Shown: in pieces, positions 1 to 64,000 of the stretch
Position numbering within the stretch: the stretch's first letter is position 1
How the letters are laid out: every line of letters begins with the position of its first letter
Origin: a virus
Virus record (IMG/VR): IMGVR_UViG_3300032246_001967
Span: 62,001-126,000 of that record
Reading direction: 5' to 3' (one strand)
DNA length: 64,000 nucleotides
Made by a program: the position numbers and the translations under genes
The notes under the pieces: generated by a model
What the model saw: the letters and a program-made list of their open reading frames with translations, nothing else
What the model was told of the DNA's origin: nothing
The model's database searches: none

Positions 1-1281
1 TCAGATAATATTAGATGGCAAATTGTTAACTCAAATACTTCATCAGGTACTTTCTCATTATTAATTAGACAAGGTAATGATTTAACAAATACTCCAGTTG
101 TATTAGAAACATGGACTAACTTATCTATGGATCCATTCTCACCTAACTATATTTCAAAAGTAATTGGTGATTATGCTTTAAACTATAACTCATCTAATAA
201 CCAAATCCAAGTATCTGGTTCTTATCCTAATAACTCAAAATATGTAAGAGTTAAAGCTGTTAATTTACCAACACCTTATTATTTTAAGAATGATGGTACA
301 TTTAAAGCTGAATATACTAGTTCAATTCCTTTAAATTCAAGCGGTTCATTCCAAAACGCAACTGGTAACTTATTTAACGGAAAAGCTCAATATTATAATA
401 CAATCACTGACGGTAACTTCTCACAAGGTATTGGTAGTGCTAGTTATGATAATATGATTAATTTGTTGTCTAACGCAGATGACTACAAATTCAATGTATT
501 ATTAACTCCTGGTTTATTTAATTCATTACAAACTTCTCAAGTAACAAATATTATTTCAAACACTCAAAACAGAGGTGATAATATTTTTGTATTAGACTTA
601 GTACCTTACGATTCAACAGTTTCAACAGTAACTACTCAAGCTGCAACTCGTAATACTTCGTACGCCGCTTCATACTGGCCTTGGTTACAAACTATTGATC
701 CTGATACTGGAGCTAACGTTTGGGTACCTGCTTCAACTATGATTGGTGGTGTTTATGCTTATAATGATTCTGTAAGTGAACCTTGGTTTGCACCTGCGGG
801 TATTAACAGAGGTGGATTAGGAAATGTAATTAGAGCAGAACAAAAATTATCTCAAGCAAACAGAGATACATTATATCAAGGTAAAGTTAACCCAATTGCT
901 ACATTCCCAGGAACTGGAGTTGTAGTATATGGTCAGAAAACATTACAAACTCAAGCATCTGCTTTAGACAGAGTAAACGTAAGAAGATTATTAATTGCTT
1001 TAAAATCTTATATTTCTCAAGTAGCAAATAACTTAGTATTTGAACAAAACACTATCGCTACTCGTAATGCATTTTTAGCTCAAGTTAATCCATATTTAGC
1101 TTCTGTTCAACAAAAACAAGGTTTATATGCGTTTAAAGTAGTAATGGATGATTCAAACAATACAGCTGATGTAATTGATAGAAACCAATTAGTAGGTCAA
1201 ATTTATATTCAACCAACTAAGACTGCTGAATTTATTTACTTAGATTTCAACATCTTACCAACAGGAGTAACTTTTGATTAA
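1..1281 (+). CDS. Contractile tail sheath protein (gp18-like), 5' end outside window
   Basis: The reading frame is open from base 1, so the start lies before the window and the last 426 residues are seen; the ATG at 127 is internal. The sheath polymer surrounds the tail tube and contracts during infection. Sheath-type motifs in the C-terminal half are WFAPAG, NRGGLGNV, NVRRLL, FEQNT and a final PTKTAEFIYLDF strand. The tube gene follows at 1322, the usual sheath-tube order of myophages. Confidence 0.93.
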   Translation, partial: SDNIRWQIVNSNTSSGTFSLLIRQGNDLTNTPVVLETWTNLSMDPFSPNYISKVIGDYALNYNSSNNQIQVSGSYPNNSKYVRVKAVNLPTPYYFKNDGTFKAEYTSSIPLNSSGSFQNATGNLFNGKAQYYNTITDGNFSQGIGSASYDNMINLLSNADDYKFNVLLTPGLFNSLQTSQVTNIISNTQNRGDNIFVLDLVPYDSTVSTVTTQAATRNTSYAASYWPWLQTIDPDTGANVWVPASTMIGGVYAYNDSVSEPWFAPAGINRGGLGNVIRAEQKLSQANRDTLYQGKVNPIATFPGTGVVVYGQKTLQTQASALDRVNVRRLLIALKSYISQVANNLVFEQNTIATRNAFLAQVNPYLASVQQKQGLYAFKVVMDDSNNTADVIDRNQLVGQIYIQPTKTAEFIYLDFNILPTGVTFD

Positions 1282-1297
1282 TTTTTTAAAATTTAAA

Positions 1298-1305
1298 TAT
1301 TTATA
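1298..1305 (+). promoter_or_regulatory. TATTTATA late-type promoter box for tail tube gene
   Basis: TATTTATA lies 16 nt before the tube ATG in the 40-nt gap after the sheath gene. No TTGG element is found at the -33 spacing used by the other promoter class in this window. The same box precedes other virion genes, so I infer late transcription. Confidence 0.6.
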
Positions 1306-1321
1306 ATAAACAATAAATAAA

Positions 1322-1810
1322 ATGGCAGTATTAAATCCGAACGAAATATTTTTCACCGCCTTCGAACCAAAACAGGCGAACCGCTTTATCATGTATATTG
1401 ATGGTATTCCTGCATATGAAATCAAAGGGGTAGGTGCTATAAGTTTAACTCAAGGTACAGTTCCGTTAAACCATATTAACGTACAACGTTACGTTAAAGG
1501 TGTAACCAAATGGAATCCTGTACAATTTACTTTATTCGATCCTATCACTCCTTCAGGTGCACAAGCTGTAATGGAATGGGTTCGTTTACATCACGAATCA
1601 GTAACAGGTAGAGATGGTTATAGTGATTTCTATAAGAAAGACTTAACTTTCGACGTATTAGGTCCTGTAGGTGATATCGTATCTGAATGGGTATTAAAAG
1701 GAGCCTTTATTACTGATGCTAACTTCGGTGATTATAACTGGGATACTGTTGATACTGCTGTTAATATCACTATGACAGTACAACCTGATTATTGTGTGTT
1801 AAACTTCTAA
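1322..1810 (+). CDS. Tail tube protein (gp19-like)
   Basis: 162 residues, the size of T4-type tube subunits, which stack as hexameric rings inside the sheath. Visible features are the N-terminal EPKQANRFIMYIDGIP segment, the central KWNPVQFTLFDPI strand and the C-terminal WDTVDTAVNITMTVQPDYC region typical of phage tube proteins. It sits directly after the sheath gene, has its own TATTTATA box, and is followed by a strong terminator, which suits a highly expressed late gene. Confidence 0.9.
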   Translation: MAVLNPNEIFFTAFEPKQANRFIMYIDGIPAYEIKGVGAISLTQGTVPLNHINVQRYVKGVTKWNPVQFTLFDPITPSGAQAVMEWVRLHHESVTGRDGYSDFYKKDLTFDVLGPVGDIVSEWVLKGAFITDANFGDYNWDTVDTAVNITMTVQPDYCVLNF

Positions 1811-1831
1811 TTAATAAAAAGAAAATTAAGA

Positions 1832-1859
1832 AAGCTCGCAAGAAATTGCGGGCTTTTTT
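1832..1859 (+). terminator. Rho-independent terminator after tube gene
   Basis: A 10-bp stem (AAGCTCGCAA / TTGCGGGCTT, one G-U pair) closes a GAAA tetraloop and is followed by TTTT. It lies between the tube gene and the next TATTTATA box. Confidence 0.88.
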
Positions 1860-1869
1860 CATTTCTATA

Positions 1870-1877
1870 TATTTATA
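1870..1877 (+). promoter_or_regulatory. TATTTATA late-type promoter box for gp26-like gene
   Basis: TATTTATA occurs just after the terminator and 24 nt before the ATG at 1902. A T4-orientation TATAAATA also occurs at 1892-1899, two bases before the ATG; it is the only such copy I noticed ahead of a gene and may be chance. Confidence 0.55.
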
Positions 1878-1901
1878 TAGGACAATAAAGTTATAAATAA
1901 C

Positions 1902-2642
1902 ATGAGCGAATTTAATTTCCCAACAGAGGTTATAGATTTACCTTCAAAAGGTTTAGTATATCCTGAAACATCTCCATTATCTTCTGGTAAACTTGAAATG
2001 AAGTATATGACCGCTAAAGAAGAAGACATTTTAACTAACCAATCTTACATTTCTAAAGGAGTAGTTTTTGATAAATTACTTCAGTCTTTAATTGTTGATA
2101 AAAACATTAAAGTAGATGATTTAATCACTGGTGATAAAAATGCTCTTTTGATTGCTGCTCGTATTTTAGGTTATGGTTCAGAATATAAATTTAACTATTT
2201 TGGTAAAGAACAAAGTATTGAATTAACAACCTTAGATAATAAAGAAATTGATGAAACTTTATTTACTAAAGGTAAAAATGAATTTTTCTATACATTACCT
2301 GCTTCTAAAGTAACATTAACTTTTAAATTATTAACAGGTAAAGATGAAAAAGCAATAGAATCAGAATTAGAAGGTATTAAAAAAATCAACAAAGACAACA
2401 TTCCAGAATTAACTACTCGTTTTAAACAAATGATTATAGCTATTGATGGTAATCCTGATAAAAAAGTAATTCGTGATTTTGTTGATAATGCTTTTTTAGC
2501 TAAAGATTCAAGAGAATTTAGAAAATACATTTCAGATTTCCAACCGGATATTGTTACTAAAACTACAATAGAAACAGAAGACGGTCTTGAGGAGGAGATC
2601 GATATACCTATTGGTCTTAGCTTTTTTTGGCCTGAGTCTTAA
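1902..2642 (+). CDS. Baseplate hub/tail assembly protein (T4 gp26-like)
   Basis: 246 residues. The opening motifs FPTEVIDLPSKGLVYPE, MKYMTAKEEDILTNQSYI and ALLIAARILGYG are typical of the T4 baseplate protein family (gp26 type), and the C-terminus IGLSFFWP is the usual end of that family. It precedes the tape-measure-like gene. The next reading frame overlaps its 3' end out of frame and lacks an ATG, the layout seen for frameshifted tail chaperones in other phages. A structural hub role is known for T4; a chaperone role is my alternative. Confidence 0.78.
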   Translation: MSEFNFPTEVIDLPSKGLVYPETSPLSSGKLEMKYMTAKEEDILTNQSYISKGVVFDKLLQSLIVDKNIKVDDLITGDKNALLIAARILGYGSEYKFNYFGKEQSIELTTLDNKEIDETLFTKGKNEFFYTLPASKVTLTFKLLTGKDEKAIESELEGIKKINKDNIPELTTRFKQMIIAIDGNPDKKVIRDFVDNAFLAKDSREFRKYISDFQPDIVTKTTIETEDGLEEEIDIPIGLSFFWPES

Positions 2643-2916
2643 TAATGCTCCTGAAGTAAGAAAAGATTTATTCTTACAAATTCATGATATTTGTTTTTGG
2701 AGTCAAGGAGGTTATGATTTCAATACTGTTTATAATTTACCTATATGGATTAGAAAGTTTGTATTAGCACAGTTAAAATCTCATTATGACAAAACCAATA
2801 ATAATGATGAAGCTAATTATAATAAAACTATACAAGTTTTAAAACAACACAATCAAGAAAACCCATTACCTCCAAATCAAAAATTATTATATAAATCAGG
2901 GGCATCTAAAAAATGA
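2611..2916 (+). CDS. Small gp51/chaperone-T-like protein with no ATG start
   Basis: The frame is open from about 2587 to 2916 and overlaps the preceding gene. It has no ATG; only TTG codons at 2587 and 2611 could start it, or it could be reached by a ribosomal frameshift near the T-run at 2622-2628. The recognisable part begins at LNNAPEVRKDLFLQIHD and continues QGGYDFNTVYNLPIWIRKF, a segment I associate with the small protein following gp26 in T4-like marine phages. Going from the upstream frame needs +1 or -2. The 3' end overlaps a hairpin and leads straight into the tape-measure promoter. Confidence 0.6.
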   Translation: MVLAFFGLSLNNAPEVRKDLFLQIHDICFWSQGGYDFNTVYNLPIWIRKFVLAQLKSHYDKTNNNDEANYNKTIQVLKQHNQENPLPPNQKLLYKSGASKK

Positions 2917-2921
2917 TGCCC
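2900..2921 (+). terminator. Hairpin at the end of the gp51-like gene
   Basis: A 7-bp perfect stem GGGCATC / GATGCCC with an 8-nt A-rich loop spans the stop codon. There is no long T tract, so it may be a weak terminator or a 3' stabilising stem. The TATTTATA box follows six bases later. Confidence 0.5.
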
Positions 2922-2926
2922 TTAAA

Positions 2927-2934
2927 TATTTATA
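2927..2934 (+). promoter_or_regulatory. TATTTATA box for tape-measure-like gene
   Basis: The box ends only 4 nt before the ATG at 2939. If it works as a -10 element, the transcript would begin at or inside the start codon, so a leaderless mRNA is expected. Confidence 0.55.
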
Positions 2935-2938
2935 ATAT

Positions 2939-5428
2939 ATGGCCAAAGAGGATCCAAAAAAGCTGTTAAGAGAAGTAGGTGAAGAAGCACTTTCTATCCA
3001 AGAAAGTATTAATTCATTGTCTGGTGCTTTAAATAAAAATTTAAAAGAATTTAACAAAGTTACTGGAGATACTCAAAAGATATTTAATAATGCTTTAAAT
3101 ACAAGTACTAATTTAGGAAAACAATTATCCGAAATTAATGCTAATTCTTTAAAAAATTCAAAAGAAAGAAAATCTCTTGAAGATCAATTGATTAAAAGTG
3201 CTAAAGAAATAACATCTTTAGAAAGACAAAGAGATCAATTTATGAGAAAAGCCCAAACAGCAAGAGGGGCAGAACAAAAATCATTACTAAAAATAGCAGA
3301 ACTTTTAGGAGATGCTGTTATTTATTCTAAAGAACAAGTAGCAAATGCTGAAAGATTAAATAAAGTTTATGTTGATATAGAAAAAAATCTAGGTCTTACT
3401 GGTAAAATATTAGATGGTATTAATAAAATTCCTATTTTAAATAAATTTATTGATACTAAAAAAGCATTAGAAGCCGCTAATGAAGAAGCATCTAAACTTA
3501 CTGGTAATAGATGGAGTGTAATGAGTGCTGCTTTAAAATCTTTAGGTTCATCATTAAAGAAAAATTTAACTGATCCTTTAGTTTTAATAGGAGCAGCTGG
3601 TGGGTTATTATCTACTATAGTAAAATTATTTAATGAATTTGATAAACGAGCTATAGATATAGGTAGAAATTTTGGTACAACACCTGAAAATGCTAGAAAA
3701 ACTGCTCAAGAATTTAAAAGAATATCAGCAGATTCCGCTAATTTATTATCTACAACCACTAATTTAACTGAATCTTTTAATGATTTAAATTCTGTTGCTG
3801 GTACTTATGCTAATTTTACTCAAGAAACATTAGAAGCTTATAATGATTTAGTTAAAGGTGTAGGAATAAGTAAAGAAGCGGCTTTAGCACAATATAAAAT
3901 TTCAGTCTTACAAGGTAAAAACTTTAAAGATATAACGGTTCAAATAACAGGACAAGTAGCATTACAAAAATCTCAAAATAAAATTGCTTTAAGCGATAAA
4001 GAGATTATGGAGTCAATTGCTAAAACTACTGCTGTTCAAAGATTAAATATTAAAGGAGGAGCAGAAGGATTAGTAAGATCAGTTATTGAAGCTAAAAAAT
4101 TAGGAGCAGAATTTAACCAATTAGACGCGGCGGCAAGTAGTTTATTAAATTTTGAAGATTCTATTGGTGCTGAATTAGAAGCTGAGTTATTAACTGGACA
4201 AAATCTTAATTTAGAAAAAGCAAGAACTTATGCTTTAAATAATGATATAGCAGGATTAGCAAAAGAAATAACTAATCAAGGCATTACAGCTGAAAAATTC
4301 AGTAAAATGAATCGTATTCAGCAAGAATCTATTGCTAAATCATTAGGTTTCCAACGTGACGAATTTGGTCAGATGTTGGAAAACCAAGAAATGTTAAATG
4401 CTGCTAATAAATTAGGCGCTAAAGATGTAAATGACTTAGCAGCTCAATATGCTAAAGCAGCAGATAAAGAAGCATTTTTATCTAAACTTGGAGATGATAA
4501 ATTAAAATCTCAAGTACAAAATATTACTTTCCAAGAAAAATTAAATAATTTACTAGAAAAAGCAAAAGATATTTTTGTTACTCAATTAGAACCTTTATTT
4601 ACTAGTATATTAAACGGATTTGATAAATTTATTAAAAACGGAGGTATTAATAAGATAGCTGATATTGCTAAAGGCGTAGCTAATTCTTTTATGTCTATTG
4701 GTAAATTTTTAGTTGGTCCTGTAGGTAAAATATTAGGTGGTTTAGCTGCTTTTGGAGCTCTTAAAATGTTAGTAGGAGGTATTCCTGTTAGAGTGATAGG
4801 ATCAGGCCCAATGGGTGGTGGAGGAGGTAGTGGATTTATGAGTAATTTTTACAATGCAGGAACAGTAACCTCAAAATCAGGCCAAACATTTTCAGCAAAT
4901 TCACCTCAAGGAAAGATGATTATGAATATGAGTGGTCAAAAACCTGTAGGAAGAGGTTTAACAGGAATGGGTGCTGGTATGTTAGGATTAGGAGCAACAT
5001 TAGCCGGACAAGCAATAGGTGGTACAAGTGGAAATATATTATCAGCAACTGGACAAGGAGCAATGATGGGTTCTATGTTTGGACCAATGGGTGCTTTAGT
5101 TGGTGCAGGATTAGGACTAGCAGGATCGGGAATTTCAGCTTATTATGAACATCAAAATGCTTCATCGGCTGCAGCCTCTTATGCTAAAGATAAAGAAGGT
5201 CCCGCAGCTTCTAGAATTAGACAAAGAAGAGAAGCAATGGCTTCTACTAACGCTATGGATTCTTATTATGAATCTTTAACTGGACATAATGGGGGTGGTG
5301 AAGGAATTGAAAAAACAAATATGCTTTTAGAAAAATTAGTTTCTCAAACTGAAAAAGGAGGAGTAATTAATATTGATGGAAACAAAGCAGGTACTTATCA
5401 AGCTAGAGCTATTTATGGACAAGCTTAA
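2939..5428 (+). CDS. Tape-measure-like tail protein
   Basis: 829 residues. The first 150 residues are charged and helical, probably coiled coil, and a helical middle runs to about 560. From about 590 to 740 the protein is rich in Gly, Ala and Met with hydrophobic stretches (for example GMGAGMLGLGATLAGQAIGG), typical of tape-measure proteins that set tail length and later interact with the host membrane. Its place after the gp26/gp51-like pair and before tube-cap and hub genes supports this. T4 gp29 is shorter (about 590). I see no enzyme domain. Confidence 0.72.
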   Translation: MAKEDPKKLLREVGEEALSIQESINSLSGALNKNLKEFNKVTGDTQKIFNNALNTSTNLGKQLSEINANSLKNSKERKSLEDQLIKSAKEITSLERQRDQFMRKAQTARGAEQKSLLKIAELLGDAVIYSKEQVANAERLNKVYVDIEKNLGLTGKILDGINKIPILNKFIDTKKALEAANEEASKLTGNRWSVMSAALKSLGSSLKKNLTDPLVLIGAAGGLLSTIVKLFNEFDKRAIDIGRNFGTTPENARKTAQEFKRISADSANLLSTTTNLTESFNDLNSVAGTYANFTQETLEAYNDLVKGVGISKEAALAQYKISVLQGKNFKDITVQITGQVALQKSQNKIALSDKEIMESIAKTTAVQRLNIKGGAEGLVRSVIEAKKLGAEFNQLDAAASSLLNFEDSIGAELEAELLTGQNLNLEKARTYALNNDIAGLAKEITNQGITAEKFSKMNRIQQESIAKSLGFQRDEFGQMLENQEMLNAANKLGAKDVNDLAAQYAKAADKEAFLSKLGDDKLKSQVQNITFQEKLNNLLEKAKDIFVTQLEPLFTSILNGFDKFIKNGGINKIADIAKGVANSFMSIGKFLVGPVGKILGGLAAFGALKMLVGGIPVRVIGSGPMGGGGGSGFMSNFYNAGTVTSKSGQTFSANSPQGKMIMNMSGQKPVGRGLTGMGAGMLGLGATLAGQAIGGTSGNILSATGQGAMMGSMFGPMGALVGAGLGLAGSGISAYYEHQNASSAAASYAKDKEGPAASRIRQRREAMASTNAMDSYYESLTGHNGGGEGIEKTNMLLEKLVSQTEKGGVINIDGNKAGTYQARAIYGQA

Positions 5429-5436
5429 TTTTAAAA

Positions 5437-5444
5437 TATTTATA
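5437..5444 (+). promoter_or_regulatory. TATTTATA late-type promoter box
   Basis: TATTTATA sits 13 nt before the ATG at 5458, in a 29-nt gap, and would drive the run of baseplate genes 5458-11707 that has no other visible promoter. Confidence 0.55.
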
Positions 5445-5457
5445 ACAAAATAAGATT

Positions 5458-5730
5458 ATGGGAATTAAAGATTTATTAATAATTAACGGATCAAGTTTAA
5501 CAGCATATGATGGTAAAACACCACATATAAATCCTTTAGCTACAGGATATTCAATATTACATGCTGATGGAAACAAACCAGGATATTCTTTAAACGGATC
5601 TAATTTTAATAAGGTTAATTCTTACTATAATAGCTATTTAGACGGTGCTGTTAATAATTTACCTAGACCTTCACAATTAGATTTAGACGGAAAAACCCCA
5701 TCAAGATATTTAGATAATCTACCAGAATAA
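5458..5730 (+). CDS. Small baseplate-region protein, unknown
   Basis: 90 residues, rich in Asn, Gly and Pro, with no recognised domain. It is the first gene of a tightly packed late operon: its stop codon TAA shares a base with the ATG of the next gene (5730). The context suggests a minor virion or tail-assembly protein. Confidence 0.7.
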   Translation: MGIKDLLIINGSSLTAYDGKTPHINPLATGYSILHADGNKPGYSLNGSNFNKVNSYYNSYLDGAVNNLPRPSQLDLDGKTPSRYLDNLPE

Positions 5731-7367
5731 TGTCTTTAAAAAACCTATTAACAGATTTACAGTCTTATTATCAAGATTATACTTTTTCCCAAAAGTATCC
5801 TGCTAACTCTGAATATGCTACAAAACCACAAGCAATAGCAGAAGGTACTTTTGACCAAAAAAGTATACCTTACGGTTTTGATAGACCTGGAGGAGGTTGG
5901 AGTGGGCAACCTTTTATAACTGTACCTTTTAAAGATAGTTTTGGATTACCTTTAGAGGATATAGGAGGTGTTGGATTAAATAATGATTTATTTATTAGAG
6001 GTGGAGCATCAGTAGCTAAACATATTAAAGATGATGAAATAAGAATTGGTAAATTTTTAAAATCAACTCAAGGTGTATTATTTGCTGCTCAACAAAATTT
6101 ATTAATAAAATCTTCACCTGTAAATCTTCCATTAGATATATATCCTGTTGAAGTTTATAACCCTCTTAATACATTAACTCAAATAGCAGGAAATGCTTTT
6201 GGAAATCATACTAATAAATTAGGTTTAAACCCATTTTTATATGATTTACCTCATGGACAAGGACAAAATTCATATTTAGTTAAAACAAAAGATAAATATA
6301 ATAAAGATAATACAAACCGTTTAACTTTATTGTATCAATCTAAAATTCAACAAGTTAAAACATCTTCTAATGTAAAGGTGTCTAATGATTTTGGTATTAA
6401 ATTTAATGATGATGATTTTATTATTAATACTACTTTAGTAAATATTAATAGAGCCACAAACACTACTTTAACAAACCAAAAAATATTAAATTCTAATTAT
6501 CCAACTTCTAATTTTAGTACTTTTACTTCTAAAACTTTATCTAATACTAGTCCTAAGCAAAGTGGTCCTACTTATATAGCTACAAATACTGGCATTAAGG
6601 ATTTTAGAACAGCAGTTCCTGAATCAACTAAATTTACAAGTTTCTTAGCTAAAGGAAATTACTCTATCAATAACAGACAATCTACTTTTGGAATATCTGA
6701 TCCAGGACTTAAAAATAAAGACGTATCAGATATATCTTCTTTATCTTCAGGTACTCCTGATGATAAAATCAATATATCTTCAATATATAAAAGTTCTGTT
6801 GTGTCTTCATCATTATCTGATTCTGATTTAATACCTTTTTATTTTCAAGTAGTAAATAATGATGATCCTTCTCAATATGAATTTATTCATTTTAGAGCAT
6901 ATTTAGATAATTTTAATGATAATTTCACAGGAAACTGGCAGTCATTCAAATACTCAGGTAGAGGTGAAAATTTTTACATATATGATGGTTTTCAAAGAAA
7001 TATTAGTTTTGGATTTACTATAGCTATAGAATCAAGAGCAGAACAATCTCCTCAATACCAAAAAATAAATTACTTAGCTTCATTAACAGCTCCTGATTAT
7101 GCTCAAAATAGTGGGTTTATGAGAGGATGTTTTGTTAAAATGACTGTTGGGGATTATTTAATCCAAGTACCCGGATTTTTAACATCAGTTAATTATACTA
7201 TTGCTAATAATATACCTTGGGACATAGCTAGAGGAGTAAATGGTAAATTATTAACAAACGCTAAAATATTACCTACAGTTATTTCTGCTAATGTTAGCTT
7301 TACTCCTGTTCATAGTTTTGTACCTAAAAAAGGTGCTGATTTTATTTCAACTAATAATGCTGTATAA
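5730..7367 (+). CDS. Baseplate tail-tube junction protein (gp48/gp54-like)
   Basis: 545 residues. The C-terminal third holds a pattern known from T4-type tube-cap proteins: FIHFRAYLDNF, then GRGENFYIYDGFQRNISFGF, YQKINYLASLT and FMRGCFVKMTVGDYL. This type of protein caps the baseplate and starts tube polymerisation. The N-terminal 350 residues are low-complexity, Asn/Ser-rich and not assignable. It is longer than T4 gp48 (about 360). The ATG overlaps the stop of the upstream gene and the stop overlaps the next ATG. Confidence 0.62.
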   Translation: MSLKNLLTDLQSYYQDYTFSQKYPANSEYATKPQAIAEGTFDQKSIPYGFDRPGGGWSGQPFITVPFKDSFGLPLEDIGGVGLNNDLFIRGGASVAKHIKDDEIRIGKFLKSTQGVLFAAQQNLLIKSSPVNLPLDIYPVEVYNPLNTLTQIAGNAFGNHTNKLGLNPFLYDLPHGQGQNSYLVKTKDKYNKDNTNRLTLLYQSKIQQVKTSSNVKVSNDFGIKFNDDDFIINTTLVNINRATNTTLTNQKILNSNYPTSNFSTFTSKTLSNTSPKQSGPTYIATNTGIKDFRTAVPESTKFTSFLAKGNYSINNRQSTFGISDPGLKNKDVSDISSLSSGTPDDKINISSIYKSSVVSSSLSDSDLIPFYFQVVNNDDPSQYEFIHFRAYLDNFNDNFTGNWQSFKYSGRGENFYIYDGFQRNISFGFTIAIESRAEQSPQYQKINYLASLTAPDYAQNSGFMRGCFVKMTVGDYLIQVPGFLTSVNYTIANNIPWDIARGVNGKLLTNAKILPTVISANVSFTPVHSFVPKKGADFISTNNAV

Positions 7368-7678
7368 TGGAAAGATATATTAATACTACTGTAAACGTTA
7401 CTTCAAACCAATCAAGTATTATTACTTCTTATTTAGGAGTAAAATATCCTGAAATCCCTTATTCAGATACAGATATTTATGTTTATACTACTATAGGAGA
7501 TAGATTAGATAAATTATCTCAACAGTATTATAATTCAACAGAATATTATTGGGTAATAGCATCTGCTAATCCTGATGTAGGATTAAATTCATTATATATT
7601 CCTGAAGGAACTCAAATTAGAATCCCAATTAATTTAAATAATATAATTTTAAGTTTTAAACAATTAAATAATCAATAA
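7367..7678 (+). CDS. Baseplate wedge protein with LysM-like fold (gp53-like)
   Basis: 103 residues. The segment TIGDRLDKLSQQYYNSTEYYWVIASAN followed by IPEGTQIRIP has the LysM pattern found in T4 gp53, a wedge subunit. In virions this domain acts in baseplate assembly and need not bind peptidoglycan. It lies between tube-cap-like and hub genes, with start and stop overlapping or abutting its neighbours. Confidence 0.72.
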   Translation: MERYINTTVNVTSNQSSIITSYLGVKYPEIPYSDTDIYVYTTIGDRLDKLSQQYYNSTEYYWVIASANPDVGLNSLYIPEGTQIRIPINLNNIILSFKQLNNQ

Positions 7679-7679
7679 T

Positions 7680-10600
7680 ATGGCTAATATTATAGGAGAA
7701 GTTTTTGATGAATATGTTAAAAATCAAATAAATGAGCGACAATTTAATTTAGGATTAAATTTAGCAACAAATGATGATTCTTTAAACCAATGGAAGTTTA
7801 ATAACTCAGCATGGGTTAGAATGGTTTCATCAGTAGATATAAGCTCAGAAAAAGCTTCTGAATTAAAACTATCAGGTTATGAAGGTTCTAAATTAGCTAA
7901 AAATTTTATTTTATATAATGGTGTTTCTTCTGTAACAGGAAGTAATGATGATCTTTATTTTAATCCTTCAACTAATAACTCTGAATATTTTATTAATAAT
8001 AAAGATTTTTCAATAAAAAATTCTTATGGGTTTGGTGGTTTAAATCAAGGTATTAGACCTATGCCTGGTATTGACTCTGTAAAAGTAGGATACATTAATA
8101 GAGGTTTTTTAGCTCAAGTAGAAATTGAAATTACAGCTTTTAATAGAGAACAATTATATATTTTAGATGCTTTATTTATGCATCCAGGATATACTTTTTT
8201 ATTAGAATGGGGTCATACACGTTATATAGATAATAACTCAAAAGAAATTATTCATATTGACCCAACTAGTTTAATTACACCTGCTTTTTCAAAACTATTT
8301 CAAACTAAAAATATAAATTCATATGATATTCTTAATTCCATCAAAAACGAAAGAGAAGTAAGATCAGGAAATTATGATGGACAGTTTTTAGTAGTTAAAA
8401 AATTTAAATACACATATCAACCTAATGGTACTTATAAAATCTCTATTACTGGAGTAAACCAAGGTGATATTATAGAAAATTTAAAAATTAATACTGTTGA
8501 TGCTCAACGAGCTTCTTCAACAAGACAAAAAGCATTAGATAAACAAACAAGAGATAAAAAAATACAAGAATTAACTAATGAACTTAATCGTTTAAATGGT
8601 TACTTTGATAAAAATGGAGTTATAAATTCTGCAGGAAAATTAGCAGCAGCAGACGCAGCTAATAAAATAGCTCAAGAATTAACAAATACAGCCACTTCAG
8701 AACCAAATTTAAATCAACCATCTCCTAATAGATCTTTAAGGTTATATGATGAAAACCAGGTCCAAAGTGATAATTTAGGACGTAATTCATCTGCTGTAGC
8801 GAAACAAACTCAAGAAGCATCAATAGCTAACTATGTTTTAATTACTGAAACATGGAAAAAAAGACAATTAGAAATAGATTCTGAAATACAAAATTTAACT
8901 GGTGAAAATTTATTAGCAGATAATTTAGTTGAAAGATACGCTGGTAAATCTAAATTAAATAAACAATTATCTTTTTGGAGAGCAACTTGTAATAAAGAAA
9001 AAGAAAATCTTCCAGATGGGGTATATGGTATAAAAACTCAAAAATATCAACCCCCATCTCAAAATAACGAAAGTTCAGGAGGTGGAAAACAATACACAGA
9101 TTACTCTATGTATTATATTCGTTTAGGTTCTTTATTAAATTGGATTAAAAATAATTTGTTATTATATGATAAAACTATTTCTAATCCTTATGTAAATATT
9201 GATACTAATTATAATACAAATTTTTGTTTGCATTTTCCTAAACAAGTATCTGCTAATCCTAATATATGTGTTATACCTGTTAAAGATGGAAATATAGCTA
9301 GAAAAACGGTTAATGAAGTTAGTGCTTCAAATAGTACTTTACCTGTTGAATCTTCAACAATATCCTCTGTTAGTAATAGTTCTGATATTTTTTATGGTGC
9401 TCTTCCATCAGAATTTTCATTAGTTACTTCTCCTAGTTCAAGTAAAATTATAGATGAATCATTTTTACATAGTGCCCATGTTGGAAAATTAATGTATATT
9501 GATGTAAATTTAGATTTTATAGCAGCTACAGTTAATGATAATATTGATGAAGATGGAAACTTATCTTTAATATCTTTTTTAAAAGAATTATTAAAAGGTA
9601 TATCTGCTGCTTTAGGCTATATAAACAACTTTGAAGTAATATATGATAGAGAAAACAATCAAATAAAAATATTTGATAATAATGTTTTAAAATACTCAGA
9701 CCTAATTACTAAAACAGTTCAAATATCTGAATTTGTAGTTAACGGATTTGAAAATTTCAATTTAGGCGATTCAGCTAATCCACAGTATTCTTTATTTGGT
9801 AGTTTTATAGAATCAGTAGATTTTACTACTGAGTTAAGTAACAATTTTTCTAATATGGTAACAGTAGCTTCTCAAGCTGATACTAATGTATTAGGTATGG
9901 ACGTTACTGGATTCACTAGATTTAATAAAGGTTTAGAAGACAGAATTATTAAAACTAAACAAACTATTGAAGAAATTAATAACAACGGAAATGGTTTATC
10001 TGAAGAAGAATTAAGTAAATTATTAACTACTGCTAAAGAAATAGTTAATGAAATTTGGGGTTTATTTAATATAAGTGAAAGTGATATTGATATTCTTATG
10101 TCTTTAAATAGAGACATAGCTAATTTTTATGTAAACAAAGCAGCCAAAAAAGGAACTATTCCATCACCATTAGTTATTCCTTTTAATCTATCATTAAAAA
10201 TGATGGGTATTTCAGGAATGAGAATACTTGAAAGATTTAATGTTGATACTAAAATTCTTCCTCCTATGTTTGATAATAACAAGTATAATTTTATTGTTAA
10301 AGCCATAACTCATGAGATTGTCAATAATAAATGGAATACTATTTTAGAAAGTCAAGTTATTAACAAAGATAATTCTGGAGATAAAGATGAACCTATTTCT
10401 AACATTCAAAGAGAATCATTCCAAGCTAGAATAAATACAGGTAAATGTCCGTCTTGGGCACCTAAAAACGGTGGCACCCCAGTTCTATTAACACCTAACC
10501 AAATAATCTTATCATCATTGAAAGATTCTGGATATATTACTACTGCTGATTTTGATAGTTTTAAATCTTCAGCATCACCTGCAGTTAAGTTTGCTTCTAT

Positions 10601-11102
10601 TATAGCAACTCAAGAAGGATATGGAAAAACATCAACTCTAGGATATAGAAATAATAATCCTGGTAATATAGTAGGATCAGGAAATGCTGGTTCTGAAACT
10701 AAAATTATAACAAGAGGTACAAAACCTGAAAAATATACCTACGCGAAATATAAAACTAAAAAAGACGGTTGGGATGCTTTAATAAATAAATTTGTTCAAA
10801 GTTGGATTAACCAAGGTAATTTATTACCTTATACTGGTTGTACTTTATATCCTGATTGTTTTAAAGATCAAGATAATACTTATTTTAAACAAAATAATAT
10901 TCCTATAATTGAAGGAACATCATATAATTATAAAGCAAAACAAACACCAACATTACGTCAATATATTTATCAATTCTGTCCTCCATCTGCTACTGGAACT
11001 GATACAACAAATGGATATATAGCTAATGTTTATAAAAGTTTAAAAAGTTTTGGATTAGATATTAAATCTATAGATGAACCTATGACTAATTATATAAAAT
11101 AA
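7680..11102 (+). CDS. Baseplate hub protein with C-terminal tail lysozyme-like domain
   Basis: 1140 residues. The N-terminal region (about 130-190) has the gp27-type hub pattern YILDALFMHPGYTFLLEWGH. A long linker and coiled-coil region (about 280-440) follows. From about residue 960 a lysozyme-like domain appears: FASIIATQEGYGK, with a likely catalytic Glu near 978, then LGYRNNNPGNI, a motif of phage peptidoglycan-cleaving domains. It would open the cell wall locally on injection. In T4 these roles are split between gp27 and gp5; here they seem fused. The domain call rests on motifs only. Confidence 0.72.
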   Translation: MANIIGEVFDEYVKNQINERQFNLGLNLATNDDSLNQWKFNNSAWVRMVSSVDISSEKASELKLSGYEGSKLAKNFILYNGVSSVTGSNDDLYFNPSTNNSEYFINNKDFSIKNSYGFGGLNQGIRPMPGIDSVKVGYINRGFLAQVEIEITAFNREQLYILDALFMHPGYTFLLEWGHTRYIDNNSKEIIHIDPTSLITPAFSKLFQTKNINSYDILNSIKNEREVRSGNYDGQFLVVKKFKYTYQPNGTYKISITGVNQGDIIENLKINTVDAQRASSTRQKALDKQTRDKKIQELTNELNRLNGYFDKNGVINSAGKLAAADAANKIAQELTNTATSEPNLNQPSPNRSLRLYDENQVQSDNLGRNSSAVAKQTQEASIANYVLITETWKKRQLEIDSEIQNLTGENLLADNLVERYAGKSKLNKQLSFWRATCNKEKENLPDGVYGIKTQKYQPPSQNNESSGGGKQYTDYSMYYIRLGSLLNWIKNNLLLYDKTISNPYVNIDTNYNTNFCLHFPKQVSANPNICVIPVKDGNIARKTVNEVSASNSTLPVESSTISSVSNSSDIFYGALPSEFSLVTSPSSSKIIDESFLHSAHVGKLMYIDVNLDFIAATVNDNIDEDGNLSLISFLKELLKGISAALGYINNFEVIYDRENNQIKIFDNNVLKYSDLITKTVQISEFVVNGFENFNLGDSANPQYSLFGSFIESVDFTTELSNNFSNMVTVASQADTNVLGMDVTGFTRFNKGLEDRIIKTKQTIEEINNNGNGLSEEELSKLLTTAKEIVNEIWGLFNISESDIDILMSLNRDIANFYVNKAAKKGTIPSPLVIPFNLSLKMMGISGMRILERFNVDTKILPPMFDNNKYNFIVKAITHEIVNNKWNTILESQVINKDNSGDKDEPISNIQRESFQARINTGKCPSWAPKNGGTPVLLTPNQIILSSLKDSGYITTADFDSFKSSASPAVKFASIIATQEGYGKTSTLGYRNNNPGNIVGSGNAGSETKIITRGTKPEKYTYAKYKTKKDGWDALINKFVQSWINQGNLLPYTGCTLYPDCFKDQDNTYFKQNNIPIIEGTSYNYKAKQTPTLRQYIYQFCPPSATGTDTTNGYIANVYKSLKSFGLDIKSIDEPMTNYIK

Positions 11103-11707
11103 TGTACTTTCCAAAGAATAAAATAAAAACAGGATTATATGCTAATAAGGGAGAATTTGTTTATTTAGACAATTTTGTACCTTATAATGGTTTTTACTAC
11201 TCTTTATATAATGGTAAATTTTTTGAAGGTAAATCACCAACCAAAAACAATAAAGAAATCATTCCAGCTTCAAAAATAGACCAAAATAATAATATAAGTA
11301 CTTTAGGTACCGAACAATCATCTCCAGGATATTCAGAAACAACTAATACCGCGTTTATTATTCCAACAGGTGAAACACAAATTGTACCTGTATTCTATTA
11401 CCCTCAACCAACAGAACAAGACTATCAAACAGGACAATTTCTAAGATACTTTTGTAAAAAAACAAATGAACCTAAATTTTTAGAAATAAATAAAACAGAT
11501 TATGATAGTTTAACAAATAAAGATCCAAAATATGTTTATTCATTGTATCAACCTTTTTATTTATTTTGGTATATAACAGGAACAAATAGAAAAGAAACTG
11601 CTACTATAAATAAAAGAGTTACTTTACGTTATGAAAAACTTTTACAACTGCCTGGTTTAGATAAATTTATAGAATCTATAGGTGGTTATGACAAATTTTA
11701 TAAATAG
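11102..11707 (+). CDS. Putative baseplate/tail protein, unknown
   Basis: 201 residues with many aromatic residues (for example YLDNFVPYNGFYYSLYNGKF). No known domain is recognised. It is the last gene of the late tail operon, its ATG overlapping the hub gene's stop, and an early-type promoter starts right after its stop codon. The context points to a virion or tail-assembly role. Confidence 0.65.
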   Translation: MYFPKNKIKTGLYANKGEFVYLDNFVPYNGFYYSLYNGKFFEGKSPTKNNKEIIPASKIDQNNNISTLGTEQSSPGYSETTNTAFIIPTGETQIVPVFYYPQPTEQDYQTGQFLRYFCKKTNEPKFLEINKTDYDSLTNKDPKYVYSLYQPFYLFWYITGTNRKETATINKRVTLRYEKLLQLPGLDKFIESIGGYDKFYK

Positions 11708-11739
11708 TTTGGTTTTGTAAACCTATTATGCTATATTAA
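11708..11739 (+). promoter_or_regulatory. Bacteroidota-type promoter for polA-like gene
   Basis: TTTGG at 11708 and TATATTAA at 11732 have the fixed spacing (TTTG, 20 nt, TATATT) seen at 15 other sites here. A small hairpin GGTTT-TGT-AAACC overlaps the -33 part. Confidence 0.8.
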
Positions 11740-11755
11740 TAGTATAATTAAGGTT

Positions 11756-13042
11756 ATGTTTTGGTTAATTGAGAAGGAAGAACACCTAGAATATTTACAA
11801 CAAAAAATCATCAAAGATGCTTTTGTTGAAATTATTCCTTACCATGATTATATTCATCCGGTTTTAAATGATGTGTCTCTAGTGTATATTAGACCGTTTA
11901 ATGACACTAAAGGTTATATGTTATGTATTGACCATAGTGAGACTGACTCGCTTAATAAAACGGTTATAGGCGATATACTACAAAGTATAGAGCGTGTGTG
12001 GGTGCAAGATAAAAAACAATCATTGTATTACTTTCCATTAAAATGCTTGCATGACCTATCCATAATCTCTCCTCCGTATATACAAAATACAAAAACACAC
12101 AATTATTTTTATTCAAAATATCCAAATTACGAAAAAATCAATAAGCTTGTTCCGGTAAGCAAGCATTATGAAAAATGTGAGCATATTTATAATCACGTTC
12201 GTAGTGTTATACCTAAAGAGCTACCACCATATTTTGATTTTTATAATAATAAGGTAGCGTTAGCATTTTTTGGAATAGAAAAGAACGGTATTAAAATAAA
12301 TAAATATGAACTTGATAAACACTATGAACTCAATCACGAATTTTATTCAATCAAAGGCGATCGCATTTTCACAAGTTACAATTTGGCTACAACAACACGT
12401 AGACCAAGTAACTCTTTTAATGGCATTAATTTTGCAGCACTAAACAAAGACAATGGCGCAAGGAGGAGCTTCATATCGAGTCATGGTTTCTTGGAGTACG
12501 ATATTAGTGCATACCATCCTCATCTTGTTTCTCGTATGGTTTCCTTTGATTTCGGCGATGATGATGTCCACCAAACGTTTTCCGAACTCTACGGTACGAG
12601 TTACCAAGAAGCCAAAGAGATTACTTTCCGTCAACTTTATGGAGGAGTACAGGACGACTATAGGGAAATACCCTTTTTTATACAAGTAGAAAAATTTGTA
12701 AAAGAAAATTGGGAATCCTTTAATAATTCAGGTCAAGTAACAGTCCCAATTTCAGGATATATCTTTGAAAAAGATAAACTGGAAAATATGAACCCACAAA
12801 AACTGTTTAACTATATGTTACAGAATGTGGAATCAGCAGTTAATGCTTATATATTAATGGATATACATAAGTTGTTACGTGGGAGAAAGACAAAAATTGT
12901 ACTTTACACTTATGATTCTTTTTTGTTTGCGCTTGGAGAAGGTGAAGAAGATATTGAACTTGAGATAAATAAAATATTTAAAAAATATAAATTAACAACT
13001 AAAACTAAAAAGGGTTATGACTACGATTTTGCGAAGAAATAA
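11756..13042 (+). CDS. Family A DNA polymerase-like palm protein
   Basis: 428 residues. Motifs of the Pol I catalytic core appear in order: TTTRRPSNSFNGINFAALNK (about 212-231), motif A YDISAYHPHL with Asp249, motif B EAKEITFRQLYGG with Lys287 and Tyr295, and motif C YTYDSFLF with Asp388 in place of the usual HDE. Both metal-binding Asp positions are kept. The N-terminal 170 residues match no exonuclease domain I recognise. At 428 residues it is far shorter than Pol I. The phage also has a family B replicase at 33054, so this may be a repair, gap-filling or priming enzyme. Confidence 0.7.
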   Translation: MFWLIEKEEHLEYLQQKIIKDAFVEIIPYHDYIHPVLNDVSLVYIRPFNDTKGYMLCIDHSETDSLNKTVIGDILQSIERVWVQDKKQSLYYFPLKCLHDLSIISPPYIQNTKTHNYFYSKYPNYEKINKLVPVSKHYEKCEHIYNHVRSVIPKELPPYFDFYNNKVALAFFGIEKNGIKINKYELDKHYELNHEFYSIKGDRIFTSYNLATTTRRPSNSFNGINFAALNKDNGARRSFISSHGFLEYDISAYHPHLVSRMVSFDFGDDDVHQTFSELYGTSYQEAKEITFRQLYGGVQDDYREIPFFIQVEKFVKENWESFNNSGQVTVPISGYIFEKDKLENMNPQKLFNYMLQNVESAVNAYILMDIHKLLRGRKTKIVLYTYDSFLFALGEGEEDIELEINKIFKKYKLTTKTKKGYDYDFAKK

Positions 13043-13063
13043 ATTCTTTTGTACATTGTAGAA

Positions 13064-13071
13064 TATTTATA
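13064..13071 (+). promoter_or_regulatory. TATTTATA box for HNH endonuclease
   Basis: TATTTATA ends 5 nt before the ATG at 13077. A weak pairing TACATT (13052-13057) with AATGTA (13094-13099) encloses box and start codon, but it is short. Confidence 0.5.
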
Positions 13072-13076
13072 GTTAT

Positions 13077-13727
13077 ATGAAAATTTGCTGTGAATGTAAA
13101 GTGGAAAAAGATTTAATTTATTTTAATAAAAATAAAAATCTTAAAGATGGTTTAAACAATAGATGTAAAACTTGTTGTAGTAATAGAAATAAAAATAGAT
13201 ACCAAAATAAAAAAGAAATTATAAAACAACAAACTAATTTATATTACCATAATAATAAAGAAACAATATCAGAAAAAAACAAAACTAAACCATCATACCA
13301 TAAAAACAATCCAGAATATTATTCAGAATATAGAAAAAATAATATTGAAAAACAAAGACAATATTATAAACAATGGAGAGAAAAAAATACTAACATTTAT
13401 AGATTAAGAATTCAAATTTGGTGGTGGATACAAAAAAGAGGAATAGAAAAAGAAGCTAAAACAGAAAAAATATTAGGATATAATTTTAAAGAATTTAAAG
13501 AAAAAATAGGTGTACCTAAATTTAACCAACAGTTAGACCATAAAATTCCTTTAAGTTGGTTTAAAAATGAAACTCCTATAAATATACTTTTTAATTTAGA
13601 AAATCTTCATTATATTGATGAAAATATAAACAAAACAAAATCAAACTCATATTGTGATAAAGTAAATGATGATTATAAAAAAATTATTATAAAATATATA
13701 AAAGATAAATATAAAAATAAGTTATGA
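13077..13727 (+). CDS. HNH homing endonuclease
   Basis: 216 residues. The N-terminus has two CxxC pairs (CCECKVEKD, CKTCC) for a zinc site. A highly basic Lys/Asn-rich linker follows, then an HNH-type core LDHKIPLSWF...NLENLHYIDENINKTKSN near the C-terminus. It sits between the polA-like gene and a small gene, with its own TATTTATA box, as expected for a free-standing homing endonuclease. The stop overlaps the next ATG (ATGA). Confidence 0.8.
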   Translation: MKICCECKVEKDLIYFNKNKNLKDGLNNRCKTCCSNRNKNRYQNKKEIIKQQTNLYYHNNKETISEKNKTKPSYHKNNPEYYSEYRKNNIEKQRQYYKQWREKNTNIYRLRIQIWWWIQKRGIEKEAKTEKILGYNFKEFKEKIGVPKFNQQLDHKIPLSWFKNETPINILFNLENLHYIDENINKTKSNSYCDKVNDDYKKIIIKYIKDKYKNKL

Positions 13728-14197
13728 AAAATATAAATTATGAAGAAACTATTAATATGTATGATGTAGACAATCGATATGATTTCGATATTTATACACA
13801 TTTAGATATGCTCAACAATAAACTGTTTTGTACTTTTACAACCTTAGAAGAACTTGATGATTTAGTTAATGGAATAACTAAAGCGTACTCTATTATGTAC
13901 AATAAGATGTTTGTCTTGTATGTAAAGAGTACAGATGAGTATGTAGTTACCTATAATGTAGAACAAGGTAACGTTGAGGCGATTCCTGTAAATACTATTT
14001 TAGTACATAGAAAAAAAGAAACTAATACGCTTTATACTATTAATGCGTTGAATGATCTAATAAAAAAATTAAACGGTGGTGTAGTTGATCCTTCCTACCG
14101 TGTGAATTGGCAACATTATAAAAACTGTATTTTGTTGACCAACCATAATGAGTTAAAACAATTGAATACAAAAGTATTTAAGATTGTTGAACTTTAG
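13724..14197 (+). CDS. Conserved-looking protein, unknown
   Basis: 157 residues, no recognised domain. The start ATG overlaps the HNH endonuclease stop, so before the endonuclease arrived it probably followed the polA-like gene directly. Its last codons run into the promoter for the gp32-like gene. Confidence 0.65.
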   Translation: MKNINYEETINMYDVDNRYDFDIYTHLDMLNNKLFCTFTTLEELDDLVNGITKAYSIMYNKMFVLYVKSTDEYVVTYNVEQGNVEAIPVNTILVHRKKETNTLYTINALNDLIKKLNGGVVDPSYRVNWQHYKNCILLTNHNELKQLNTKVFKIVEL

Positions 14198-14229
14198 TTT
14201 GGTTATATAACCACTCGTTCTTATATTTC
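14198..14229 (+). promoter_or_regulatory. Bacteroidota-type promoter for gp32-like gene
   Basis: TTTGG at 14198 and TATATTTC at 14222 with the fixed spacing. A perfect 12-bp palindrome GGTTATATAACC overlaps the -33 part. Confidence 0.8.
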
Positions 14230-14255
14230 CTATAATAAACTAATTAATTAAAATC

Positions 14256-15095
14256 ATGGACATATCAGCTATTAAACAACGACTAAATGCTTTACAGTCG
14301 ACTAACAACACAAGCAAGAGAGAAAAAATTGATTACTCAAAAGTTTACTGGAAACCAAAAGAAGAAGGCAAGTACCAAATTCGTATTGTGCCATCTAAAT
14401 TGGACCCTAAAAACCCATTTCAGGAGGTTTTTGTACACTATGGGTTCGGAAAATTTCCTATTTTTGCTTTAACTAACTGGGGTGAAAAAGACCCAATCGT
14501 AGAATTTGCTTCTCAATTGAGAAAAACTAATGACAAAGAAAATTGGTCATTGGCTAAAAAATTGGACCCAAAATTGAGGGTTTATGCTCCTGTTATTGTT
14601 AGAGGTGAAGAAGAAAAAGGTGTTCGCCTTTGGGAATTTGGTAAAGAAATTTACTTGCAACTTCTAGGTATCGCTGAGGATGAAGATTATGGTGATTACA
14701 CAGACATCAATGAAGGTAGAGACTTTACAGTAGACGCTGTTAAAGGTGATGTAGGTGGTCGTCAAGGAATCAAATGCTCAATCAGAATTAAACCTAAAAC
14801 AACTGCTTTGAGTGCTGACGCTTCTCAAGTTCAAAAATTTCTTTCAGAACAACCAAGTATTTTAGAAATTCAAAGAAAAATGGATTTTGATGCTTTGAAA
14901 GAAGTATTGCAAAATTGGTTGTCACCTGAAGATGCTGGTGATGATGTTGAAGAAGTAGAAGATGAGGTAATTGAAGCTCAAGCTCCAACAAAAGCTTATG
15001 CTTTGAAAACACCTATGGCTCCTAAAGCCAACAAAGCAGATCAATTCGATTCATTGTTTATTGATGAAGACGAAGACAACGATCTACCTTTCTAA
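14256..15095 (+). CDS. Single-stranded DNA-binding protein (gp32-like)
   Basis: 279 residues. The N-terminal half has the gp32-type OB-fold pattern YWKPKEEGKYQIRIVPSK...FVHYGFGKFP. I see no Cys/His zinc site like that of T4 gp32. The C-terminus is strongly acidic and ends DEDNDLPF, resembling the tip of bacterial SSB that recruits partners. It heads the recombination-replication block with UvsX immediately downstream (20-nt gap) and has its own promoter. Confidence 0.85.
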   Translation: MDISAIKQRLNALQSTNNTSKREKIDYSKVYWKPKEEGKYQIRIVPSKLDPKNPFQEVFVHYGFGKFPIFALTNWGEKDPIVEFASQLRKTNDKENWSLAKKLDPKLRVYAPVIVRGEEEKGVRLWEFGKEIYLQLLGIAEDEDYGDYTDINEGRDFTVDAVKGDVGGRQGIKCSIRIKPKTTALSADASQVQKFLSEQPSILEIQRKMDFDALKEVLQNWLSPEDAGDDVEEVEDEVIEAQAPTKAYALKTPMAPKANKADQFDSLFIDEDEDNDLPF

Positions 15096-15114
15096 TTAAA
15101 AATTAAAGTTATTT

Positions 15115-16209
15115 ATGCCAAGACCTAAAAAAAGCGAATCGCTAACGGAAGCCGTATCCGCGGAAATTAAATCTAATTTCAGCCTTGATAAATTCAAGGA
15201 AAAGAAATTGCTAAATGGAACAGTTAAGTTCAAAGAACAAAGATGGATTCCATTCTCAAAAGCTCTACAAGATTCAATTTCTGTAGCCGGTGCTCCAATG
15301 GGTCACATTACTTTATTAAGAGGACACAGTAATACAGGTAAGACTACAGCATTACTTGAGTTAGCAATTAGCGCTCAAAAAATGAATATCTTACCTGTAT
15401 TCATTATTACAGAAATGAAATGGTCATGGGAACACGCTCGTACAATGGGTTTCCAACTTGATGATGTAGTTGATGAAACTACAGGAGAAGTAGTTGACCA
15501 TACTGGGTTCTTTATTTATCGTGATAGGACAACATTGGGTACTATCGAGGATGTAGCTGATTTTGTTTTAGATTTGCTAGACGAACAGAAAAAAGGTAAT
15601 TTACCTTACGATTTATGCTTCTTCTGGGATTCAATTGGTTCAATACCATGTAAAATGAGTGTTGAAGCTAATAAAAACAATCCTATGTGGAATGCAGGCG
15701 CTATGTCACAACAATTTGGAAATTTTGTTAACCAACGTTTCCCATTGTCTAGAAAAGAAAATTCACCATACACCAACACAATGGTAGCTATTAATAAAAT
15801 CTGGGTTGCTCCAGCTGAAAATATTATGGCTCAACCTAAAATGAAGATGAAAAATGGTGAAACTATGTTTTTGGATGCTTCAATTGTATTAACTTTTGGT
15901 AATATTACTAATAGTGGTACAAGTAAAATTAAAGCAACTAAAGACGGTAAAGAAGTAGAATTTGCTGTAAGAACGAAAGTATCATGTGATAAAAATCACG
16001 TAACAGGACTACAAACTAAAAGTACAGTTGTAGCAACTATTCATGGTTTTATTTCAGATGATAAAAAAGACATCGATACTTACAAGAAAGCACATTCTAG
16101 TGAGTGGAAAAACATCTTAGGAGATGGTAGCTTTGATATTATTGAAGATACCTCAGATTGGGATGAATCATCAAAAGATATTCCTTTGAATTTGATTGAT
16201 GAAGAATAA
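15115..16209 (+). CDS. uvsX: UvsX/RecA-like recombinase
   Basis: 364 residues. Walker A GHSNTGKT lies at about 70-77, and LCFFWDSIGSIP near 170 fits Walker B. The size and the place after the gp32-like gene fit T4-type UvsX, which forms filaments on ssDNA for strand exchange and replication restart. The acidic C-terminal region also matches. It is co-transcribed with the gp32-like gene as far as I can see. Confidence 0.88.
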   Translation: MPRPKKSESLTEAVSAEIKSNFSLDKFKEKKLLNGTVKFKEQRWIPFSKALQDSISVAGAPMGHITLLRGHSNTGKTTALLELAISAQKMNILPVFIITEMKWSWEHARTMGFQLDDVVDETTGEVVDHTGFFIYRDRTTLGTIEDVADFVLDLLDEQKKGNLPYDLCFFWDSIGSIPCKMSVEANKNNPMWNAGAMSQQFGNFVNQRFPLSRKENSPYTNTMVAINKIWVAPAENIMAQPKMKMKNGETMFLDASIVLTFGNITNSGTSKIKATKDGKEVEFAVRTKVSCDKNHVTGLQTKSTVVATIHGFISDDKKDIDTYKKAHSSEWKNILGDGSFDIIEDTSDWDESSKDIPLNLIDEE

Positions 16210-16210
16210 G

Positions 16211-16242
16211 CTTGGCCTATTCGAAAAAATTTGTTATATTTG
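16211..16242 (+). promoter_or_regulatory. Bacteroidota-type promoter for RNase H gene
   Basis: CTTGG at 16211 and TATATTTG at 16235, a perfect match to TAnnTTTG, with the fixed spacing. The -7 element ends 6 nt before the ATG at 16249, so the mRNA is probably leaderless. Confidence 0.85.
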
Positions 16243-16248
16243 AATAAC

Positions 16249-17286
16249 ATGAAGAAAAATGATCTATTAAACCTTCTAGGTAAGGTAACCAAAGAAGAAG
16301 AAATAATCACAAACCCATATGAGCGTGTATTGCTTATTGATGGTTTGAATTTATTTTTTAGAAACTTTGCAATGATGAAAATGGTTAACCAAGACGGTGC
16401 TCATATTGGTGGCCTAGGAGGTTTTTTAAGATCGTTAAATTATCTAATTAACCAACTTCAACCAACTTCAGTCTATGTTGTGTTTGATGGTGCTGGTTCA
16501 TCTACTAATCGGAAAAATTTATTGTCTGAATATAAATCAGGTAGAAATTTAGTTAGGATTACTAATTGGGATATTTTTGATTCGTTAGAAGAAGAACATG
16601 ATTCTAAAATTAACCAAACAGTTAGATTAATTCATTATCTAAAATGTTTGCCTGTTAAAACAATTAGTATGAATAAGGTAGAAGCCGATGATATTATCGC
16701 CTATCTAAGTAATACATTGTCTAATAAACATGATTCTAAGGTTTTCATAGTATCTAACGACCAAGACTTTATTCAATTAGTAAACGATAAAATAACAGTA
16801 TATAGACCAGCTGAAAAAGAATTTTACACTAAAGATATGGTTAAAAATAACTATGGTGTATTATCTGAAAATTTTATTCTATATAAAACATTATTAGGAG
16901 ATCAATCAGATAAAGTAGGAGGTATTAAAGGTTTAGGTAAAAAAGGTATTATTAAAAAATTCCCTGAATTGCTTGAACGTCCTTTAACTTTTGATGAACT
17001 AATGGATATAGCAGAGGCTAAACTTAAAGAGCATGTTATTTACGCTAGAATACTCCAAGATGAAGATAGACTGAAGAATAATTTCAAAATTATGGATTTA
17101 GGTAAACCACTTGTTGATGAAGTTGAAAAACAATATATAGAAGAGTTTACACAAGAATCCGCTCCAGCTTTGAATACCAAAGCATTTATGTTACTTTATA
17201 ATGAAGATGGGTTAGGTAGACTAATGAAAGACCCAGAATTAACAATTAACAACACATTTAAAGTATTAAACAGTTTTAAAAAATAA
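16249..17286 (+). CDS. rnh: RNase H / 5'-3' exonuclease (T4 Rnh-like)
   Basis: I place the start at ATG 16249; an upstream in-frame TTG would include the promoter -7 element. The FEN-type nuclease pattern is clear: VLLIDGLNLFFRNF near the N-terminus, VYVVFDGAGSSTNRKNLLSEYK, KVEADDIIAYL, VIVSNDQDF-like VFIVSNDQDFIQL, and a helix-hairpin-helix GDQSDKVGGIKGLGKKG. It removes RNA primers and trims flaps on the lagging strand. An HNH endonuclease gene follows, separating it from the helicase. Confidence 0.88.
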   Translation: MKKNDLLNLLGKVTKEEEIITNPYERVLLIDGLNLFFRNFAMMKMVNQDGAHIGGLGGFLRSLNYLINQLQPTSVYVVFDGAGSSTNRKNLLSEYKSGRNLVRITNWDIFDSLEEEHDSKINQTVRLIHYLKCLPVKTISMNKVEADDIIAYLSNTLSNKHDSKVFIVSNDQDFIQLVNDKITVYRPAEKEFYTKDMVKNNYGVLSENFILYKTLLGDQSDKVGGIKGLGKKGIIKKFPELLERPLTFDELMDIAEAKLKEHVIYARILQDEDRLKNNFKIMDLGKPLVDEVEKQYIEEFTQESAPALNTKAFMLLYNEDGLGRLMKDPELTINNTFKVLNSFKK

Positions 17287-17323
17287 GTTAATTTTTATAA
17301 TTTTAAGCATATTTGTTATTGTA

Positions 17324-18037
17324 ATGAATTATCAAAAAATTTATGATCAAATAACAGAAAGAGCTAAAATAAGAAAATTAGAAGGTTACAAAGAAAAACA
17401 TCATATTATACCAAAATGTTTAGGTGGTTCAAATGATAAAGAAAATTTAGTTGAATTAACAGCTAGAGAACATTTTTTATGTCATAAATTGCTTTGCAAA
17501 ATTTATCCTAATGAAACTAAATTATGGTATGCTTTATGGTTAATGGCTATTGGAAAAAATAGACAAAGTAATCTTTCATCTTACAAAATTTCTAGTAGAA
17601 GTTATGAGCAAACTAAATTAGAGTTTATTGAAAAAATAAAAGGTAGAAAAATGTCTTTAAAAACTAAAGAAAAAATAAAAAACACTAAACATAATATAGA
17701 TATGTCTGATTTTTATACTCCAGAAGTAAGAAAAAAGATGTCTGAAACTAAAAAAGGTAAAAAAATTCATACCGATGAATCTAAACAAAAAATAAGTAAA
17801 TCTAAAAAAGGAAAAACTAGAAATATTATGTGGGGAAATAAAATAAGTGAGTCTAAAAAAGGTAAATCTAAAAAAGGTAAATCTATAATTCAAATAGATC
17901 CTGTAACTAAAGAAGTTATAAATATTTTTTCTTCTATTAATGAAGCAATACAAAAAACAGGAATAAAAAGTATTTCTAGTAATTTAATAGGAAAAACAAA
18001 AACTTCAGGGGGCTATATTTGGCAATATAAAAAATAA
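17324..18037 (+). CDS. HNH homing endonuclease with NUMOD repeats
   Basis: 237 residues. The N-terminal HNH core reads EKHHIIPKCLGGSNDKENLVELTAREHFLCH. Several NUMOD3-type repeats follow (SETKKGKK, SKSKKGKT, SESKKGKS), and the C-terminus INEAIQKTG...GGYIWQYKK is a NUMOD1-type DNA-binding helix-turn-helix. It is inserted between RNase H and helicase genes. Neither a TATTTATA box nor a fixed-spacing promoter is seen before it. Its 3' end codes the TTTGG of the helicase promoter. Confidence 0.88.
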   Translation: MNYQKIYDQITERAKIRKLEGYKEKHHIIPKCLGGSNDKENLVELTAREHFLCHKLLCKIYPNETKLWYALWLMAIGKNRQSNLSSYKISSRSYEQTKLEFIEKIKGRKMSLKTKEKIKNTKHNIDMSDFYTPEVRKKMSETKKGKKIHTDESKQKISKSKKGKTRNIMWGNKISESKKGKSKKGKSIIQIDPVTKEVINIFSSINEAIQKTGIKSISSNLIGKTKTSGGYIWQYKK

Positions 18038-18049
18038 TAATTATATTAA
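18018..18049 (+). promoter_or_regulatory. Bacteroidota-type promoter for helicase gene
   Basis: TTTGG at 18018, inside the last codons of the HNH gene (Ile-Trp), and TATATTAA at 18042, fixed spacing. The helicase ATG follows 11 nt later. Confidence 0.8.
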
Positions 18050-18060
18050 AAATAAAAGTT

Positions 18061-19422
18061 ATGACACTCAATTCATTAAATGCCTACGGGCCATCATTTC
18101 AAATAAAAGTAATATCTGCTTTATTAACTCATAAAGAATTCTTACTTAATATACAAGACGTATTGAGTGAAGAATATTTTGATAATAATGCTCAAAAATG
18201 GATTATTAAAGAAATTTTAAAATATTATCAAAAATATCATTGTACTGTTTCAATGGATGTTCTTAAAGTAGAACTGAAAAAAATTGATAATGAGGTGTTA
18301 CAAGTTTCTATTAAAGAACAATTAAGAGAAGCATATAAAGCCTCAGACGAAGATTTAAAGTATGTTGAGGAAGAATTTTCTGGTTTTTGTAAAAACCAAC
18401 AGTTGAAAAAAGCACTATTAACAAGTGTAGATTTCTTAAATGCGGGTGATTATGACTCAATTAGATTTATGATTGACAGTGCTTTAAAAGCAGGTGGTGA
18501 TAAAAATATGGGTCATGAATATAATAAAGATGTTGAATCAAGATATAGAGAAGATCACAGAACAGTTGTACCTACTCCTTGGATTGAATTTAATGAATTG
18601 TTACAAGGTGGTTTAGGTAATGGTGATTTTGGATTAATATTTGGTAATCCAGGTGGTGGTAAATCTTGGTCATTAGTTGCTTTAGGTGGACACGCTGTTA
18701 AATTAGGTTACAATGTACTGCATTATACTCTAGAATTAGGTTCAGATTATGTAGGACGAAGATATGACGCCTTTTTTACAGGTGTAGGAGTTCAAAATAT
18801 TACTAAACATCAAGCTCAAGTTGAAGAAGTAGTTGAACAATTACCAGGACAATTGATTATTAAAGAATATCCAACAGGTAAAGCATCTATTTCAACTATT
18901 GAATCGCATGTTAAAAAATGTATGGACTTAGATTTCAAACCAGATTTGATTATTATTGACTATGTAGATCTTCTTCGCTCAAAAAGAAATAATCGTGAGC
19001 GTAAGGACGAAATAGATGATATTTATATTAGCACTAAGGGACTTGCTAGAGAATTAAACTTACCTATTTGGAGTGTATCTCAAGTAAACAGAGCAGGTGC
19101 AAAAGATGACATTATTGAAGGTGATAAAGCTGCTGGTAGCTATGATAAAATGATGGTTACTGATGTAGCAATATCCTTATCAAGAAAACGTCAAGATAAA
19201 GTAAATGGGACAGGAAGATTTCATATTATGAAAAACAGATACGGAATGGACGGTATGACATTCTCGGTTAAAGCTGACACATCTAATGGTCACTTTGAAG
19301 TCTCTGCCCAACTTGAGGACGATGAAGATTCTACTCCTGCTCAAAGTAATAGTTTTGGTAACATTGATGCTGTAGATAAAGCCCTTATTAAACAAAGATT
19401 TTTCGAACTACAAACAAATTAA
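18061..19422 (+). CDS. Replicative DNA helicase (gp41/DnaB-like)
   Basis: 453 residues. The RecA-like core holds Walker A GNPGGGKS at about 195-202 and Walker B PDLIIIDYVDLL near 300, followed by WSVSQVNRAG, a typical DnaB-family sensor region. The N-terminal 150 residues are helical, as in hexameric replicative helicases. It unwinds DNA at the fork with the family B polymerase and clamp encoded downstream. Confidence 0.9.
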   Translation: MTLNSLNAYGPSFQIKVISALLTHKEFLLNIQDVLSEEYFDNNAQKWIIKEILKYYQKYHCTVSMDVLKVELKKIDNEVLQVSIKEQLREAYKASDEDLKYVEEEFSGFCKNQQLKKALLTSVDFLNAGDYDSIRFMIDSALKAGGDKNMGHEYNKDVESRYREDHRTVVPTPWIEFNELLQGGLGNGDFGLIFGNPGGGKSWSLVALGGHAVKLGYNVLHYTLELGSDYVGRRYDAFFTGVGVQNITKHQAQVEEVVEQLPGQLIIKEYPTGKASISTIESHVKKCMDLDFKPDLIIIDYVDLLRSKRNNRERKDEIDDIYISTKGLARELNLPIWSVSQVNRAGAKDDIIEGDKAAGSYDKMMVTDVAISLSRKRQDKVNGTGRFHIMKNRYGMDGMTFSVKADTSNGHFEVSAQLEDDEDSTPAQSNSFGNIDAVDKALIKQRFFELQTN

Positions 19423-19438
19423 ATTATTAAAAAAACAA

Positions 19439-21295
19439 ATGTTAACCACAGAATCACAAATTTTGTCTGAGATCACTACTCACCTTAAATATGCCAAATT
19501 CGTTCCTGAAAAGCATAGACGGGAAACATGGGATGAGTTAGTTACAAGAAACAAAGAAATGCACTTAGCAAAGTTTCCCTTACTGGCTGAAGAAATTGAA
19601 GCCGCGTACAAGTATGTTTATGATAAGAAAGTATTACCATCAATGCGTTCAATGCAGTTTGCTGGTAAGCCTATTGAAATAAACAACGCTCGTATTTTTA
19701 ACTGTTCTTATTTACCAATTGATGATTATAGAGCATTTTCTGAAATCATGTTCTTATTACTTTCAGGTTGTGGAGTAGGATATTCAGTTCAAACTCATCA
19801 TGTTGAAAAATTACCTGAGATTAGAAAACCACTTAAATCAAAACGTTATTTAGTAGGTGATTCTATTGAAGGATGGGCTGATGCAGTTAGAATGTTAACT
19901 AAAGCTTATTTTGGTTTTACATCAACTGCTCCATTATTTGATTTTAGAGATATTAGAGCAAAAGGGGCTTCATTAATCACTGTGGGAGGTAAAGCACCCG
20001 GTCCAGAACCATTAAAAATTGCTTTGATTCATATGCAAGCGATTTTAGACCGTAAACAAGATGGTGAGAGATTAACAACAGTTGAATGTCATGATATTAT
20101 TTGCCATTTAGCAGATGCTGTTTTATCCGGAGGAATTCGTAGAGCTGCTCTTATTGCGTTATTTAATTTACATGATGAAAATATGTTGACTTGTAAATTT
20201 GGAAATTGGTGGGAAGATAATCCACAAAGAGGTAGAGCAAATAACTCAGCAGTATTACTTCGTAATAAAATTGACAAAGACACATTTTTAAATCTTTGGA
20301 AGAAAATTGAAGCATCTAATAGTGGTGAACCAGGCTTCTTATTTACAAATGATAAAGATGCAGGAACTAATCCATGTGCTGAAATTAATTTGAAAGCTAA
20401 TCAATTCTGTAACTTATGTGAAATCAATGCTTCAGATATTGAAACACAAGAAGAATATAATGCGAGAGCTAAAGCAGCAGCATTTATCGGTACATTACAA
20501 GCTTCATATACTGATTTCCATTATTTGAGAGACATTTGGAGAAAAACAACTGAAAAAGAAGCATTATTAGGTATTGGAATGACAGGTATCGCTTCAGGCG
20601 CTGTATTTAAATTAAACATGAAGGAAGCAGCTAAAGTAGCAGTAGCAGAAAACGAAAGAGTAGCAGCTATTTTAGGTATTAATAAAGCAGCTCGTGTTAC
20701 AACAGTTAAACCATCAGGAACTACTTCATTAGTGTTAGGTACTAGTTCAGGTATTCACGCTTGGCATGATGATTTCTATTTACGTAGAATCCGTTTAGGT
20801 AAAAATGAAGCATTATATACTTACCTAAGTGTGTATCATCCTGAAATGTTAGAAGATGATTTCTTTAAACCAACATTACAATCTATTGTTGCTGTTCCTC
20901 AACGTGCTCCAGAAGGTGCTATTACTCGTAAAGAATCAGCTATGGATTTATTAGAGCGTATTAAAACCATTAATAAAGAATGGATTAAACCAGGACATAG
21001 AAAAGGAGCTAATATGCATAACGTATCTGCTACAGTAACTATTAAACATGATGAATGGGATATGGTAGGAGATTGGTTATATGAAAATAAAGAGTATTTT
21101 ACTGCGTTATCTTTCTTACCATTTGATGGACACACTTATAAACAAGCCCCTTATGAAACAATTACTGAAGAGCAATTCAATGAAGCCGTTAAATCACTTC
21201 ATAAAGTAGATCTTTCTAAAGTAATTGAAATGACAGACAACACAGCTTTGATGGACCAACAAGCGTGTATAGGAGGAGCCTGCGAAATAGTGTAA
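19439..21295 (+). CDS. nrdJ: Class II (B12-dependent) ribonucleotide reductase
   Basis: 618 residues in one chain with no small-subunit gene nearby. Visible reductase motifs are ARIFNCSY (redox Cys), FLLLSGCGVGYSV, GTNPCAEI with the radical-site Cys at 313, FCNLCEIN, and a C-terminal Cys pair CIGGACEIV that would re-reduce the site. This arrangement fits adenosylcobalamin-dependent, monomer-type enzymes and makes deoxynucleotides for phage DNA. B12 would have to come from the host. An HNH endonuclease gene follows. Confidence 0.82.
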   Translation: MLTTESQILSEITTHLKYAKFVPEKHRRETWDELVTRNKEMHLAKFPLLAEEIEAAYKYVYDKKVLPSMRSMQFAGKPIEINNARIFNCSYLPIDDYRAFSEIMFLLLSGCGVGYSVQTHHVEKLPEIRKPLKSKRYLVGDSIEGWADAVRMLTKAYFGFTSTAPLFDFRDIRAKGASLITVGGKAPGPEPLKIALIHMQAILDRKQDGERLTTVECHDIICHLADAVLSGGIRRAALIALFNLHDENMLTCKFGNWWEDNPQRGRANNSAVLLRNKIDKDTFLNLWKKIEASNSGEPGFLFTNDKDAGTNPCAEINLKANQFCNLCEINASDIETQEEYNARAKAAAFIGTLQASYTDFHYLRDIWRKTTEKEALLGIGMTGIASGAVFKLNMKEAAKVAVAENERVAAILGINKAARVTTVKPSGTTSLVLGTSSGIHAWHDDFYLRRIRLGKNEALYTYLSVYHPEMLEDDFFKPTLQSIVAVPQRAPEGAITRKESAMDLLERIKTINKEWIKPGHRKGANMHNVSATVTIKHDEWDMVGDWLYENKEYFTALSFLPFDGHTYKQAPYETITEEQFNEAVKSLHKVDLSKVIEMTDNTALMDQQACIGGACEIV

Positions 21296-21327
21296 AAAAA
21301 ACGCTTGATTTAAAATCCAACGCCTTT

Positions 21328-21363
21328 TGAGACTCCGTAATATTTATAATAAACGGAGTCTCA
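21328..21363 (+). promoter_or_regulatory. Hairpin enclosing the TATTTATA box of the HNH gene
   Basis: An 11-bp perfect inverted repeat (TGAGACTCCGT / ACGGAGTCTCA) has a 14-nt loop that contains TATTTATA at 21341-21348, and ends 2 nt before the start codon. Read-through RNA from the reductase gene can form the hairpin next to the start. RNA begun at the box would lack the 5' arm. This resembles the hairpin-and-late-promoter control known for T4 I-TevI. Confidence 0.8.
21341..21348 (+). promoter_or_regulatory. TATTTATA box in hairpin loop
   Basis: TATTTATA 17 nt before the ATG at 21366. The predicted start of transcription falls in the 3' arm of the surrounding hairpin. Confidence 0.6.
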
Positions 21364-21365
21364 TT

Positions 21366-21962
21366 ATGCGTAAATCAAAATATGAAAATTATTTCAAATT
21401 AGGACAAAAATTTGGAAAATGGGAAATTATAGATACTGATATTATCCCACATGAAAAAACAAAAGAATCTCAAATAAAATGTCAATGTAATTGTGGATTT
21501 GAAAAATTAGTTTATTGTCTTACTTTAGTAAAAGGACAATCAACTGCTTGTTTTAATTGTGGTCATGGTAATAAAGGTGAATCTAATTCTAAATGGAAAG
21601 GATATAAAGAGGTACCTGGGGCTTTTATTAATAGAATAACAAATAGGAGTAAAAAAGCAAATAGAGAAGTAGAAATAACTGCTGAAGATATATATAATCT
21701 TTGGATAAAACAGAATAAAAAATGTGCCTTATCCGGTTTACCTATTGATTTTATTAATACAAATCCAGGTAATATTAATAGAAAAGAAAGTAAATACGAT
21801 TTAATATGTACCGCTTCTTTAGACAGAATAGATTCAAACAAAGGATATATAAAAGATAATATCCAGTTAGTACATAAAGATGTAAATATGATAAAAAAAG
21901 AATATGATCAAAATTATTTTTTAAATCTTTGTAAACTTATAACAGAACATAATATTTATTAA
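21366..21962 (+). CDS. HNH homing endonuclease
   Basis: 198 residues from ATG 21366; an in-frame TTG at 21327 would translate the hairpin and is rejected. A zinc-ribbon-like N-terminal part (CQCNCGF, ACFNCGHG) is followed by KCALSGLPIDF and a core TASLDRIDSNKGYIKDNIQLVHKDVNMIKK, typical of phage HNH nucleases. It lies directly downstream of the ribonucleotide reductase gene, a common homing target. Confidence 0.85.
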   Translation: MRKSKYENYFKLGQKFGKWEIIDTDIIPHEKTKESQIKCQCNCGFEKLVYCLTLVKGQSTACFNCGHGNKGESNSKWKGYKEVPGAFINRITNRSKKANREVEITAEDIYNLWIKQNKKCALSGLPIDFINTNPGNINRKESKYDLICTASLDRIDSNKGYIKDNIQLVHKDVNMIKKEYDQNYFLNLCKLITEHNIY

Positions 21963-21963
21963 C

Positions 21964-22221
21964 ATGGGTAATTTTGATTTAAAAAAATATTTAATAGAAA
22001 ATAGAGATATCTCTAAAAAAGTAATAAATGAAGTTGATGGTGAACCTTTTGATTATGAATGGGGAAAAGGTGTTAGCGTAGGAGGAATAACTCCTTCATC
22101 TTTGACATTTTATTTTGATAAAAAACTAAACAAACTAATTTATAAATATGATAATACATCTGGAATTTTATCCAGTACCGATTTAAAACAATTACACGAT
22201 TTTTTAAGTCAATATATTTAA
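21964..22221 (+). CDS. Small protein, unknown
   Basis: 85 residues, start ATG one base after the HNH gene stop. The N-terminus FDLKKYLIENRDISKKVINE looks like the short helical leader common in T4-like phage proteins of unknown role. No domain recognised. A terminator follows at 22242. Confidence 0.62.
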   Translation: MGNFDLKKYLIENRDISKKVINEVDGEPFDYEWGKGVSVGGITPSSLTFYFDKKLNKLIYKYDNTSGILSSTDLKQLHDFLSQYI

Positions 22222-22241
22222 CAATAAAAAACATTCAACAT

Positions 22242-22268
22242 AAGCTTGGGAAACCAAGCTTTCTTTTT
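22242..22268 (+). terminator. Terminator hairpin fused to next promoter
   Basis: An 8-bp stem AAGCTTGG / CCAAGCTT with loop GAAA is followed by TTCTTTTTT. The 5' arm contains the CTTGG -33 element of the next promoter. Confidence 0.85.
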
Positions 22269-22276
22269 TATATTTA
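22245..22276 (+). promoter_or_regulatory. Bacteroidota-type promoter with overlapping TATTTATA
   Basis: CTTGG at 22245 and TATATTTA at 22269, fixed spacing. The -7 extends to TATATTTATA, so it also holds the late-type box. It ends 4 nt before the ATG at 22281, so a leaderless mRNA is likely. Confidence 0.78.
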
Positions 22277-22280
22277 TATT

Positions 22281-22547
22281 ATGAAAAAAATTAATATTGA
22301 AGAATATAATAACATGTGTTTTGAGTTTCTTTATGGATACACTCAAAACTTAGAAAATATAAAATTCGATTCTGATTGGAATAACATAATGAAAATTGTT
22401 AAAAAAATTTATTCTTATTTAGAACCTAGTCATAATCTAAAATTTGATCTTATACAAAGAGTAGGTAGAGGTGATATAGAAGGAACAATAAAAATAATAT
22501 GGGAATTTTTAAACAATGATGTGAAAAATCATGTTCCAAAAAATTAA
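22281..22547 (+). CDS. Small protein, unknown
   Basis: 88 residues, mostly helical, no recognised domain. It heads a two-gene unit: its end overlaps the start of the membrane protein at 22531. It has its own terminator-linked promoter. Confidence 0.65.
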   Translation: MKKINIEEYNNMCFEFLYGYTQNLENIKFDSDWNNIMKIVKKIYSYLEPSHNLKFDLIQRVGRGDIEGTIKIIWEFLNNDVKNHVPKN

Positions 22548-23718
22548 AAACCGAATATTTCCTTTTATTATAGCGTTATCTGCTTTATCAGTAAGTTTAA
22601 CCGCTGCTTATTATAGCGTTACAGGTTTAAGTATGTTGTTTGCTGGAGCTAGTTTTGCTGTAATAATTATGGCTTCTTCTTTAGAAGTAGCTAAATTAGT
22701 AATTGCTTCTTTATTATATCAATATAGAAACACTTTACCTAAATTATTAAAAGTTTATTTAACCATTGCTGCTGTTGTGTTAGTACTAATTACATCAGCA
22801 GGTATTTATGGTTACTTATCTTCAGCATACCAAAAAACAGCAGACCAAACTAGTATTATAGAGTCTAAAGTAGCATCCTTAGAATCCAAAAAGAAATTAT
22901 TTGAGGAAACTAGAGATAATATTTTAAAAGAAAAACAATCTATTGCTACTTTACAAGGTACTTTATCTCAAGCTTCAACTACTCAATTTACCGATAAAAA
23001 AGGTAATTTAGTAGTAAAATCTAATAATGCTGCTATTCGTAATATTGAATCTGCATCTAAATCAAACGATAAATTATCTTCTAAAATAGATGTTGTAAAT
23101 GATTCTATATTTTCTATTGAATCTAAAATATTAGAAATTAAAACAACAGCAGTTGGAGAAAGTGAATTAGGTCCTTTAAAATATTTAAGTGCACTTACAG
23201 GAGTACCTATGGAAAAAATCATCAACTGGTATATTTTAGTTATTATATTTGTGTTTGACCCTTTAGCTATATCTTTAGTAATCGCAGCTAACTTTGCTTT
23301 CGCTAAACTAAAACAAAATGAACTTATGACTGAAATAATCCAGAGAGATCAAGAAATGGGTCTCTATGATAATAAAGATTTAGAGGAAATGAAGGAATGG
23401 GAAAAAGCTAGTTTAGAAGATTACATTGATCCTGAAGAAAAAGAATATGAGATCTATAAAGAACAGGATAAGGAATTTCAACAAAAAGAAGAACCTCAAC
23501 CTCAACCAGAACCTAAAGAAGAAGATGATTGGGTTATTATAGATGAAGATACTGAACGGGAAAAAGAAGTAGAAGCTGCTTTAGATAAAATTGAGGCTTT
23601 AACTAGCAATATAAGTAGTCCTGAAAATTTTAAAAAAGAAGCAACATTAAATGAAATTAGAAAATTAAAAGATTTTTTAAAATCAAATAATAAAGAAAAC
23701 ACTATAACTTATTTTTAA
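22531..23718 (+). CDS. Multi-pass membrane protein with coiled coil
   Basis: 395 residues. Three hydrophobic segments lie within the first 105 residues, a long charged coiled-coil region runs from about 110 to 220, and another membrane span (WYILVIIFVFDPLAISLVIAANFAF) lies near 235-258. The C-terminal tail is acidic and Glu/Pro-rich. It resembles membrane proteins seen in marine T4-like phages and DUF4407-type proteins; function unknown. Superinfection exclusion or membrane remodelling would be guesses. Confidence 0.72.
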   Translation: MFQKIKNRIFPFIIALSALSVSLTAAYYSVTGLSMLFAGASFAVIIMASSLEVAKLVIASLLYQYRNTLPKLLKVYLTIAAVVLVLITSAGIYGYLSSAYQKTADQTSIIESKVASLESKKKLFEETRDNILKEKQSIATLQGTLSQASTTQFTDKKGNLVVKSNNAAIRNIESASKSNDKLSSKIDVVNDSIFSIESKILEIKTTAVGESELGPLKYLSALTGVPMEKIINWYILVIIFVFDPLAISLVIAANFAFAKLKQNELMTEIIQRDQEMGLYDNKDLEEMKEWEKASLEDYIDPEEKEYEIYKEQDKEFQQKEEPQPQPEPKEEDDWVIIDEDTEREKEVEAALDKIEALTSNISSPENFKKEATLNEIRKLKDFLKSNNKENTITYF

Positions 23719-23724
23719 AGAAAG

Positions 23725-23748
23725 GGCTTGGCTTTGCCAAGCCTTTTT
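23725..23748 (+). terminator. Terminator hairpin fused to next promoter
   Basis: A perfect 8-bp stem GGCTTGGC / GCCAAGCC with a TTT loop and five T residues. The 5' arm carries the CTTGG -33 element. Confidence 0.88.
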
Positions 23749-23758
23749 GTTATATTTA
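23727..23758 (+). promoter_or_regulatory. Bacteroidota-type promoter with overlapping TATTTATA
   Basis: CTTGG at 23727 and TATATTTA at 23751, fixed spacing; TATTTATA also occurs at 23753-23760. The ATG at 23775 is preceded by AAAGGTT. Confidence 0.82.
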
Positions 23759-23774
23759 TATCATAATAAAGGTT

Positions 23775-24005
23775 ATGATGAATCAAGAAGATATTTACCA
23801 AGCAGAACAAGAATTAGTTCGTTTTAATGAATTAATGAGTAAAGAAGTTCTTACTCAAGAAGAATATGAGTTTTGTAAAGCATGGGATGCTGAAGAAGCT
23901 AAAAATTTAGTTCATATTATTTGGAATAATACTTATTTAAACTTAAATTTATATTCTGAGGCAGACAAAGAAGAATCTGATCTAAGAAAGGAAATGGGAA
24001 TTTAA
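23775..24005 (+). CDS. Small acidic protein, unknown
   Basis: 76 residues, Glu-rich and helical (NQEDIYQAEQELVRFNELMS). The first of two adjacent ATGs is used here. No recognised domain. It begins a run of genes leading to the base-modification genes. Confidence 0.65.
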   Translation: MMNQEDIYQAEQELVRFNELMSKEVLTQEEYEFCKAWDAEEAKNLVHIIWNNTYLNLNLYSEADKEESDLRKEMGI

Positions 24006-24006
24006 T

Positions 24007-24486
24007 ATGCATTCAAGAGAAGTTATTCAAAAACATTTATCCAAATTACAAAAACTAAATTATAACCAATTCAGATGGTGGAGAAACTATAGTGTCCCAA
24101 AACCATTACCTAAATCTACTCATATTGAAAAAAGAATAGATAATGGTGATTTTGAACCATCTCCTTATTTTTGGATGGCTCAATCAGCATTATGGGAAAA
24201 ACACGATAGTGATAATTCAGGATTGACAGATTATGAAAGAGCTAAACGGGGTGGTTTATTGTTAGGTAAATATGAGCGTTTAATGGCTGATTTTGAATCA
24301 GATGATAAAGATAGATTAGATAATTTTATCCATGCTATTTATGATTATTTTGAAATAGACAAAGATGTTGCTGAAGAAGAGATTAAAGCGTTTGGCTTGT
24401 CTGTGAAAGATTATTATATTTATGCTAATAAAAAATACACAGTAAGGAGAGTAGCTCCTAAAAGACGTGGAAGACCTAAAAAATAA
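24007..24486 (+). CDS. Basic-tailed protein, unknown
   Basis: 159 residues. The C-terminus RRVAPKRRGRPKK resembles an AT-hook, so DNA binding is possible. The middle is acidic and helical. Start one base after the previous stop. No known family recognised. Confidence 0.65.
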   Translation: MHSREVIQKHLSKLQKLNYNQFRWWRNYSVPKPLPKSTHIEKRIDNGDFEPSPYFWMAQSALWEKHDSDNSGLTDYERAKRGGLLLGKYERLMADFESDDKDRLDNFIHAIYDYFEIDKDVAEEEIKAFGLSVKDYYIYANKKYTVRRVAPKRRGRPKK

Positions 24487-24491
24487 GTTAT

Positions 24492-25268
24492 ATGAAGATA
24501 TCACATGAAGTTCCTATTTGTTTGCTAGATGATAGTCTAGACTTTAATGACTATCAATATTGTTTACCTCACTTGCTAGATCAAGATGAGGATTATAAAA
24601 AGTTTTTTTATGAAGCTAAAAAAGAAGGTGTTTATATTATAATGGACAACTCGCTTCATGAACTTGGTCATGCATATGATAGATCTCGTTTAATATATTG
24701 GATAAATGAGTTAAAACCAAATGAATTTATTGTACCTGACGTTTGGCAAGATACAAATGCTTCTGTAGTTAATGCTAGAGAATGGATCAATATTGAATTA
24801 CCTAATGAAGTTACTAAAGTAGCTGTTGTTCAAGCTACTAATTATACCGATGCTGCTGTTTGCTATCAGATTTATAAGGATCTAGGTTATAAGAAAATTG
24901 CCTTTTCATATGGTGCTGAATATTATTTAAATCATTCACATCATCCTAATAAAAATTTAGCTAAAGCATTAGGTCGTATTGAGGTAGTTAGTAGAATGTA
25001 TGATATGGGTTTAATTAAATCAACAGATAGAGTACATTTATTAGGTTGTCAAGTACCTCAAGAATTTAGTTGGTATAAAGGTATGAATTTTATCGAAACT
25101 ATTGATACATCAAATCCTATTATGGCTACTTTAGATGGTATTCAATACGGTCATAATGGTTTAAGAGAAAAACCAAAATCAAATATGAATGATAATTTTT
25201 ATACTACAGAAATTGATTATAACTTACTTGATTGGAATTTGAGAATGTTTAGAAAATTATTAAAATAA
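24492..25268 (+). CDS. Putative 7-deazaguanine DNA transglycosylase (DpdA-like)
   Basis: 258 residues. Several segments fit a TIM-barrel TGT/DpdA type protein: VYIIMDNSLHELG, NEFIVPDVWQDTNASV, KIAFSYGAEYYL and RVHLLGCQVPQEF. DpdA enzymes swap guanine in phage DNA for preQ0 or a derivative. The main support is context: the complete preQ0 pathway (FolE, QueD, QueE, QueC) is encoded within the next 8 kb. The classical TGT zinc site is not visible. Alternative: another TIM-barrel protein of unknown role. Confidence 0.6.
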   Translation: MKISHEVPICLLDDSLDFNDYQYCLPHLLDQDEDYKKFFYEAKKEGVYIIMDNSLHELGHAYDRSRLIYWINELKPNEFIVPDVWQDTNASVVNAREWINIELPNEVTKVAVVQATNYTDAAVCYQIYKDLGYKKIAFSYGAEYYLNHSHHPNKNLAKALGRIEVVSRMYDMGLIKSTDRVHLLGCQVPQEFSWYKGMNFIETIDTSNPIMATLDGIQYGHNGLREKPKSNMNDNFYTTEIDYNLLDWNLRMFRKLLK

Positions 25269-25747
25269 TGCAAGTATTTTTACCATACCCCGACTTTAAA
25301 ACATCTTTAGAATCTCTAGACGATAAACGTTTAGGTAAACAAAGAGTTGAAACTTATCAATTAATTGCTGGTTTAGAAGGTAGACCAACATTAACTGGTA
25401 AAGCATATTCTAAAGGCCGAGTTAACCACCCTATAAGCCAGATGTTTAGAGATAATATACCTGCGTTGAAACAATATTTAAACGACTCTATAGACGTTTG
25501 GGTTGCTCGAGGTAAAAATAACACTATGAAAAAAGAAGTGATTAATGAAGAAATCATTATGCCTGTTTGGTTTGGTGATTCTGATTTTCATAAATCACAT
25601 AGAGCAAATCTTTTAAGAAAAGATGCTATTTATTATGGCGCGCATGGTTGGACAGATAATCCTACTTTACCTTATAGATGGTATGATATGGATAAAAAAC
25701 AATGGTATGACCAAACAGCAGGAACTAAAGAAAAAATATATATTTAA
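25268..25747 (+). CDS. Pyrimidine-dimer DNA glycosylase-like protein
   Basis: 159 residues. The pattern MQVFLPYPDFKTSLESLDDKRLGKQRVE, the HPISQMF stretch and FHKSHRANLLRKD match the MSMEG_6728/pyrimidine-dimer DNA glycosylase family, related to T4 endonuclease V. It would cut at UV-damaged pyrimidines. The ATG overlaps the stop of the DpdA-like gene, so the two are likely co-translated. Confidence 0.72.
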   Translation: MQVFLPYPDFKTSLESLDDKRLGKQRVETYQLIAGLEGRPTLTGKAYSKGRVNHPISQMFRDNIPALKQYLNDSIDVWVARGKNNTMKKEVINEEIIMPVWFGDSDFHKSHRANLLRKDAIYYGAHGWTDNPTLPYRWYDMDKKQWYDQTAGTKEKIYI

Positions 25748-25754
25748 ATAAGTT

Positions 25755-25979
25755 ATGGAAGAAATGTTATCACTTTATGATTACCTAGGAAAACCAGCAG
25801 GTAAAGAATTAGGAGGAGATGTATTTAAATCTGCTTCATCTAAAAATGTCCCTTATTCACTTCGTGAAATCTCAAACATTAAATATAAAGGTAAAGTAAT
25901 GCTTTATCCTAAATGGTTTTTAGACGAATATTTTAACAAAACAACTCAAAACTATGAAACAGACGACCTCCCCTTCTAA
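25755..25979 (+). CDS. Small protein ending in an SSB-like acidic tip
   Basis: 74 residues. The body (LYDYLGKPAGKELGG, YSLREISNIKYKGKVMLYPKWFLDEYF) is like a short protein widely found in T4-like marine phages, function unknown. The last residues ETDDLPF resemble the C-terminal tip of SSB proteins (the phage gp32-like protein ends DNDLPF), so it may bind partners that read SSB tips. This is inference. Confidence 0.7.
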   Translation: MEEMLSLYDYLGKPAGKELGGDVFKSASSKNVPYSLREISNIKYKGKVMLYPKWFLDEYFNKTTQNYETDDLPF

Positions 25980-25983
25980 ACAA

Positions 25984-26115
25984 ATGAAAGACATCAATCC
26001 AGCTTGGGAAGCAGAGATTAAAAAAACATTAGATGCTTTGTGGGAAAATAGACATCGCCTAAGTTTGGCTAATGTAGAACTTTTACGTAGATTTGCTAAC
26101 AAAACAAAATTATAA
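25984..26115 (+). CDS. Small helical protein, unknown
   Basis: 43 residues (MKDINPAWEAEIKKTLDALW at the start). An in-frame ATG at 25954 would give 53 residues but overlaps the previous gene by 26 nt. It fits exactly in the gap between its neighbours. No known family. Confidence 0.55.
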   Translation: MKDINPAWEAEIKKTLDALWENRHRLSLANVELLRRFANKTKL

Positions 26116-26116
26116 T

Positions 26117-26554
26117 ATGGAACCACATACATTTACAACTACAGGAACATCAAACACGGCCATTGGCTATGAACAAACAGGGTACAGCGGTATAGTGACA
26201 ACCGGAAACAGTAACCTTGATTACGGAACTATTACCAACTTTAAAACCTCAGGAACAACATACACAACTGAAGGCCTTAACATACAACCCTTTACTTTTT
26301 CCCACCCAGTTGGGGGTACAACATTAACAGTAAACAATACAACAAATAATAGAATTATGCAAAACAAAGTAGCAATTTTTAAAGTAACAAGAGACGAAGA
26401 CGAAAAAATCATTAAGACCGAATTTTTAAAAGAAATGTGGGTAGAAACTAAAAACGGACAAACAGTAGATTTTCAAGTAGCTAGAGACAAAGATTTAGCT
26501 GGTTATGAAATGTCTGATTTAATTATTAAAACTATCTTTTCATTAACATTCTAA
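26117..26554 (+). CDS. Thr/Gly/Asn-rich protein, unknown
   Basis: 145 residues from ATG 26117 (an upstream TTG at 26093 overlaps the previous gene). The first 75 residues are rich in Thr, Gly and Asn and look like beta structure; the C-terminal half (VAIFKVTRDEDEKIIKTEF) is a more ordinary globular sequence. Its stop overlaps the queC ATG. Function unknown; virion decoration is one possibility. Confidence 0.65.
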   Translation: MEPHTFTTTGTSNTAIGYEQTGYSGIVTTGNSNLDYGTITNFKTSGTTYTTEGLNIQPFTFSHPVGGTTLTVNNTTNNRIMQNKVAIFKVTRDEDEKIIKTEFLKEMWVETKNGQTVDFQVARDKDLAGYEMSDLIIKTIFSLTF

Positions 26555-27441
26555 TGAAGAAACAAGCAGTATTATCATTGAGTGGAGGTATGGATTCTTC
26601 CACTCTACTGCTTCATCTACTTGCCAATGGCTATGAAGTAACAGCATTATCTTTTGACTATGGTCAAAAACACTCTATTGAATTGGAGCGTGCTAAAGAA
26701 TTAGTTAATTATTTAAATCAAACCAGATATCAAAATAATAGAGCCCCAGGTCCTTTACAGGGGAGTAAAGAAGATTACTCACCAATTAAATATCAAGTAA
26801 TTAAACTTGATGGTTTAAGCCAATTGCTCAATTCAGCACTTGTAACAGGCGGAGATGAAGTTCCTGAAGGACATTATGCTGAAGAAAATATGAAAGCAAC
26901 TGTTGTTCCTAATAGGAATAAAATCTTTAGTTCAATTATTCAAGCAGTAGCTTTATCAATTGCTGAATCTAAAAATACAGATGTTCACATCGCAATGGGT
27001 ATTCATGCTGGTGATCATAGTATTTATCCTGATTGTAGACAAGAATTTAGAGACATTGATTATGAAGCTTTTAAAGTAGGTAATTGGGGTGCTGAAAAAG
27101 TAGCTTATTATACTCCTTATTTATTAGGTGATAAATTCGATATTTTAAAAGATGGAGAGAAATGTTGTGAGACATTAGGACTTGATTTTGATGAAATTTA
27201 TAGACGTACAAACACATCTTATAAACCAATGGTTCATATTGTTTTTGATAATTACGATAATCCATCACCAGAATGGTTTAGTGATTATAAATCAGCAAGT
27301 TCAGTAGAACGTGTAGAAGCATTTATGAAATTAGGTAGAAAAGATCCTGTACCTTATGCTGACGAATTTGGACCAGTAACTTGGGATTTCGTAAAAGAAT
27401 ACGTATCTTCAGTATTAGATGAGCATTCGAAGACAATATAG
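26554..27441 (+). CDS. queC: QueC-like 7-cyano-7-deazaguanine synthase
   Basis: 295 residues. The N-terminal PP-loop LSLSGGMDSS (10-15) and ALSFDYGQKHSIEL, then VVPNRN and MGIHAGDHSIYPDCRQEF, are QueC signatures; the enzyme turns CDG into preQ0 with ATP and ammonia. The usual Cys4 zinc site near the C-terminus is not seen: TNTSYKP and SDYKSASSVERVEAF stand where Cys-rich segments are expected. There is also an insertion at about 53-72. It is part of the 7-deazaguanine gene set. The next gene overlaps it by 23 nt. Confidence 0.85.
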   Translation: MKKQAVLSLSGGMDSSTLLLHLLANGYEVTALSFDYGQKHSIELERAKELVNYLNQTRYQNNRAPGPLQGSKEDYSPIKYQVIKLDGLSQLLNSALVTGGDEVPEGHYAEENMKATVVPNRNKIFSSIIQAVALSIAESKNTDVHIAMGIHAGDHSIYPDCRQEFRDIDYEAFKVGNWGAEKVAYYTPYLLGDKFDILKDGEKCCETLGLDFDEIYRRTNTSYKPMVHIVFDNYDNPSPEWFSDYKSASSVERVEAFMKLGRKDPVPYADEFGPVTWDFVKEYVSSVLDEHSKTI

Positions 27442-27634
27442 AAAATCAAAACCGTATCCTCAAATGTATGTGGTACTTAATAGGCATGGAGAGGTTTATG
27501 CTGGAATGATTAAAGGACAATTACAATGGTCTTATAATTGGAATGAAGCTAAACCTCTTCATATTGAAAATACAACTAAATTGATCCAAGAAAATTTTGG
27601 ATCTGAATTAATTAAAGAAGAAGAAATTATATGA
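27419..27634 (+). CDS. Small protein, unknown
   Basis: 71 residues, start inside the end of queC, stop overlapping the next ATG. A short beta pattern (MYVVLNRHGEVYAGMIKGQL) looks folded, but no family is recognised. Confidence 0.6.
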   Translation: MSIRRQYRKSKPYPQMYVVLNRHGEVYAGMIKGQLQWSYNWNEAKPLHIENTTKLIQENFGSELIKEEEII

Positions 27635-27786
27635 ATCAACCAGACCCAAAACTACATCAGTCAATCAGCTTTTTAAAATCAGCTGTTAGAATCTCTGGTT
27701 ATGTTGCTCTATTTTGGAGCCTTAGCCTTGGAGCAATTATTTTAATTATTAGTGAACTTATAGGAATTATTGAAGAATTAGTATGA
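27631..27786 (+). CDS. Small single-span membrane protein
   Basis: 51 residues with one hydrophobic helix (YVALFWSLSLGAIILIISEL). The ATG overlaps the previous stop (ATGA). Function unknown. Confidence 0.6.
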   Translation: MNQPDPKLHQSISFLKSAVRISGYVALFWSLSLGAIILIISELIGIIEELV

Positions 27787-27788
27787 GA

Positions 27789-27837
27789 TTGGTGTGTTCC
27801 TTGATTTTGTAATATTTATAAACATGGAACACACTAA
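27789..27837 (+). promoter_or_regulatory. Hairpin enclosing TATTTATA box and start of GIY-YIG gene
   Basis: A 12-bp inverted repeat (TTGGTGTGTTCC / GGAACACACTAA, one G-U) encloses a 25-nt loop with TATTTATA at 27813-27820; the ATG at 27824 sits where loop meets 3' arm. RNA reading in from queC can bury the start codon; RNA begun at the box cannot. It has the same design as 21328-21363 with unrelated stem sequence. Confidence 0.8.
27813..27820 (+). promoter_or_regulatory. TATTTATA box in hairpin loop
   Basis: The box ends 3 nt before the ATG at 27824, predicting a leaderless late transcript. Confidence 0.6.
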
Positions 27838-28405
27838 AATTTACTATTTACATTTTGGAGATAATATTCCTTTTTATGTTGGAAAAACTAAAAATAAATA
27901 CCATAGATTAGCTAATCATAAAAAAACATTTGGAAATAACATACATATGAAAATAATTTCCGAAGTTTTAAATTGGCGTAAATGGGAAAAATATTATATT
28001 GAAAAATTTAAAAAACAAGGATATATTCTTCAAAATAAAAATAGCGGAGGAGGAGGACCTGAAGAATGGAAAGAAGAATCAATCCAAAAACTTAAATTTC
28101 ATCCTACTAGAGGTAAAAATATAAGTAATTCTCATAAAGGAAAATCTAAATCTCATAAAGGAAAACCTCTTACTGAAGAACATAAACAAAAAATCAAACA
28201 AACCCGAGGTTTTTTAAAAAATAGAAAAAATACTTGGCAAACAATTCCTGTATTACAATATAGTTTAGAAGGTAAATTTATTAAAGAGTGGGAATCTCAA
28301 ACAGAAGCTACTAAATCTTTAAATAAAACAGGAGATGGAATAGGAGCTTGTTGTAGAGGAAGACAAAAACAAGCTTATGGTTATATTTGGAAATTTAAAA
28401 ATTAA
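27824..28405 (+). CDS. GIY-YIG homing endonuclease
   Basis: 193 residues from ATG 27824; an upstream in-frame GTG at 27794 would lie in the hairpin. The GIY-YIG-like N-terminus reads IYYLHFGDNIPFYVGKT with Arg in KYHRLANH and Glu in WRKWEKYYIEKF. NUMOD3-type repeats (SHKGKSKSHKGKPLTEEHK) and a C-terminal NUMOD1-type segment ending YGYIWKFKN follow. Its last codons provide the -33 element of the next promoter. Confidence 0.85.
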   Translation: MEHTKIYYLHFGDNIPFYVGKTKNKYHRLANHKKTFGNNIHMKIISEVLNWRKWEKYYIEKFKKQGYILQNKNSGGGGPEEWKEESIQKLKFHPTRGKNISNSHKGKSKSHKGKPLTEEHKQKIKQTRGFLKNRKNTWQTIPVLQYSLEGKFIKEWESQTEATKSLNKTGDGIGACCRGRQKQAYGYIWKFKN

Positions 28406-28417
28406 ATATTATATTAA
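28386..28417 (+). promoter_or_regulatory. Bacteroidota-type promoter for thioredoxin-like gene
   Basis: TTTGG at 28386 (coding Ile-Trp of the GIY-YIG protein) and TATATTAA at 28410, fixed spacing. The ATG at 28423 is 5 nt beyond. Confidence 0.8.
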
Positions 28418-28422
28418 AACAT

Positions 28423-28668
28423 ATGAAAAAATTATTTTATTTTACTAGTTTAGGATGTGTTCCTTGCCAAACGTTTAGTCCAATAATGGAGCAAATATCG
28501 GCTTTAATACCTGTAGAAAAAGTTATTACAGATTATGAAATGAGTAAAGCAATATCAGCAAATGTAAGATCAGTTCCTACTGTAATACTTGTAGAAAATG
28601 AACAAGAAGTTAGAAGATTTACAGGAGCAAAAAGTTATCAAGACGTAATGAATTTTATTAATGGGTAA
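28423..28668 (+). CDS. Small thioredoxin/glutaredoxin-like protein
   Basis: 81 residues. The active-site pair is CVPC in FTSLGCVPCQTFSP and the cis-Pro is in VRSVPTVILV, the thioredoxin fold pattern. It could keep the class II ribonucleotide reductase or other phage enzymes reduced. It overlaps the queD start by 8 nt. Confidence 0.82.
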   Translation: MKKLFYFTSLGCVPCQTFSPIMEQISALIPVEKVITDYEMSKAISANVRSVPTVILVENEQEVRRFTGAKSYQDVMNFING

Positions 28669-29134
28669 GTATCAATCAACAAAATTATTTGATAACTACT
28701 CAGTAGCAATTAGACAGTGGAAAGCTCAACATTCACACTGTCAGTTGTTGCATGGGTATGCTTTAAAATTTAAAGTATGGTTTGAATCAGTAGAACCACT
28801 AGAAGAAAATCAGTTAGACGAGATGAACTGGATTCAGGATTATGGTGGGTTTAAATCAGCACCTCAAGGTAATGGTTTAAAAGACTGGATGGATTATATG
28901 TGGGACCATACTTTATTAATTGAAAAAGATGATCCGTATTTAGATTTATTCGAGTCGATGAATCCAACAGTATGCCATTTAAGAGTAATGGATAAGATTG
29001 GAGCTGAAAGTGCTGCTAAATTAGTTTTTGATAAATTCAATGATGTTTTATCAAAACAAGGTGGTGGACGTGTTAAAGTAACAAAAGTAGAATGTTGGGA
29101 AGCTGACAAAAACAGTTCAATTTATCAAGAGTAA
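28661..29134 (+). CDS. queD: QueD-like 6-carboxytetrahydropterin synthase
   Basis: 157 residues. WKAQHSHCQLLHGYALKFKV matches the metal-and-Cys region of the PTPS/QueD fold, and MWDHTLLI matches the DH motif. The third metal ligand position reads Tyr (HGY) instead of the usual His (HGH). It converts the FolE product to 6-carboxytetrahydropterin. Its stop overlaps the queE ATG. Confidence 0.84.
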   Translation: MGKYQSTKLFDNYSVAIRQWKAQHSHCQLLHGYALKFKVWFESVEPLEENQLDEMNWIQDYGGFKSAPQGNGLKDWMDYMWDHTLLIEKDDPYLDLFESMNPTVCHLRVMDKIGAESAAKLVFDKFNDVLSKQGGGRVKVTKVECWEADKNSSIYQE

Positions 29135-29925
29135 TGACAACAGAAATTAAAAAACCAGGTCGTATTACCGATTATAGTAAAAAATTACCTATCCTTGAAA
29201 TTTATACCTGTGTTCAATCAGAAGGTTCAAGACAGGGTAGACCTACAGTAGCAATTAGAACCACAGGATGTACTCATAGATGTTGGTTTGGTGAAGGTGG
29301 ATGGTGTGATAGTTGGTATACAAGTATTCATCCTGAAAAAGGTATTTATACTTTCAACGACATTGTTAAGATTTATGATGAGAATCCACATATTAGAGAG
29401 ATGATGTTAACAGGTGGTTCACCAACAATGCAACCTGATTTAGTTAATGAACTAACTCACTTTGCTTATCAACGTGGTATATTTATTACTATTGAAACGG
29501 AGGGTTCCCATTATGTTGAAACAGATTATCCTATTGGTCTTATCTCTTTGTCTCCTAAGTTCTCTAATAGTGTGCCTCGTATTGATGTCACCACTCCTCT
29601 TGGTAAGTTGGTTGACCAAAAAATGATTGACCAGCATAACAAGCTTAGATTAAATAGAGAAGCAATTAGACAAATGTTAGATTATCATGCTGACTACCAT
29701 TACAAGCCAGTTTGGGACGGCACAGCTGAATGCTTGGCTGAGATTGAAGAATTCAGACAGGAAATGGATATTCCAAAATGGAAAACCTGGTTGATGCCTG
29801 CAGGCGATACTAGAGAGACTTTAATTGAGATGTATCCAAAATCCATTGAGTTATGTATGGAGATGGGTTATTGTTGGACAGGTAGAGATCATATCATAGC
29901 ATATGATCAAAAACGTGCCGTCTGA
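29134..29925 (+). CDS. queE: QueE-like 7-carboxy-7-deazaguanine synthase (radical SAM)
   Basis: 263 residues. EIYTCVQSEGSRQGRPTVAIR is the QueE substrate region; the cluster Cys are in GCTHRCWFGEGGWCD, spaced CX3CX7C rather than CX3CX2C. MMLTGGSPTMQ stands for the TGGEP SAM motif. It makes CDG from the QueD product. Order queD-queE with a shared ATGA-type junction indicates one operon. Confidence 0.86.
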   Translation: MTTEIKKPGRITDYSKKLPILEIYTCVQSEGSRQGRPTVAIRTTGCTHRCWFGEGGWCDSWYTSIHPEKGIYTFNDIVKIYDENPHIREMMLTGGSPTMQPDLVNELTHFAYQRGIFITIETEGSHYVETDYPIGLISLSPKFSNSVPRIDVTTPLGKLVDQKMIDQHNKLRLNREAIRQMLDYHADYHYKPVWDGTAECLAEIEEFRQEMDIPKWKTWLMPAGDTRETLIEMYPKSIELCMEMGYCWTGRDHIIAYDQKRAV

Positions 29926-29937
29926 TTACAATAAAAA

Positions 29938-29969
29938 ATTGGAAAATTAAATAAAATTTATTATATTAG
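29938..29969 (+). promoter_or_regulatory. Bacteroidota-type promoter
   Basis: ATTGG at 29938 and TATATTAG at 29962, fixed spacing, in the gap after queE. The ATG at 29974 follows 4 nt later. Confidence 0.72.
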
Positions 29970-29973
29970 AGTT

Positions 29974-30195
29974 ATGACAACACAAGAATTAGAAAAATTA
30001 TTACTAAAGTCTTCAGATAGCCATCCCTACAGAGGTAAATTATCTAGAAAAGAAAACATTGAAGCAGCAATTGATTTAGCTAACTTATGTAAAGATTTTG
30101 CTTCAAAAGGTATGAAAGATGAAGCAATGAATATACCTGTTGAACAATGGGATGAAGTTATCAATACACTACATAACACTAAGACAGCAGTTTAA
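29974..30195 (+). CDS. Small protein, unknown
   Basis: 73 residues, helical and charged, no recognised domain. It has its own promoter in the gap after queE. Confidence 0.63.
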   Translation: MTTQELEKLLLKSSDSHPYRGKLSRKENIEAAIDLANLCKDFASKGMKDEAMNIPVEQWDEVINTLHNTKTAV

Positions 30196-30211
30196 TTACA
30201 TATAAAAAGTT

Positions 30212-30451
30212 ATGGGAAATTTAAGAAATAGGTACACAAGTGAAGAATGGGATGAACTAGATTCTAAAATTAAAGCTGATAAAAAGCAAGGTAAGCCAAG
30301 TGAAAGGGTGTTGTATTTATCTATTGTAGGTAAAGATGTTAATGAACTTATACATCTTAGAAATACTCTTTATAATTTTTACAGCCATGATGAATTATCA
30401 ACTTTAAATGAGTGGATTAATTGGAAAGCCTTTAAACAACAAGAACAATAA
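30212..30451 (+). CDS. Small protein, unknown
   Basis: 79 residues, charged; no recognised domain. The start is preceded by AAAAGTT, the common pre-start pattern of this phage. Confidence 0.62.
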   Translation: MGNLRNRYTSEEWDELDSKIKADKKQGKPSERVLYLSIVGKDVNELIHLRNTLYNFYSHDELSTLNEWINWKAFKQQEQ

Positions 30452-30464
30452 AAGCAACAATTTA

Positions 30465-30866
30465 ATGGACTTACTATCAACACATCCTGTTAAAAAATTA
30501 GATTTAGGTTTCCATGGCAATCTATTCGGCGGGCAATTGCTTAGCTGGATAGATGCCGCGGTTGCTGCTTATGCAATGGAAAAATGTAGAAGTCAAAATA
30601 TGATTACTATTGCCATTGATGAGTGTGTATTTAAAAAACCAGCCAAAGAAAAAAATCTAGTTAAGATATACGCTGAAATGATTAAGGTAGGAAATACATC
30701 TGCTACTTTTAAAGTAGAAGCAAGAGCTTATAATGTATTTAGAGGTGATGAAGTCACTTTATTATCTACAAGTATGACTTTTGTAAGAGTAGATGATGAA
30801 GGAATACCTATTTCAATTTCTAAACAAGTAAAAGACCAATTTAATCCTCCTCCAACTAAACTTTAA
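30465..30866 (+). CDS. Acyl-CoA thioesterase-like hotdog protein
   Basis: 133 residues from ATG 30465; an upstream ATG at 30408 would overlap the previous gene by 44 nt. HGNLFGGQLLSWIDAAVAAYA is the hotdog thioesterase signature (YciA/acyl-CoA hydrolase type), with strands IAIDECVFKKP and TATFKVEARAY-like segments after it. It would cleave acyl-CoA thioesters, possibly altering host lipid supply. It lies among nucleotide genes, which gives no clue to its substrate. Confidence 0.75.
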   Translation: MDLLSTHPVKKLDLGFHGNLFGGQLLSWIDAAVAAYAMEKCRSQNMITIAIDECVFKKPAKEKNLVKIYAEMIKVGNTSATFKVEARAYNVFRGDEVTLLSTSMTFVRVDDEGIPISISKQVKDQFNPPPTKL

Positions 30867-30874
30867 TATTTATA
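30867..30874 (+). promoter_or_regulatory. TATTTATA box
   Basis: TATTTATA ends 3 nt before the ATG at 30878, so any transcript would be leaderless. No -33 TTGG at the fixed spacing. Confidence 0.5.
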
Positions 30875-30877
30875 ATA

Positions 30878-31117
30878 ATGAAAATAACATATTTTTATAC
30901 TAACGAATGTGGTAAATGTGCTGAATTAAAACCTTTAATTACTGAATTTAGTAAGGCTGTAGGAATTAAAATGATTAATACTCATGAAGAAGAATTAATT
31001 ACTGAAGCATATAAAATTGAATGGGTACCTACCTTAGTTATTGAAGATAGTAACGGTAAACATCATTTTGATGGTGTTAGTGAAATCAAAGAAGTTTTAA
31101 AAAAATTAGTAAAATGA
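30878..31117 (+). CDS. Small thioredoxin-like protein
   Basis: 79 residues with CGKC in FYTNECGKCAELKP and cis-Pro in EWVPTLVIE. It is a second small redox protein besides the one at 28423. Its stop overlaps the next ATG. Confidence 0.8.
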   Translation: MKITYFYTNECGKCAELKPLITEFSKAVGIKMINTHEEELITEAYKIEWVPTLVIEDSNGKHHFDGVSEIKEVLKKLVK

Positions 31118-31617
31118 TAACTTTATTTACAGAAAGAGAAATTAAAAACAAAGTGGGTGAACTTGCCCACAACATTAAAAAAGTTCAACATGAACAACCA
31201 CCTGTTTTTATTTGTGTTTTAAACGGCGCATTTATGTTTTTCACAGATTTAGTGAAACAAGTAGGTGAGTGCCATATAGACTTTATACAGGCAAAATCTT
31301 ACGAAGGAACGTCACAGGGCGAAATTCGTATTTTAAAATCAATAGATATTAATATTGAAGGTAAAGATGTTTATTTAGTAGATGATATCTATGATTCAGG
31401 TAATACTATGAATAGATTGATTAAACATCTAAATTACCAAAAACCAAAATCAATCACTCCAGTAACTTTATTTAAAAAACATTATTCAAACAATCCAAAT
31501 TTGATGTATGGTTTTGAATTGAAAAATGAACATTGGTTAGTAGGATATGGTTTAGATGCGGTTGACGGAACTAAAAGAAACCTTTCACATATACTTGGTT
31601 ATTTACCTGAAGATTGA
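31114..31617 (+). CDS. hpt: Hypoxanthine-guanine phosphoribosyltransferase
   Basis: 167 residues. VYLVDDIYDSGNTM is the PRPP-binding loop, VFICVLNGAFMFFTDLVKQV the N-terminal motif, and LVGYGLDAVDGTKRNL the C-terminal base-binding segment of HPRT. It salvages hypoxanthine or guanine to IMP/GMP. With folE directly downstream it may raise GTP for preQ0 synthesis (inference). Confidence 0.88.
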   Translation: MITLFTEREIKNKVGELAHNIKKVQHEQPPVFICVLNGAFMFFTDLVKQVGECHIDFIQAKSYEGTSQGEIRILKSIDINIEGKDVYLVDDIYDSGNTMNRLIKHLNYQKPKSITPVTLFKKHYSNNPNLMYGFELKNEHWLVGYGLDAVDGTKRNLSHILGYLPED

Positions 31618-31625
31618 TATATTAA
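31594..31625 (+). promoter_or_regulatory. Bacteroidota-type promoter for folE
   Basis: CTTGG at 31594, within the last codons of hpt, and TATATTAA at 31618, fixed spacing. folE starts 8 nt further on. Confidence 0.78.
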
Positions 31626-31633
31626 AAAAAGTT

Positions 31634-32323
31634 ATGGATAATAAAACATTTAAATTAGATTTAGAAGTAGTTAAACAAGGATATGCAAATGGAGTTGCTC
31701 CTAATTTTCCTTTGACTGAAGAAGAAAAGTGGGCAATGGTTGATAAAGCAACTGAAGCTTATGGACAGTTTTTAGATGCTTTAGGTTGTGATTGGAGAAA
31801 CGATCCTAATTCACAAGACACTCCTCGTAGAGTAGCTAAAGCATATGTGTTTGACTTATGGAAAGGTAGATATGAATCAATGTCTGATATTACAGCTTTC
31901 CCATCAGATGGTTATGATGGTATTGTAATTGAAAGAAATATTCCACTCACATCAATGTGTTCACATCACCACCAAACAATTGGAGGTGTAGTTCATATTG
32001 GTTATGTAGTAGGTGAAGGTGGTTCAGTAATTGGTTTAAGTAAATTAAATCGTATTGTAGAACATTTTGGTCGTAGAGGTGCTATCCAAGAACAATTAAC
32101 ATCAGCAATTCATCAAGCAGTAGATAAAATTACTGAAGGTAATCGTGGTGTTATTGTAACTGTAGTTGCCACTCACAACTGTGTAAGTTGTAGAGGTGTT
32201 AAACATCAAGGTGCTTCAATGGTTACTACAAAAGCATCAGGTGTGTTTTTAGATAATGCTAATTTGTCACGTCAAGAATTTTTTGACAGTATTAAAATTA
32301 ACAACGGAGGACATCAGATATAA
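31634..32323 (+). CDS. folE: GTP cyclohydrolase I
   Basis: 229 residues from ATG 31634, placed after the promoter; an upstream in-frame start at 31556 overlaps hpt. DTPRRVAKAY, the zinc and substrate motif SMCSHHHQTIGGVVHIGY, IGLSKLNRIVEHFGRR and CVSCRGVKHQGASM are all FolE signatures. It makes dihydroneopterin triphosphate from GTP, the first step of preQ0 synthesis. The next gene overlaps its stop. Confidence 0.92.
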   Translation: MDNKTFKLDLEVVKQGYANGVAPNFPLTEEEKWAMVDKATEAYGQFLDALGCDWRNDPNSQDTPRRVAKAYVFDLWKGRYESMSDITAFPSDGYDGIVIERNIPLTSMCSHHHQTIGGVVHIGYVVGEGGSVIGLSKLNRIVEHFGRRGAIQEQLTSAIHQAVDKITEGNRGVIVTVVATHNCVSCRGVKHQGASMVTTKASGVFLDNANLSRQEFFDSIKINNGGHQI

Positions 32324-32493
32324 TGAAGCTAGGTGGTTTTGTTGAGTTATTAATTAAAATAATTACTTTTGGTCAAGGCCACCGAATTGCTTTATTCATA
32401 GCTAAAAAAATGGGTTATGATGATTGCGGTTGTAGAGCAAGAAAAAACAAGCTAGACTTGTTTTGGGATAAAATATTAAATAAATTAAAATAA
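32323..32493 (+). CDS. Small basic protein, unknown
   Basis: 56 residues, ATG on the last base of the folE stop codon. Hydrophobic helix at the start (FVELLIKIITFG) and Cys residues in DDCGCRAR. Related-looking short proteins in T4-like phages have no known function. Confidence 0.6.
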   Translation: MKLGGFVELLIKIITFGQGHRIALFIAKKMGYDDCGCRARKNKLDLFWDKILNKLK

Positions 32494-32494
32494 T

Positions 32495-32992
32495 ATGTTA
32501 TTAAATTCAAATCAAATTTCAAATCATATCATTGAGTCTGAGTTTTCAAAACGTGCTCAAATTGGTATTGACTTATCAGTTCAAAAAATTGAATGGATTG
32601 CAGGAGGTTCTGTAGTATATAAAGACAAAACCTATATTAATCCGGGACATTATATTGAACAAAAATTAATTAATATTGATGATAAAGAATGTTGGCGTCT
32701 AGAAAAAGGTGTTTATTCAATTACCTTTAATGAAGGTATTAATGTACCTAATGATTGTGCTGCTAAAATTACTCACCGTTCATCTTTATACCGTACAGGA
32801 ACAATTATTGAATCACCTTGGTGGGATCCAGGTTTTTATTGTGATGTAATGAATTCAACAATGATTGTTAATAATAATATCATTATTGAGAAAAATGCTA
32901 GAATTGCTCAAATTGCTTTTTGGCGTGTTGAAGAAGTAGGAGAGCAATATAATGGTCAATGGCAAGGATTAAACACAGCTTATAAACAATAA
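32495..32992 (+). CDS. dCTP deaminase/dUTPase-family protein
   Basis: 165 residues. THRSSLYRTG, SPWWDPGFYCDVMN and IEKNARIAQIAFWRVE follow the trimeric dCTP deaminase/dUTPase pattern, and the end GQWQGLN is deaminase-like. It supplies dUMP for dTMP or removes dUTP. Which of the two reactions it does cannot be fixed from motifs. A terminator follows. Confidence 0.8.
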   Translation: MLLNSNQISNHIIESEFSKRAQIGIDLSVQKIEWIAGGSVVYKDKTYINPGHYIEQKLINIDDKECWRLEKGVYSITFNEGINVPNDCAAKITHRSSLYRTGTIIESPWWDPGFYCDVMNSTMIVNNNIIIEKNARIAQIAFWRVEEVGEQYNGQWQGLNTAYKQ

Positions 32993-33015
32993 CTTTATTA
33001 TTCATTTTTATTAAG

Positions 33016-33039
33016 GGCTTGGTTATCCAAGCCTTTTTT
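33016..33039 (+). terminator. Terminator hairpin fused to polymerase promoter
   Basis: A 7-bp stem GGCTTGG / CCAAGCC with loop TTAT and six T residues; the 5' arm holds the CTTGG -33 element. Confidence 0.88.
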
Positions 33040-33049
33040 GTTATATTAA
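33018..33049 (+). promoter_or_regulatory. Bacteroidota-type promoter for DNA polymerase gene
   Basis: CTTGG at 33018 and TATATTAA at 33042, fixed spacing. The -7 ends 4 nt before the ATG at 33054, so a leaderless mRNA is likely. Confidence 0.85.
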
Positions 33050-33053
33050 CAAT

Positions 33054-35648
33054 ATGTATCAAGCTCTATATTACGATAATGATGAACGACAGTATTATTT
33101 AAGGGATGATAGGTGGGATGGTTTTAAACCTGTTAAATATTGGCCTACATTTTATCAACCTGATGAAGATGGAGAGTATTTAACTTTAGAAGGCACCAGA
33201 GTATCACCTGTTAGTAAAATTGAAAATTGGAGAGACACTAAGTATTTTGAAAAAGACGTAGATAAACTAACTCGTTTTTTAGTAGATCATTATTATGAAA
33301 CTGATGATACACCTAAATTTCATAATATTGTTTATTTAGATATTGAGTGTGTTGTAGCAGGTGCTTTAACTGAAGAAAACATTAAAGATCCTAAAGGTGA
33401 AATAACAGCTGTTGCTTTATATGATCATAACTCTAAAAAATATTTTTGTTTAGTTTTAGATAAAGATAAAAAAATGTCTAAAGCCGAATCTGAGGATAAA
33501 ATTATTATGCCTTATCCATCAGAAAAAGAATTATTAAGTGGGTTTTTAGATAAATGGTATGAACTTGATCCAACTATTATTACAGGTTGGAATAGTGGTT
33601 TCTTTGATATACCTTATCTATATTACAGAATTAAAAAAGTATTAGGAGAATCATTAGCAAATTCTTTATCTCCAATAGGTAAAATCAAGTTCACACCTCA
33701 ATTCCCAGAACAACCAGTTAATTTAGCAGGTATTAATCATCTTGACTATATGCTTTTATTTAAAAAGTATATTATGAAACAAGAACCATCTTATCGTTTA
33801 GGTGATATAGGTAAAAAATATGCTAAATTAGAAAAAATTGAATATCAAGGTTCATTAGATAAATTATTCGCTGAGGATGTAGATAAATTTATTGAGTATA
33901 ATTTACGTGACGTTGAAATTATTGTTGAACTTGAAAACCGAATGAAATTTATTGATCTAACAGTTACAATTGGTCATTTATGTCATACGGAATATGAGGC
34001 AATTTATTTTTCCACAATGTTAAATGAAGGTGCTATTTTAACTTATTTAAAACGTAAAGGAATTGTTTCACCTAACAAACCAACTACTTATAATCCAGCA
34101 TTAAAAACATTAGAAGAAGAATATGCTGGTGGTTATTTAAAAGATCCTGTACCTGGTTTATACGAATGGGTTATTGACTTGGACTTTACATCATTGTATC
34201 CATCTATTATTCGTTCTTTAAATATGGGTATTGAAACTTTAGTAGGTCGTATTGTAAATAAAGACAAATATGATAATCAATGGTCTCTAAAGGAACTTAA
34301 ATCAATGAATCCAGATCAAATTATCTATATTGAAAAAGTTAAAAAAGATAGAACATTAGTTAGAACTGAAATATCTGTTAAAGAAATTATTAACATTATT
34401 GAAAAGAATGATTTGATTGTATCTGCACCTGGTGTTTTATTTAGAAAAGACAAATCAAGTATCGTTTGTGAAATTTTAGCTGATTGGTTTGCTAAAAGAC
34501 AAGAATATAAAAAGTTGATGAAAAAAGCATATAAGGAAGATAACGATCCTGTTATGGGCGCTTTTTATGATAGACGTCAACATGCTTATAAAATTAAATT
34601 AAATGACGTTTATGGTGTATTTGCTATTAATGGTTGGAGATACACAGATGGAAATAAATTTATTAGTAAAGCAATTACTTTAACTGGTCAAAGATTAACT
34701 CAAGAATCTATTAAGTTTGTAAATAAATGGATGAATAATGAATTAGGTACAGTAGATAAAGACTATATTGTTACTTCTGATACTGACTCACTATTTATTC
34801 AATGTAAAGATTTAATTTTATCTCGTAAACCAGAATTAGCTACTGCTGATCAAGAAACAATTGTTCAAGAAGTATTAAAAGTAGCTACTGAAGTTCAAAA
34901 ATTAGCAAATGATAATCTACATATTTTAGTACAAGAATTATTTAATGTTAAATATCCTAATGAACCTCATTATTTTGAGTTAAAACAAGAAGTTGTACTT
35001 GATAGAGGTTATTTTGCAGGTAAGAGGAGATACGCCCAACATATTGTTAATAAAGAAGGTGTACCTGTAAATGAATTGGATGTTAAAGGTTTGGACCTAA
35101 TGAAATCAAATTTCCCACCTTTATTTAAACAGTTTGGAGAACATATTATTAATGAAATTATGTTTGGTAAACCTAAAGAAGATATGGATAAACAAATCCT
35201 TGAATTTAGGAATGAATTAAGAACTATTGATTGGAAAAAAATTCTTAAACCAACTGGTCTAAAGAAAATGAGAGAATATATAGCATCACCTCCTAGAGCA
35301 GGTGAAGTATTTTCTAAATTAGCTTTAAAATGTCCTATTAATACTAAAGCAGCTATTTTCTCTAATGATATTTTGAGATTTAGAGGTTTAGATAAAAAAT
35401 ATCCAACGTTCCAAGTAGGTGATAAAATTTATATAGTATATTTAAAAGACAACCCATATCGAATAGATGTTATGGCTTTAAATGGATACAATGATGCTCC
35501 TGAATTATTAGAATTTGCTGAAAAATACATTGATAGAGATGGTCTTTTCGACTCAGTTATGAAAAATAAATTAGAATCATTATATTCAGACTTAGGATGG
35601 GGTGCAGTAGTGTTAAACCAAAATATAAACAAATTTTTTAAATTTTAA
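33054..35648 (+). CDS. Family B DNA polymerase (gp43-like)
   Basis: 864 residues. Exonuclease motif YLDIEC lies near residue 97 and WNSGFFDIPYL near 182; polymerase motif A LDFTSLYPSIIRSLN near 378, motif B KLNDVYGVFAINGW near 517 and motif C SDTDSLF near 577 are all present, so both proofreading and synthesis should work. Length matches T4 gp43 (898). The clamp gene follows 2 nt after the stop, and the loader genes are 4 kb downstream. Confidence 0.95.
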   Translation: MYQALYYDNDERQYYLRDDRWDGFKPVKYWPTFYQPDEDGEYLTLEGTRVSPVSKIENWRDTKYFEKDVDKLTRFLVDHYYETDDTPKFHNIVYLDIECVVAGALTEENIKDPKGEITAVALYDHNSKKYFCLVLDKDKKMSKAESEDKIIMPYPSEKELLSGFLDKWYELDPTIITGWNSGFFDIPYLYYRIKKVLGESLANSLSPIGKIKFTPQFPEQPVNLAGINHLDYMLLFKKYIMKQEPSYRLGDIGKKYAKLEKIEYQGSLDKLFAEDVDKFIEYNLRDVEIIVELENRMKFIDLTVTIGHLCHTEYEAIYFSTMLNEGAILTYLKRKGIVSPNKPTTYNPALKTLEEEYAGGYLKDPVPGLYEWVIDLDFTSLYPSIIRSLNMGIETLVGRIVNKDKYDNQWSLKELKSMNPDQIIYIEKVKKDRTLVRTEISVKEIINIIEKNDLIVSAPGVLFRKDKSSIVCEILADWFAKRQEYKKLMKKAYKEDNDPVMGAFYDRRQHAYKIKLNDVYGVFAINGWRYTDGNKFISKAITLTGQRLTQESIKFVNKWMNNELGTVDKDYIVTSDTDSLFIQCKDLILSRKPELATADQETIVQEVLKVATEVQKLANDNLHILVQELFNVKYPNEPHYFELKQEVVLDRGYFAGKRRYAQHIVNKEGVPVNELDVKGLDLMKSNFPPLFKQFGEHIINEIMFGKPKEDMDKQILEFRNELRTIDWKKILKPTGLKKMREYIASPPRAGEVFSKLALKCPINTKAAIFSNDILRFRGLDKKYPTFQVGDKIYIVYLKDNPYRIDVMALNGYNDAPELLEFAEKYIDRDGLFDSVMKNKLESLYSDLGWGAVVLNQNINKFFKF

Positions 35649-35650
35649 AG

Positions 35651-36391
35651 ATGATAAATAAATTAGACTTAGTAAGTATTATTTCAAAGTATTACCTAAA
35701 CGGAATGAATGAAGCCGTTAAATGGGAAATCAAAGATAATAACTTAACAATTAAATTTACCTCTCCAGATAGATCAATGATTGGAGTTGTAACTTATGAA
35801 GGATTTGAATTAGAAGATTCAAATGTTGGTATCAGTAATACTACTCAATTAAATAAACTATTAGCTATTACAAATGGTTATTTAAATTTAGAATATCATA
35901 AACAACATAAAATGATTACTAAACTTATTGTAGCTGATAATCAATTCACTCTTAATTATGCTTTAGCTGATACTATGATTATTCCTAAAGCAGGTGAATA
36001 TATTGGTGATGGTCAATATAATATTGAAGCTACATTAGATAACGAAAGTATAAACGCTATAGTTAAAGCCAAATCAGCACTCGCAGATACTGATACAGTT
36101 GTATTTAAGCCGTTTATAAACGCTGATAATGAGTTACAATTAGAAATGTTGTTTGGAGGTAATATTGAACACTCAAATAAAGTATCATTTTATCTTCCAA
36201 ATATTGAAACTAACAATTTACCTAAAGATTTTAAAGCACACTACAATTCTAATTTAATTAAAGAGATTATGTATTGTAATAAAGATGTTCCTAATGGTGT
36301 GATGGGGATTAATTTAGACGGTGTTATGAGGTTGTTTTTTGATAGTGGTAAACTTAAAAGTGAGTATTATTTAGTCGCTAAAGAACTTTAA
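35651..36391 (+). CDS. Sliding clamp (gp45-like)
   Basis: 246 residues, near T4 gp45 (228). The start NKLDLVSIISKYYLNGMNEAVKW and KFTSPDRSMIGVV are gp45-type. It tethers the polymerase to DNA; in T4 it also activates late transcription, so it could do the same for the TATTTATA boxes here. Directly after the polymerase gene. Confidence 0.88.
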   Translation: MINKLDLVSIISKYYLNGMNEAVKWEIKDNNLTIKFTSPDRSMIGVVTYEGFELEDSNVGISNTTQLNKLLAITNGYLNLEYHKQHKMITKLIVADNQFTLNYALADTMIIPKAGEYIGDGQYNIEATLDNESINAIVKAKSALADTDTVVFKPFINADNELQLEMLFGGNIEHSNKVSFYLPNIETNNLPKDFKAHYNSNLIKEIMYCNKDVPNGVMGINLDGVMRLFFDSGKLKSEYYLVAKEL

Positions 36392-36398
36392 TCTAATA

Positions 36399-36406
36399 TA
36401 TTTATA
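36399..36406 (+). promoter_or_regulatory. TATTTATA box
   Basis: TATTTATA 7 nt before the ATG at 36414; no TTGG at the fixed spacing. Confidence 0.5.
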
Positions 36407-36413
36407 TCAAATT

Positions 36414-36644
36414 ATGGTTTTCGATTTAATTAAGGTTGGTGACAGTTTATATACTGTTGAAAGAAAAATCTCTGAAAGTAAGGGAGTAGATGTAGAAAAA
36501 TTTAAAGCATCTACTAATTGCACTAATGTTTTTAGAAAAGACGGGTTACTTTATTTTTGTCGCATTGTAGAAGAAGCACAAATTGTTGAAGATGAACCAC
36601 TAGAAGAATTACCTGCTCCTGAAGAAAGTTTGGAAGAACAATAA
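36414..36644 (+). CDS. Small acidic-tailed protein, unknown
   Basis: 76 residues. A short globular N-terminal part is followed by an acidic tail (EDEPLEELPAPEESLEEQ). Its final codons hold the TTTGG of the next promoter. No known family. Confidence 0.6.
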   Translation: MVFDLIKVGDSLYTVERKISESKGVDVEKFKASTNCTNVFRKDGLLYFCRIVEEAQIVEDEPLEELPAPEESLEEQ

Positions 36645-36660
36645 GTTTTTGTTATATTAA
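36629..36660 (+). promoter_or_regulatory. Bacteroidota-type promoter upstream of the chaperonin genes
   Basis: TTTGG at 36629 and TATATTAA at 36653, fixed spacing. It starts the unit 36665 - groES - groEL. Confidence 0.8.
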
Positions 36661-36664
36661 TGTT

Positions 36665-36952
36665 ATGAGTACTGAAAAAGAATATACCCGGTTTATCAAT
36701 GATCCTGCTATGGAGCCCTATTTTATCTCTATGGATGATAATTGTATGACAGTTAACTTAAAAGTAATGCCTGATTCTCGTTATAGTGATTCTAAAAAAG
36801 AATACACTAAAATTATAGGACATTACAGCAACTTACCTTCCGCATTAAAATCTATCGCCAAAGATAAAACTAATGGCAAATCCTATGAGTCATTAAGAGA
36901 ATACATTGACGAATATAATTCAATCATTGAAAATTTAAATAAAATAATTTAA
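36665..36952 (+). CDS. Small protein upstream of groES, unknown
   Basis: 95 residues, no recognised domain (KEYTKIIGHYSNLPSALKS centre). The groES ATG follows one base after its stop, so it shares the chaperonin transcript. Confidence 0.65.
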   Translation: MSTEKEYTRFINDPAMEPYFISMDDNCMTVNLKVMPDSRYSDSKKEYTKIIGHYSNLPSALKSIAKDKTNGKSYESLREYIDEYNSIIENLNKII

Positions 36953-36953
36953 T

Positions 36954-38853
<1,900 letters not shown>

Positions 38854-38863
38854 ATTAACGATT

Positions 38864-39052
38864 ATGCAGGACGCAGTAGGTCTTATAGGTAAACAGATTC
38901 AAATTGATGAAATCAATTATAGAATCAAGGATTTTTATTTTGTACCGGGAACAAATTATTTGTATGTAGGTTTAATGAAGTCTGATTATGTGACTGTTAA
39001 CTACAGATATGAAGACCTACTGCCTTACCTGATTAAACAAATTGAGTTATGA
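38864..39052 (+). CDS. Small protein, unknown
   Basis: 62 residues with a beta-rich look (GKQIQIDEINYRIKDFYFV). Overlaps the next ATG by 4 nt. No known family. Confidence 0.62.
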   Translation: MQDAVGLIGKQIQIDEINYRIKDFYFVPGTNYLYVGLMKSDYVTVNYRYEDLLPYLIKQIEL

Positions 39053-39309
39053 GTAAAACAGAAATTCAAGAAAAATTAATTGAAATTGCGATACGTAAGG
39101 CACCTGGTGATAATTGGAAAGTACATGGTACTGAAGTAATCCAACATTCATTAACTGATGCTTTAGAAGCTTGGTTCCAATTAGCTACAATTAAACCTAA
39201 AGCATTCAGACTAGATTTGGCTTCAGGTAGACTTTATGCTATATTAACTGAGGAAGTTGAAATCCCAAAACCAGAAGTAAAACGTTATAACATATATGGT
39301 GACTACTAA
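39049..39309 (+). CDS. Small protein, unknown
   Basis: 86 residues, overlapping the clamp loader gene start by 14 nt. No known domain. Confidence 0.62.
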   Translation: MSKTEIQEKLIEIAIRKAPGDNWKVHGTEVIQHSLTDALEAWFQLATIKPKAFRLDLASGRLYAILTEEVEIPKPEVKRYNIYGDY

Positions 39310-40234
39310 AGAACATACTATTTTCGTAGAAAAATACAGACCTAAAACACTTGACACTTATATCTGTGATGAACAGATTCGTGAAAAAATTCAAGAGTTT
39401 ATCACTAATCAAGATATTCCTCATTTAGGATTTTTTGGATTACAAGGTTCTGGTAAATCTACTTTAGCAAAAATATTAGTTAATAATATTGATTGTGATT
39501 TTATCTATCTAAACGCTACTGAAAATAGAGGTATGGATGATATTAAAGAAAAAGTAGGTTCGTTTGCTTCAACTCGTAGTTTCAAACCATTAAAGATTGT
39601 TATTCTAGATGAATCAACTCATATTCTTCAAGCATCACAAGTATTGCTTTTGAATATGATTGAAACTAATAGTTTAACTACTCGTTTTATTCTTACAGGT
39701 AACTATCCTGAAAGGTTAATTCCACCATTGAGAAGTCGTTTACAAGAATTCAAATTAACTCCTCCATCTAAAAAAATAGTAGCAAAACATGTTTATGAAA
39801 TTTTAAATAAAGAGGAAGTAGAATTTAATATTGAAGATTTAGCCTCTATAGTAAATAGTTCATATCCTGATTTTAGAAAGATTATTAATGATTGTCAAAA
39901 ATATATTGTAGACAATAAATTAGTAATTCCTAAAACATTAGGTAAAAATGAAGATGTTCAAAGTAAAATATTAGATGCTTTAAAAAAACCATCTAATAAA
40001 ACGTTTAATGAAATTAGACAGATTATCGCAGATAATGATTTATCTTCGTTTGAAGACGTTTTTAAACACTTATATGAACATATTAATGAGTATGCTGTTG
40101 GGTGTGAGGGACAAATAGCAATCATCATAAATGAATGCCTATATCAAGCTAATTTTAGAGTTGATTTAGAAATTAACTTCATGTCTGGTATTTCTAAAAT
40201 AATTGAAGTAATTAAAACTAATAAAATATTATAA
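39296..40234 (+). CDS. Clamp loader large subunit (gp44-like AAA+ ATPase)
   Basis: 312 residues, T4 gp44 is 319. VEKYRPKTLDTYI at the start, Walker A GLQGSGKS at about 48-55, LKIVILDESTHI as Walker B, and the arginine-finger region PPLRSRLQEFKL are present. With gp62 it opens the clamp and places it on primed DNA. Lies upstream of the gp62-like gene with one small gene between. Confidence 0.9.
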   Translation: MVTTKEHTIFVEKYRPKTLDTYICDEQIREKIQEFITNQDIPHLGFFGLQGSGKSTLAKILVNNIDCDFIYLNATENRGMDDIKEKVGSFASTRSFKPLKIVILDESTHILQASQVLLLNMIETNSLTTRFILTGNYPERLIPPLRSRLQEFKLTPPSKKIVAKHVYEILNKEEVEFNIEDLASIVNSSYPDFRKIINDCQKYIVDNKLVIPKTLGKNEDVQSKILDALKKPSNKTFNEIRQIIADNDLSSFEDVFKHLYEHINEYAVGCEGQIAIIINECLYQANFRVDLEINFMSGISKIIEVIKTNKIL

Positions 40235-40235
40235 T

Positions 40236-40478
40236 ATGAAAAATAATCAAATGAACCTTAACATCGATTTGTCTAAGACAACATCAGTAGAAACCCCATC
40301 AGGAGGTAAAATTTGGAGCCAAGGAGTTATTCTCCGTAAAGTATCTCGTTTTGTAGTAGGTGCTGATGAAGATGCTCTTATTCCAATTCCAGTATTTTAT
40401 GATGTTGAAAGTGGAGAAATCTTACTTGAAACATTACCTAAGGAATTAAGAAAAGAATACGGCGGTGACAATATTTGA
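40236..40478 (+). CDS. Small protein, unknown
   Basis: 80 residues, between the two clamp loader genes and overlapping the second by 14 nt. No domain recognised; common in T4-like phages at this place by my recollection. Confidence 0.65.
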   Translation: MKNNQMNLNIDLSKTTSVETPSGGKIWSQGVILRKVSRFVVGADEDALIPIPVFYDVESGEILLETLPKELRKEYGGDNI

Positions 40479-40884
40479 TTTTCTTAAAGAAATAACAGGT
40501 AAGAAAAAACAATGGTCTTCATTTAGTGAAGAGGATCAAAAACAATTTAACCCTTATATGGTTCATAGATACATTAGTATGTATGAACCTTATATAGAGG
40601 TTGCAAACATTGCTCAACTCCTCCCTCAAAATGATAAAGAAAAAATATATCAATTTTATTGCAGTATGATACCAAAAAATAACGTATGGTTAAAGTATAT
40701 TAAAGGTTCTAAGAAAAAACCTAATGAAGCTGTATTGAAATATATAGCTGAATATTATACTGTTTCTTTAGGTGAGGCGGAAGATTACATCTATATTTTA
40801 AAAGAAGAGGGAGTAGCGAATGTTTTAGAAAAATTTGGATTAAGTGAAAAAGAAATTAAAAAACTATTAAAAGAAATTAAATGA
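40465..40884 (+). CDS. Clamp loader small subunit (gp62-like)
   Basis: 139 residues from a GTG start inside the previous gene. FNPYMVHRYISMYEPYIEVANIAQ and CSMIPKNNVWLKYIK are gp62-type; the family has no ATPase motif and none is seen. It forms the loader with the gp44-like subunit. Confidence 0.78.
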   Translation: MTIFDFLKEITGKKKQWSSFSEEDQKQFNPYMVHRYISMYEPYIEVANIAQLLPQNDKEKIYQFYCSMIPKNNVWLKYIKGSKKKPNEAVLKYIAEYYTVSLGEAEDYIYILKEEGVANVLEKFGLSEKEIKKLLKEIK

Positions 40885-41138
40885 CAAAAAATAGCGACAT
40901 TTATGGACATCGATTTGATGCTCCAAGTACTCGAACTATAATCAAAACAGATTCAATTGTTGATTCAGTTATTGATGAACATATTAAACGAGCACAAATG
41001 GGTAAAGAAAAATACAATAACACTTTAGATAGAACAGATCTATCTGTTATTGATTATTTACAACATGCTAAAGAAGAAGCAATGGATTTAGCTTTATACT
41101 TAGAAAAAACAATCCAGTTGCTTAAAGGTAAAAAATAG
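40881..41138 (+). CDS. Small conserved protein, unknown
   Basis: 85 residues. HIKRAQMGKEKYNNTLDRTDLSVIDYLQHAKEEAMDLALYLEK resembles helical segments of MazG-like or dATP/dUTP pyrophosphohydrolase-related phage proteins, but the match is weak. ATG overlaps the gp62-like stop. Confidence 0.65.
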   Translation: MTKNSDIYGHRFDAPSTRTIIKTDSIVDSVIDEHIKRAQMGKEKYNNTLDRTDLSVIDYLQHAKEEAMDLALYLEKTIQLLKGKK

Positions 41139-41140
41139 TT

Positions 41141-42109
41141 TTGGGTAAAAAGAAAAAAATACCACCAATTGTAAAACAAATTAAGAAACATACTCTTAAA
41201 GAAATCAATTATGCTTTTGAAAAAGCGATTTCTTACAGTCAGATGTCTATGTTTTTAACTTGTCCTCATAAATGGGCTCTACAATATAGAGACGGTCATT
41301 ATACATCTGAACAGTCTATCCATATGACCTTCGGAACTGCATTACATGAGGCTATACAACATTATATAACAACTATATATGAAGTTAGCGGCGCGGCTGC
41401 TGATAGAATTGATATAGAAGAATATTTTGAGGAACGTTTTAGGGAAACCTATTTAAAAGATTATAAATCTAATAAAAATGTTCATTTCTCTAATTCGTTT
41501 GAAATGAGAGAATTTTTTGAAGATGGATTAGCTATTTTAAATTTCATTAAGAAAAAACGAGGTGGTTATTTTGGTAGAAAAGGTTGGCATTTAATAGGAT
41601 GTGAGGTACCTATTTTATTAAATCCTCACTCTGAATATAAGAATATTTTATATAAAGGTTATTTGGATGTTGTTTTATATAATGAAACTTATAACGAGTT
41701 CATAATTTTAGATATCAAAACCTCTAAAAAAGGATGGGATGATAAAACTAAAAAAGATGAAAATAAACAACTACAATTAATTTTATATAAAAAATTCTTT
41801 AGCCAACAATTTGGAGTACCTGAAGAAAGCATAAGTGTTAAATTCTTCATAGTAAAAAGAAAAGTATGGGAGGAATCACCTTACCCTATATCCAGGATAC
41901 AAGAATTTGTTCCTGCAAGCGGTAAAGTTAAAATGAATAAAGCAACTAATTCAATTAAATCATTTATAGAGGAAGTGTTTAACCATGATGGTTCTCATAA
42001 AGATAAATCATTTGAACCAAATCCTAGTAAATGGAACTGTACTTTTTGTAGCTTTTCAAATAGACCAGATTTATGTCCTAAAGCATACAAAGCATTACCA
42101 GCAGGTTAA
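41141..42109 (+). CDS. Cas4/RecB-like PD-(D/E)XK nuclease with Fe-S cysteines
   Basis: 322 residues from a TTG start; no ATG occurs before residue 34. YSQMSMFLTCPHKWALQY gives the first Cys, FGTALHEAIQHYI the helix, EYNEFIILDIKTSK-like FIILDIKTSKKGW the catalytic D-x-K strand, and CTFCSFSNRPDLC three further Cys, so a 4Fe-4S cluster as in Cas4/AddB is likely. A role in DNA end processing during recombination is inferred from its place after replication genes. Confidence 0.8.
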   Translation: MGKKKKIPPIVKQIKKHTLKEINYAFEKAISYSQMSMFLTCPHKWALQYRDGHYTSEQSIHMTFGTALHEAIQHYITTIYEVSGAAADRIDIEEYFEERFRETYLKDYKSNKNVHFSNSFEMREFFEDGLAILNFIKKKRGGYFGRKGWHLIGCEVPILLNPHSEYKNILYKGYLDVVLYNETYNEFIILDIKTSKKGWDDKTKKDENKQLQLILYKKFFSQQFGVPEESISVKFFIVKRKVWEESPYPISRIQEFVPASGKVKMNKATNSIKSFIEEVFNHDGSHKDKSFEPNPSKWNCTFCSFSNRPDLCPKAYKALPAG

Positions 42110-42127
42110 CTTATAAGGATAATTCAA

Positions 42128-42135
42128 TATTTATA
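42128..42135 (+). promoter_or_regulatory. TATTTATA box for GIY-YIG gene
   Basis: TATTTATA ends 6 nt before the ATG at 42142. A weak surrounding pairing (GGATAATT with AATTAATCC, one bulge) might exist. Confidence 0.5.
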
Positions 42136-42141
42136 ATTAGT

Positions 42142-42873
42142 ATGATAGGAATTTATAAAATAATTAATCCTGAAGGTAAAATTTATATAGGTTGTTCTAC
42201 TGATTTAGATAAAAGAAAATCTACATATTCTTATATGGATTGTAAATCCCAACCTAAATTATATGACTCTTTAAATAATTTTGGATGGGAAAACCATATT
42301 TGGAAAGTTATAGAAGAATGTTCTAAAGAACAATTATTTGATTTGGAAAAATATTATATTAATAAATACAATTCATACAATAATGGTTTAAATTCAAATC
42401 TTGGAGGTTATGGAACTATTTACCATTCTGAAGAAACTAAATCTAAAATTAGTAAATCTAGAAAAGGTTGGGTACCTTCAAAAGAAAGAGGAGAAAAAAT
42501 AAGTAATAAAATTAAAGGCAGAAAATATACTGAAGAACATAAAAATAAAATAAGTGAAAAAACTAAAGGAAAACCAAAGGGATTTAAAGGTAGAGTATCT
42601 CCTAATAAAGGAAATTCTTATTCCATAGAAGTAAGAACTAAAATGAGCCAACTTAAATCCTCTACAGTTTTGACAGAAGAAACTAAATTAAAAATGTCTA
42701 AAAGTAATTGGAAACGTACTAAAATAGAACAATATAGTTTAGAAGGAAAATTTATAAAATTATGGGATTGTATTAGTGATGCTAAAAAATGGTTAGGAAA
42801 AGGAGACATTCAAGGATGTCTTAAAGGAAAACAAAAAACTGCAGGAGGTTTTGTTTGGAAATATATATCTTAG
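42142..42873 (+). CDS. GIY-YIG homing endonuclease
   Basis: 243 residues. IGIYKIINPEGKIYIGCSTDLDKR is the GIY-YIG core with Arg, and Glu is in FDLEKYYINKY. NUMOD3 repeats (SKSRKGW, KIKGRKYTEEHK, KTKGKPKG) and a C-terminal NUMOD1 part ending GGFVWKYIS follow. It separates the nuclease gene from the glycosyltransferase island. Confidence 0.9.
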   Translation: MIGIYKIINPEGKIYIGCSTDLDKRKSTYSYMDCKSQPKLYDSLNNFGWENHIWKVIEECSKEQLFDLEKYYINKYNSYNNGLNSNLGGYGTIYHSEETKSKISKSRKGWVPSKERGEKISNKIKGRKYTEEHKNKISEKTKGKPKGFKGRVSPNKGNSYSIEVRTKMSQLKSSTVLTEETKLKMSKSNWKRTKIEQYSLEGKFIKLWDCISDAKKWLGKGDIQGCLKGKQKTAGGFVWKYIS

Positions 42874-42885
42874 GGAATCTTGATA

Positions 42886-42893
42886 TATTTATA
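42886..42893 (+). promoter_or_regulatory. TATTTATA box
   Basis: TATTTATA within TATATTTATATATA, 21 nt before the ATG at 42915. No TTGG at the fixed spacing. Confidence 0.5.
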
Positions 42894-42914
42894 TATAACA
42901 AAACAATAAAGATT

Positions 42915-43109
42915 ATGACAAATAAAAAGGATATGACATTAACCTCTGTAAAAGTACAGAGTGAGTTATTTGAACAGTTCAAAATTAATTGTGTTAAGTA
43001 CAAATTTTCTTTACAAAAGCTTGCAGACCGTGCTATTCATTTATATATTACGGATGAAGATTTTAGAAAAAAGATACATAGTCACAATAATTTAGACATT
43101 AAAGATTAA
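42915..43109 (+). CDS. Small ribbon-helix-helix-like protein
   Basis: 64 residues from ATG 42915. TSVKVQSELFEQFKINCVKYKFSLQKLADRAIHLY (read in two parts) has the strand-helix-helix pattern of small DNA-binding proteins, and could regulate the island that follows. Family call is tentative. Confidence 0.6.
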   Translation: MTNKKDMTLTSVKVQSELFEQFKINCVKYKFSLQKLADRAIHLYITDEDFRKKIHSHNNLDIKD

Positions 43110-43120
43110 AATTAAGTTAC

Positions 43121-44557
43121 ATGAAAGATAAATTAGGTTATTTACCTCCTGAACAGAGGAAGAAGATCTTGCTTATCTGTGATGACATTAGAGTTCATTC
43201 AGGTATTGCAACAGTTGCTAGAGAAATTGTTATTCATACAGCACATCATTTTAATTGGGTTAACATAGCAGGAGCTATCCAACATCCAGAAAAAGGACAA
43301 AAATTTGATGTAAGTGCGGATACAAACAAAACAGCAGGTATTGAAGATTCATCAGTATTTTTATATCCAGTAGATGGATATGGTGATGCTGATCTTATTA
43401 GACAAATAATTAAATTAGAAAACCCAGACGCTATTATGTTAATTACTGATCCTCGTTATTTTGTTTGGTTATTCCAAATTGAAAATGAAATCAGAAAACA
43501 TATTCCTATTACTTATTTAAACATTTGGGATGATTACCCAGCACCAATTTATAATAAACCGTTTTATGAAGCCTGTGATTTGTTAATGGGTATTTCAAAA
43601 CAAACCGTAAATATTAATAAAATTGTTTTAGGTGATAAAGCTGATAATAAAATTATTACTTATGTACCTCATGGTTTAAATGATGAAATTTTTAAACCTC
43701 TAGATAAAAACAATTCAGATTTAAAAGAATTTAAAAAGTATTTATTTAAAGGAAAAACATATGATTTTGCTTTACTATTTAATTCTAGAAATATTAGACG
43801 TAAACAAATTCCAGATACTATTTTAGCATACAAATACTTTATAGATCAATTATCAGAATCAGAAGCTAAAAAATGTGCTTTAGTATTACATACTGAACGT
43901 GTTAGTGAACATGGTACTGATTTAGATGCTGTAATTGAATTATTATGTAATGATGAAAAATATAATGTAATCTTTACAGATGCTAAATTTGACGCTCATC
44001 AAATGAACTTATTGTATAATAGTACAGATGCTCAAATTTTATTAACATCTAATGAAGGTTGGGGATTAAGTATTACAGAAGCTATTTTAGCAGGAAGACC
44101 TATTATTGCAAACGTAACAGGTGGTATGCAAGATCAAATGAGATTTGAAGATGAAGATGGTAATTGGTTTACTCCATCACCTGAAGTGCCTTCAAACCAT
44201 ACTGGTAAGTATAAAAAACATGGTAAATGGGCTTTTCCAGTTTATCCAACTTCTAGAACATTAGTTGGTTCACCTCCAACACCTTATATCTGGGATGATA
44301 CTTGCAAACCAGAAGATGCTGCTGAACAAATTAAAGCTATTTATAATTTAACTCCTGAAGAAAGACAAGAATTAGGATTAGCAGGTAGAGAATGGGCTAC
44401 AAGTGATGAAGCAGGATTCACTTCAACTCATCAAGCTGAAAGAGTTATTAATGCTTTTGCTTCATTATTTAATTCTTGGAAACCAAGAGAAAAATATGAA
44501 TTGATTAACGTAAATGAATATCCTGATAGAACATTAAAACATAGTTTATTATATTAA
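43121..44557 (+). CDS. Glycosyltransferase, GT-B fold (group 1 type)
   Basis: 478 residues. The N-terminal ILLICDDIRVHSGIATVARE and the C-terminal donor-binding motif SNEGWGLSITEAILAGRPII with the E-x7-E spacing mark a GT4-type enzyme; GGMQDQM follows. It begins the carbohydrate island. Acceptor and sugar are unknown: candidates are host surface glycans, virion proteins or modified DNA. Confidence 0.83.
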   Translation: MKDKLGYLPPEQRKKILLICDDIRVHSGIATVAREIVIHTAHHFNWVNIAGAIQHPEKGQKFDVSADTNKTAGIEDSSVFLYPVDGYGDADLIRQIIKLENPDAIMLITDPRYFVWLFQIENEIRKHIPITYLNIWDDYPAPIYNKPFYEACDLLMGISKQTVNINKIVLGDKADNKIITYVPHGLNDEIFKPLDKNNSDLKEFKKYLFKGKTYDFALLFNSRNIRRKQIPDTILAYKYFIDQLSESEAKKCALVLHTERVSEHGTDLDAVIELLCNDEKYNVIFTDAKFDAHQMNLLYNSTDAQILLTSNEGWGLSITEAILAGRPIIANVTGGMQDQMRFEDEDGNWFTPSPEVPSNHTGKYKKHGKWAFPVYPTSRTLVGSPPTPYIWDDTCKPEDAAEQIKAIYNLTPEERQELGLAGREWATSDEAGFTSTHQAERVINAFASLFNSWKPREKYELINVNEYPDRTLKHSLLY

Positions 44558-44558
44558 A

Positions 44559-45866
44559 ATGAAACCGTTATTTATAATTAGTTGCCCTATAGATACCTAT
44601 TCTGGTTATGGTGCTCGCTCTCGTGATTTAGTTAAAGCAATAATTGAATTAGACAAATATGATGTTCAAATATTGCCTCAACGTTGGGGAGGTACACCTT
44701 GGAACTTTATTGAAGATCATAAAGAGGAATGGGGATTTTTACAAAAACATTTATTACTTGCTCCACAATTACCTAAACAACCTGAGATTTGGGCTCAAGT
44801 AACTATTCCAAATGAATTTCAACCTATTGGAAAATACAATATTGGCTTTACAGCTGGTATTGAAACAACACTTTGTGCTCCAGATTGGATTGAGGGGATT
44901 AATAGAATGGATGTTACTTTTGTTTCATCAGAACATTCTAAAAAAGTATTTGAAGAAAGTAAATTTGAACAAAGAGATCCACAAACAAACCAAATGGTTA
45001 AATTAATTGAATTACAAAAACCAGTTGAGGTATTATTTGAAGGAGCAGATTTAAATACTTATTTACCTATTTCTTCTGAAGAAGTAACAGATATTAATTT
45101 AGATAGTGTTAAAGAACAATTTGCTTACTTGTTTGTAGGACATTGGATTAATGGAGATTTAGGTGAGGATAGAAAAAATGTAGGTTTATTAATTAAAGCG
45201 TTTTATGAAACCTTTAAAAATAAATCTAAAAAACCAGCATTAATTTTAAAAACATCTCATGCTGGTTCGTCTTATGTTGATAGAGAAGAAATTATTAAAA
45301 AAATTAAACAGATTAAAAAAACAGTAAATTCTAAAGATTTACCTAATATTTATCTTCTACATGGTGAGTTTACTGATAAGGAAATGAATCAACTTTATAA
45401 CCATCCAAAAGTTAAAGCTATGATTAGTTTAACTAAAGGTGAAGGTTATGGACGTCCGTTGCTTGAGTTTACTTTAAGTAAAAAACCATTAATTACTACA
45501 GGATGGTCAGGACATATAGATTTCTTAAATTCTGAATTTACTAATTTAATTTCAGGACAATTAACTCCTGTTCATCCAAGTGCCGCTAACCAATGGTTAT
45601 TAAAAGAGGCAATGTGGTTCACTCCAGATAATGGTCAAATAGGTTTTTACTTAAAAGATGTATTTGAAAATTATAAAAATTATACTGATAAAGCTAAACG
45701 TCAAGCTTATAGAAGTAAAACTGAATTTAGTTTTGATAAAATGAAAGAAACAATTAATAGTTATTTAACTAAATATATTCCTGAATTTCCAAAACAAGTC
45801 CAAATCCAGTTACCTCAATTAAAGAAAATTGAATTACCTAAAAAAATAGAAATTAAAAATGGATAA
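44559..45866 (+). CDS. Glycosyltransferase, GT-B fold
   Basis: 435 residues. ISCPIDTYSGYGARSRDLVKA at the N-terminus, FVGHWINGDLGEDRKNV and SLTKGEGYGRPLLEFTLSKKP at the donor site match GT4-like enzymes. One base separates it from the previous glycosyltransferase, so the two likely act together. Confidence 0.8.
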   Translation: MKPLFIISCPIDTYSGYGARSRDLVKAIIELDKYDVQILPQRWGGTPWNFIEDHKEEWGFLQKHLLLAPQLPKQPEIWAQVTIPNEFQPIGKYNIGFTAGIETTLCAPDWIEGINRMDVTFVSSEHSKKVFEESKFEQRDPQTNQMVKLIELQKPVEVLFEGADLNTYLPISSEEVTDINLDSVKEQFAYLFVGHWINGDLGEDRKNVGLLIKAFYETFKNKSKKPALILKTSHAGSSYVDREEIIKKIKQIKKTVNSKDLPNIYLLHGEFTDKEMNQLYNHPKVKAMISLTKGEGYGRPLLEFTLSKKPLITTGWSGHIDFLNSEFTNLISGQLTPVHPSAANQWLLKEAMWFTPDNGQIGFYLKDVFENYKNYTDKAKRQAYRSKTEFSFDKMKETINSYLTKYIPEFPKQVQIQLPQLKKIELPKKIEIKNG

Positions 45867-46314
45867 CTTAATAATTTGTGATCGTTGCGGTTCAGACGCA
45901 TGTTACGTAGATGAAGTAAATCAAGACATCAAAACATATTTTTGTTATGGATGTGGTTTTCAAACTAACTCTTTAATGAAAGAAGGTGAGGATTTCTATA
46001 ATAAACAAATAGAAATTTTACCTGAATTGTATAAAGATTTATTCCACACTGATGAACATGGTAAAATTTGGATGCCATCAGCAGTAAACGTTCCTGATCA
46101 AGGTATGGTATTTGCTAATGGTTCAGGTATTACTAGTTGGGGTTGGAGTGCTGTTAAAGCAGTTCCTGTTAAGGAAGAAGAAAAATCTAAATACCCAATT
46201 CCTCATCAACCAGGAAAATTTTATGAGTACAGAATGGATATGAGTACAATGAAAAATTTCCATGAGCGTGATTATATGGAAGCCCTTTCATATATTGGGA
46301 TATTACCGGAGTAA
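45859..46314 (+). CDS. Zinc-ribbon protein, unknown
   Basis: 151 residues. An N-terminal zinc ribbon CDRCGSDACY...CYGCGF is followed by a globular part of unknown type (IWMPSAVNVPDQGMVFANG). It overlaps the preceding glycosyltransferase by 8 nt. Related proteins in T4-like phages have no known role. Confidence 0.68.
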   Translation: MDNLIICDRCGSDACYVDEVNQDIKTYFCYGCGFQTNSLMKEGEDFYNKQIEILPELYKDLFHTDEHGKIWMPSAVNVPDQGMVFANGSGITSWGWSAVKAVPVKEEEKSKYPIPHQPGKFYEYRMDMSTMKNFHERDYMEALSYIGILPE

Positions 46315-46355
46315 AATGTTTTTCAATCCTTGTTCAATCTTTATTTTTCTTTTAA

Positions 46356-46363
46356 TATTTATA
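46356..46363 (+). promoter_or_regulatory. TATTTATA box
   Basis: TATTTATA 8 nt before the ATG at 46372. A CTTG at 46329 lies one base off the fixed -33 spacing. Confidence 0.5.
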
Positions 46364-46371
46364 ATAAATAA

Positions 46372-46515
46372 ATGGGGCGTTTAAAAAAATATCTAACTGA
46401 AGAAGAAAAGTTAGTTGTTAAAAAACAACGTGCTTATGATTATTATTGGAAGAATAAAGAAAAACAAGATGAAAGAGCAAAACAAAGATATCAATCTAAA
46501 AAGAAAATGTCCTGA
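46372..46515 (+). pseudogene. Truncated endonuclease N-terminus or frameshifted upstream part
   Basis: 47 residues (MGRLKKYLTEEEKLVVKKQR at the start, then YDYYWKNKEKQDERAKQRYQ). The sequence looks like the start of phage HNH endonucleases and has a TATTTATA box, yet it stops after a few more codons. The Vsr-like endonuclease continues in the +1 frame through the A-rich stretch at 46498-46508. It is either a remnant, an overlapping small gene, or one gene broken by a frameshift or sequencing error. Confidence 0.5.
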
Positions 46516-47170
46516 TTGTAGTAAAGATTTATATTACAGTTCAAAAAATAATTTTAACACTGCAATTAAGTTAAATAAAGTTTGTAAAAGTTGTTCCTAT
46601 AAAAAAAGCAAAAATGGAAGAATTAAATCATTTTGTATTTCTTGTAATAATGAATTTGAACATTTTATATCAGATGGGATAAGAAAATTCTGCAGTAGAA
46701 AATGTTTTGATATTGGTAAAAACAAAACAAATTTATGTAAACCAAAAACTAAAGAAACAAAATTTAAAATAAGTCAAAAATTAAAAGGAAGAATAATATC
46801 TGAAGATCAAAAAATAAATCATGGAATATTCATGAGAACAAGATTTGGTGAGTTAGGTATAAAAGGAAAATTCAAACCTAATTTTAATCCAAATGCTTGT
46901 GTTTTAATAGAAGAATATGGAAAACAAAATGGATATAATTTTCAACATGCTTTAAATCATGGGGAATATTATATAAAAGAATTAGGGTATTGGGTAGATG
47001 GTTATGATAGTGAAAAAAATGTTGTTATAGAATTTTATGAAGAATGGCATCGTAAAACAAAACAAAAAGAAAAAGATCAAAAAAGAAAAGAATTAATAAT
47101 GAAAACTTTGAATTGTAAATTCATTATATTGTATTGGAATAATAAAATAGAAATATGCAACCTAAAATAA
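46469..47170 (+). CDS. Vsr/EDxHD-like homing endonuclease
   Basis: 233 residues from ATG 46469. KRKCPDCSKDLYYSSKNN and CKSCSY form an N-terminal zinc part, a second Cys pair set (CISCNNEFEH, FCSRKCFD) follows, and the C-terminus LGYWVDGYDSEKNVVIEFYE...WHRKTKQKEKDQKRK fits the Vsr-like nuclease core of phage homing endonucleases. It is inserted between the zinc-ribbon gene and a glycosyltransferase, whose ATG overlaps its end. Confidence 0.7.
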   Translation: MKEQNKDINLKRKCPDCSKDLYYSSKNNFNTAIKLNKVCKSCSYKKSKNGRIKSFCISCNNEFEHFISDGIRKFCSRKCFDIGKNKTNLCKPKTKETKFKISQKLKGRIISEDQKINHGIFMRTRFGELGIKGKFKPNFNPNACVLIEEYGKQNGYNFQHALNHGEYYIKELGYWVDGYDSEKNVVIEFYEEWHRKTKQKEKDQKRKELIMKTLNCKFIILYWNNKIEICNLK

Positions 47171-47772
47171 CAATAGGGGTGACCGTTTGTAATGAGGTAA
47201 AGGAACTAGAGGCTTTGTTGGAACATTTAGAAGACAAAGCCTTAGCTCCTGAGTATGAAATCGTAATTCAAATTGACCAAGATAACTACACTGAAGAAGT
47301 ATTAAGTGTTATTGTCGGTAAAGGAATAAAACATTGGTTTTATCCCCTTAATAAGGATTTCGCTTCATATAAAAATGAACTTAAAAAACATTGTTCAGGA
47401 GAATTTATCTTCCAAATTGATGCTGATGAATTAGTTGCTCCTGAAATGTTAGAATTATTGCCTAAAATTATTGAGGCAAACCCAGAAGTTGATTTGTATT
47501 ATGTTCCTAGAATTAATACTGTAAGTGGTATCACTCAGGAGCATGTACATAGATGGGGTTGGAGGTATGAAAATGAAAGAGTTAATTGGCCTGACTATCA
47601 AACTAGGATTTATAGAAACAGTAAAGATATTAATTGGAAAAATAAAGTTCATGAGGTTATTGAAGGGTTTAAACAATTCACTTTTCTACCAGCTGTTGAT
47701 GAATTAGCTTTAATTCATCCTAAATCAATTGAACGGCAAGAAAAACAAAACCAGTTTTATAATACATTATGA
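47155..47772 (+). CDS. Family 2 glycosyltransferase
   Basis: 205 residues. ITIGVTVCNEVKELEALLEHL is the GT-A N-terminal motif and FIFQIDADELVAPEML contains the metal-binding DAD. WGWRYENERVNWPDYQTRIYRN near the C-terminus is usual for GT2 enzymes. It overlaps the endonuclease end and the next start. Confidence 0.85.
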   Translation: MQPKITIGVTVCNEVKELEALLEHLEDKALAPEYEIVIQIDQDNYTEEVLSVIVGKGIKHWFYPLNKDFASYKNELKKHCSGEFIFQIDADELVAPEMLELLPKIIEANPEVDLYYVPRINTVSGITQEHVHRWGWRYENERVNWPDYQTRIYRNSKDINWKNKVHEVIEGFKQFTFLPAVDELALIHPKSIERQEKQNQFYNTL

Positions 47773-48581
47773 AAATAAAAACTGCTCATTTTGATAAAAA
47801 AAGTTTTGAAGATAAACTACAACATTTATCCCATATAGATTTTTCATTGTTTGTAGAAACAGCTCCACAATCTCAAGATGAATTATCTTCTATTAATATA
47901 ATTTCATTCCAAGAACCAAATGAGTATTTTGGTCTCCATGATTGGGTTATTCAAAATAAAGACTTATTCCAAATAATTTTAACTCAAAGCGATAGAGTAT
48001 TAAATAATTGTGATACCGCTATTTTTCAACCTTTTGGACATACTTGGTTAAAACCAGACCAATATGAAAAAGAACATGATAAAGAATTTAAATTAGCTCA
48101 TTTACAAGGTAAATTACTTAAAACATATGGTCATTCATTAAGACATCAAGTAACATCTAGAAAAAATGAATTTACTATTCCTACTAAGTTTTATGAGACT
48201 TATGGAAATAGAAATAATATTGAAGATGCTCGATTAGGTAAAGAGTTTATATTTGGTGATTCACAATTTGGAGTAGTAATTGAAAATGTTTCTTATAGAG
48301 GTTATTTTAGTGAAAAAATATTAGATTGTTTTTTATTAAAGACTATTCCTTTATATTGGGGTTGCTCGAACATAGGAGATTTTTTTGATATAAACGGTAT
48401 TATATCGTTTAGTAACGTAGACGATTTAATTCATATATCAAACAATTTAACAGAAGAGTTTTATGATTCTAAAAAAGAAATAATTAATAAAAATTGGAAA
48501 TTAGCTTTAAATTATGTAAATTACGAGCAAAACATAGTTAATACAATCACAGACATCTTTAAACACAACAATATTATATGA
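47769..48581 (+). CDS. Fucosyltransferase-like glycosyltransferase (GT10-like)
   Basis: 270 residues. FGVVIENVSYRGYFSEKILD followed by KTIPLYWGCSNIGDFFD matches the C-terminal donor-site pattern of alpha-1,3-fucosyltransferases (IEN...TEK...P.Y.G). The N-terminal part is not diagnostic. It overlaps both neighbours by 4 nt. Confidence 0.72.
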   Translation: MKIKTAHFDKKSFEDKLQHLSHIDFSLFVETAPQSQDELSSINIISFQEPNEYFGLHDWVIQNKDLFQIILTQSDRVLNNCDTAIFQPFGHTWLKPDQYEKEHDKEFKLAHLQGKLLKTYGHSLRHQVTSRKNEFTIPTKFYETYGNRNNIEDARLGKEFIFGDSQFGVVIENVSYRGYFSEKILDCFLLKTIPLYWGCSNIGDFFDINGIISFSNVDDLIHISNNLTEEFYDSKKEIINKNWKLALNYVNYEQNIVNTITDIFKHNNII

Positions 48582-49720
48582 AAAAAGTATGGTACGCTCC
48601 TTATAAGTTTGAGTCTTATGGGGAAGAAGAAATTAAAGCCGTAGAAGAATCTCTACGCTCAGGCTGGTTAGGTGGACAAGGACCTAAGTCAGTTGAATTT
48701 GAAGAAAAAATTGCTAAACGTTTTGGTAAGAAATTTGGAGTATTTGTTAACTCCGGTTCATCAGCATGTTTGTTAGCTATTGCTTCTTTGGATTTACCTA
48801 AAGGATGTAGTATTATTACTCCTGCTTGTACATTTTCAACTACATTAGCTCCTATTATTCAATTAGGTTATAAACCTAAATTTGTAGATGTAGGATTAAA
48901 TGATTATGTAGCTGATATTGATCAAGTAGTAGCTGCTATTACATCTGATGTAAAAGCTATTATGTTACCTAATTTGATTGGTAATAAACCAGATTGGGCT
49001 AAACTAAAGCAAGAAATTAAATTGTTAGGTAGAACAGATATCATTTTGATTGAAGATTCAGCTGATACAATTACTGAAACACCTGAAACAGATGTAGCAA
49101 CAACTAGTTTTTATGCCTCACACGTAATTACAGCAGGTGGTGTTGGTGGTATGGTAATGTTTAATGATAAAAAACACGTTACTAAGTGTCTACAATACAG
49201 AGACTGGGGTAGATTGGGTGATGATTCGGAAATTATGGATGATCGTTTTAATCACAGTGTAGACGGTATTCCTTATGACCACAAGTTCTTATATTCTGTA
49301 TTAGGATACCATATGAAAGCTTGTGAAATGAATGCTGCGTTTGGATTAGTTCAATTACACCGTTTTGAAAAATTCTCTCAAATTCGTAGAGAAAATATTG
49401 AACGTTACATTGAAAATCTTCAAGGTGTAGGTGATTTGATCTTACCAGATGATTCTATTCAACCAAACTGGTTAGCAATTCCTTTACAAACAGAAAAACG
49501 TTATGAATTACTTAACTTCCTAGAAGATAATAATATCCAAACACGAGTAACATTCGCTGGAAACGTAACACGTCACCCTGTTTATAGAGAGTATTTACAG
49601 TCATTTGAAAACGCTGATACTATTATGAAAAACGGTTTCTTGTTAGGTGCACACCACGGAATGACTGTTGAGGATGTAGATTACGTTTGTGGTAAAATTA
49701 AAGAATTTTTTAATAAATAA
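48578..49720 (+). CDS. DegT-family PLP enzyme with His in place of catalytic Lys (sugar 3-dehydratase type)
   Basis: 380 residues. VNSGSSACLLAI, LIEDSAD (Asp160 to the pyridine N) and SFYASHVITAGGVGG are DegT/DnrJ motifs. Where aminotransferases have the Schiff-base Lys, this protein has His182, as in ColD and the RfbH/E1 group that remove the C3 hydroxyl of 4-keto-6-deoxy sugar nucleotides. I therefore infer a 3-dehydratase for a 3,6-dideoxysugar, not an aminotransferase. A thiamine-diphosphate enzyme gene follows. Confidence 0.75.
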   Translation: MKKVWYAPYKFESYGEEEIKAVEESLRSGWLGGQGPKSVEFEEKIAKRFGKKFGVFVNSGSSACLLAIASLDLPKGCSIITPACTFSTTLAPIIQLGYKPKFVDVGLNDYVADIDQVVAAITSDVKAIMLPNLIGNKPDWAKLKQEIKLLGRTDIILIEDSADTITETPETDVATTSFYASHVITAGGVGGMVMFNDKKHVTKCLQYRDWGRLGDDSEIMDDRFNHSVDGIPYDHKFLYSVLGYHMKACEMNAAFGLVQLHRFEKFSQIRRENIERYIENLQGVGDLILPDDSIQPNWLAIPLQTEKRYELLNFLEDNNIQTRVTFAGNVTRHPVYREYLQSFENADTIMKNGFLLGAHHGMTVEDVDYVCGKIKEFFNK

Positions 49721-49723
49721 ATT

Positions 49724-51511
49724 ATGATTAAAGTAAGTGATGTTGTTGCTGAATTTTTAAAGCATAAACAAATAGATACTGTATTTGGTATCATTGGTTC
49801 GGCTAATTCTCATATTTTTGATTCAATTCAAAATCTAGGATATACAAAAATTATTTGTACACATCACGAACAAGCCGCAATTATGGCAATGGCTGCTTAT
49901 TACCGAGCATCAGGTAAATTATCAGCAGCCATTGTAACTGCGGGGGCAGGAGCTAGTAATGCTATTACTGGAGTTATAAGTAACTGGGCAGATTCTATTC
50001 CTGGATTTATTATTTCAGGACAAGAACCAAGTACATACCTTGATATTCATAAAAATTTAAGGATGTATGGTACTCAAGGATTCAGTGCTTATGAAATGGT
50101 TAAAAATGTTACTAAATATAGTAATGTATTAACTAATCCAAACACAATACAAGCTGAACTAGAAACACTATATAATATTAGTGTATCTGGAAGACCAGGT
50201 CCAACATGGTTAGATATTCCTTTAGATTCTCAAGCAAAAAAGGTTAAATTTAAAAGTTTTAGTAATTATTCTAATAAATCTTTAAGAATAACAGATGCTT
50301 ATACTTATGCTGATGATATTATTAAATTAATAAATCAATCAAAACGTCCCCTTGTATTAGGTGGAATGGGTATTAAGTTAAATAATGCTAAAGATAAATT
50401 TAAAAAGTTTATTAACGCAACTCAATTACCTACTACATTAAGTTGGTCAGGAATTGATTTATTACCTACTAATCATAGTTGTAATTATGGAAGATTTGGT
50501 TTGTATGGTCAACGAGCCGCTAATTTTATAGCTCAAAATGCTGATTTGATTGTAGTTTTAGGAAGTAGATTAGCTCTACCTCAAGTAGGATACGATTTTA
50601 GTCAGTTTGCTAGAGGAGCTAAAATTGTAGTAGTTGATATTGATGAATTAGAATTAAATAAATACGAACGAACCATTAAATATAATCATGATGTAAGTAT
50701 TGTTTTAGACAAATTATTAGAAAATGTTACTAAAATCAATCCTGATATTAGTGAATGGAAAACTAAATGTGATTACTATCGTACTGAATATCCAATAATC
50801 AATGATGATTATAAAGACGACAAATATGTTAATTCATATAGTTTTGTAAATACACTAACCCAAAAACTATCAGACGATGAAATTATAGTTACTGATATGG
50901 GTACAGGTTTATTAAGTGGTCATCAAGCAGGTCATTTAAAGGAAAACCAAACCATGTTTACAAGTCAAGGTTTAGGTGAAATGGGTGTTGGTTTACCTTA
51001 TGCTATTGGAGCAGCGTTTGCTGAACCAAATAAACAAATCACTTGTTTAAACTGTGATGGGGGTATAATGATGAACCTTCAAGAATTACAAACCATAGTA
51101 CAACATAACCTTCCAGTTAAAATATTCATTTTTAATAATGATGGGTATTTAATGATTAAACATACTCAAAAATTATTCTTTAATGGACGTTATAACTCCG
51201 TAGATTCTAGTACAGGAATCCAACTACCAGAATTTGAAAGAATTGCTTATGGTTTTAATATTCCTTATGTTAGAATAGATAGAATTAAGGATTTAGATGG
51301 AATGAATTTAAATTATAACTCTCCTGTTATTATTGAAGTGTTTATGGATCCTGAACAAAATTTTATACCTAAAGTAAAAGGTGTAATATTAGAAGATGAA
51401 TCAATTTTTGCTCCACCATTAGAGGAAATGTCTCCATTATTGCCTTTTGAAACTATTCAAAAAGAAATGATAGTAGATATTAGTGAAAAATCAAAACAAA
51501 TCAAAAGATGA
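49724..51511 (+). CDS. Thiamine-diphosphate enzyme, acetolactate synthase-like
   Basis: 595 residues. The catalytic Glu is in CTHHEQAA (Glu49), the FAD/linker domain is in the middle, and the TPP motif NCDGGIMMNLQEL...FNND lies at about 441-472. Such enzymes join a two-carbon unit from pyruvate to a 2-keto acid or, in YerE, to a 4-keto sugar. Its place between a sugar 3-dehydratase and a sugar-nucleotide reductase favours sugar branching; true acetolactate synthesis is the alternative. Confidence 0.78.
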   Translation: MIKVSDVVAEFLKHKQIDTVFGIIGSANSHIFDSIQNLGYTKIICTHHEQAAIMAMAAYYRASGKLSAAIVTAGAGASNAITGVISNWADSIPGFIISGQEPSTYLDIHKNLRMYGTQGFSAYEMVKNVTKYSNVLTNPNTIQAELETLYNISVSGRPGPTWLDIPLDSQAKKVKFKSFSNYSNKSLRITDAYTYADDIIKLINQSKRPLVLGGMGIKLNNAKDKFKKFINATQLPTTLSWSGIDLLPTNHSCNYGRFGLYGQRAANFIAQNADLIVVLGSRLALPQVGYDFSQFARGAKIVVVDIDELELNKYERTIKYNHDVSIVLDKLLENVTKINPDISEWKTKCDYYRTEYPIINDDYKDDKYVNSYSFVNTLTQKLSDDEIIVTDMGTGLLSGHQAGHLKENQTMFTSQGLGEMGVGLPYAIGAAFAEPNKQITCLNCDGGIMMNLQELQTIVQHNLPVKIFIFNNDGYLMIKHTQKLFFNGRYNSVDSSTGIQLPEFERIAYGFNIPYVRIDRIKDLDGMNLNYNSPVIIEVFMDPEQNFIPKVKGVILEDESIFAPPLEEMSPLLPFETIQKEMIVDISEKSKQIKR

Positions 51512-52278
51512 AAATATTAATTACAGGAGCCAATGGTTATATAGGCAAGTCTTTAACTAATGCTCTAAAAAATGAATATGAAGTAACTACTTTAACTAGA
51601 CAAAACGCTGATTTAACTAATGCTGAACAAGTTAAAGAATATTTTAAAGATAAATATTTTGATGTAGTTATCCATTGTGCTATTGAAGGTGGTTATAGAT
51701 TAGAAAAAGATGGACCTGAGGTTATAGATAATAATTTAAAAATGTATTATAATCTTTTAGATAATAAAACACACTTTAATAAATTATTTCATTTCGGTTC
51801 AGGAGCAGAAAAACAAGATACATTTTATGGTTTAAGTAAAAAAGTAATAAACGAATCCCTTCAGAATAAAGATAATTTTTATAATATAAGAATATTTGCT
51901 GTATTTGATGAAAATGAAAATGATGCTAGATTTATTAAAACAAATATTCGTAAGTATATTAATAAAGAAGATATAGAAATATTTGTTAATAAGTATATGG
52001 ATTTCTTTTATATGGAAGACTTTATTACGTTAATAAAATATTGTATATTAACAGATAATTTACCTAAAATTGTAGAATGTAGTTATAACCATTCTCCAAC
52101 TTTATATGATGTAGCCCAACTTATTAACGAATTAAATAACCATAAAGTAAATATTAATATTAAAAATTGGGAATTAGCACCTTCATTTAATGGTAAGTTT
52201 GTAGATTTAGATTTAAAATTTATTGGTTTAAAACAAGGTATAAAAAACGTTTACGAGAAATTAAAAAATGAATATTAA
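51508..52278 (+). CDS. NAD-dependent sugar epimerase/reductase (extended SDR)
   Basis: 256 residues. The Rossmann start MKILITGANGYIGKSL has GxxGxxG, VVIHCAIEGG follows, and YGLSKKV is the YxxxK site. Small for the family (usually about 300). It could reduce a keto or acyl group on the sugar nucleotide made upstream. It overlaps the next gene by 11 nt. Confidence 0.8.
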   Translation: MKILITGANGYIGKSLTNALKNEYEVTTLTRQNADLTNAEQVKEYFKDKYFDVVIHCAIEGGYRLEKDGPEVIDNNLKMYYNLLDNKTHFNKLFHFGSGAEKQDTFYGLSKKVINESLQNKDNFYNIRIFAVFDENENDARFIKTNIRKYINKEDIEIFVNKYMDFFYMEDFITLIKYCILTDNLPKIVECSYNHSPTLYDVAQLINELNNHKVNINIKNWELAPSFNGKFVDLDLKFIGLKQGIKNVYEKLKNEY

Positions 52279-53182
52279 AATAGCAACACACATAATGCCT
52301 TGGGACATTGATTATGCTTTATTGATGTTTACTCAATTAAAAAAATCCCAATACCACTTACCAGAAAATGTTAATATAACTATAGATGTTGAATTAAATC
52401 TTTCTAGTTATGTTATTAATTGGGAAGAAAGTAAATTACCAAAAGAGTATTTTATTGAAAAATATAACACATTGTTGCTATTATTAGATGGTTATAACGT
52501 GGTTACAAATGTATATAACGGTGACGAGTTACATGGTCATCTAGATCAACAACGTCGGATAGTATCGCCTGAAATAGACTATTATATGAGTATATGTCCT
52601 GATGTTTATTTTAGTGAATTAACTATTCCTTTATTAATTCAGGGGGCAGCTCAAATAAAAAATAAATATTTTGTTTTAAGTCCTCAACATAGAAAACTAA
52701 CTGATCCTAGTTGGGATCCTACTACTGATACTTCTTATTTAGATATACCTTATGATAAATGTAATAAAATAAGTATTTTTGATATAAGAAATAATAATAA
52801 ACAAAATAATAAAATCACTATAGACCCAGTATCAAATGTTAAATTTGCTGGTTGGTGTGACATTTATAGTAAAGATTTTTATGAGGAATTAGTTCCTATA
52901 CATGAAGATTGGAATGGATATGGTCCTTGGGATTGGTATAGTATGATTTTAATTAATTATTCTAAACAATTTAGTATTGATTTTCAACAATATGTTTTAA
53001 GAGGACAAACAATAGGAGATTATTGGACCGGCAATTGGAAAGAAAAAGATGGACTATCAGGCTATTATAAAAATCTAATAGTAAGAAATGAAATACCTAG
53101 TCAAAGAGATACATTTGAAGCTAACATGGAACAGTATGTTAAAAAAGGTATTTTAATGTTAAAAGAAAAAGGAATTATATGA
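52268..53182 (+). CDS. Unassigned protein of the sugar island, possibly a glycosyltransferase
   Basis: 304 residues. The N-terminus KIATHIMPWDIDYALLMFTQL looks like a glycosyltransferase GT-A start, and KFAGWCDIYSKDFYEELVPI with WNGYGPWDWYSMI resembles the acceptor half of such enzymes. No clear DxD. The tight overlaps with both neighbours place it in the same pathway. Confidence 0.6.
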   Translation: MNIKIATHIMPWDIDYALLMFTQLKKSQYHLPENVNITIDVELNLSSYVINWEESKLPKEYFIEKYNTLLLLLDGYNVVTNVYNGDELHGHLDQQRRIVSPEIDYYMSICPDVYFSELTIPLLIQGAAQIKNKYFVLSPQHRKLTDPSWDPTTDTSYLDIPYDKCNKISIFDIRNNNKQNNKITIDPVSNVKFAGWCDIYSKDFYEELVPIHEDWNGYGPWDWYSMILINYSKQFSIDFQQYVLRGQTIGDYWTGNWKEKDGLSGYYKNLIVRNEIPSQRDTFEANMEQYVKKGILMLKEKGII

Positions 53183-54537
53183 TTAAATTAGTTATATTTG
53201 ATTTAGATGGAGTTTTAGTTGAAGCTAAAAATATTCATTTTGAAGCTTTTAATAAAGCATTAGGTGAATATGCTATTAGTTGGGATGAACATTTATCTAT
53301 TTACGATGGATTAAAAACAAACCAAAAATTAGATATGCTTCATGAACGTAAGGGTTTACCTAAAGAATACTTTACTAGTATTTGGAACAATAAACAAAAA
53401 TATACTTTAGAAGCATTAACTAATCTAGAAAAGGATGAAAATTTATATTCAACAATTCAAAATTTATCTTTAGATGGTTATAAATTAGCTGTATGTTCTA
53501 ATAGCATACGTAAAACTATTTTAACAGTATTATCTAAATTAGGTATTATTGAATTTTTTGATTTAATATTATCAAATGAGGATGTAAAAAATAGCAAACC
53601 ACACCCTGAAATCTATTGGAAAGCAATATCAGAAATGAGTTGTTTACCTGAAGAAACATTAATTGTTGAGGATTCACCTTATGGACTATTATCTGCCTCT
53701 AGATCAAAATCCCATATACTTAGAGTAGGTTCCCCAAAAGAAGTTACTTATATTAACATAAAGAATAAAATTAATACTATTAAAGAAAATTATAATATGA
53801 AGTCACCTGCTTGGAGAGATGAAAAATTAAATGTACTTATTCCTATGGCTGGAGCCGGTTCTAGATTTGAACAAGCTGGTTATACATTTCCTAAACCACT
53901 TATTGAGGTTAGGAATAAACCAATGATTCAAGTTGTAGTAGATAATTTAAATATCAAAGCAAACTATATCTATATTGTCCAGAAAAAACATCGTGAAAAA
54001 TATAATCTAGATACATTACTCAATTTAATTACACCAAACTGTAAAATAGTAGAAGTAGATGGTTTAACCGAAGGAGCAGCTTGTACCGCGTTATTGGCTA
54101 AGGAATTTATTGATAACGATGCTCCTTTATTTTTCGCCAATTCAGATCAATTTGTAGAATGGGATTCAAATGAATTTATGTACAAAATGAATGAAACAAA
54201 TGCTGATGGAGGTATTGTTACATTTGAAGCAACTCACCCAAAATGGTCATTCGCTAAAGTAGATGAAAAAGGTTTAGTGACAGAAGTAGCTGAAAAAAAT
54301 CCAATTTCTAATATTGCTACTGTTGGTTATTATTATTGGAAACATGGTTCTGATTTTGTAAAATATGCTGAACAAATGATTGATAAAAATATTAGGGTAA
54401 ATAATGAGTTTTATGTTTGTCCTGTGTTTAATGAAGCTATTGGGGATGCTAAAGAAATTAGAATGTTTAATGTAGAGGGAATGTGGGGACTAGGTACACC
54501 TGAGGATTTAAAATATTATTTAGAAAACTACAAATGA
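53179..54537 (+). CDS. HAD phosphatase - sugar nucleotidyltransferase fusion
   Basis: 452 residues. Residues 1-195 form a beta-phosphoglucomutase-like HAD domain: VIFDLDGVLVEAK, CSNSIRK and SKPHPEIY...IVEDSPYGL. From about 212 a nucleotidyltransferase begins: LNVLIPMAGAGSRFEQAG, FPKPLIEV, then FFANSDQFVEW as metal site. The fusion would dephosphorylate or isomerise a sugar phosphate and activate it to an NDP-sugar. No start signal separates the halves; the frame is continuous. Confidence 0.83.
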   Translation: MIKLVIFDLDGVLVEAKNIHFEAFNKALGEYAISWDEHLSIYDGLKTNQKLDMLHERKGLPKEYFTSIWNNKQKYTLEALTNLEKDENLYSTIQNLSLDGYKLAVCSNSIRKTILTVLSKLGIIEFFDLILSNEDVKNSKPHPEIYWKAISEMSCLPEETLIVEDSPYGLLSASRSKSHILRVGSPKEVTYINIKNKINTIKENYNMKSPAWRDEKLNVLIPMAGAGSRFEQAGYTFPKPLIEVRNKPMIQVVVDNLNIKANYIYIVQKKHREKYNLDTLLNLITPNCKIVEVDGLTEGAACTALLAKEFIDNDAPLFFANSDQFVEWDSNEFMYKMNETNADGGIVTFEATHPKWSFAKVDEKGLVTEVAEKNPISNIATVGYYYWKHGSDFVKYAEQMIDKNIRVNNEFYVCPVFNEAIGDAKEIRMFNVEGMWGLGTPEDLKYYLENYK

Positions 54538-54959
54538 TTAAGATATCACATAGAGGAAACATTAATGGTCGAATAGAAGAAGCCGAAAATAGACCAGACT
54601 ATATTGAAGATACTTTAAGATTAGGATACGATGTTGAAGTTGATGTTTGGTATTTAGATAATAAATTTTATTTAGGACACGATGAAGCTTTGTATGCTAC
54701 CGATAAAATATTTTTAAGTAATCCTCATTTATGGGTACATTGTAAAAATGTAGATGCTATTTTAGCTTTAAAACATAGTAAGGTACATTATTTTTGGCAT
54801 GAAAATGATACAATTGCTTTAACATCATTAGGATTTATATGGACTTATCCTGGTAAACAACCTATTAAAAATAGTATAGCAGTTATGCCTGAGTTGTATA
54901 ATGATAATTTAAGTTTTTGTATAGGTATTTGTTCAGATTATATCCAAAACTATAAATAA
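54534..54959 (+). CDS. Glycerophosphodiester phosphodiesterase-like protein
   Basis: 141 residues. KISHRGNINGRIEEAENRPDYI and GYDVEVDVWYLDNKFYLGHDE follow the GDPD barrel start (HRG, E, D..., H). It is half the usual length, so only part of the barrel is present; it may be a minimal form. Such small proteins occur in glycan clusters, substrate unknown. Confidence 0.62.
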   Translation: MIKISHRGNINGRIEEAENRPDYIEDTLRLGYDVEVDVWYLDNKFYLGHDEALYATDKIFLSNPHLWVHCKNVDAILALKHSKVHYFWHENDTIALTSLGFIWTYPGKQPIKNSIAVMPELYNDNLSFCIGICSDYIQNYK

Positions 54960-55646
54960 ATGCAAGGAATAGTTATACAAGGACCTCTTACTTTTTATAA
55001 AGAAATAGTGGAATGCTATAAACACGTTCCTAATATTGTTATTTCAACTTGGGATGATGAAAATATAGAACGTATTAATTATATTAAAAATAATAATATT
55101 CCAATAGTACTCTCAACAAAACCAACAAATCCAGGACATTTAAATATTAATATGCAAACAATTTCAACAATGGGGGGTATACATTATCTAGAACAAACAA
55201 AAGTTACAGAAATACTTAAAATCAGAACAGATGTTATAACCACAAATATAGACAAATTATTAAGTATATTAAAAAATAAATCATTAGCATTTTTAGCTAT
55301 ATGTAAATTAAATGCTAGACCCTTATATTATGAATTAGAATATAATCATTATAGTTTTGACTTTCCTATTAACTTTATGGAATATGGAAGTCTAGAAAAT
55401 ATAAAAAATTTATTTAATTTTACAATAGAAGATGATATACCTATCCCTCCTGAATCTTTAATATCATATAATTATTTTAAATCAAATAATTTAGAATTTA
55501 AACTTGATTATAATTATTTTTTACAAAATAATATTTATTTTTATTTAAATGATTGTATTCAACATAATATTGATTTTTTATGGCTAAAAAGAAATTCACA
55601 AAGCATTATAAAAATGCATAAAGATAAAACATTATATAATTATTAA
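54960..55646 (+). CDS. WavE-like lipopolysaccharide glycosyltransferase
   Basis: 228 residues. GIVIQGPLTFYKE, IVISTWDDE, NPGHLNINMQTISTMGG and EILKIRTDV match the WavE family of outer-core LPS biosynthesis. A and T content is very high (long AT runs near the 3' end). It starts on the base after the previous stop. Confidence 0.72.
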   Translation: MQGIVIQGPLTFYKEIVECYKHVPNIVISTWDDENIERINYIKNNNIPIVLSTKPTNPGHLNINMQTISTMGGIHYLEQTKVTEILKIRTDVITTNIDKLLSILKNKSLAFLAICKLNARPLYYELEYNHYSFDFPINFMEYGSLENIKNLFNFTIEDDIPIPPESLISYNYFKSNNLEFKLDYNYFLQNNIYFYLNDCIQHNIDFLWLKRNSQSIIKMHKDKTLYNY

Positions 55647-55659
55647 AATATTAATCAAA

Positions 55660-56685
55660 ATGAACACACTATTTACATTCCAGAAATTCCCCAAGAGTAT
55701 ATGTTCTCAAGATACTCCATTAAGTGATAATGAACAACTAATTGAAGCCAATATTGTAGAATATGAGGATGGATCTATTCATTTTTTACCATATATTGAT
55801 CCTAAAGAAATATATCTAAACCAACATAATAATTGTGTAGGAGAAATATGGAAGCAACATTATATAGAATTTTCAAATTTTGTTTCTAAATATGAAAAAC
55901 AAAATATAGTTGAAATAGCTGGAGGAAATGGTAATATATTTTTAAATTTTAAAGAAAATAATCCTAACTATAAAAGTTGGAAAATTATTGATATTAATCC
56001 TACATCTAATTATGAGGGAGATGATAGAGTAAATGTAATTAAAGGTTTTTATGAACCTAGTTTTGTAAATAGTAATGAAGTTGTTATAAGTTCTCATTTT
56101 GTTGAACATGTTTTTGATTTAGAAATATTTTTAAAAGAATTATCTAATAGAAATCCTAAATATCATATTTTTTCATTACCTAATTTTAAGTCTTTCTCTT
56201 CCAAGAATTATACTGCTACTATAATGTTCGAACATCCTAATTATTTACCTGAGGATTACTTAGAATTTATTTTAGATAAAAATGGATGGGAAATAGTTGA
56301 TAAATATTATTATAAAGAACATTCTATTTTTTATGTAACTCAACCTACAACTATTAAAAATACTATTCTCAAATTTAATAATAAATCAGACATTATTAAT
56401 ATGATTAATTATATAAAAAACAGAGTTGAAGATATTAAAGACAAAAAATTTTATGTATTTGGAGCTCATTTAACTTACTACTATTTATTAAATTTAGGTA
56501 TTAAAGAAGAACAAATAATAGCTGTAGTAGATAATGATTCTAAAAAGCAAAATAAAAGAATGTATGGTACAAATACTAAAATTATATCATCATTAGATTT
56601 ACCTACAAATGCTGATGTATTTTTAGAAATGGGTCCTTATAATGAAGAAATTAAAAAGTCAATAAGTAATGTTAATTTTATATAA
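55660..56685 (+). CDS. Sugar C-methyltransferase-like protein
   Basis: 341 residues. The SAM site is IVEIAGGNGNIFLNF (about 86-100) and VVISSHFVEHVFD follows. The C-terminal domain FYVFGAHLTYYYLLNLGI...VVDNDSKKQNKRMYGT is the pattern of C-methyltransferases acting on NDP-sugars. The zinc Cys set usual at the N-terminus is missing. This fits synthesis of a branched sugar. Confidence 0.75.
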   Translation: MNTLFTFQKFPKSICSQDTPLSDNEQLIEANIVEYEDGSIHFLPYIDPKEIYLNQHNNCVGEIWKQHYIEFSNFVSKYEKQNIVEIAGGNGNIFLNFKENNPNYKSWKIIDINPTSNYEGDDRVNVIKGFYEPSFVNSNEVVISSHFVEHVFDLEIFLKELSNRNPKYHIFSLPNFKSFSSKNYTATIMFEHPNYLPEDYLEFILDKNGWEIVDKYYYKEHSIFYVTQPTTIKNTILKFNNKSDIINMINYIKNRVEDIKDKKFYVFGAHLTYYYLLNLGIKEEQIIAVVDNDSKKQNKRMYGTNTKIISSLDLPTNADVFLEMGPYNEEIKKSISNVNFI

Positions 56686-56687
56686 TT

Positions 56688-57599
56688 ATGATATCACTTA
56701 TTATACCAACAAATAAAACAAACTCAAACTATACTAAAAATTTAGTAAATAATATTAGAGAAATTTATCCGGATGAAACCCAAGTTGAAATTATAGTATC
56801 AGAAGATGATACAGTAACTATGGGGGTAAATTATAACAATGCTGTAGCTAGAGCTAATGGTGAAAAAATTATATTGCTTCACAATGATATGGTTATTAAA
56901 CCTGGTTTTGTGGAACAAATGGATAAAGATATTGTTAAAGGAAGAATCACAGCATACACTAGAGTAGAACCACCAATTTATCCAGATACTTATACTGGTA
57001 AAGTTATTCTAGATTGTGGTACATCATTAGAAACATTTAATAAAGATAAATTCTTAAATTTTGATATTGAAGAGGGACTTACTGATGGAGGTGCTCAGCT
57101 ATTCTTTGGATGTATGAAAGAAGATTATTTAGGTATTGATGGATATACTTTTAAATTATTCTGTGAAGATGATGATTTACATTTGAGACATAAAATAGCA
57201 GGATTTGAACAAAAAGTAAGTTCAGCGCATGTTTATCATTTTGTAAGTAAAACATCTAGAGCTGGAAGTTATCAAGAAATTGAACAACAATCAAATATAA
57301 ACTTTATTAAAAAATGGGGTTTTAGAAACTCAATCCATAATGTTGTTTATAATAAAAAAATTATTGTAAATAATGATACTCAAAATATAAAAAATATTTT
57401 AGATATGTGGTTCAATGATGGAGAGGATATAATTGTTGAAGTTGATGGTAATACTTTTACTCAACAAGATTATAGTTACATTCAACAACTAAATGATATT
57501 ATAAAAGAAACTAATGACATTGGAGTTTTTGAAATAGGAAATTTAAAGATAACAGTAAATAATTTAAACGAGCAACAATTTAAATATGTAGAATTATGA
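56688..57599 (+). CDS. Family 2 glycosyltransferase
   Basis: 303 residues. SLIIPTNKTNSNYTKNLVNNI, YNNAVARANGEKIILLHNDMVI (metal site HND) and GCMKEDYLGIDGY are GT2 features. C-terminal 80 residues are not assigned. Last large gene of the island; overlaps the next small gene by 4 nt. Confidence 0.82.
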   Translation: MISLIIPTNKTNSNYTKNLVNNIREIYPDETQVEIIVSEDDTVTMGVNYNNAVARANGEKIILLHNDMVIKPGFVEQMDKDIVKGRITAYTRVEPPIYPDTYTGKVILDCGTSLETFNKDKFLNFDIEEGLTDGGAQLFFGCMKEDYLGIDGYTFKLFCEDDDLHLRHKIAGFEQKVSSAHVYHFVSKTSRAGSYQEIEQQSNINFIKKWGFRNSIHNVVYNKKIIVNNDTQNIKNILDMWFNDGEDIIVEVDGNTFTQQDYSYIQQLNDIIKETNDIGVFEIGNLKITVNNLNEQQFKYVEL

Positions 57600-57754
57600 T
57601 ATTTGGATTTTATAATAGAAATGACATTAATGAAGAACTAATTAGTCGTACAATGTCAAAATCAAGACTTAATGCAGCTAAATATTTTGCTGAAAGAAAA
57701 CAACTTCCATTAAAAGAGTTCCTAAAAATATTTGGAGTAAAAACAATTATATGA
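57596..57754 (+). CDS. Small protein, unknown
   Basis: 52 residues. LISRTMSKSRLNAAKYFAER looks like a small helical protein with a repeated Ser/Arg/Lys pattern. Overlaps both neighbours (ATGA). No known family. Confidence 0.58.
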   Translation: MIFGFYNRNDINEELISRTMSKSRLNAAKYFAERKQLPLKEFLKIFGVKTII

Positions 57755-58137
57755 ATTTAAAAAACTTTGGTAAAAATTTAAATATAAAACAAAAGAATCC
57801 ACCATCATCAAATAATAGTAAAGCATTTTTTATAGATGTTGTAACACTATTTGATGCTGTTTGTCAGCGTACTGCTGAAATGGATAGTTTTGGTATTAAT
57901 ATGGAAACGTATGATGATGCGTTTTTTATTTTAATTGAAAATTTAATCTTAAAACAATATGGTGAATGGAAAACAGAATTAGTTTTATGGTATGTTTATG
58001 ATAGGTTTAATGAAAATGAAGAATTAATGCCTGTAAACATTCAAGAAGAAGGTAAAGAAGAAGAAGAAGTGTTTGTTGAAGATCCTGAACAATTATGGAA
58101 CTTAATTAAACGAATAGAAAAAACATCAAAAAAATAA
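57751..58137 (+). CDS. Acidic-tailed protein, unknown
   Basis: 128 residues. The central AFFIDVVTLFDAVCQRTAEM and ENLILKQYGEWKTELVLWYVYDRF are helical; the C-terminus is Glu-rich. Common in T4-like phages by my recollection, function unknown. Confidence 0.65.
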   Translation: MNLKNFGKNLNIKQKNPPSSNNSKAFFIDVVTLFDAVCQRTAEMDSFGINMETYDDAFFILIENLILKQYGEWKTELVLWYVYDRFNENEELMPVNIQEEGKEEEEVFVEDPEQLWNLIKRIEKTSKK

Positions 58138-58156
58138 AAGTTATATATTTAGAGTT

Positions 58157-58447
58157 ATGAATTGTGTAAAATGCGGGGAACAAATCCCCGAAGGTAGATT
58201 AAAAGCACTACCAACAGCTAAAACATGTGTTAATTGTTCTAGCGTACAGAAAAAAGGAACAGTAACCTTAATGAAAGGTGAAGGTGACCATACTTGGATC
58301 GAGACTATTCATTTAGATCATGAAGATTATAAAGCATATATGGAAGCTGAAAATCGATTAAGAAAAGGTGGACCATTATTATTTGACGAACCAGAAGAAA
58401 AAAATGTACCTTATGGTTTCCGTGAAGTAAAACCTGATGAAGAATAA
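58157..58447 (+). CDS. DksA/TraR-type zinc-finger protein
   Basis: 96 residues. CVKCGEQIPEGRLKALPTAKTCVNC is the DksA-type finger with the RL-A-P pattern. In bacteria these bind RNA polymerase or its secondary channel; a phage version may alter host transcription. The long coiled-coil of DksA is missing. Overlaps the next ATG. Confidence 0.75.
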   Translation: MNCVKCGEQIPEGRLKALPTAKTCVNCSSVQKKGTVTLMKGEGDHTWIETIHLDHEDYKAYMEAENRLRKGGPLLFDEPEEKNVPYGFREVKPDEE

Positions 58448-59094
58448 TGCCTAAAGCTAGACCATTAAGTAAAAACGAGATACTAAACGCAATGGATAAA
58501 ACTAAATCCGTTCGTGGTGCTGCTCGTTACTTAAACTGTTCATACCAACATTTAAAAAAGTGGATGTTATTTTATAAAGATGAATCCACAGGACAAACAT
58601 TGATGGAAATGCATAAAAACCCATCCGGTAAAGGCATTCCAAAGTTCCTAAGCAACTCTCCATTCGGCAGAAAAGAACCTGCTATTTTAGATATCATAAA
58701 TGGAGTAGTTGACCCTTCAAATTTTAACCCCCAGAAAATCAAATACCGAATGATTGAAGGGGGTTATTTGAAGGAGGAATGTTACAAATGTGGTTTCCAT
58801 GAACGTAGAGTATTAGATTATAAAATGCCTTTATTGATGCATTTTAAAAATGGTAACAAACAAAACTATACTCTTGAGAATGTAGAAATGTTATGCTATA
58901 ATTGTTATTATCTTTCAGTAGGAGAATTATTTACTGATAAACAAATTGAAGGTATAGAAGATCATAAACCGACTCATAATACTCATGTTGATTGGGAAGT
59001 GGATGATTATACTTTAGAGCGTTTTAAAGAATTAGGTTTATATGAATCCAAACCGTTGGATGATGACCCTTATGATTTAGTATCCAAACTGTAA
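58447..59094 (+). CDS. HTH protein with degenerate HNH-type zinc region
   Basis: 215 residues. An HTH-type segment SVRGAARYLNCSYQHLKKWM lies near 22-41. The centre ECYKCGFHERRVLDYKMPLLMHF followed by NGNKQNYTLENVEMLCYNC keeps the CxxC and N of HNH proteins but lacks the HH of HHID (here MHFK) and the final His (CYNCYY). So it is probably a DNA-binding protein without nuclease activity. Confidence 0.68.
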   Translation: MPKARPLSKNEILNAMDKTKSVRGAARYLNCSYQHLKKWMLFYKDESTGQTLMEMHKNPSGKGIPKFLSNSPFGRKEPAILDIINGVVDPSNFNPQKIKYRMIEGGYLKEECYKCGFHERRVLDYKMPLLMHFKNGNKQNYTLENVEMLCYNCYYLSVGELFTDKQIEGIEDHKPTHNTHVDWEVDDYTLERFKELGLYESKPLDDDPYDLVSKL

Positions 59095-59106
59095 ATATTT
59101 ATTATT

Positions 59107-59262
59107 GTGAAAAAGAAAAAACATGATAAGTTAGTTAGAGATTATGACAGACAAAAAGAACGTCATTTGGAAAAACTTGCTACAGAAAGCTTGAAAAACC
59201 AAGAAAAATTAGCTAACTTAAAAAGTAAATATATTAATACAGATTTTTTAAATTTATTCTAA
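59107..59262 (+). CDS. Small basic coiled-coil protein, unknown
   Basis: 51 residues from a GTG start, Lys/Arg/Glu-rich and helical. A TATTTATT just upstream is one base from the late-type box. No known family. Confidence 0.52.
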   Translation: MKKKKHDKLVRDYDRQKERHLEKLATESLKNQEKLANLKSKYINTDFLNLF

Positions 59263-59264
59263 TT

Positions 59265-59570
59265 ATGGCAGGAGAAATTACAGTCAATAACTATGACGAG
59301 TTCCAAGAAATGGCAGACAATAAAGACTTTAGAATAGCTAAAGCAATTGTAGAATCTATTCTTGATAACATAACTACCAAAAAACGCAATATTCATATAC
59401 TATCAGTAGCTTGTGTTGAAGATAATGCTGTATATGATTTAACTTTAGATAGAAAGTTTTTTGTTGATACGTTAGAGGAAAACCTTAAATACTATATTGA
59501 AAAAGAACAATATGAACAATGTCAAAAAATTGTTGACGCTATAAATAAACTAAAAGAGAAATCCAAATAA
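59265..59570 (+). CDS. Small helical protein, unknown
   Basis: 101 residues. AKAIVESILDNITTKKRNIHILSVAC is a conserved-looking stretch found in T4-like phage hypothetical proteins. Function unknown. A promoter follows its stop. Confidence 0.68.
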   Translation: MAGEITVNNYDEFQEMADNKDFRIAKAIVESILDNITTKKRNIHILSVACVEDNAVYDLTLDRKFFVDTLEENLKYYIEKEQYEQCQKIVDAINKLKEKSK

Positions 59571-59571
59571 G

Positions 59572-59603
59572 TTTGGTTTTCCAAGTTTTATTTATTATAT
59601 TAA
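59572..59603 (+). promoter_or_regulatory. Bacteroidota-type promoter
   Basis: TTTGG at 59572 and TATATTAA at 59596, fixed spacing. A short inverted repeat TTGG-TTTT-CCAA overlaps the -33 part. Confidence 0.8.
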
Positions 59604-59619
59604 AAAACAAAAATAAGTT

Positions 59620-59937
59620 ATGAAAAATTTGATCACGGAAGAATTCAAGGAGAAATTCAAACTAGCGTTTACTCGCTTTATGAACATTACCATTGTTGCC
59701 TCAACTTTGATTGCTGGTTTTGGTTTAGGTTACTACTTTCAGGAACTAAAAATGAAACCTAAAGCAGTAAATGAAACTATTTTAAATAAAGAAGTTAGAA
59801 TCGCTATCGATTCTGAAGACAAATTGATCATCATGGACCGCAAAACAGGAGGCTATACTATTTATTCTGATTCTATTGGTAGAATTGTTTTTAAAATGTA
59901 TGCTTCTAAGATTGCTAGTCCTGTAACAACTAAATAA
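59620..59937 (+). CDS. Small membrane-anchored protein
   Basis: 105 residues. One hydrophobic segment (ITIVASTLIAGFGLGYYF, about 18-36) anchors a globular part. It lies directly before the transglycosylase gene, so it may belong to a lysis or wall-processing pair. No spanin or holin motif is certain. Confidence 0.65.
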   Translation: MKNLITEEFKEKFKLAFTRFMNITIVASTLIAGFGLGYYFQELKMKPKAVNETILNKEVRIAIDSEDKLIIMDRKTGGYTIYSDSIGRIVFKMYASKIASPVTTK

Positions 59938-59939
59938 TT

Positions 59940-60473
59940 ATGAGTATTTTTGCTAAATTGAAAAACTGGTATTTAATTATTGTCCTAGGAGTTATCGGGG
60001 CAATGTATTATAATATCAATCAAAGATTAGATTACTTTGAAGAGCGTTTAGATTTAGCAGATGGAACTATTTCACTCCAGATGTATGAATCAATAGAACA
60101 CTGGAGTGATAGTTTCAAAATACCTAAACATATCGCTTATAATGTTGCTTATCTAGAAACTCGTTATCAAGGTCCGTTTCATTTTAACTACGACCCATAT
60201 AAAAAATCATCAGCAGGCGCTGTAGGACCTATGCAAATCATCACAAGATGGGCTCATAAGTATGCTGGTCGGCGTGTAACTGAAAAAGAATTAAAAACAA
60301 ATATTGATCTAAACGTAATGGTTAGTATGAAAATGTTACGTGCTAGATATAATACTACTAAAAATTGGGCCACAGCTTGTGGTGGGTATAATACAGGTAG
60401 ATCTATAGTGAATAGTTATGCTGAGTATGCTGTTTCAAATAAAGATTATAAATCTAAATGGGAAAGACTTTAA
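59940..60473 (+). CDS. Membrane-anchored lytic transglycosylase (SLT-type)
   Basis: 177 residues. An N-terminal membrane segment WYLIIVLGVIGAMYY (about 10-25) is followed by an SLT domain: VAYLETRYQG with the catalytic Glu, SAGAVGPMQI, and WATACGGYNTG. It cleaves peptidoglycan glycan strands and could be the endolysin, held by a signal-anchor, or an entry or assembly enzyme. Confidence 0.83.
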   Translation: MSIFAKLKNWYLIIVLGVIGAMYYNINQRLDYFEERLDLADGTISLQMYESIEHWSDSFKIPKHIAYNVAYLETRYQGPFHFNYDPYKKSSAGAVGPMQIITRWAHKYAGRRVTEKELKTNIDLNVMVSMKMLRARYNTTKNWATACGGYNTGRSIVNSYAEYAVSNKDYKSKWERL

Positions 60474-60480
60474 AATTAAA

Positions 60481-60503
60481 GCCATGTATTTATAAGCATG
60501 GCA
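60481..60503 (+). promoter_or_regulatory. Hairpin enclosing TATTTATA and start codon
   Basis: A 6-bp stem GCCATG / CATGGC encloses a 10-nt loop with TATTTATA at 60487-60494; the ATG (60498) is in the 3' arm. The arrangement matches those at 21328 and 27789, but with a shorter stem. Confidence 0.6.
60487..60494 (+). promoter_or_regulatory. TATTTATA box in hairpin loop
   Basis: TATTTATA ends 3 nt before the ATG at 60498; any transcript begun here would be leaderless. Confidence 0.5.
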
Positions 60504-60653
60504 GCAGCAAAATCTAAAAAAACATCAATAAGCGCTTCATCGCTTTACAAAGAAAAACCTAAAAAATCTAGAAAAGGTATTCATGCAAAAACTAAAATGA
60601 GTAAAAACAAAAACTCTAAAAACTATGTTAAGGTAAGTGTAGGACAAGGATAA
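60498..60653 (+). CDS. Small basic protein, unknown
   Basis: 51 residues, Lys/Ser-rich (MAAAKSKKTSISASSLYKEK at the start). Very basic, perhaps nucleic-acid binding or virion-associated. It opens a block of four tiny genes. Confidence 0.6.
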   Translation: MAAAKSKKTSISASSLYKEKPKKSRKGIHAKTKMSKNKNSKNYVKVSVGQG

Positions 60654-60656
60654 ATT

Positions 60657-60791
60657 ATGGATACAGTTACTAAAAAATATGTTCCTCATTCTTTACCTAA
60701 GCGTTATAAGAAAAGTAGAGTTTCAAGTAAAAAATTTAACAAACGTATAAAAGAAAATAATGAAGTTTTAAACAAAGCAAAAAATTTATGA
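60657..60791 (+). CDS. Small basic protein, unknown
   Basis: 44 residues, Lys/Arg-rich (PHSLPKRYKKSRVSSKKF). Stop overlaps the next ATG (ATGA), which supports translation coupling. Confidence 0.58.
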   Translation: MDTVTKKYVPHSLPKRYKKSRVSSKKFNKRIKENNEVLNKAKNL

Positions 60792-60925
60792 GTAAAACAA
60801 GCAACAATCAAAAACTAGAGGTTTTAAAAATTTGGTTAGACGATCTAAAGAAAAATCAAAAAACTAGAAAACAACAACAACGTAAAGCATCCAAGTGGTT
60901 AGAAGAACTTGAGGATGAAAACTAG
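60788..60925 (+). CDS. Small helical protein, unknown
   Basis: 45 residues with a helix LEVLKIWLDDLKKNQKTRKQ. Overlaps both neighbours. Confidence 0.58.
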   Translation: MSKTSNNQKLEVLKIWLDDLKKNQKTRKQQQRKASKWLEELEDEN

Positions 60926-61061
60926 TGGATCAGTCATAGCATTCTTTGAAAGTATGTCTGATGAAGTATTGCTAAAATTAGCAATACATGATCCAGAAAC
61001 ACTACATCGTTTATGTATTGCTCTTACCTTAGATGTACAACTTTATAATGAATCTTTATAG
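60915..61061 (+). CDS. Small helical protein, unknown
   Basis: 48 residues (VIAFFESMSDEVLLKLAIHD). Its start overlaps the preceding gene by 11 nt and the stop abuts the next terminator-promoter. Confidence 0.56.
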   Translation: MKTSGSVIAFFESMSDEVLLKLAIHDPETLHRLCIALTLDVQLYNESL

Positions 61062-61086
61062 GGGTTTGGCTTCGCCAAACCCTTTT
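61062..61086 (+). terminator. Terminator hairpin fused to next promoter
   Basis: A perfect 9-bp stem GGGTTTGGC / GCCAAACCC with loop TTC and TTTT. The 5' arm carries the TTTGG -33 element. Confidence 0.9.
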
Positions 61087-61096
61087 GTTATATTTA
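61065..61096 (+). promoter_or_regulatory. Bacteroidota-type promoter with overlapping TATTTATA
   Basis: TTTGG at 61065 and TATATTTA at 61089, fixed spacing; TATTTATA also occurs at 61091-61098. The ATG at 61120 follows AATTAAGGTT. Confidence 0.85.
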
Positions 61097-61119
61097 TAGC
61101 ATAATAAGAAATTAAGGTT

Positions 61120-61596
61120 ATGGCATTACATAGAGTAATAGAAAAACACAAAATTGTTCTTTTAGGACAAGAAATTACTTACACTAACAAATATATTAAG
61201 TACACTAAAGGTACTAGTTATGGATTCACTCCTCAATCAGGTTTAATTAGTTATTCATCTCAAATATTCAAATATGAATTTGAACATCCTTATATGACTC
61301 CAGCTTTATATGTTGATTCAAAAGGTGATAAATTTATTGTACCTGGTTTTAAAAAAGTACACCCAGAAACTACTTTGAATGATATTATAGTTATTAGACC
61401 AGCTAAAGAAAAATTAGATCCAGTAGAAAAAAATAGTTGGAAATTTGAATCATCAAGTGAAAAAGGTTTATTTTATACTGTTAGACAAAATGGTACTAAA
61501 TTAACTTGTACTTGTAGTGGTATGTGGAGAGCTAAAGACAAACGTTGTAAACATATTAAAGAAATAGAACAAAAATTGAGTAATGATAACAAATAA
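61120..61596 (+). CDS. SWIM zinc-finger protein
   Basis: 158 residues. YTVRQNGTKLTCTCSGMWRA followed by CKHIKEIE near the C-terminus is a CxC-xn-CxH SWIM finger, a nucleic-acid or protein-binding module. The N-terminal part is not assigned. Role unknown. Confidence 0.72.
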   Translation: MALHRVIEKHKIVLLGQEITYTNKYIKYTKGTSYGFTPQSGLISYSSQIFKYEFEHPYMTPALYVDSKGDKFIVPGFKKVHPETTLNDIIVIRPAKEKLDPVEKNSWKFESSSEKGLFYTVRQNGTKLTCTCSGMWRAKDKRCKHIKEIEQKLSNDNK

Positions 61597-61801
61597 ACGT
61601 CCTATAAAAGAAAAAATCGAAATCGATTTGAAAGGTCCTGATGGAAATGCTTTTGTATTATTAGCTACTGCTAAAGACTTAAGTCATAAATTTGGAAAAA
61701 ATTGGGATGAAGTACATGCTAATATGACGGCAGGCGATTATGAATGGTTGATTCAAACTATGGATCATTATTTTGGAGATTATATTATAATGTATAGATA
61801 A
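61583..61801 (+). CDS. Small protein, unknown
   Basis: 72 residues. KIEIDLKGPDGNAFVLLATA and the end DYEWLIQTMDHYFGDYIIMY look like a folded domain seen in T4-like phage hypotheticals. Overlaps both neighbours. Confidence 0.68.
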   Translation: MITNKRPIKEKIEIDLKGPDGNAFVLLATAKDLSHKFGKNWDEVHANMTAGDYEWLIQTMDHYFGDYIIMYR

Positions 61802-62025
61802 TGGCTAGAGGAAAATTATATGTAGATGATCCGGTTGTGGTAGTATTTAAAACCTCAAATCGATCAAACGCTCAAACTAAAATGAAAGTATTTAATAACC
61901 GTAATGTAGATGAAGTTATTAATATCAAATCAAAACTACCAGGTATCCCAGAAAGCGCAGTATGGCTTGAAGTAGGTATAGGTGAAAGTTTTATTCAAAA
62001 ATACAAATCTAAATACAAATTGTAA
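61801..62025 (+). CDS. Small protein, unknown
   Basis: 74 residues; start on the last base of the previous stop. VVVFKTSNRSNAQTKMKVF then GIPESAVWLEVGIG. No family known. Confidence 0.63.
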   Translation: MARGKLYVDDPVVVVFKTSNRSNAQTKMKVFNNRNVDEVINIKSKLPGIPESAVWLEVGIGESFIQKYKSKYKL

Positions 62026-62158
62026 ATGATTTAAGGAATTTACATCCTATAACCCCTAAAGAAAACCAATCTAAATCAAACATATTTGGAACTCCAATTC
62101 CTCTTTCATATATTTATGATATAGAACAATATATCAAATCACAATATAAAAATAACAT
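62026..62158 (+). other. 133-nt gap with promoter and an uninitiated open frame
   Basis: One frame is open through the gap and encodes protein-like sequence (NDLRNLHPITPKENQS and onward) but has no ATG, GTG or TTG start after the in-frame stop. It may be a gene remnant or a long leader. The promoter at 62085 lies in it. Confidence 0.35.
62085..62116 (+). promoter_or_regulatory. Bacteroidota-type promoter
   Basis: TTTGG at 62085 and TATATTTA at 62109, fixed spacing; the ATG at 62159 gives an unusually long leader of about 35-40 nt. Confidence 0.72.
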
Positions 62159-62665
62159 ATGGCAACTAGAGGACAAATAGCTTACTTAGCAGACTCAAAT
62201 TCAATATTTTCAATTTATATTCATTACGATGCTTATCCTGAGCATATAGGTAAAATTTTACCTAAATACTTTAATTCAGACGATCAAGCTCAACAATTAG
62301 TAATGGATGGTCCGGATATTAGATCTATTGAGGATGATGGAACAGTAGATCGCTTTGATAAAGGTGGAGCTAAACAAATTAACGGAGAAACCCCTGAAGA
62401 ATTATTTTCTAATTTATATGCTCATGCTGATAATAATACAGCAGAATATGTTTATGTTTGGTTAGAAGATAAATGGGTTGAACTTGATGTAGATAAAGGC
62501 AGAGAATATTTTGTAGGTACTTTACTGGATCAAATTAGAAAAATGGAACCAACTATGGAAGTTAATTCTCATTATGTAACTAATGAAGAAGCAGATGAAG
62601 ATGCTAAAATGAATGAGGATTATCAAAAACGTCAGTGGCAACATAGAGCAGGTATTATTAAATAA
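62159..62665 (+). CDS. Conserved T4-like phage protein, unknown
   Basis: 168 residues. MATRGQIAYLADSNSIFSIYIHYDAYPEHIGK (read in parts) and YVYVWLEDKWVEL give a clear fold-like pattern seen in many T4-like phages; function unknown. Confidence 0.68.
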   Translation: MATRGQIAYLADSNSIFSIYIHYDAYPEHIGKILPKYFNSDDQAQQLVMDGPDIRSIEDDGTVDRFDKGGAKQINGETPEELFSNLYAHADNNTAEYVYVWLEDKWVELDVDKGREYFVGTLLDQIRKMEPTMEVNSHYVTNEEADEDAKMNEDYQKRQWQHRAGIIK

Positions 62666-62686
62666 AAAACAAATTAAATAAAAAAG

Positions 62687-62712
62687 AGGGGTTTGGCTTT
62701 GTCAAACCCCTT
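62687..62712 (+). terminator. Terminator hairpin fused to next promoter
   Basis: A 10-bp stem GGGGTTTGGC / GTCAAACCCC (one G-U) with loop TTT; TTC follows, so the T tract is short. The 5' arm carries the TTTGG element. Confidence 0.8.
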
Positions 62713-62723
62713 CATTATATTAA
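62692..62723 (+). promoter_or_regulatory. Bacteroidota-type promoter
   Basis: TTTGG at 62692 and TATATTAA at 62716, fixed spacing; 4 nt to the ATG at 62728 predicts a leaderless mRNA. Confidence 0.82.
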
Positions 62724-62727
62724 CGAT

Positions 62728-62874
62728 ATGATGAAACAGGAAGAAAAATTTAACGGCTTAAGTAAAGGACAGGTTAAACAAATCATCCGCCGTAATATGA
62801 TTACTAAAGTAAAAGCAAGTAAAAAAGTTTACGACCGTAAGAAAGAAAAGAAGGGTTTGGCTTTCGGAGATTAA
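62728..62874 (+). CDS. Small basic protein whose end is coded by a promoter module
   Basis: 48 residues, Lys/Arg-rich (QVKQIIRRNMITKVKASKK). Its last codons KKGLAFGD are coded by GGGTTTGGCTTT, the 5' arm of the terminator-promoter module, here without the 3' arm. This suggests that a module recombined into the gene end. An adjacent ATG at 62731 is possible. Confidence 0.58.
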   Translation: MMKQEEKFNGLSKGQVKQIIRRNMITKVKASKKVYDRKKEKKGLAFGD

Positions 62875-62887
62875 TTTGTTATATTTA
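62856..62887 (+). promoter_or_regulatory. Bacteroidota-type promoter with overlapping TATTTATA
   Basis: TTTGG at 62856, inside the end of the upstream gene, and TATATTTA at 62880, fixed spacing; TATTTATA at 62882-62889. No complete hairpin. Confidence 0.8.
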
Positions 62888-62907
62888 TATTATAAAAGAA
62901 AAAGGTT

Positions 62908-63066
62908 ATGGCAAAAAATAAACTTAAAGAAATCAATGATAAGTTAACACAATTACAAAAAGATAATCGTTTAACTAAAGATGAAGTTGATGAGTTAAAA
63001 GGTCTTATTCGTTATTTTGGCAATGATGAATGGAGTAAGGGTGCTAAAAGTGGTTTTTTAAGATAA
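62908..63066 (+). CDS. Small helical protein, unknown
   Basis: 52 residues (LKEINDKLTQLQKDNRLTKD, then a Trp/Gly-containing end). Preceded by AAAAAGGTT. No known family. Confidence 0.6.
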   Translation: MAKNKLKEINDKLTQLQKDNRLTKDEVDELKGLIRYFGNDEWSKGAKSGFLR

Positions 63067-63084
63067 TAATTATTAATAAAGGTT

Positions 63085-63402
63085 ATGATAGACACTTATA
63101 AATTTGTACAAGAGAACAAAGAATTGTTCAAAAAATTAGATGCAATTCTATTAGAAAATGGAATCCAAGTAGAACAAGATTTACATGATATTACTATGCC
63201 TCGTGTAGGCTCAGGAATATATAATGGTGTTGAAGGTTTTTATTTCAACAATCATGATTTTTTTGATTTTAATGAGTTATATTTAAAAACATTATTTCCA
63301 ATTACAATTGAAGATAAAATAATTGAATTGATTGATGTTTCTGGTGTTGAATGGGATGATGACCGTATATGGAAATCAAGTATGGGTTTTGTAATTAAAT
63401 AA
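63085..63402 (+). CDS. Small protein, unknown
   Basis: 105 residues; folded-looking (VGSGIYNGVEGFYFNNHDFF). Start preceded by AATAAAGGTT. No known family. Confidence 0.65.
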   Translation: MIDTYKFVQENKELFKKLDAILLENGIQVEQDLHDITMPRVGSGIYNGVEGFYFNNHDFFDFNELYLKTLFPITIEDKIIELIDVSGVEWDDDRIWKSSMGFVIK

Positions 63403-63405
63403 GTT

Positions 63406-63591
63406 ATGTTAGATTATACATTTGAAGAAACAAAAGGGAAAATGGTTTTCCTAAAATTAGATGAAGATGGTGACATAAACACTGAGTTTATGAAAATTGA
63501 TACTCTAAATGATTATCAAAAATTAGAAAGTGTAGTCCTTGAATATGAGAAACAAGGTATTTTAGAGGAGTATTTTATTTATCAAGATTAA
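63406..63591 (+). CDS. Small acidic protein, unknown
   Basis: 61 residues; start follows the previous stop by 3 nt (AAGTTATG). No known family. Confidence 0.6.
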   Translation: MLDYTFEETKGKMVFLKLDEDGDINTEFMKIDTLNDYQKLESVVLEYEKQGILEEYFIYQD

Positions 63592-63592
63592 A

Positions 63593-63820
63593 TTGGGAAA
63601 AACAAATATTATAACACCAATGTGGAAACAGTGTCTAGCGATTCTAGAGACAGGTGATTTAGAATTAGCTGATATTAAGCTAATGGAGTTGGTTTGGAAA
63701 TTAGCAGACTATACTATGTTAGGTTATAAGGATGCTGATAAGATTGAGGGTGTAAAGCTTGAAGTATGGAAAGAGCGTGTGTGGTTTGCAATTCAGAACG
63801 CAGGTTTACTTCCAGATTAA
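63593..63820 (+). CDS. Small protein, unknown, TTG start
   Basis: 75 residues from TTG one base after the previous stop; the next ATG is at residue 10. Helical, Trp-containing (MELVWKLADYTMLGYKDADK). No known family. Confidence 0.56.
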   Translation: MGKTNIITPMWKQCLAILETGDLELADIKLMELVWKLADYTMLGYKDADKIEGVKLEVWKERVWFAIQNAGLLPD

Positions 63821-63853
63821 GTTAACAATTGACGTCTTTAGTTAATTGTCGAA

Positions 63854-63861
63854 TATTTATA
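63854..63861 (+). promoter_or_regulatory. TATTTATA box for GIY-YIG gene
   Basis: TATTTATA ends 5 nt before the ATG at 63867. An ATTG at 63828 stands at the fixed -33 distance but lacks the following G. An inverted repeat (ACAATTGAC / GTTAATTGT, one G-U) lies just upstream. Confidence 0.5.
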
Positions 63862-63866
63862 AATGT

Positions 63867-64000
63867 ATGATAGGCATTTATAAAATCACAAACCCTAAAG
63901 GTAAAATTTATATTGGACAATCAAGAGACATTGAACATAGATTTTATTATTATAAATTAAGTAGTAAATGGATTAAAGAACAAAGAAAACTATATAATAG
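63867..64000 (+). CDS. GIY-YIG homing endonuclease, cut by window end
   Basis: 44 residues visible. IGIYKITNPKGKIYIGQSRDIEHRF is the GIY-YIG core, very like the protein at 42142. The 3' part lies beyond the window. ATG 63867 is chosen because homologous sequence starts there. Confidence 0.82.
   Translation, partial: MIGIYKITNPKGKIYIGQSRDIEHRFYYYKLSSKWIKEQRKLYN

Follow-up and report, generated by a model that had tools for sequence, protein, structure and literature searches.

The window analysed here, a 64,000-nucleotide stretch of the viral record IMGVR_UViG_3300032246_001967, carries a sugar-diversification slot whose three-gene core (48578-49724-51508; genes are named by the position of their first letter) is likely to make an NDP-linked, C-4-branched 3,6-dideoxyhexose. 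Gene content, family membership, active-site residues, gene linkage and purifying selection were the observed basis of this pathway, and we infer each reaction, nucleotide, donor and acceptor from them.

The steps would be as follows: the Fe-S-free DegT enzyme 48578 would use PMP chemistry to strip the C-3 hydroxyl from an NDP-4-keto-6-deoxyhexose, with CDP-4-keto-6-deoxyglucose as the likeliest substrate. The JanthE-type enzyme 49724 would decarboxylate a 2-oxo acid and join the resulting acyl unit to the ketone at C-4; the product, a tertiary alcohol, would bear a keto side chain, whose ketone the SDR 51508 would reduce. Finally, a neighbouring glycosyltransferase (candidates: the GT10-like 47769 and the GT-A 52268) would transfer the sugar to a glycan begun by the conserved GT4/GT2 frame enzymes; the virion, the surface of the host and DNA are the possible acceptors.

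Organisation of the island

Positions 43121-57599 form an operon-like run of 15 ORFs (Table 1), all intact, on the + strand and spaced by 4-11 bp overlaps or short gaps. The His-type DegT enzyme, ThDP enzyme, SDR and HAD-nucleotidyltransferase fusion named in the sequence-only reading are all present and Pfam-backed. Its "at least six" glycosyltransferase-type proteins were counted as seven: two GT4 (43121, 44559), two GT2 (47155, 56688), one GT10-like (47769), one GT-A-fold (52268) and one WavE-like (54960). Its C-methyltransferase (55660) is methyltransferase-like, with a weak assignment (Methyltransf_23 and Methyltransf_14 both below cut-off). The DegT, TPP, SDR and GT10 genes are under purifying selection, as judged from dN/dS values of 0.05-0.23 against relatives. 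A hydropathy scan of the 15 island proteins found no clear transmembrane stretch (export genes); the two highest 19-residue means (1.75 and 1.59) both belonged to soluble families.

The phage is myovirus-type. Among cultured phages its nearest relative is Flavobacterium phage vB_FspM_immuto (Immutovirus), with terminase, portal and capsid proteins at 55-61% and the same glycosyltransferase frame: the GT4 43121 is 57% identical to the immuto glycosyltransferase and has a homolog in RM378 as well. The cassette sits in a slot between these conserved glycosyltransferases. Immutovirus has another sugar cassette there, which includes a pair of DegT genes with transaminase annotation, a pilin-glycosylation protein and an epimerase but lacks a ThDP enzyme. 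The ORF at 46415 looks, by eye, like a mobile endonuclease and lies outside the pathway.

Table 1. Features of the island, in window coordinates.
Coordinates	Strand	Feature	Evidence
43121..44557	+	GT4 glycosyltransferase, conserved left frame gene	PF00534 E 3e-7
44559..45866	+	Second GT4-type glycosyltransferase, conserved frame gene	phrog_2170 E 3e-16; 60% to immuto26A_91
45859..46314	+	Small Cys-containing conserved protein, frame gene	44% to immuto26A_92; no Pfam match
46415..47170	+	ORF without Pfam family	Absent at same place in relatives
47155..47772	+	GT2 glycosyltransferase, frame gene	PF00535 E 1e-10; 44% to immuto26A_93
47769..48581	+	GT10-like (fucosyltransferase-type) glycosyltransferase	FucT structure profile match
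48578..49720	+	His-type, Fe-S-free DegT, predicted NDP-4-keto-6-deoxyhexose 3-dehydratase	DegT_DnrJ_EryC1 E 4e-69
49724..51511	+	JanthE/YerE-like CDG-type ThDP carboligase (predicted)	Three TPP_enzyme domains, E down to 2e-32
51508..52278	+	RmlD/Fcl-like SDR reductase (predicted)	PF01370 (Epimerase) E 8e-21, RmlD_sub_bind
52268..53182	+	GT-A-fold glycosyltransferase-like protein	Predicted fold
53179..54537	+	HAD (beta-PGM type) + sugar-nucleotidyltransferase fusion	PF13419 HAD_2 E 5e-31, PF00483 NTP_transferase E 3e-12
54534..54959	+	Small protein accompanying HAD-NTP fusion; no family match	
54960..55646	+	WavE-like LPS-synthesis protein, weak	PF07507 E 2e-5, below cut-off
55660..56685	+	SAM methyltransferase-like protein, weak	PF13489, PF08484 below cut-off; phrog_24523, phrog_37107
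56688..57599	+	GT2-type glycosyltransferase, conserved right frame gene	PF00535 E 2e-5; 27% to immuto26A_102

Relatives of the cassette and supply of precursors

JanthE/YerE-like ThDP genes were found on 79 viral contigs; the window's cassette is thus not unique, where the sequence-only reading had expected a phage of this kind to be very unusual. A 4-hydroxy-2-oxovalerate aldolase gene (MhpE) lies beside the ThDP gene in 66 of these 79 contigs, nearly always accompanied by an acetaldehyde dehydrogenase gene (MhpF). Conversely, 74 of 79 viral MhpE loci have a ThDP gene at most 6 kb away, and the other five end at contig edges. Both MhpE and MhpF of the phage locus L014 scored above their model cut-offs. 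An RmlB-like gene is present in most viral relatives, and the commonest viral gene order (43 loci) is RmlB-ThDP-MhpF-MhpE-SDR.

Five bacterial relatives also carry the aldolase and the acetaldehyde dehydrogenase. In the bacterial loci L030, L031 and L034, rfbF and rfbG scored above curated cut-offs; the three also have mhpF, mhpE, a CDG ThDP gene and a gene of RfbH type, which in L030 passes its cut-off. Complete versions of the cassette occur in Bacteroidota, as in L030. A sample of 395 genomes of L030's class had a close ThDP homolog in one genome only, that of L030 itself, and hosts making the same sugar thus look rare.

Since most viral relatives carry the aldolase and the dehydrogenase, the usual viral donor is probably 4-hydroxy-2-oxovalerate rather than pyruvate, and would be made from acetyl-CoA and pyruvate by the viruses' own MhpF and MhpE. 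From these donor genes one would expect a longer branch bearing a hydroxyl, like those of erwiniose and caryophyllose, whose branching enzymes ErwE and MMAR_2332 take hydroxylated 2-oxo acid donors (PMC12247030). That donor use matches the MhpE and MhpF of the viral relatives, whereas the window itself has neither gene. The two-carbon branch of the yersiniose analogy, with pyruvate as donor, becomes one option only, given the MhpE/MhpF genes of most viral and five bacterial relatives.

The window's clade is without MhpE, MhpF and a 4,6-dehydratase; none of the three was found in the 128-kb record (possibly incomplete), nor was a CDP-glucose synthase, the sole nucleotidyltransferase there being the HAD fusion. 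The host, or DNA beyond the sequenced part, would accordingly supply the precursors, and with donor genes and 4,6-dehydratase both absent the host is the probable source. The clade would have lost these genes, and its donor would be pyruvate or a 2-oxo acid from the host. The yersiniose-type chain read into 48578-49724-51508 thus stands in its order (3-dehydrase, carboligase, reductase) but not as a complete pathway: the first two steps of the yersiniose set (CDP-glucose synthase, 4,6-dehydratase, 3-dehydrase, YerE, YerF) were not found in the record.

In a variant of the best explanation, plausible but somewhat doubtful, the sugar made by the window's cassette would be that of its relatives: a four-carbon, hydroxylated branch would be built from host 4-hydroxy-2-oxovalerate. 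The prevalence of MhpE among viral and bacterial relatives, the acceptance of this donor by JanthE (PMC12188165) and the identity of the checked pocket residues in the window's clade speak for it; the clade's lack of MhpE and MhpF, and a Y to V change at JanthE position 436 that sets it apart from all MhpE-linked members, speak against it. The V at 436 may mean a changed donor.

The missing 4,6-dehydratase, MhpE and MhpF, with complete versions known from Bacteroidota, could also mean that the clade's reduced cassette makes no sugar alone and instead tops up or diverts the pathway of a host making the same branched sugar. We consider this unlikely, as the three core genes are intact and under purifying selection, the ThDP enzyme is 77-97% conserved and suitable hosts look rare.

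The DegT enzyme

The top PDB matches of 48578 were CDP-4-keto-6-deoxyglucose-3-dehydrase (E1) and ColD, its sequence being nearer E1. It shares with E1 (RfbH/DdhC) and ColD the DegT family and the catalytic His, which takes the place of the PLP lysine (motif SFYASH) and is present in 18/18 phage members of the His type, window included. The loss of the 3-dehydratase active site, named beforehand as evidence against the chain, was thus not found. Unlike E1, 48578 has no Fe-S cluster cysteines, and its score against the RfbH model NF011936 (251 bits; cut-off 423) places it outside the RfbH/E1 subfamily.

The enzyme belongs to a separate Fe-S-free lineage common to phages and Bacteroidia. Its Bacteroidia homologs have the His and not the E1-type cysteine pattern, and rfbF and rfbG lie nearby in all four loci fetched. 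The His type and the Fe-S RfbH type stand in for one another and never occur together: of the 79 viral loci of the 6-kb set, 20 had the first and 25 the second (45 loci), and of the 29 loci of the 10-kb set, 17 had the first and 8 the second. These observations support 48578 as a predicted Fe-S-free 3-dehydratase of an NDP-4-keto-6-deoxyhexose.

DegT proteins are mostly aminotransferases, and the immuto cassette of the same slot has genes annotated as such; 48578 could then be a sugar aminotransferase, the island making an amino sugar and the ThDP enzyme acting elsewhere. This is very unlikely: His replaces the PLP lysine, the nearest structures are 3-dehydrases, the 48578 type stands in for RfbH in the cassette, and rfbF and rfbG accompany its bacterial homologs.

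The ThDP enzyme

JanthE (Janthinobacterium sp. HH01; 8rph/8rpi/8rpj) is a YerE-like lyase with a CDG motif. 49724 matched it over the full length (8rph: 556 bits, E 1e-165), as compared with 6lpi, the large subunit of AHAS I (244 bits), and 5ahk, which we take to be PpYerE (236 bits). In the tree, 49724 groups with JanthE (support 0.997-1.0), apart from the true acetolactate synthases, a grouping with which would, by the sequence-only reading, have refuted the chain. It carries the CDG motif, the coordinating Met406 and the conserved acceptor-pocket residues of JanthE: all seven residues checked (Y268, P293, Y297, M406, C458, H494, K567) are kept in 49724 and not by E. coli AHAS sequences, and M406 and C458 are kept in 73/76 full-length viral homologs.

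JanthE and YerE couple 2-oxo acids to ketones, the YerE substrate being CDP-3,6-dideoxy-4-keto-glucose (PMC12247030, PMC12188165). The residues and the tree support the proposal of a YerE-type TPP enzyme that adds a branch, with 49724 as a JanthE/YerE-like ketone-branching ThDP lyase and a predicted acyl addition at a keto-sugar C-4. The likeness to JanthE consists of full-length similarity, motif and pocket residues; the window's enzyme differs in being viral and in the V for Y at 436, and its activity is predicted from sequence. A natural sugar substrate of JanthE was not found in the literature searched.

No close JanthE-type relative was present in the INPHARED phage collection, where the matches were AHAS-like, at no more than 31% identity. 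Many of these AHAS-like matches are apparently bacterial DNA inside phage records.

The assignment of 49724 as an ilvB-type acetolactate synthase for branched-chain amino-acid synthesis during infection was rejected as extremely improbable: acetolactate synthases are its top named NCBIfam matches and an ilvB gene is so listed on Chlorobium phage contigs (PMC8226683), but its NCBIfam AHAS scores fall far under curated cut-offs (336 versus 538 bits for the AHAS model TIGR00118), it groups with JanthE, it has the CDG motif and JanthE pocket residues where AHAS residues differ, and its adjoining genes encode sugar enzymes.

Reductase, transferases and accessory genes

The SDR 51508 is RmlD/Fcl-like (PDB profile E 6e-13; solved enzymes are only distant relatives), and S98, Y107 and K111 are invariant in 19 phage members. 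It is predicted to reduce the branch ketone, a YerF-like role assigned by step and not by sequence.

The GT10-like 47769 is a candidate transferase for the deoxysugar. Its family profile matched FucT 2nzw (E 2e-13) and PF00852 was found in 14/14 members (the window member alone at E 0.067, below the Pfam cut-off); on both grounds the C-terminal GDP-donor motif of GT10 was assigned to the family. A sequence search of the PDB with 52268 gave no match, so its fold was predicted (AlphaFold pLDDT 90), and Foldseek returned hyaluronan synthase, COLGALT1 and GalNAc-T2 (E 1e-7 to 1e-5).

Among the 10-kb relatives, close homologs of the HAD-NTP fusion 53179 were present only in L007, L008 and L012. An NDP-sugar pathway would have a use for such a fusion, but absence from most relatives makes its link to the branched sugar doubtful; it was rejected as a pathway step and is a variable accessory module.

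Comparison with the yersiniose pathway and significance

In the yersiniose A pathway of Yersinia pseudotuberculosis (YerE, YerF), a 3-dehydrase, a ThDP carboligase and a reductase act in the sequence predicted here. The likeness to YpYerE/YerF is one of step types, not of direct sequence comparison. The window differs in that its DegT enzyme is without E1's Fe-S cysteines, the record is without CDP-glucose synthase and 4,6-dehydratase, and 5ahk is far more distant from 49724 than JanthE is.

Phage-encoded sugar-nucleotide enzymes and glycosyltransferases are already known; a sugar-branching pathway that forms C-C bonds was not found for phages in the literature searched. We tentatively propose, as a possibility short of an even chance, that several virus lineages carry an exchangeable C-branched 3,6-dideoxy-sugar cassette with its own 4-hydroxy-2-oxovalerate synthesis and an undescribed Fe-S-free 3-dehydratase lineage, the sugar decorating virions or DNA.

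If this is true, viral auxiliary genes annotated as "acetolactate synthase" or "4-hydroxy-2-oxovalerate aldolase" would often serve sugar branching and not amino-acid metabolism, a possible correction for virome surveys that assign such genes to amino-acid or aromatic metabolism. The cassettes also suggest which donor the JanthE group probably uses in nature, of relevance to biocatalysis, and the 48578 lineage is a candidate family of Fe-S-free 3-dehydratases.

Gene content and host affinity

The virus record is 128,324 bases long, and the window covers bases 62001-126000 of it. The features discussed are listed in the table. Several of the ORFs of the sugar island overlap by 4-11 bases. Family searches confirmed the DegT, thiamine diphosphate (ThDP) enzyme, SDR, HAD-nucleotidyltransferase and glycosyltransferase families named in the sequence-only reading, but the match for its methyltransferase was weak. 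As judged from dN/dS values of 0.05-0.23 (comparison with three relatives), the DegT, ThDP, SDR and GT10 genes appear to be functional and not relics.

The terminase, portal and capsid proteins of the virus are 61, 58 and 55% identical, respectively, to those of the Flavobacterium phage vB_FspM_immuto (Immutovirus; hereafter immuto), and because of this resemblance the host is likely to belong to the Bacteroidota. Phage immuto comes from a Baltic Sea Flavobacterium; its head genes are of T4 type, and it has a tail sheath.

Features of the window and of other loci (plain coordinates are window positions; L040 and L007 are loci given by handle)
Position	Feature	Remarks
24492-32296	DpdA, QueC, QueD, QueE and FolE homologs	7-deazaguanine DNA modification, like Immutovirus
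36957-38853	GroES and GroEL homologs	45% and 62% identity to immuto
43121-57599	Sugar island	15 ORFs, all in the same direction
47769	GT10-like	Earlier without assignment
48578	DegT enzyme	
49724	ThDP enzyme	
51508	SDR	
52268	Predicted GT-A glycosyltransferase fold	Earlier without assignment
L040:15011-16363 (record bases 35011-36363)	450-aa ORF directly 5' of the terminase gene	FAD-dependent oxidoreductase-like, by eye
L007:4722-6962 (locus of the window's clade)	Two GIY-YIG-type homing-endonuclease-like ORFs	One interrupts the second GT4 gene, the other lies directly 3' of it

Identity of the ThDP enzyme

Among solved structures, the best match of the ThDP enzyme was 8rph, which scored 556 bits; no acetolactate synthase reached half of this score. 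This structure is JanthE, a YerE-like lyase that joins 2-oxo acids to ketones and whose CDG motif is unusual (PMC12247030, PMC12188165). The CDG motif is retained in the phage protein, together with the JanthE residues Y268, P293, Y297, M406, H494 and K567. In a tree for which the JanthE, 5ahk and 6lpi (acetolactate synthase I large subunit) sequences were reassembled from structure-search alignments and so lack a few terminal residues, the phage protein clustered with JanthE, apart from acetolactate synthases, glyoxylate carboligase and 5ahk, which we take to be PpYerE. Scores below half that of JanthE and the split in the tree speak strongly against an acetolactate synthase, and the YerE-type assignment proposed earlier was upheld by bit scores, tree and residues alike.

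At two related loci (L200 and L201) the ThDP homolog is divergent (38%) and lacks the CDG motif, but its DegT, RmlB and SDR neighbours are unchanged. Because the neighbours are kept, these homologs may represent a second type of branching enzyme in the same slot.

Putative donor genes in viral and bacterial relatives

In most viral relatives, genes for an acetylating acetaldehyde dehydrogenase (MhpF) and a 4-hydroxy-2-oxovalerate aldolase (MhpE) lie around the ThDP gene; in the phage locus tested (L014), both proteins exceeded the curated cut-offs. A scan for viral aldolases gave 79 loci, 74 of them with a ThDP gene at most 6 kb away, and in the remaining five the neighbourhood is interrupted by contig ends. 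The scan for the viral ThDP gene gave 79 loci, with an aldolase in 66, and the gene order RmlB-ThDP-MhpF-MhpE-SDR was common to 43 viral ThDP loci. In a Flavobacteriaceae locus of O-antigen type with Wzy_C and an ABC transporter (L030), rfbF, rfbG, rfbH, the ThDP gene, mhpF and mhpE are consecutive. The ThDP-MhpF-MhpE cassette was also borne by a viral contig of jumbo-phage size (326,658 bases; loci L109 and L180).

On the simplest interpretation, MhpF and MhpE would produce 4-hydroxy-2-oxovalerate as the donor of the ThDP enzyme, which presumes that the aldolase pair runs in the synthetic direction.

Putative donor genes in the clade of the window

DegT-ThDP-SDR without MhpE was found in nine records, namely that of the window and those of loci L001-L008. 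MhpF and an RmlB-like gene were found neither in the loci of this clade nor in the record of the window; the latter may be incomplete, so that the absence of MhpE, MhpF and the RmlB-like gene is unproven. Because the clade is nested among MhpE-linked ThDP clades in the tree, the putative donor genes were more likely lost than absent from the start.

Seven alignment columns set the clade apart from the MhpE-linked ThDP members. At one of these, just after the conserved GLGEMG loop, Y436 is replaced by V, and for this reason the donor may have changed in the clade. The changed donor would perhaps be pyruvate, which would restore the comparison with yersiniose synthesis made in the sequence-only reading.

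The DegT enzyme as a putative 3-dehydratase

The 3-dehydratase pattern previously attributed to the DegT enzyme was borne out by the marker histidine; the Fe-S cysteines of E1 (the RfbH-type 3-dehydrase) were sought in this protein and none was found. In viral relatives, an Fe-S RfbH-type gene and an Fe-S-free DegT gene replace each other, and no locus has both (counted over related loci, with no formal probability). In Bacteroidia, DegT homologs with 43-45% identity were found in 9/395 genomes, all with the histidine and none with the E1-type cysteine pattern, and rfbF and rfbG were near the homolog in all four loci fetched. One locus (L219) also contains genes like rmlC and rmlD, which make its set resemble that for ascarylose.

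The alternation with RfbH in viruses and the proximity of rfbF and rfbG in Bacteroidia support a 3-dehydratase role. Bacterial Fe-S-free, His-type DegT genes near rfbF and rfbG (loci L219-L222) suggest a so far undescribed 3-dehydratase lineage that is independent of phages.

Slot and candidate acceptors

The flanking genes are common to the window and immuto (on the left two GT4 genes, a small-protein gene and a GT2 gene; on the right one GT2 gene), and in immuto the slot between them is filled by another sugar cassette. No membrane or export component was found among the island proteins. This makes an acceptor in the cytoplasm, for example a virion protein or DNA, the favoured option; export by the host would be a possible alternative. 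DNA is a possible acceptor because 7-deazaguanine DNA-modification genes are present in the same record.

Relation to virome reports

A search of largely open-access literature yielded no description of sugar branching encoded by phages. Virome papers give an ilvB gene (PMC8226683) and a 4-hydroxy-2-oxovalerate aldolase (PMC13303688) as auxiliary genes; both are candidates that may belong to the putative sugar-branching cassette.
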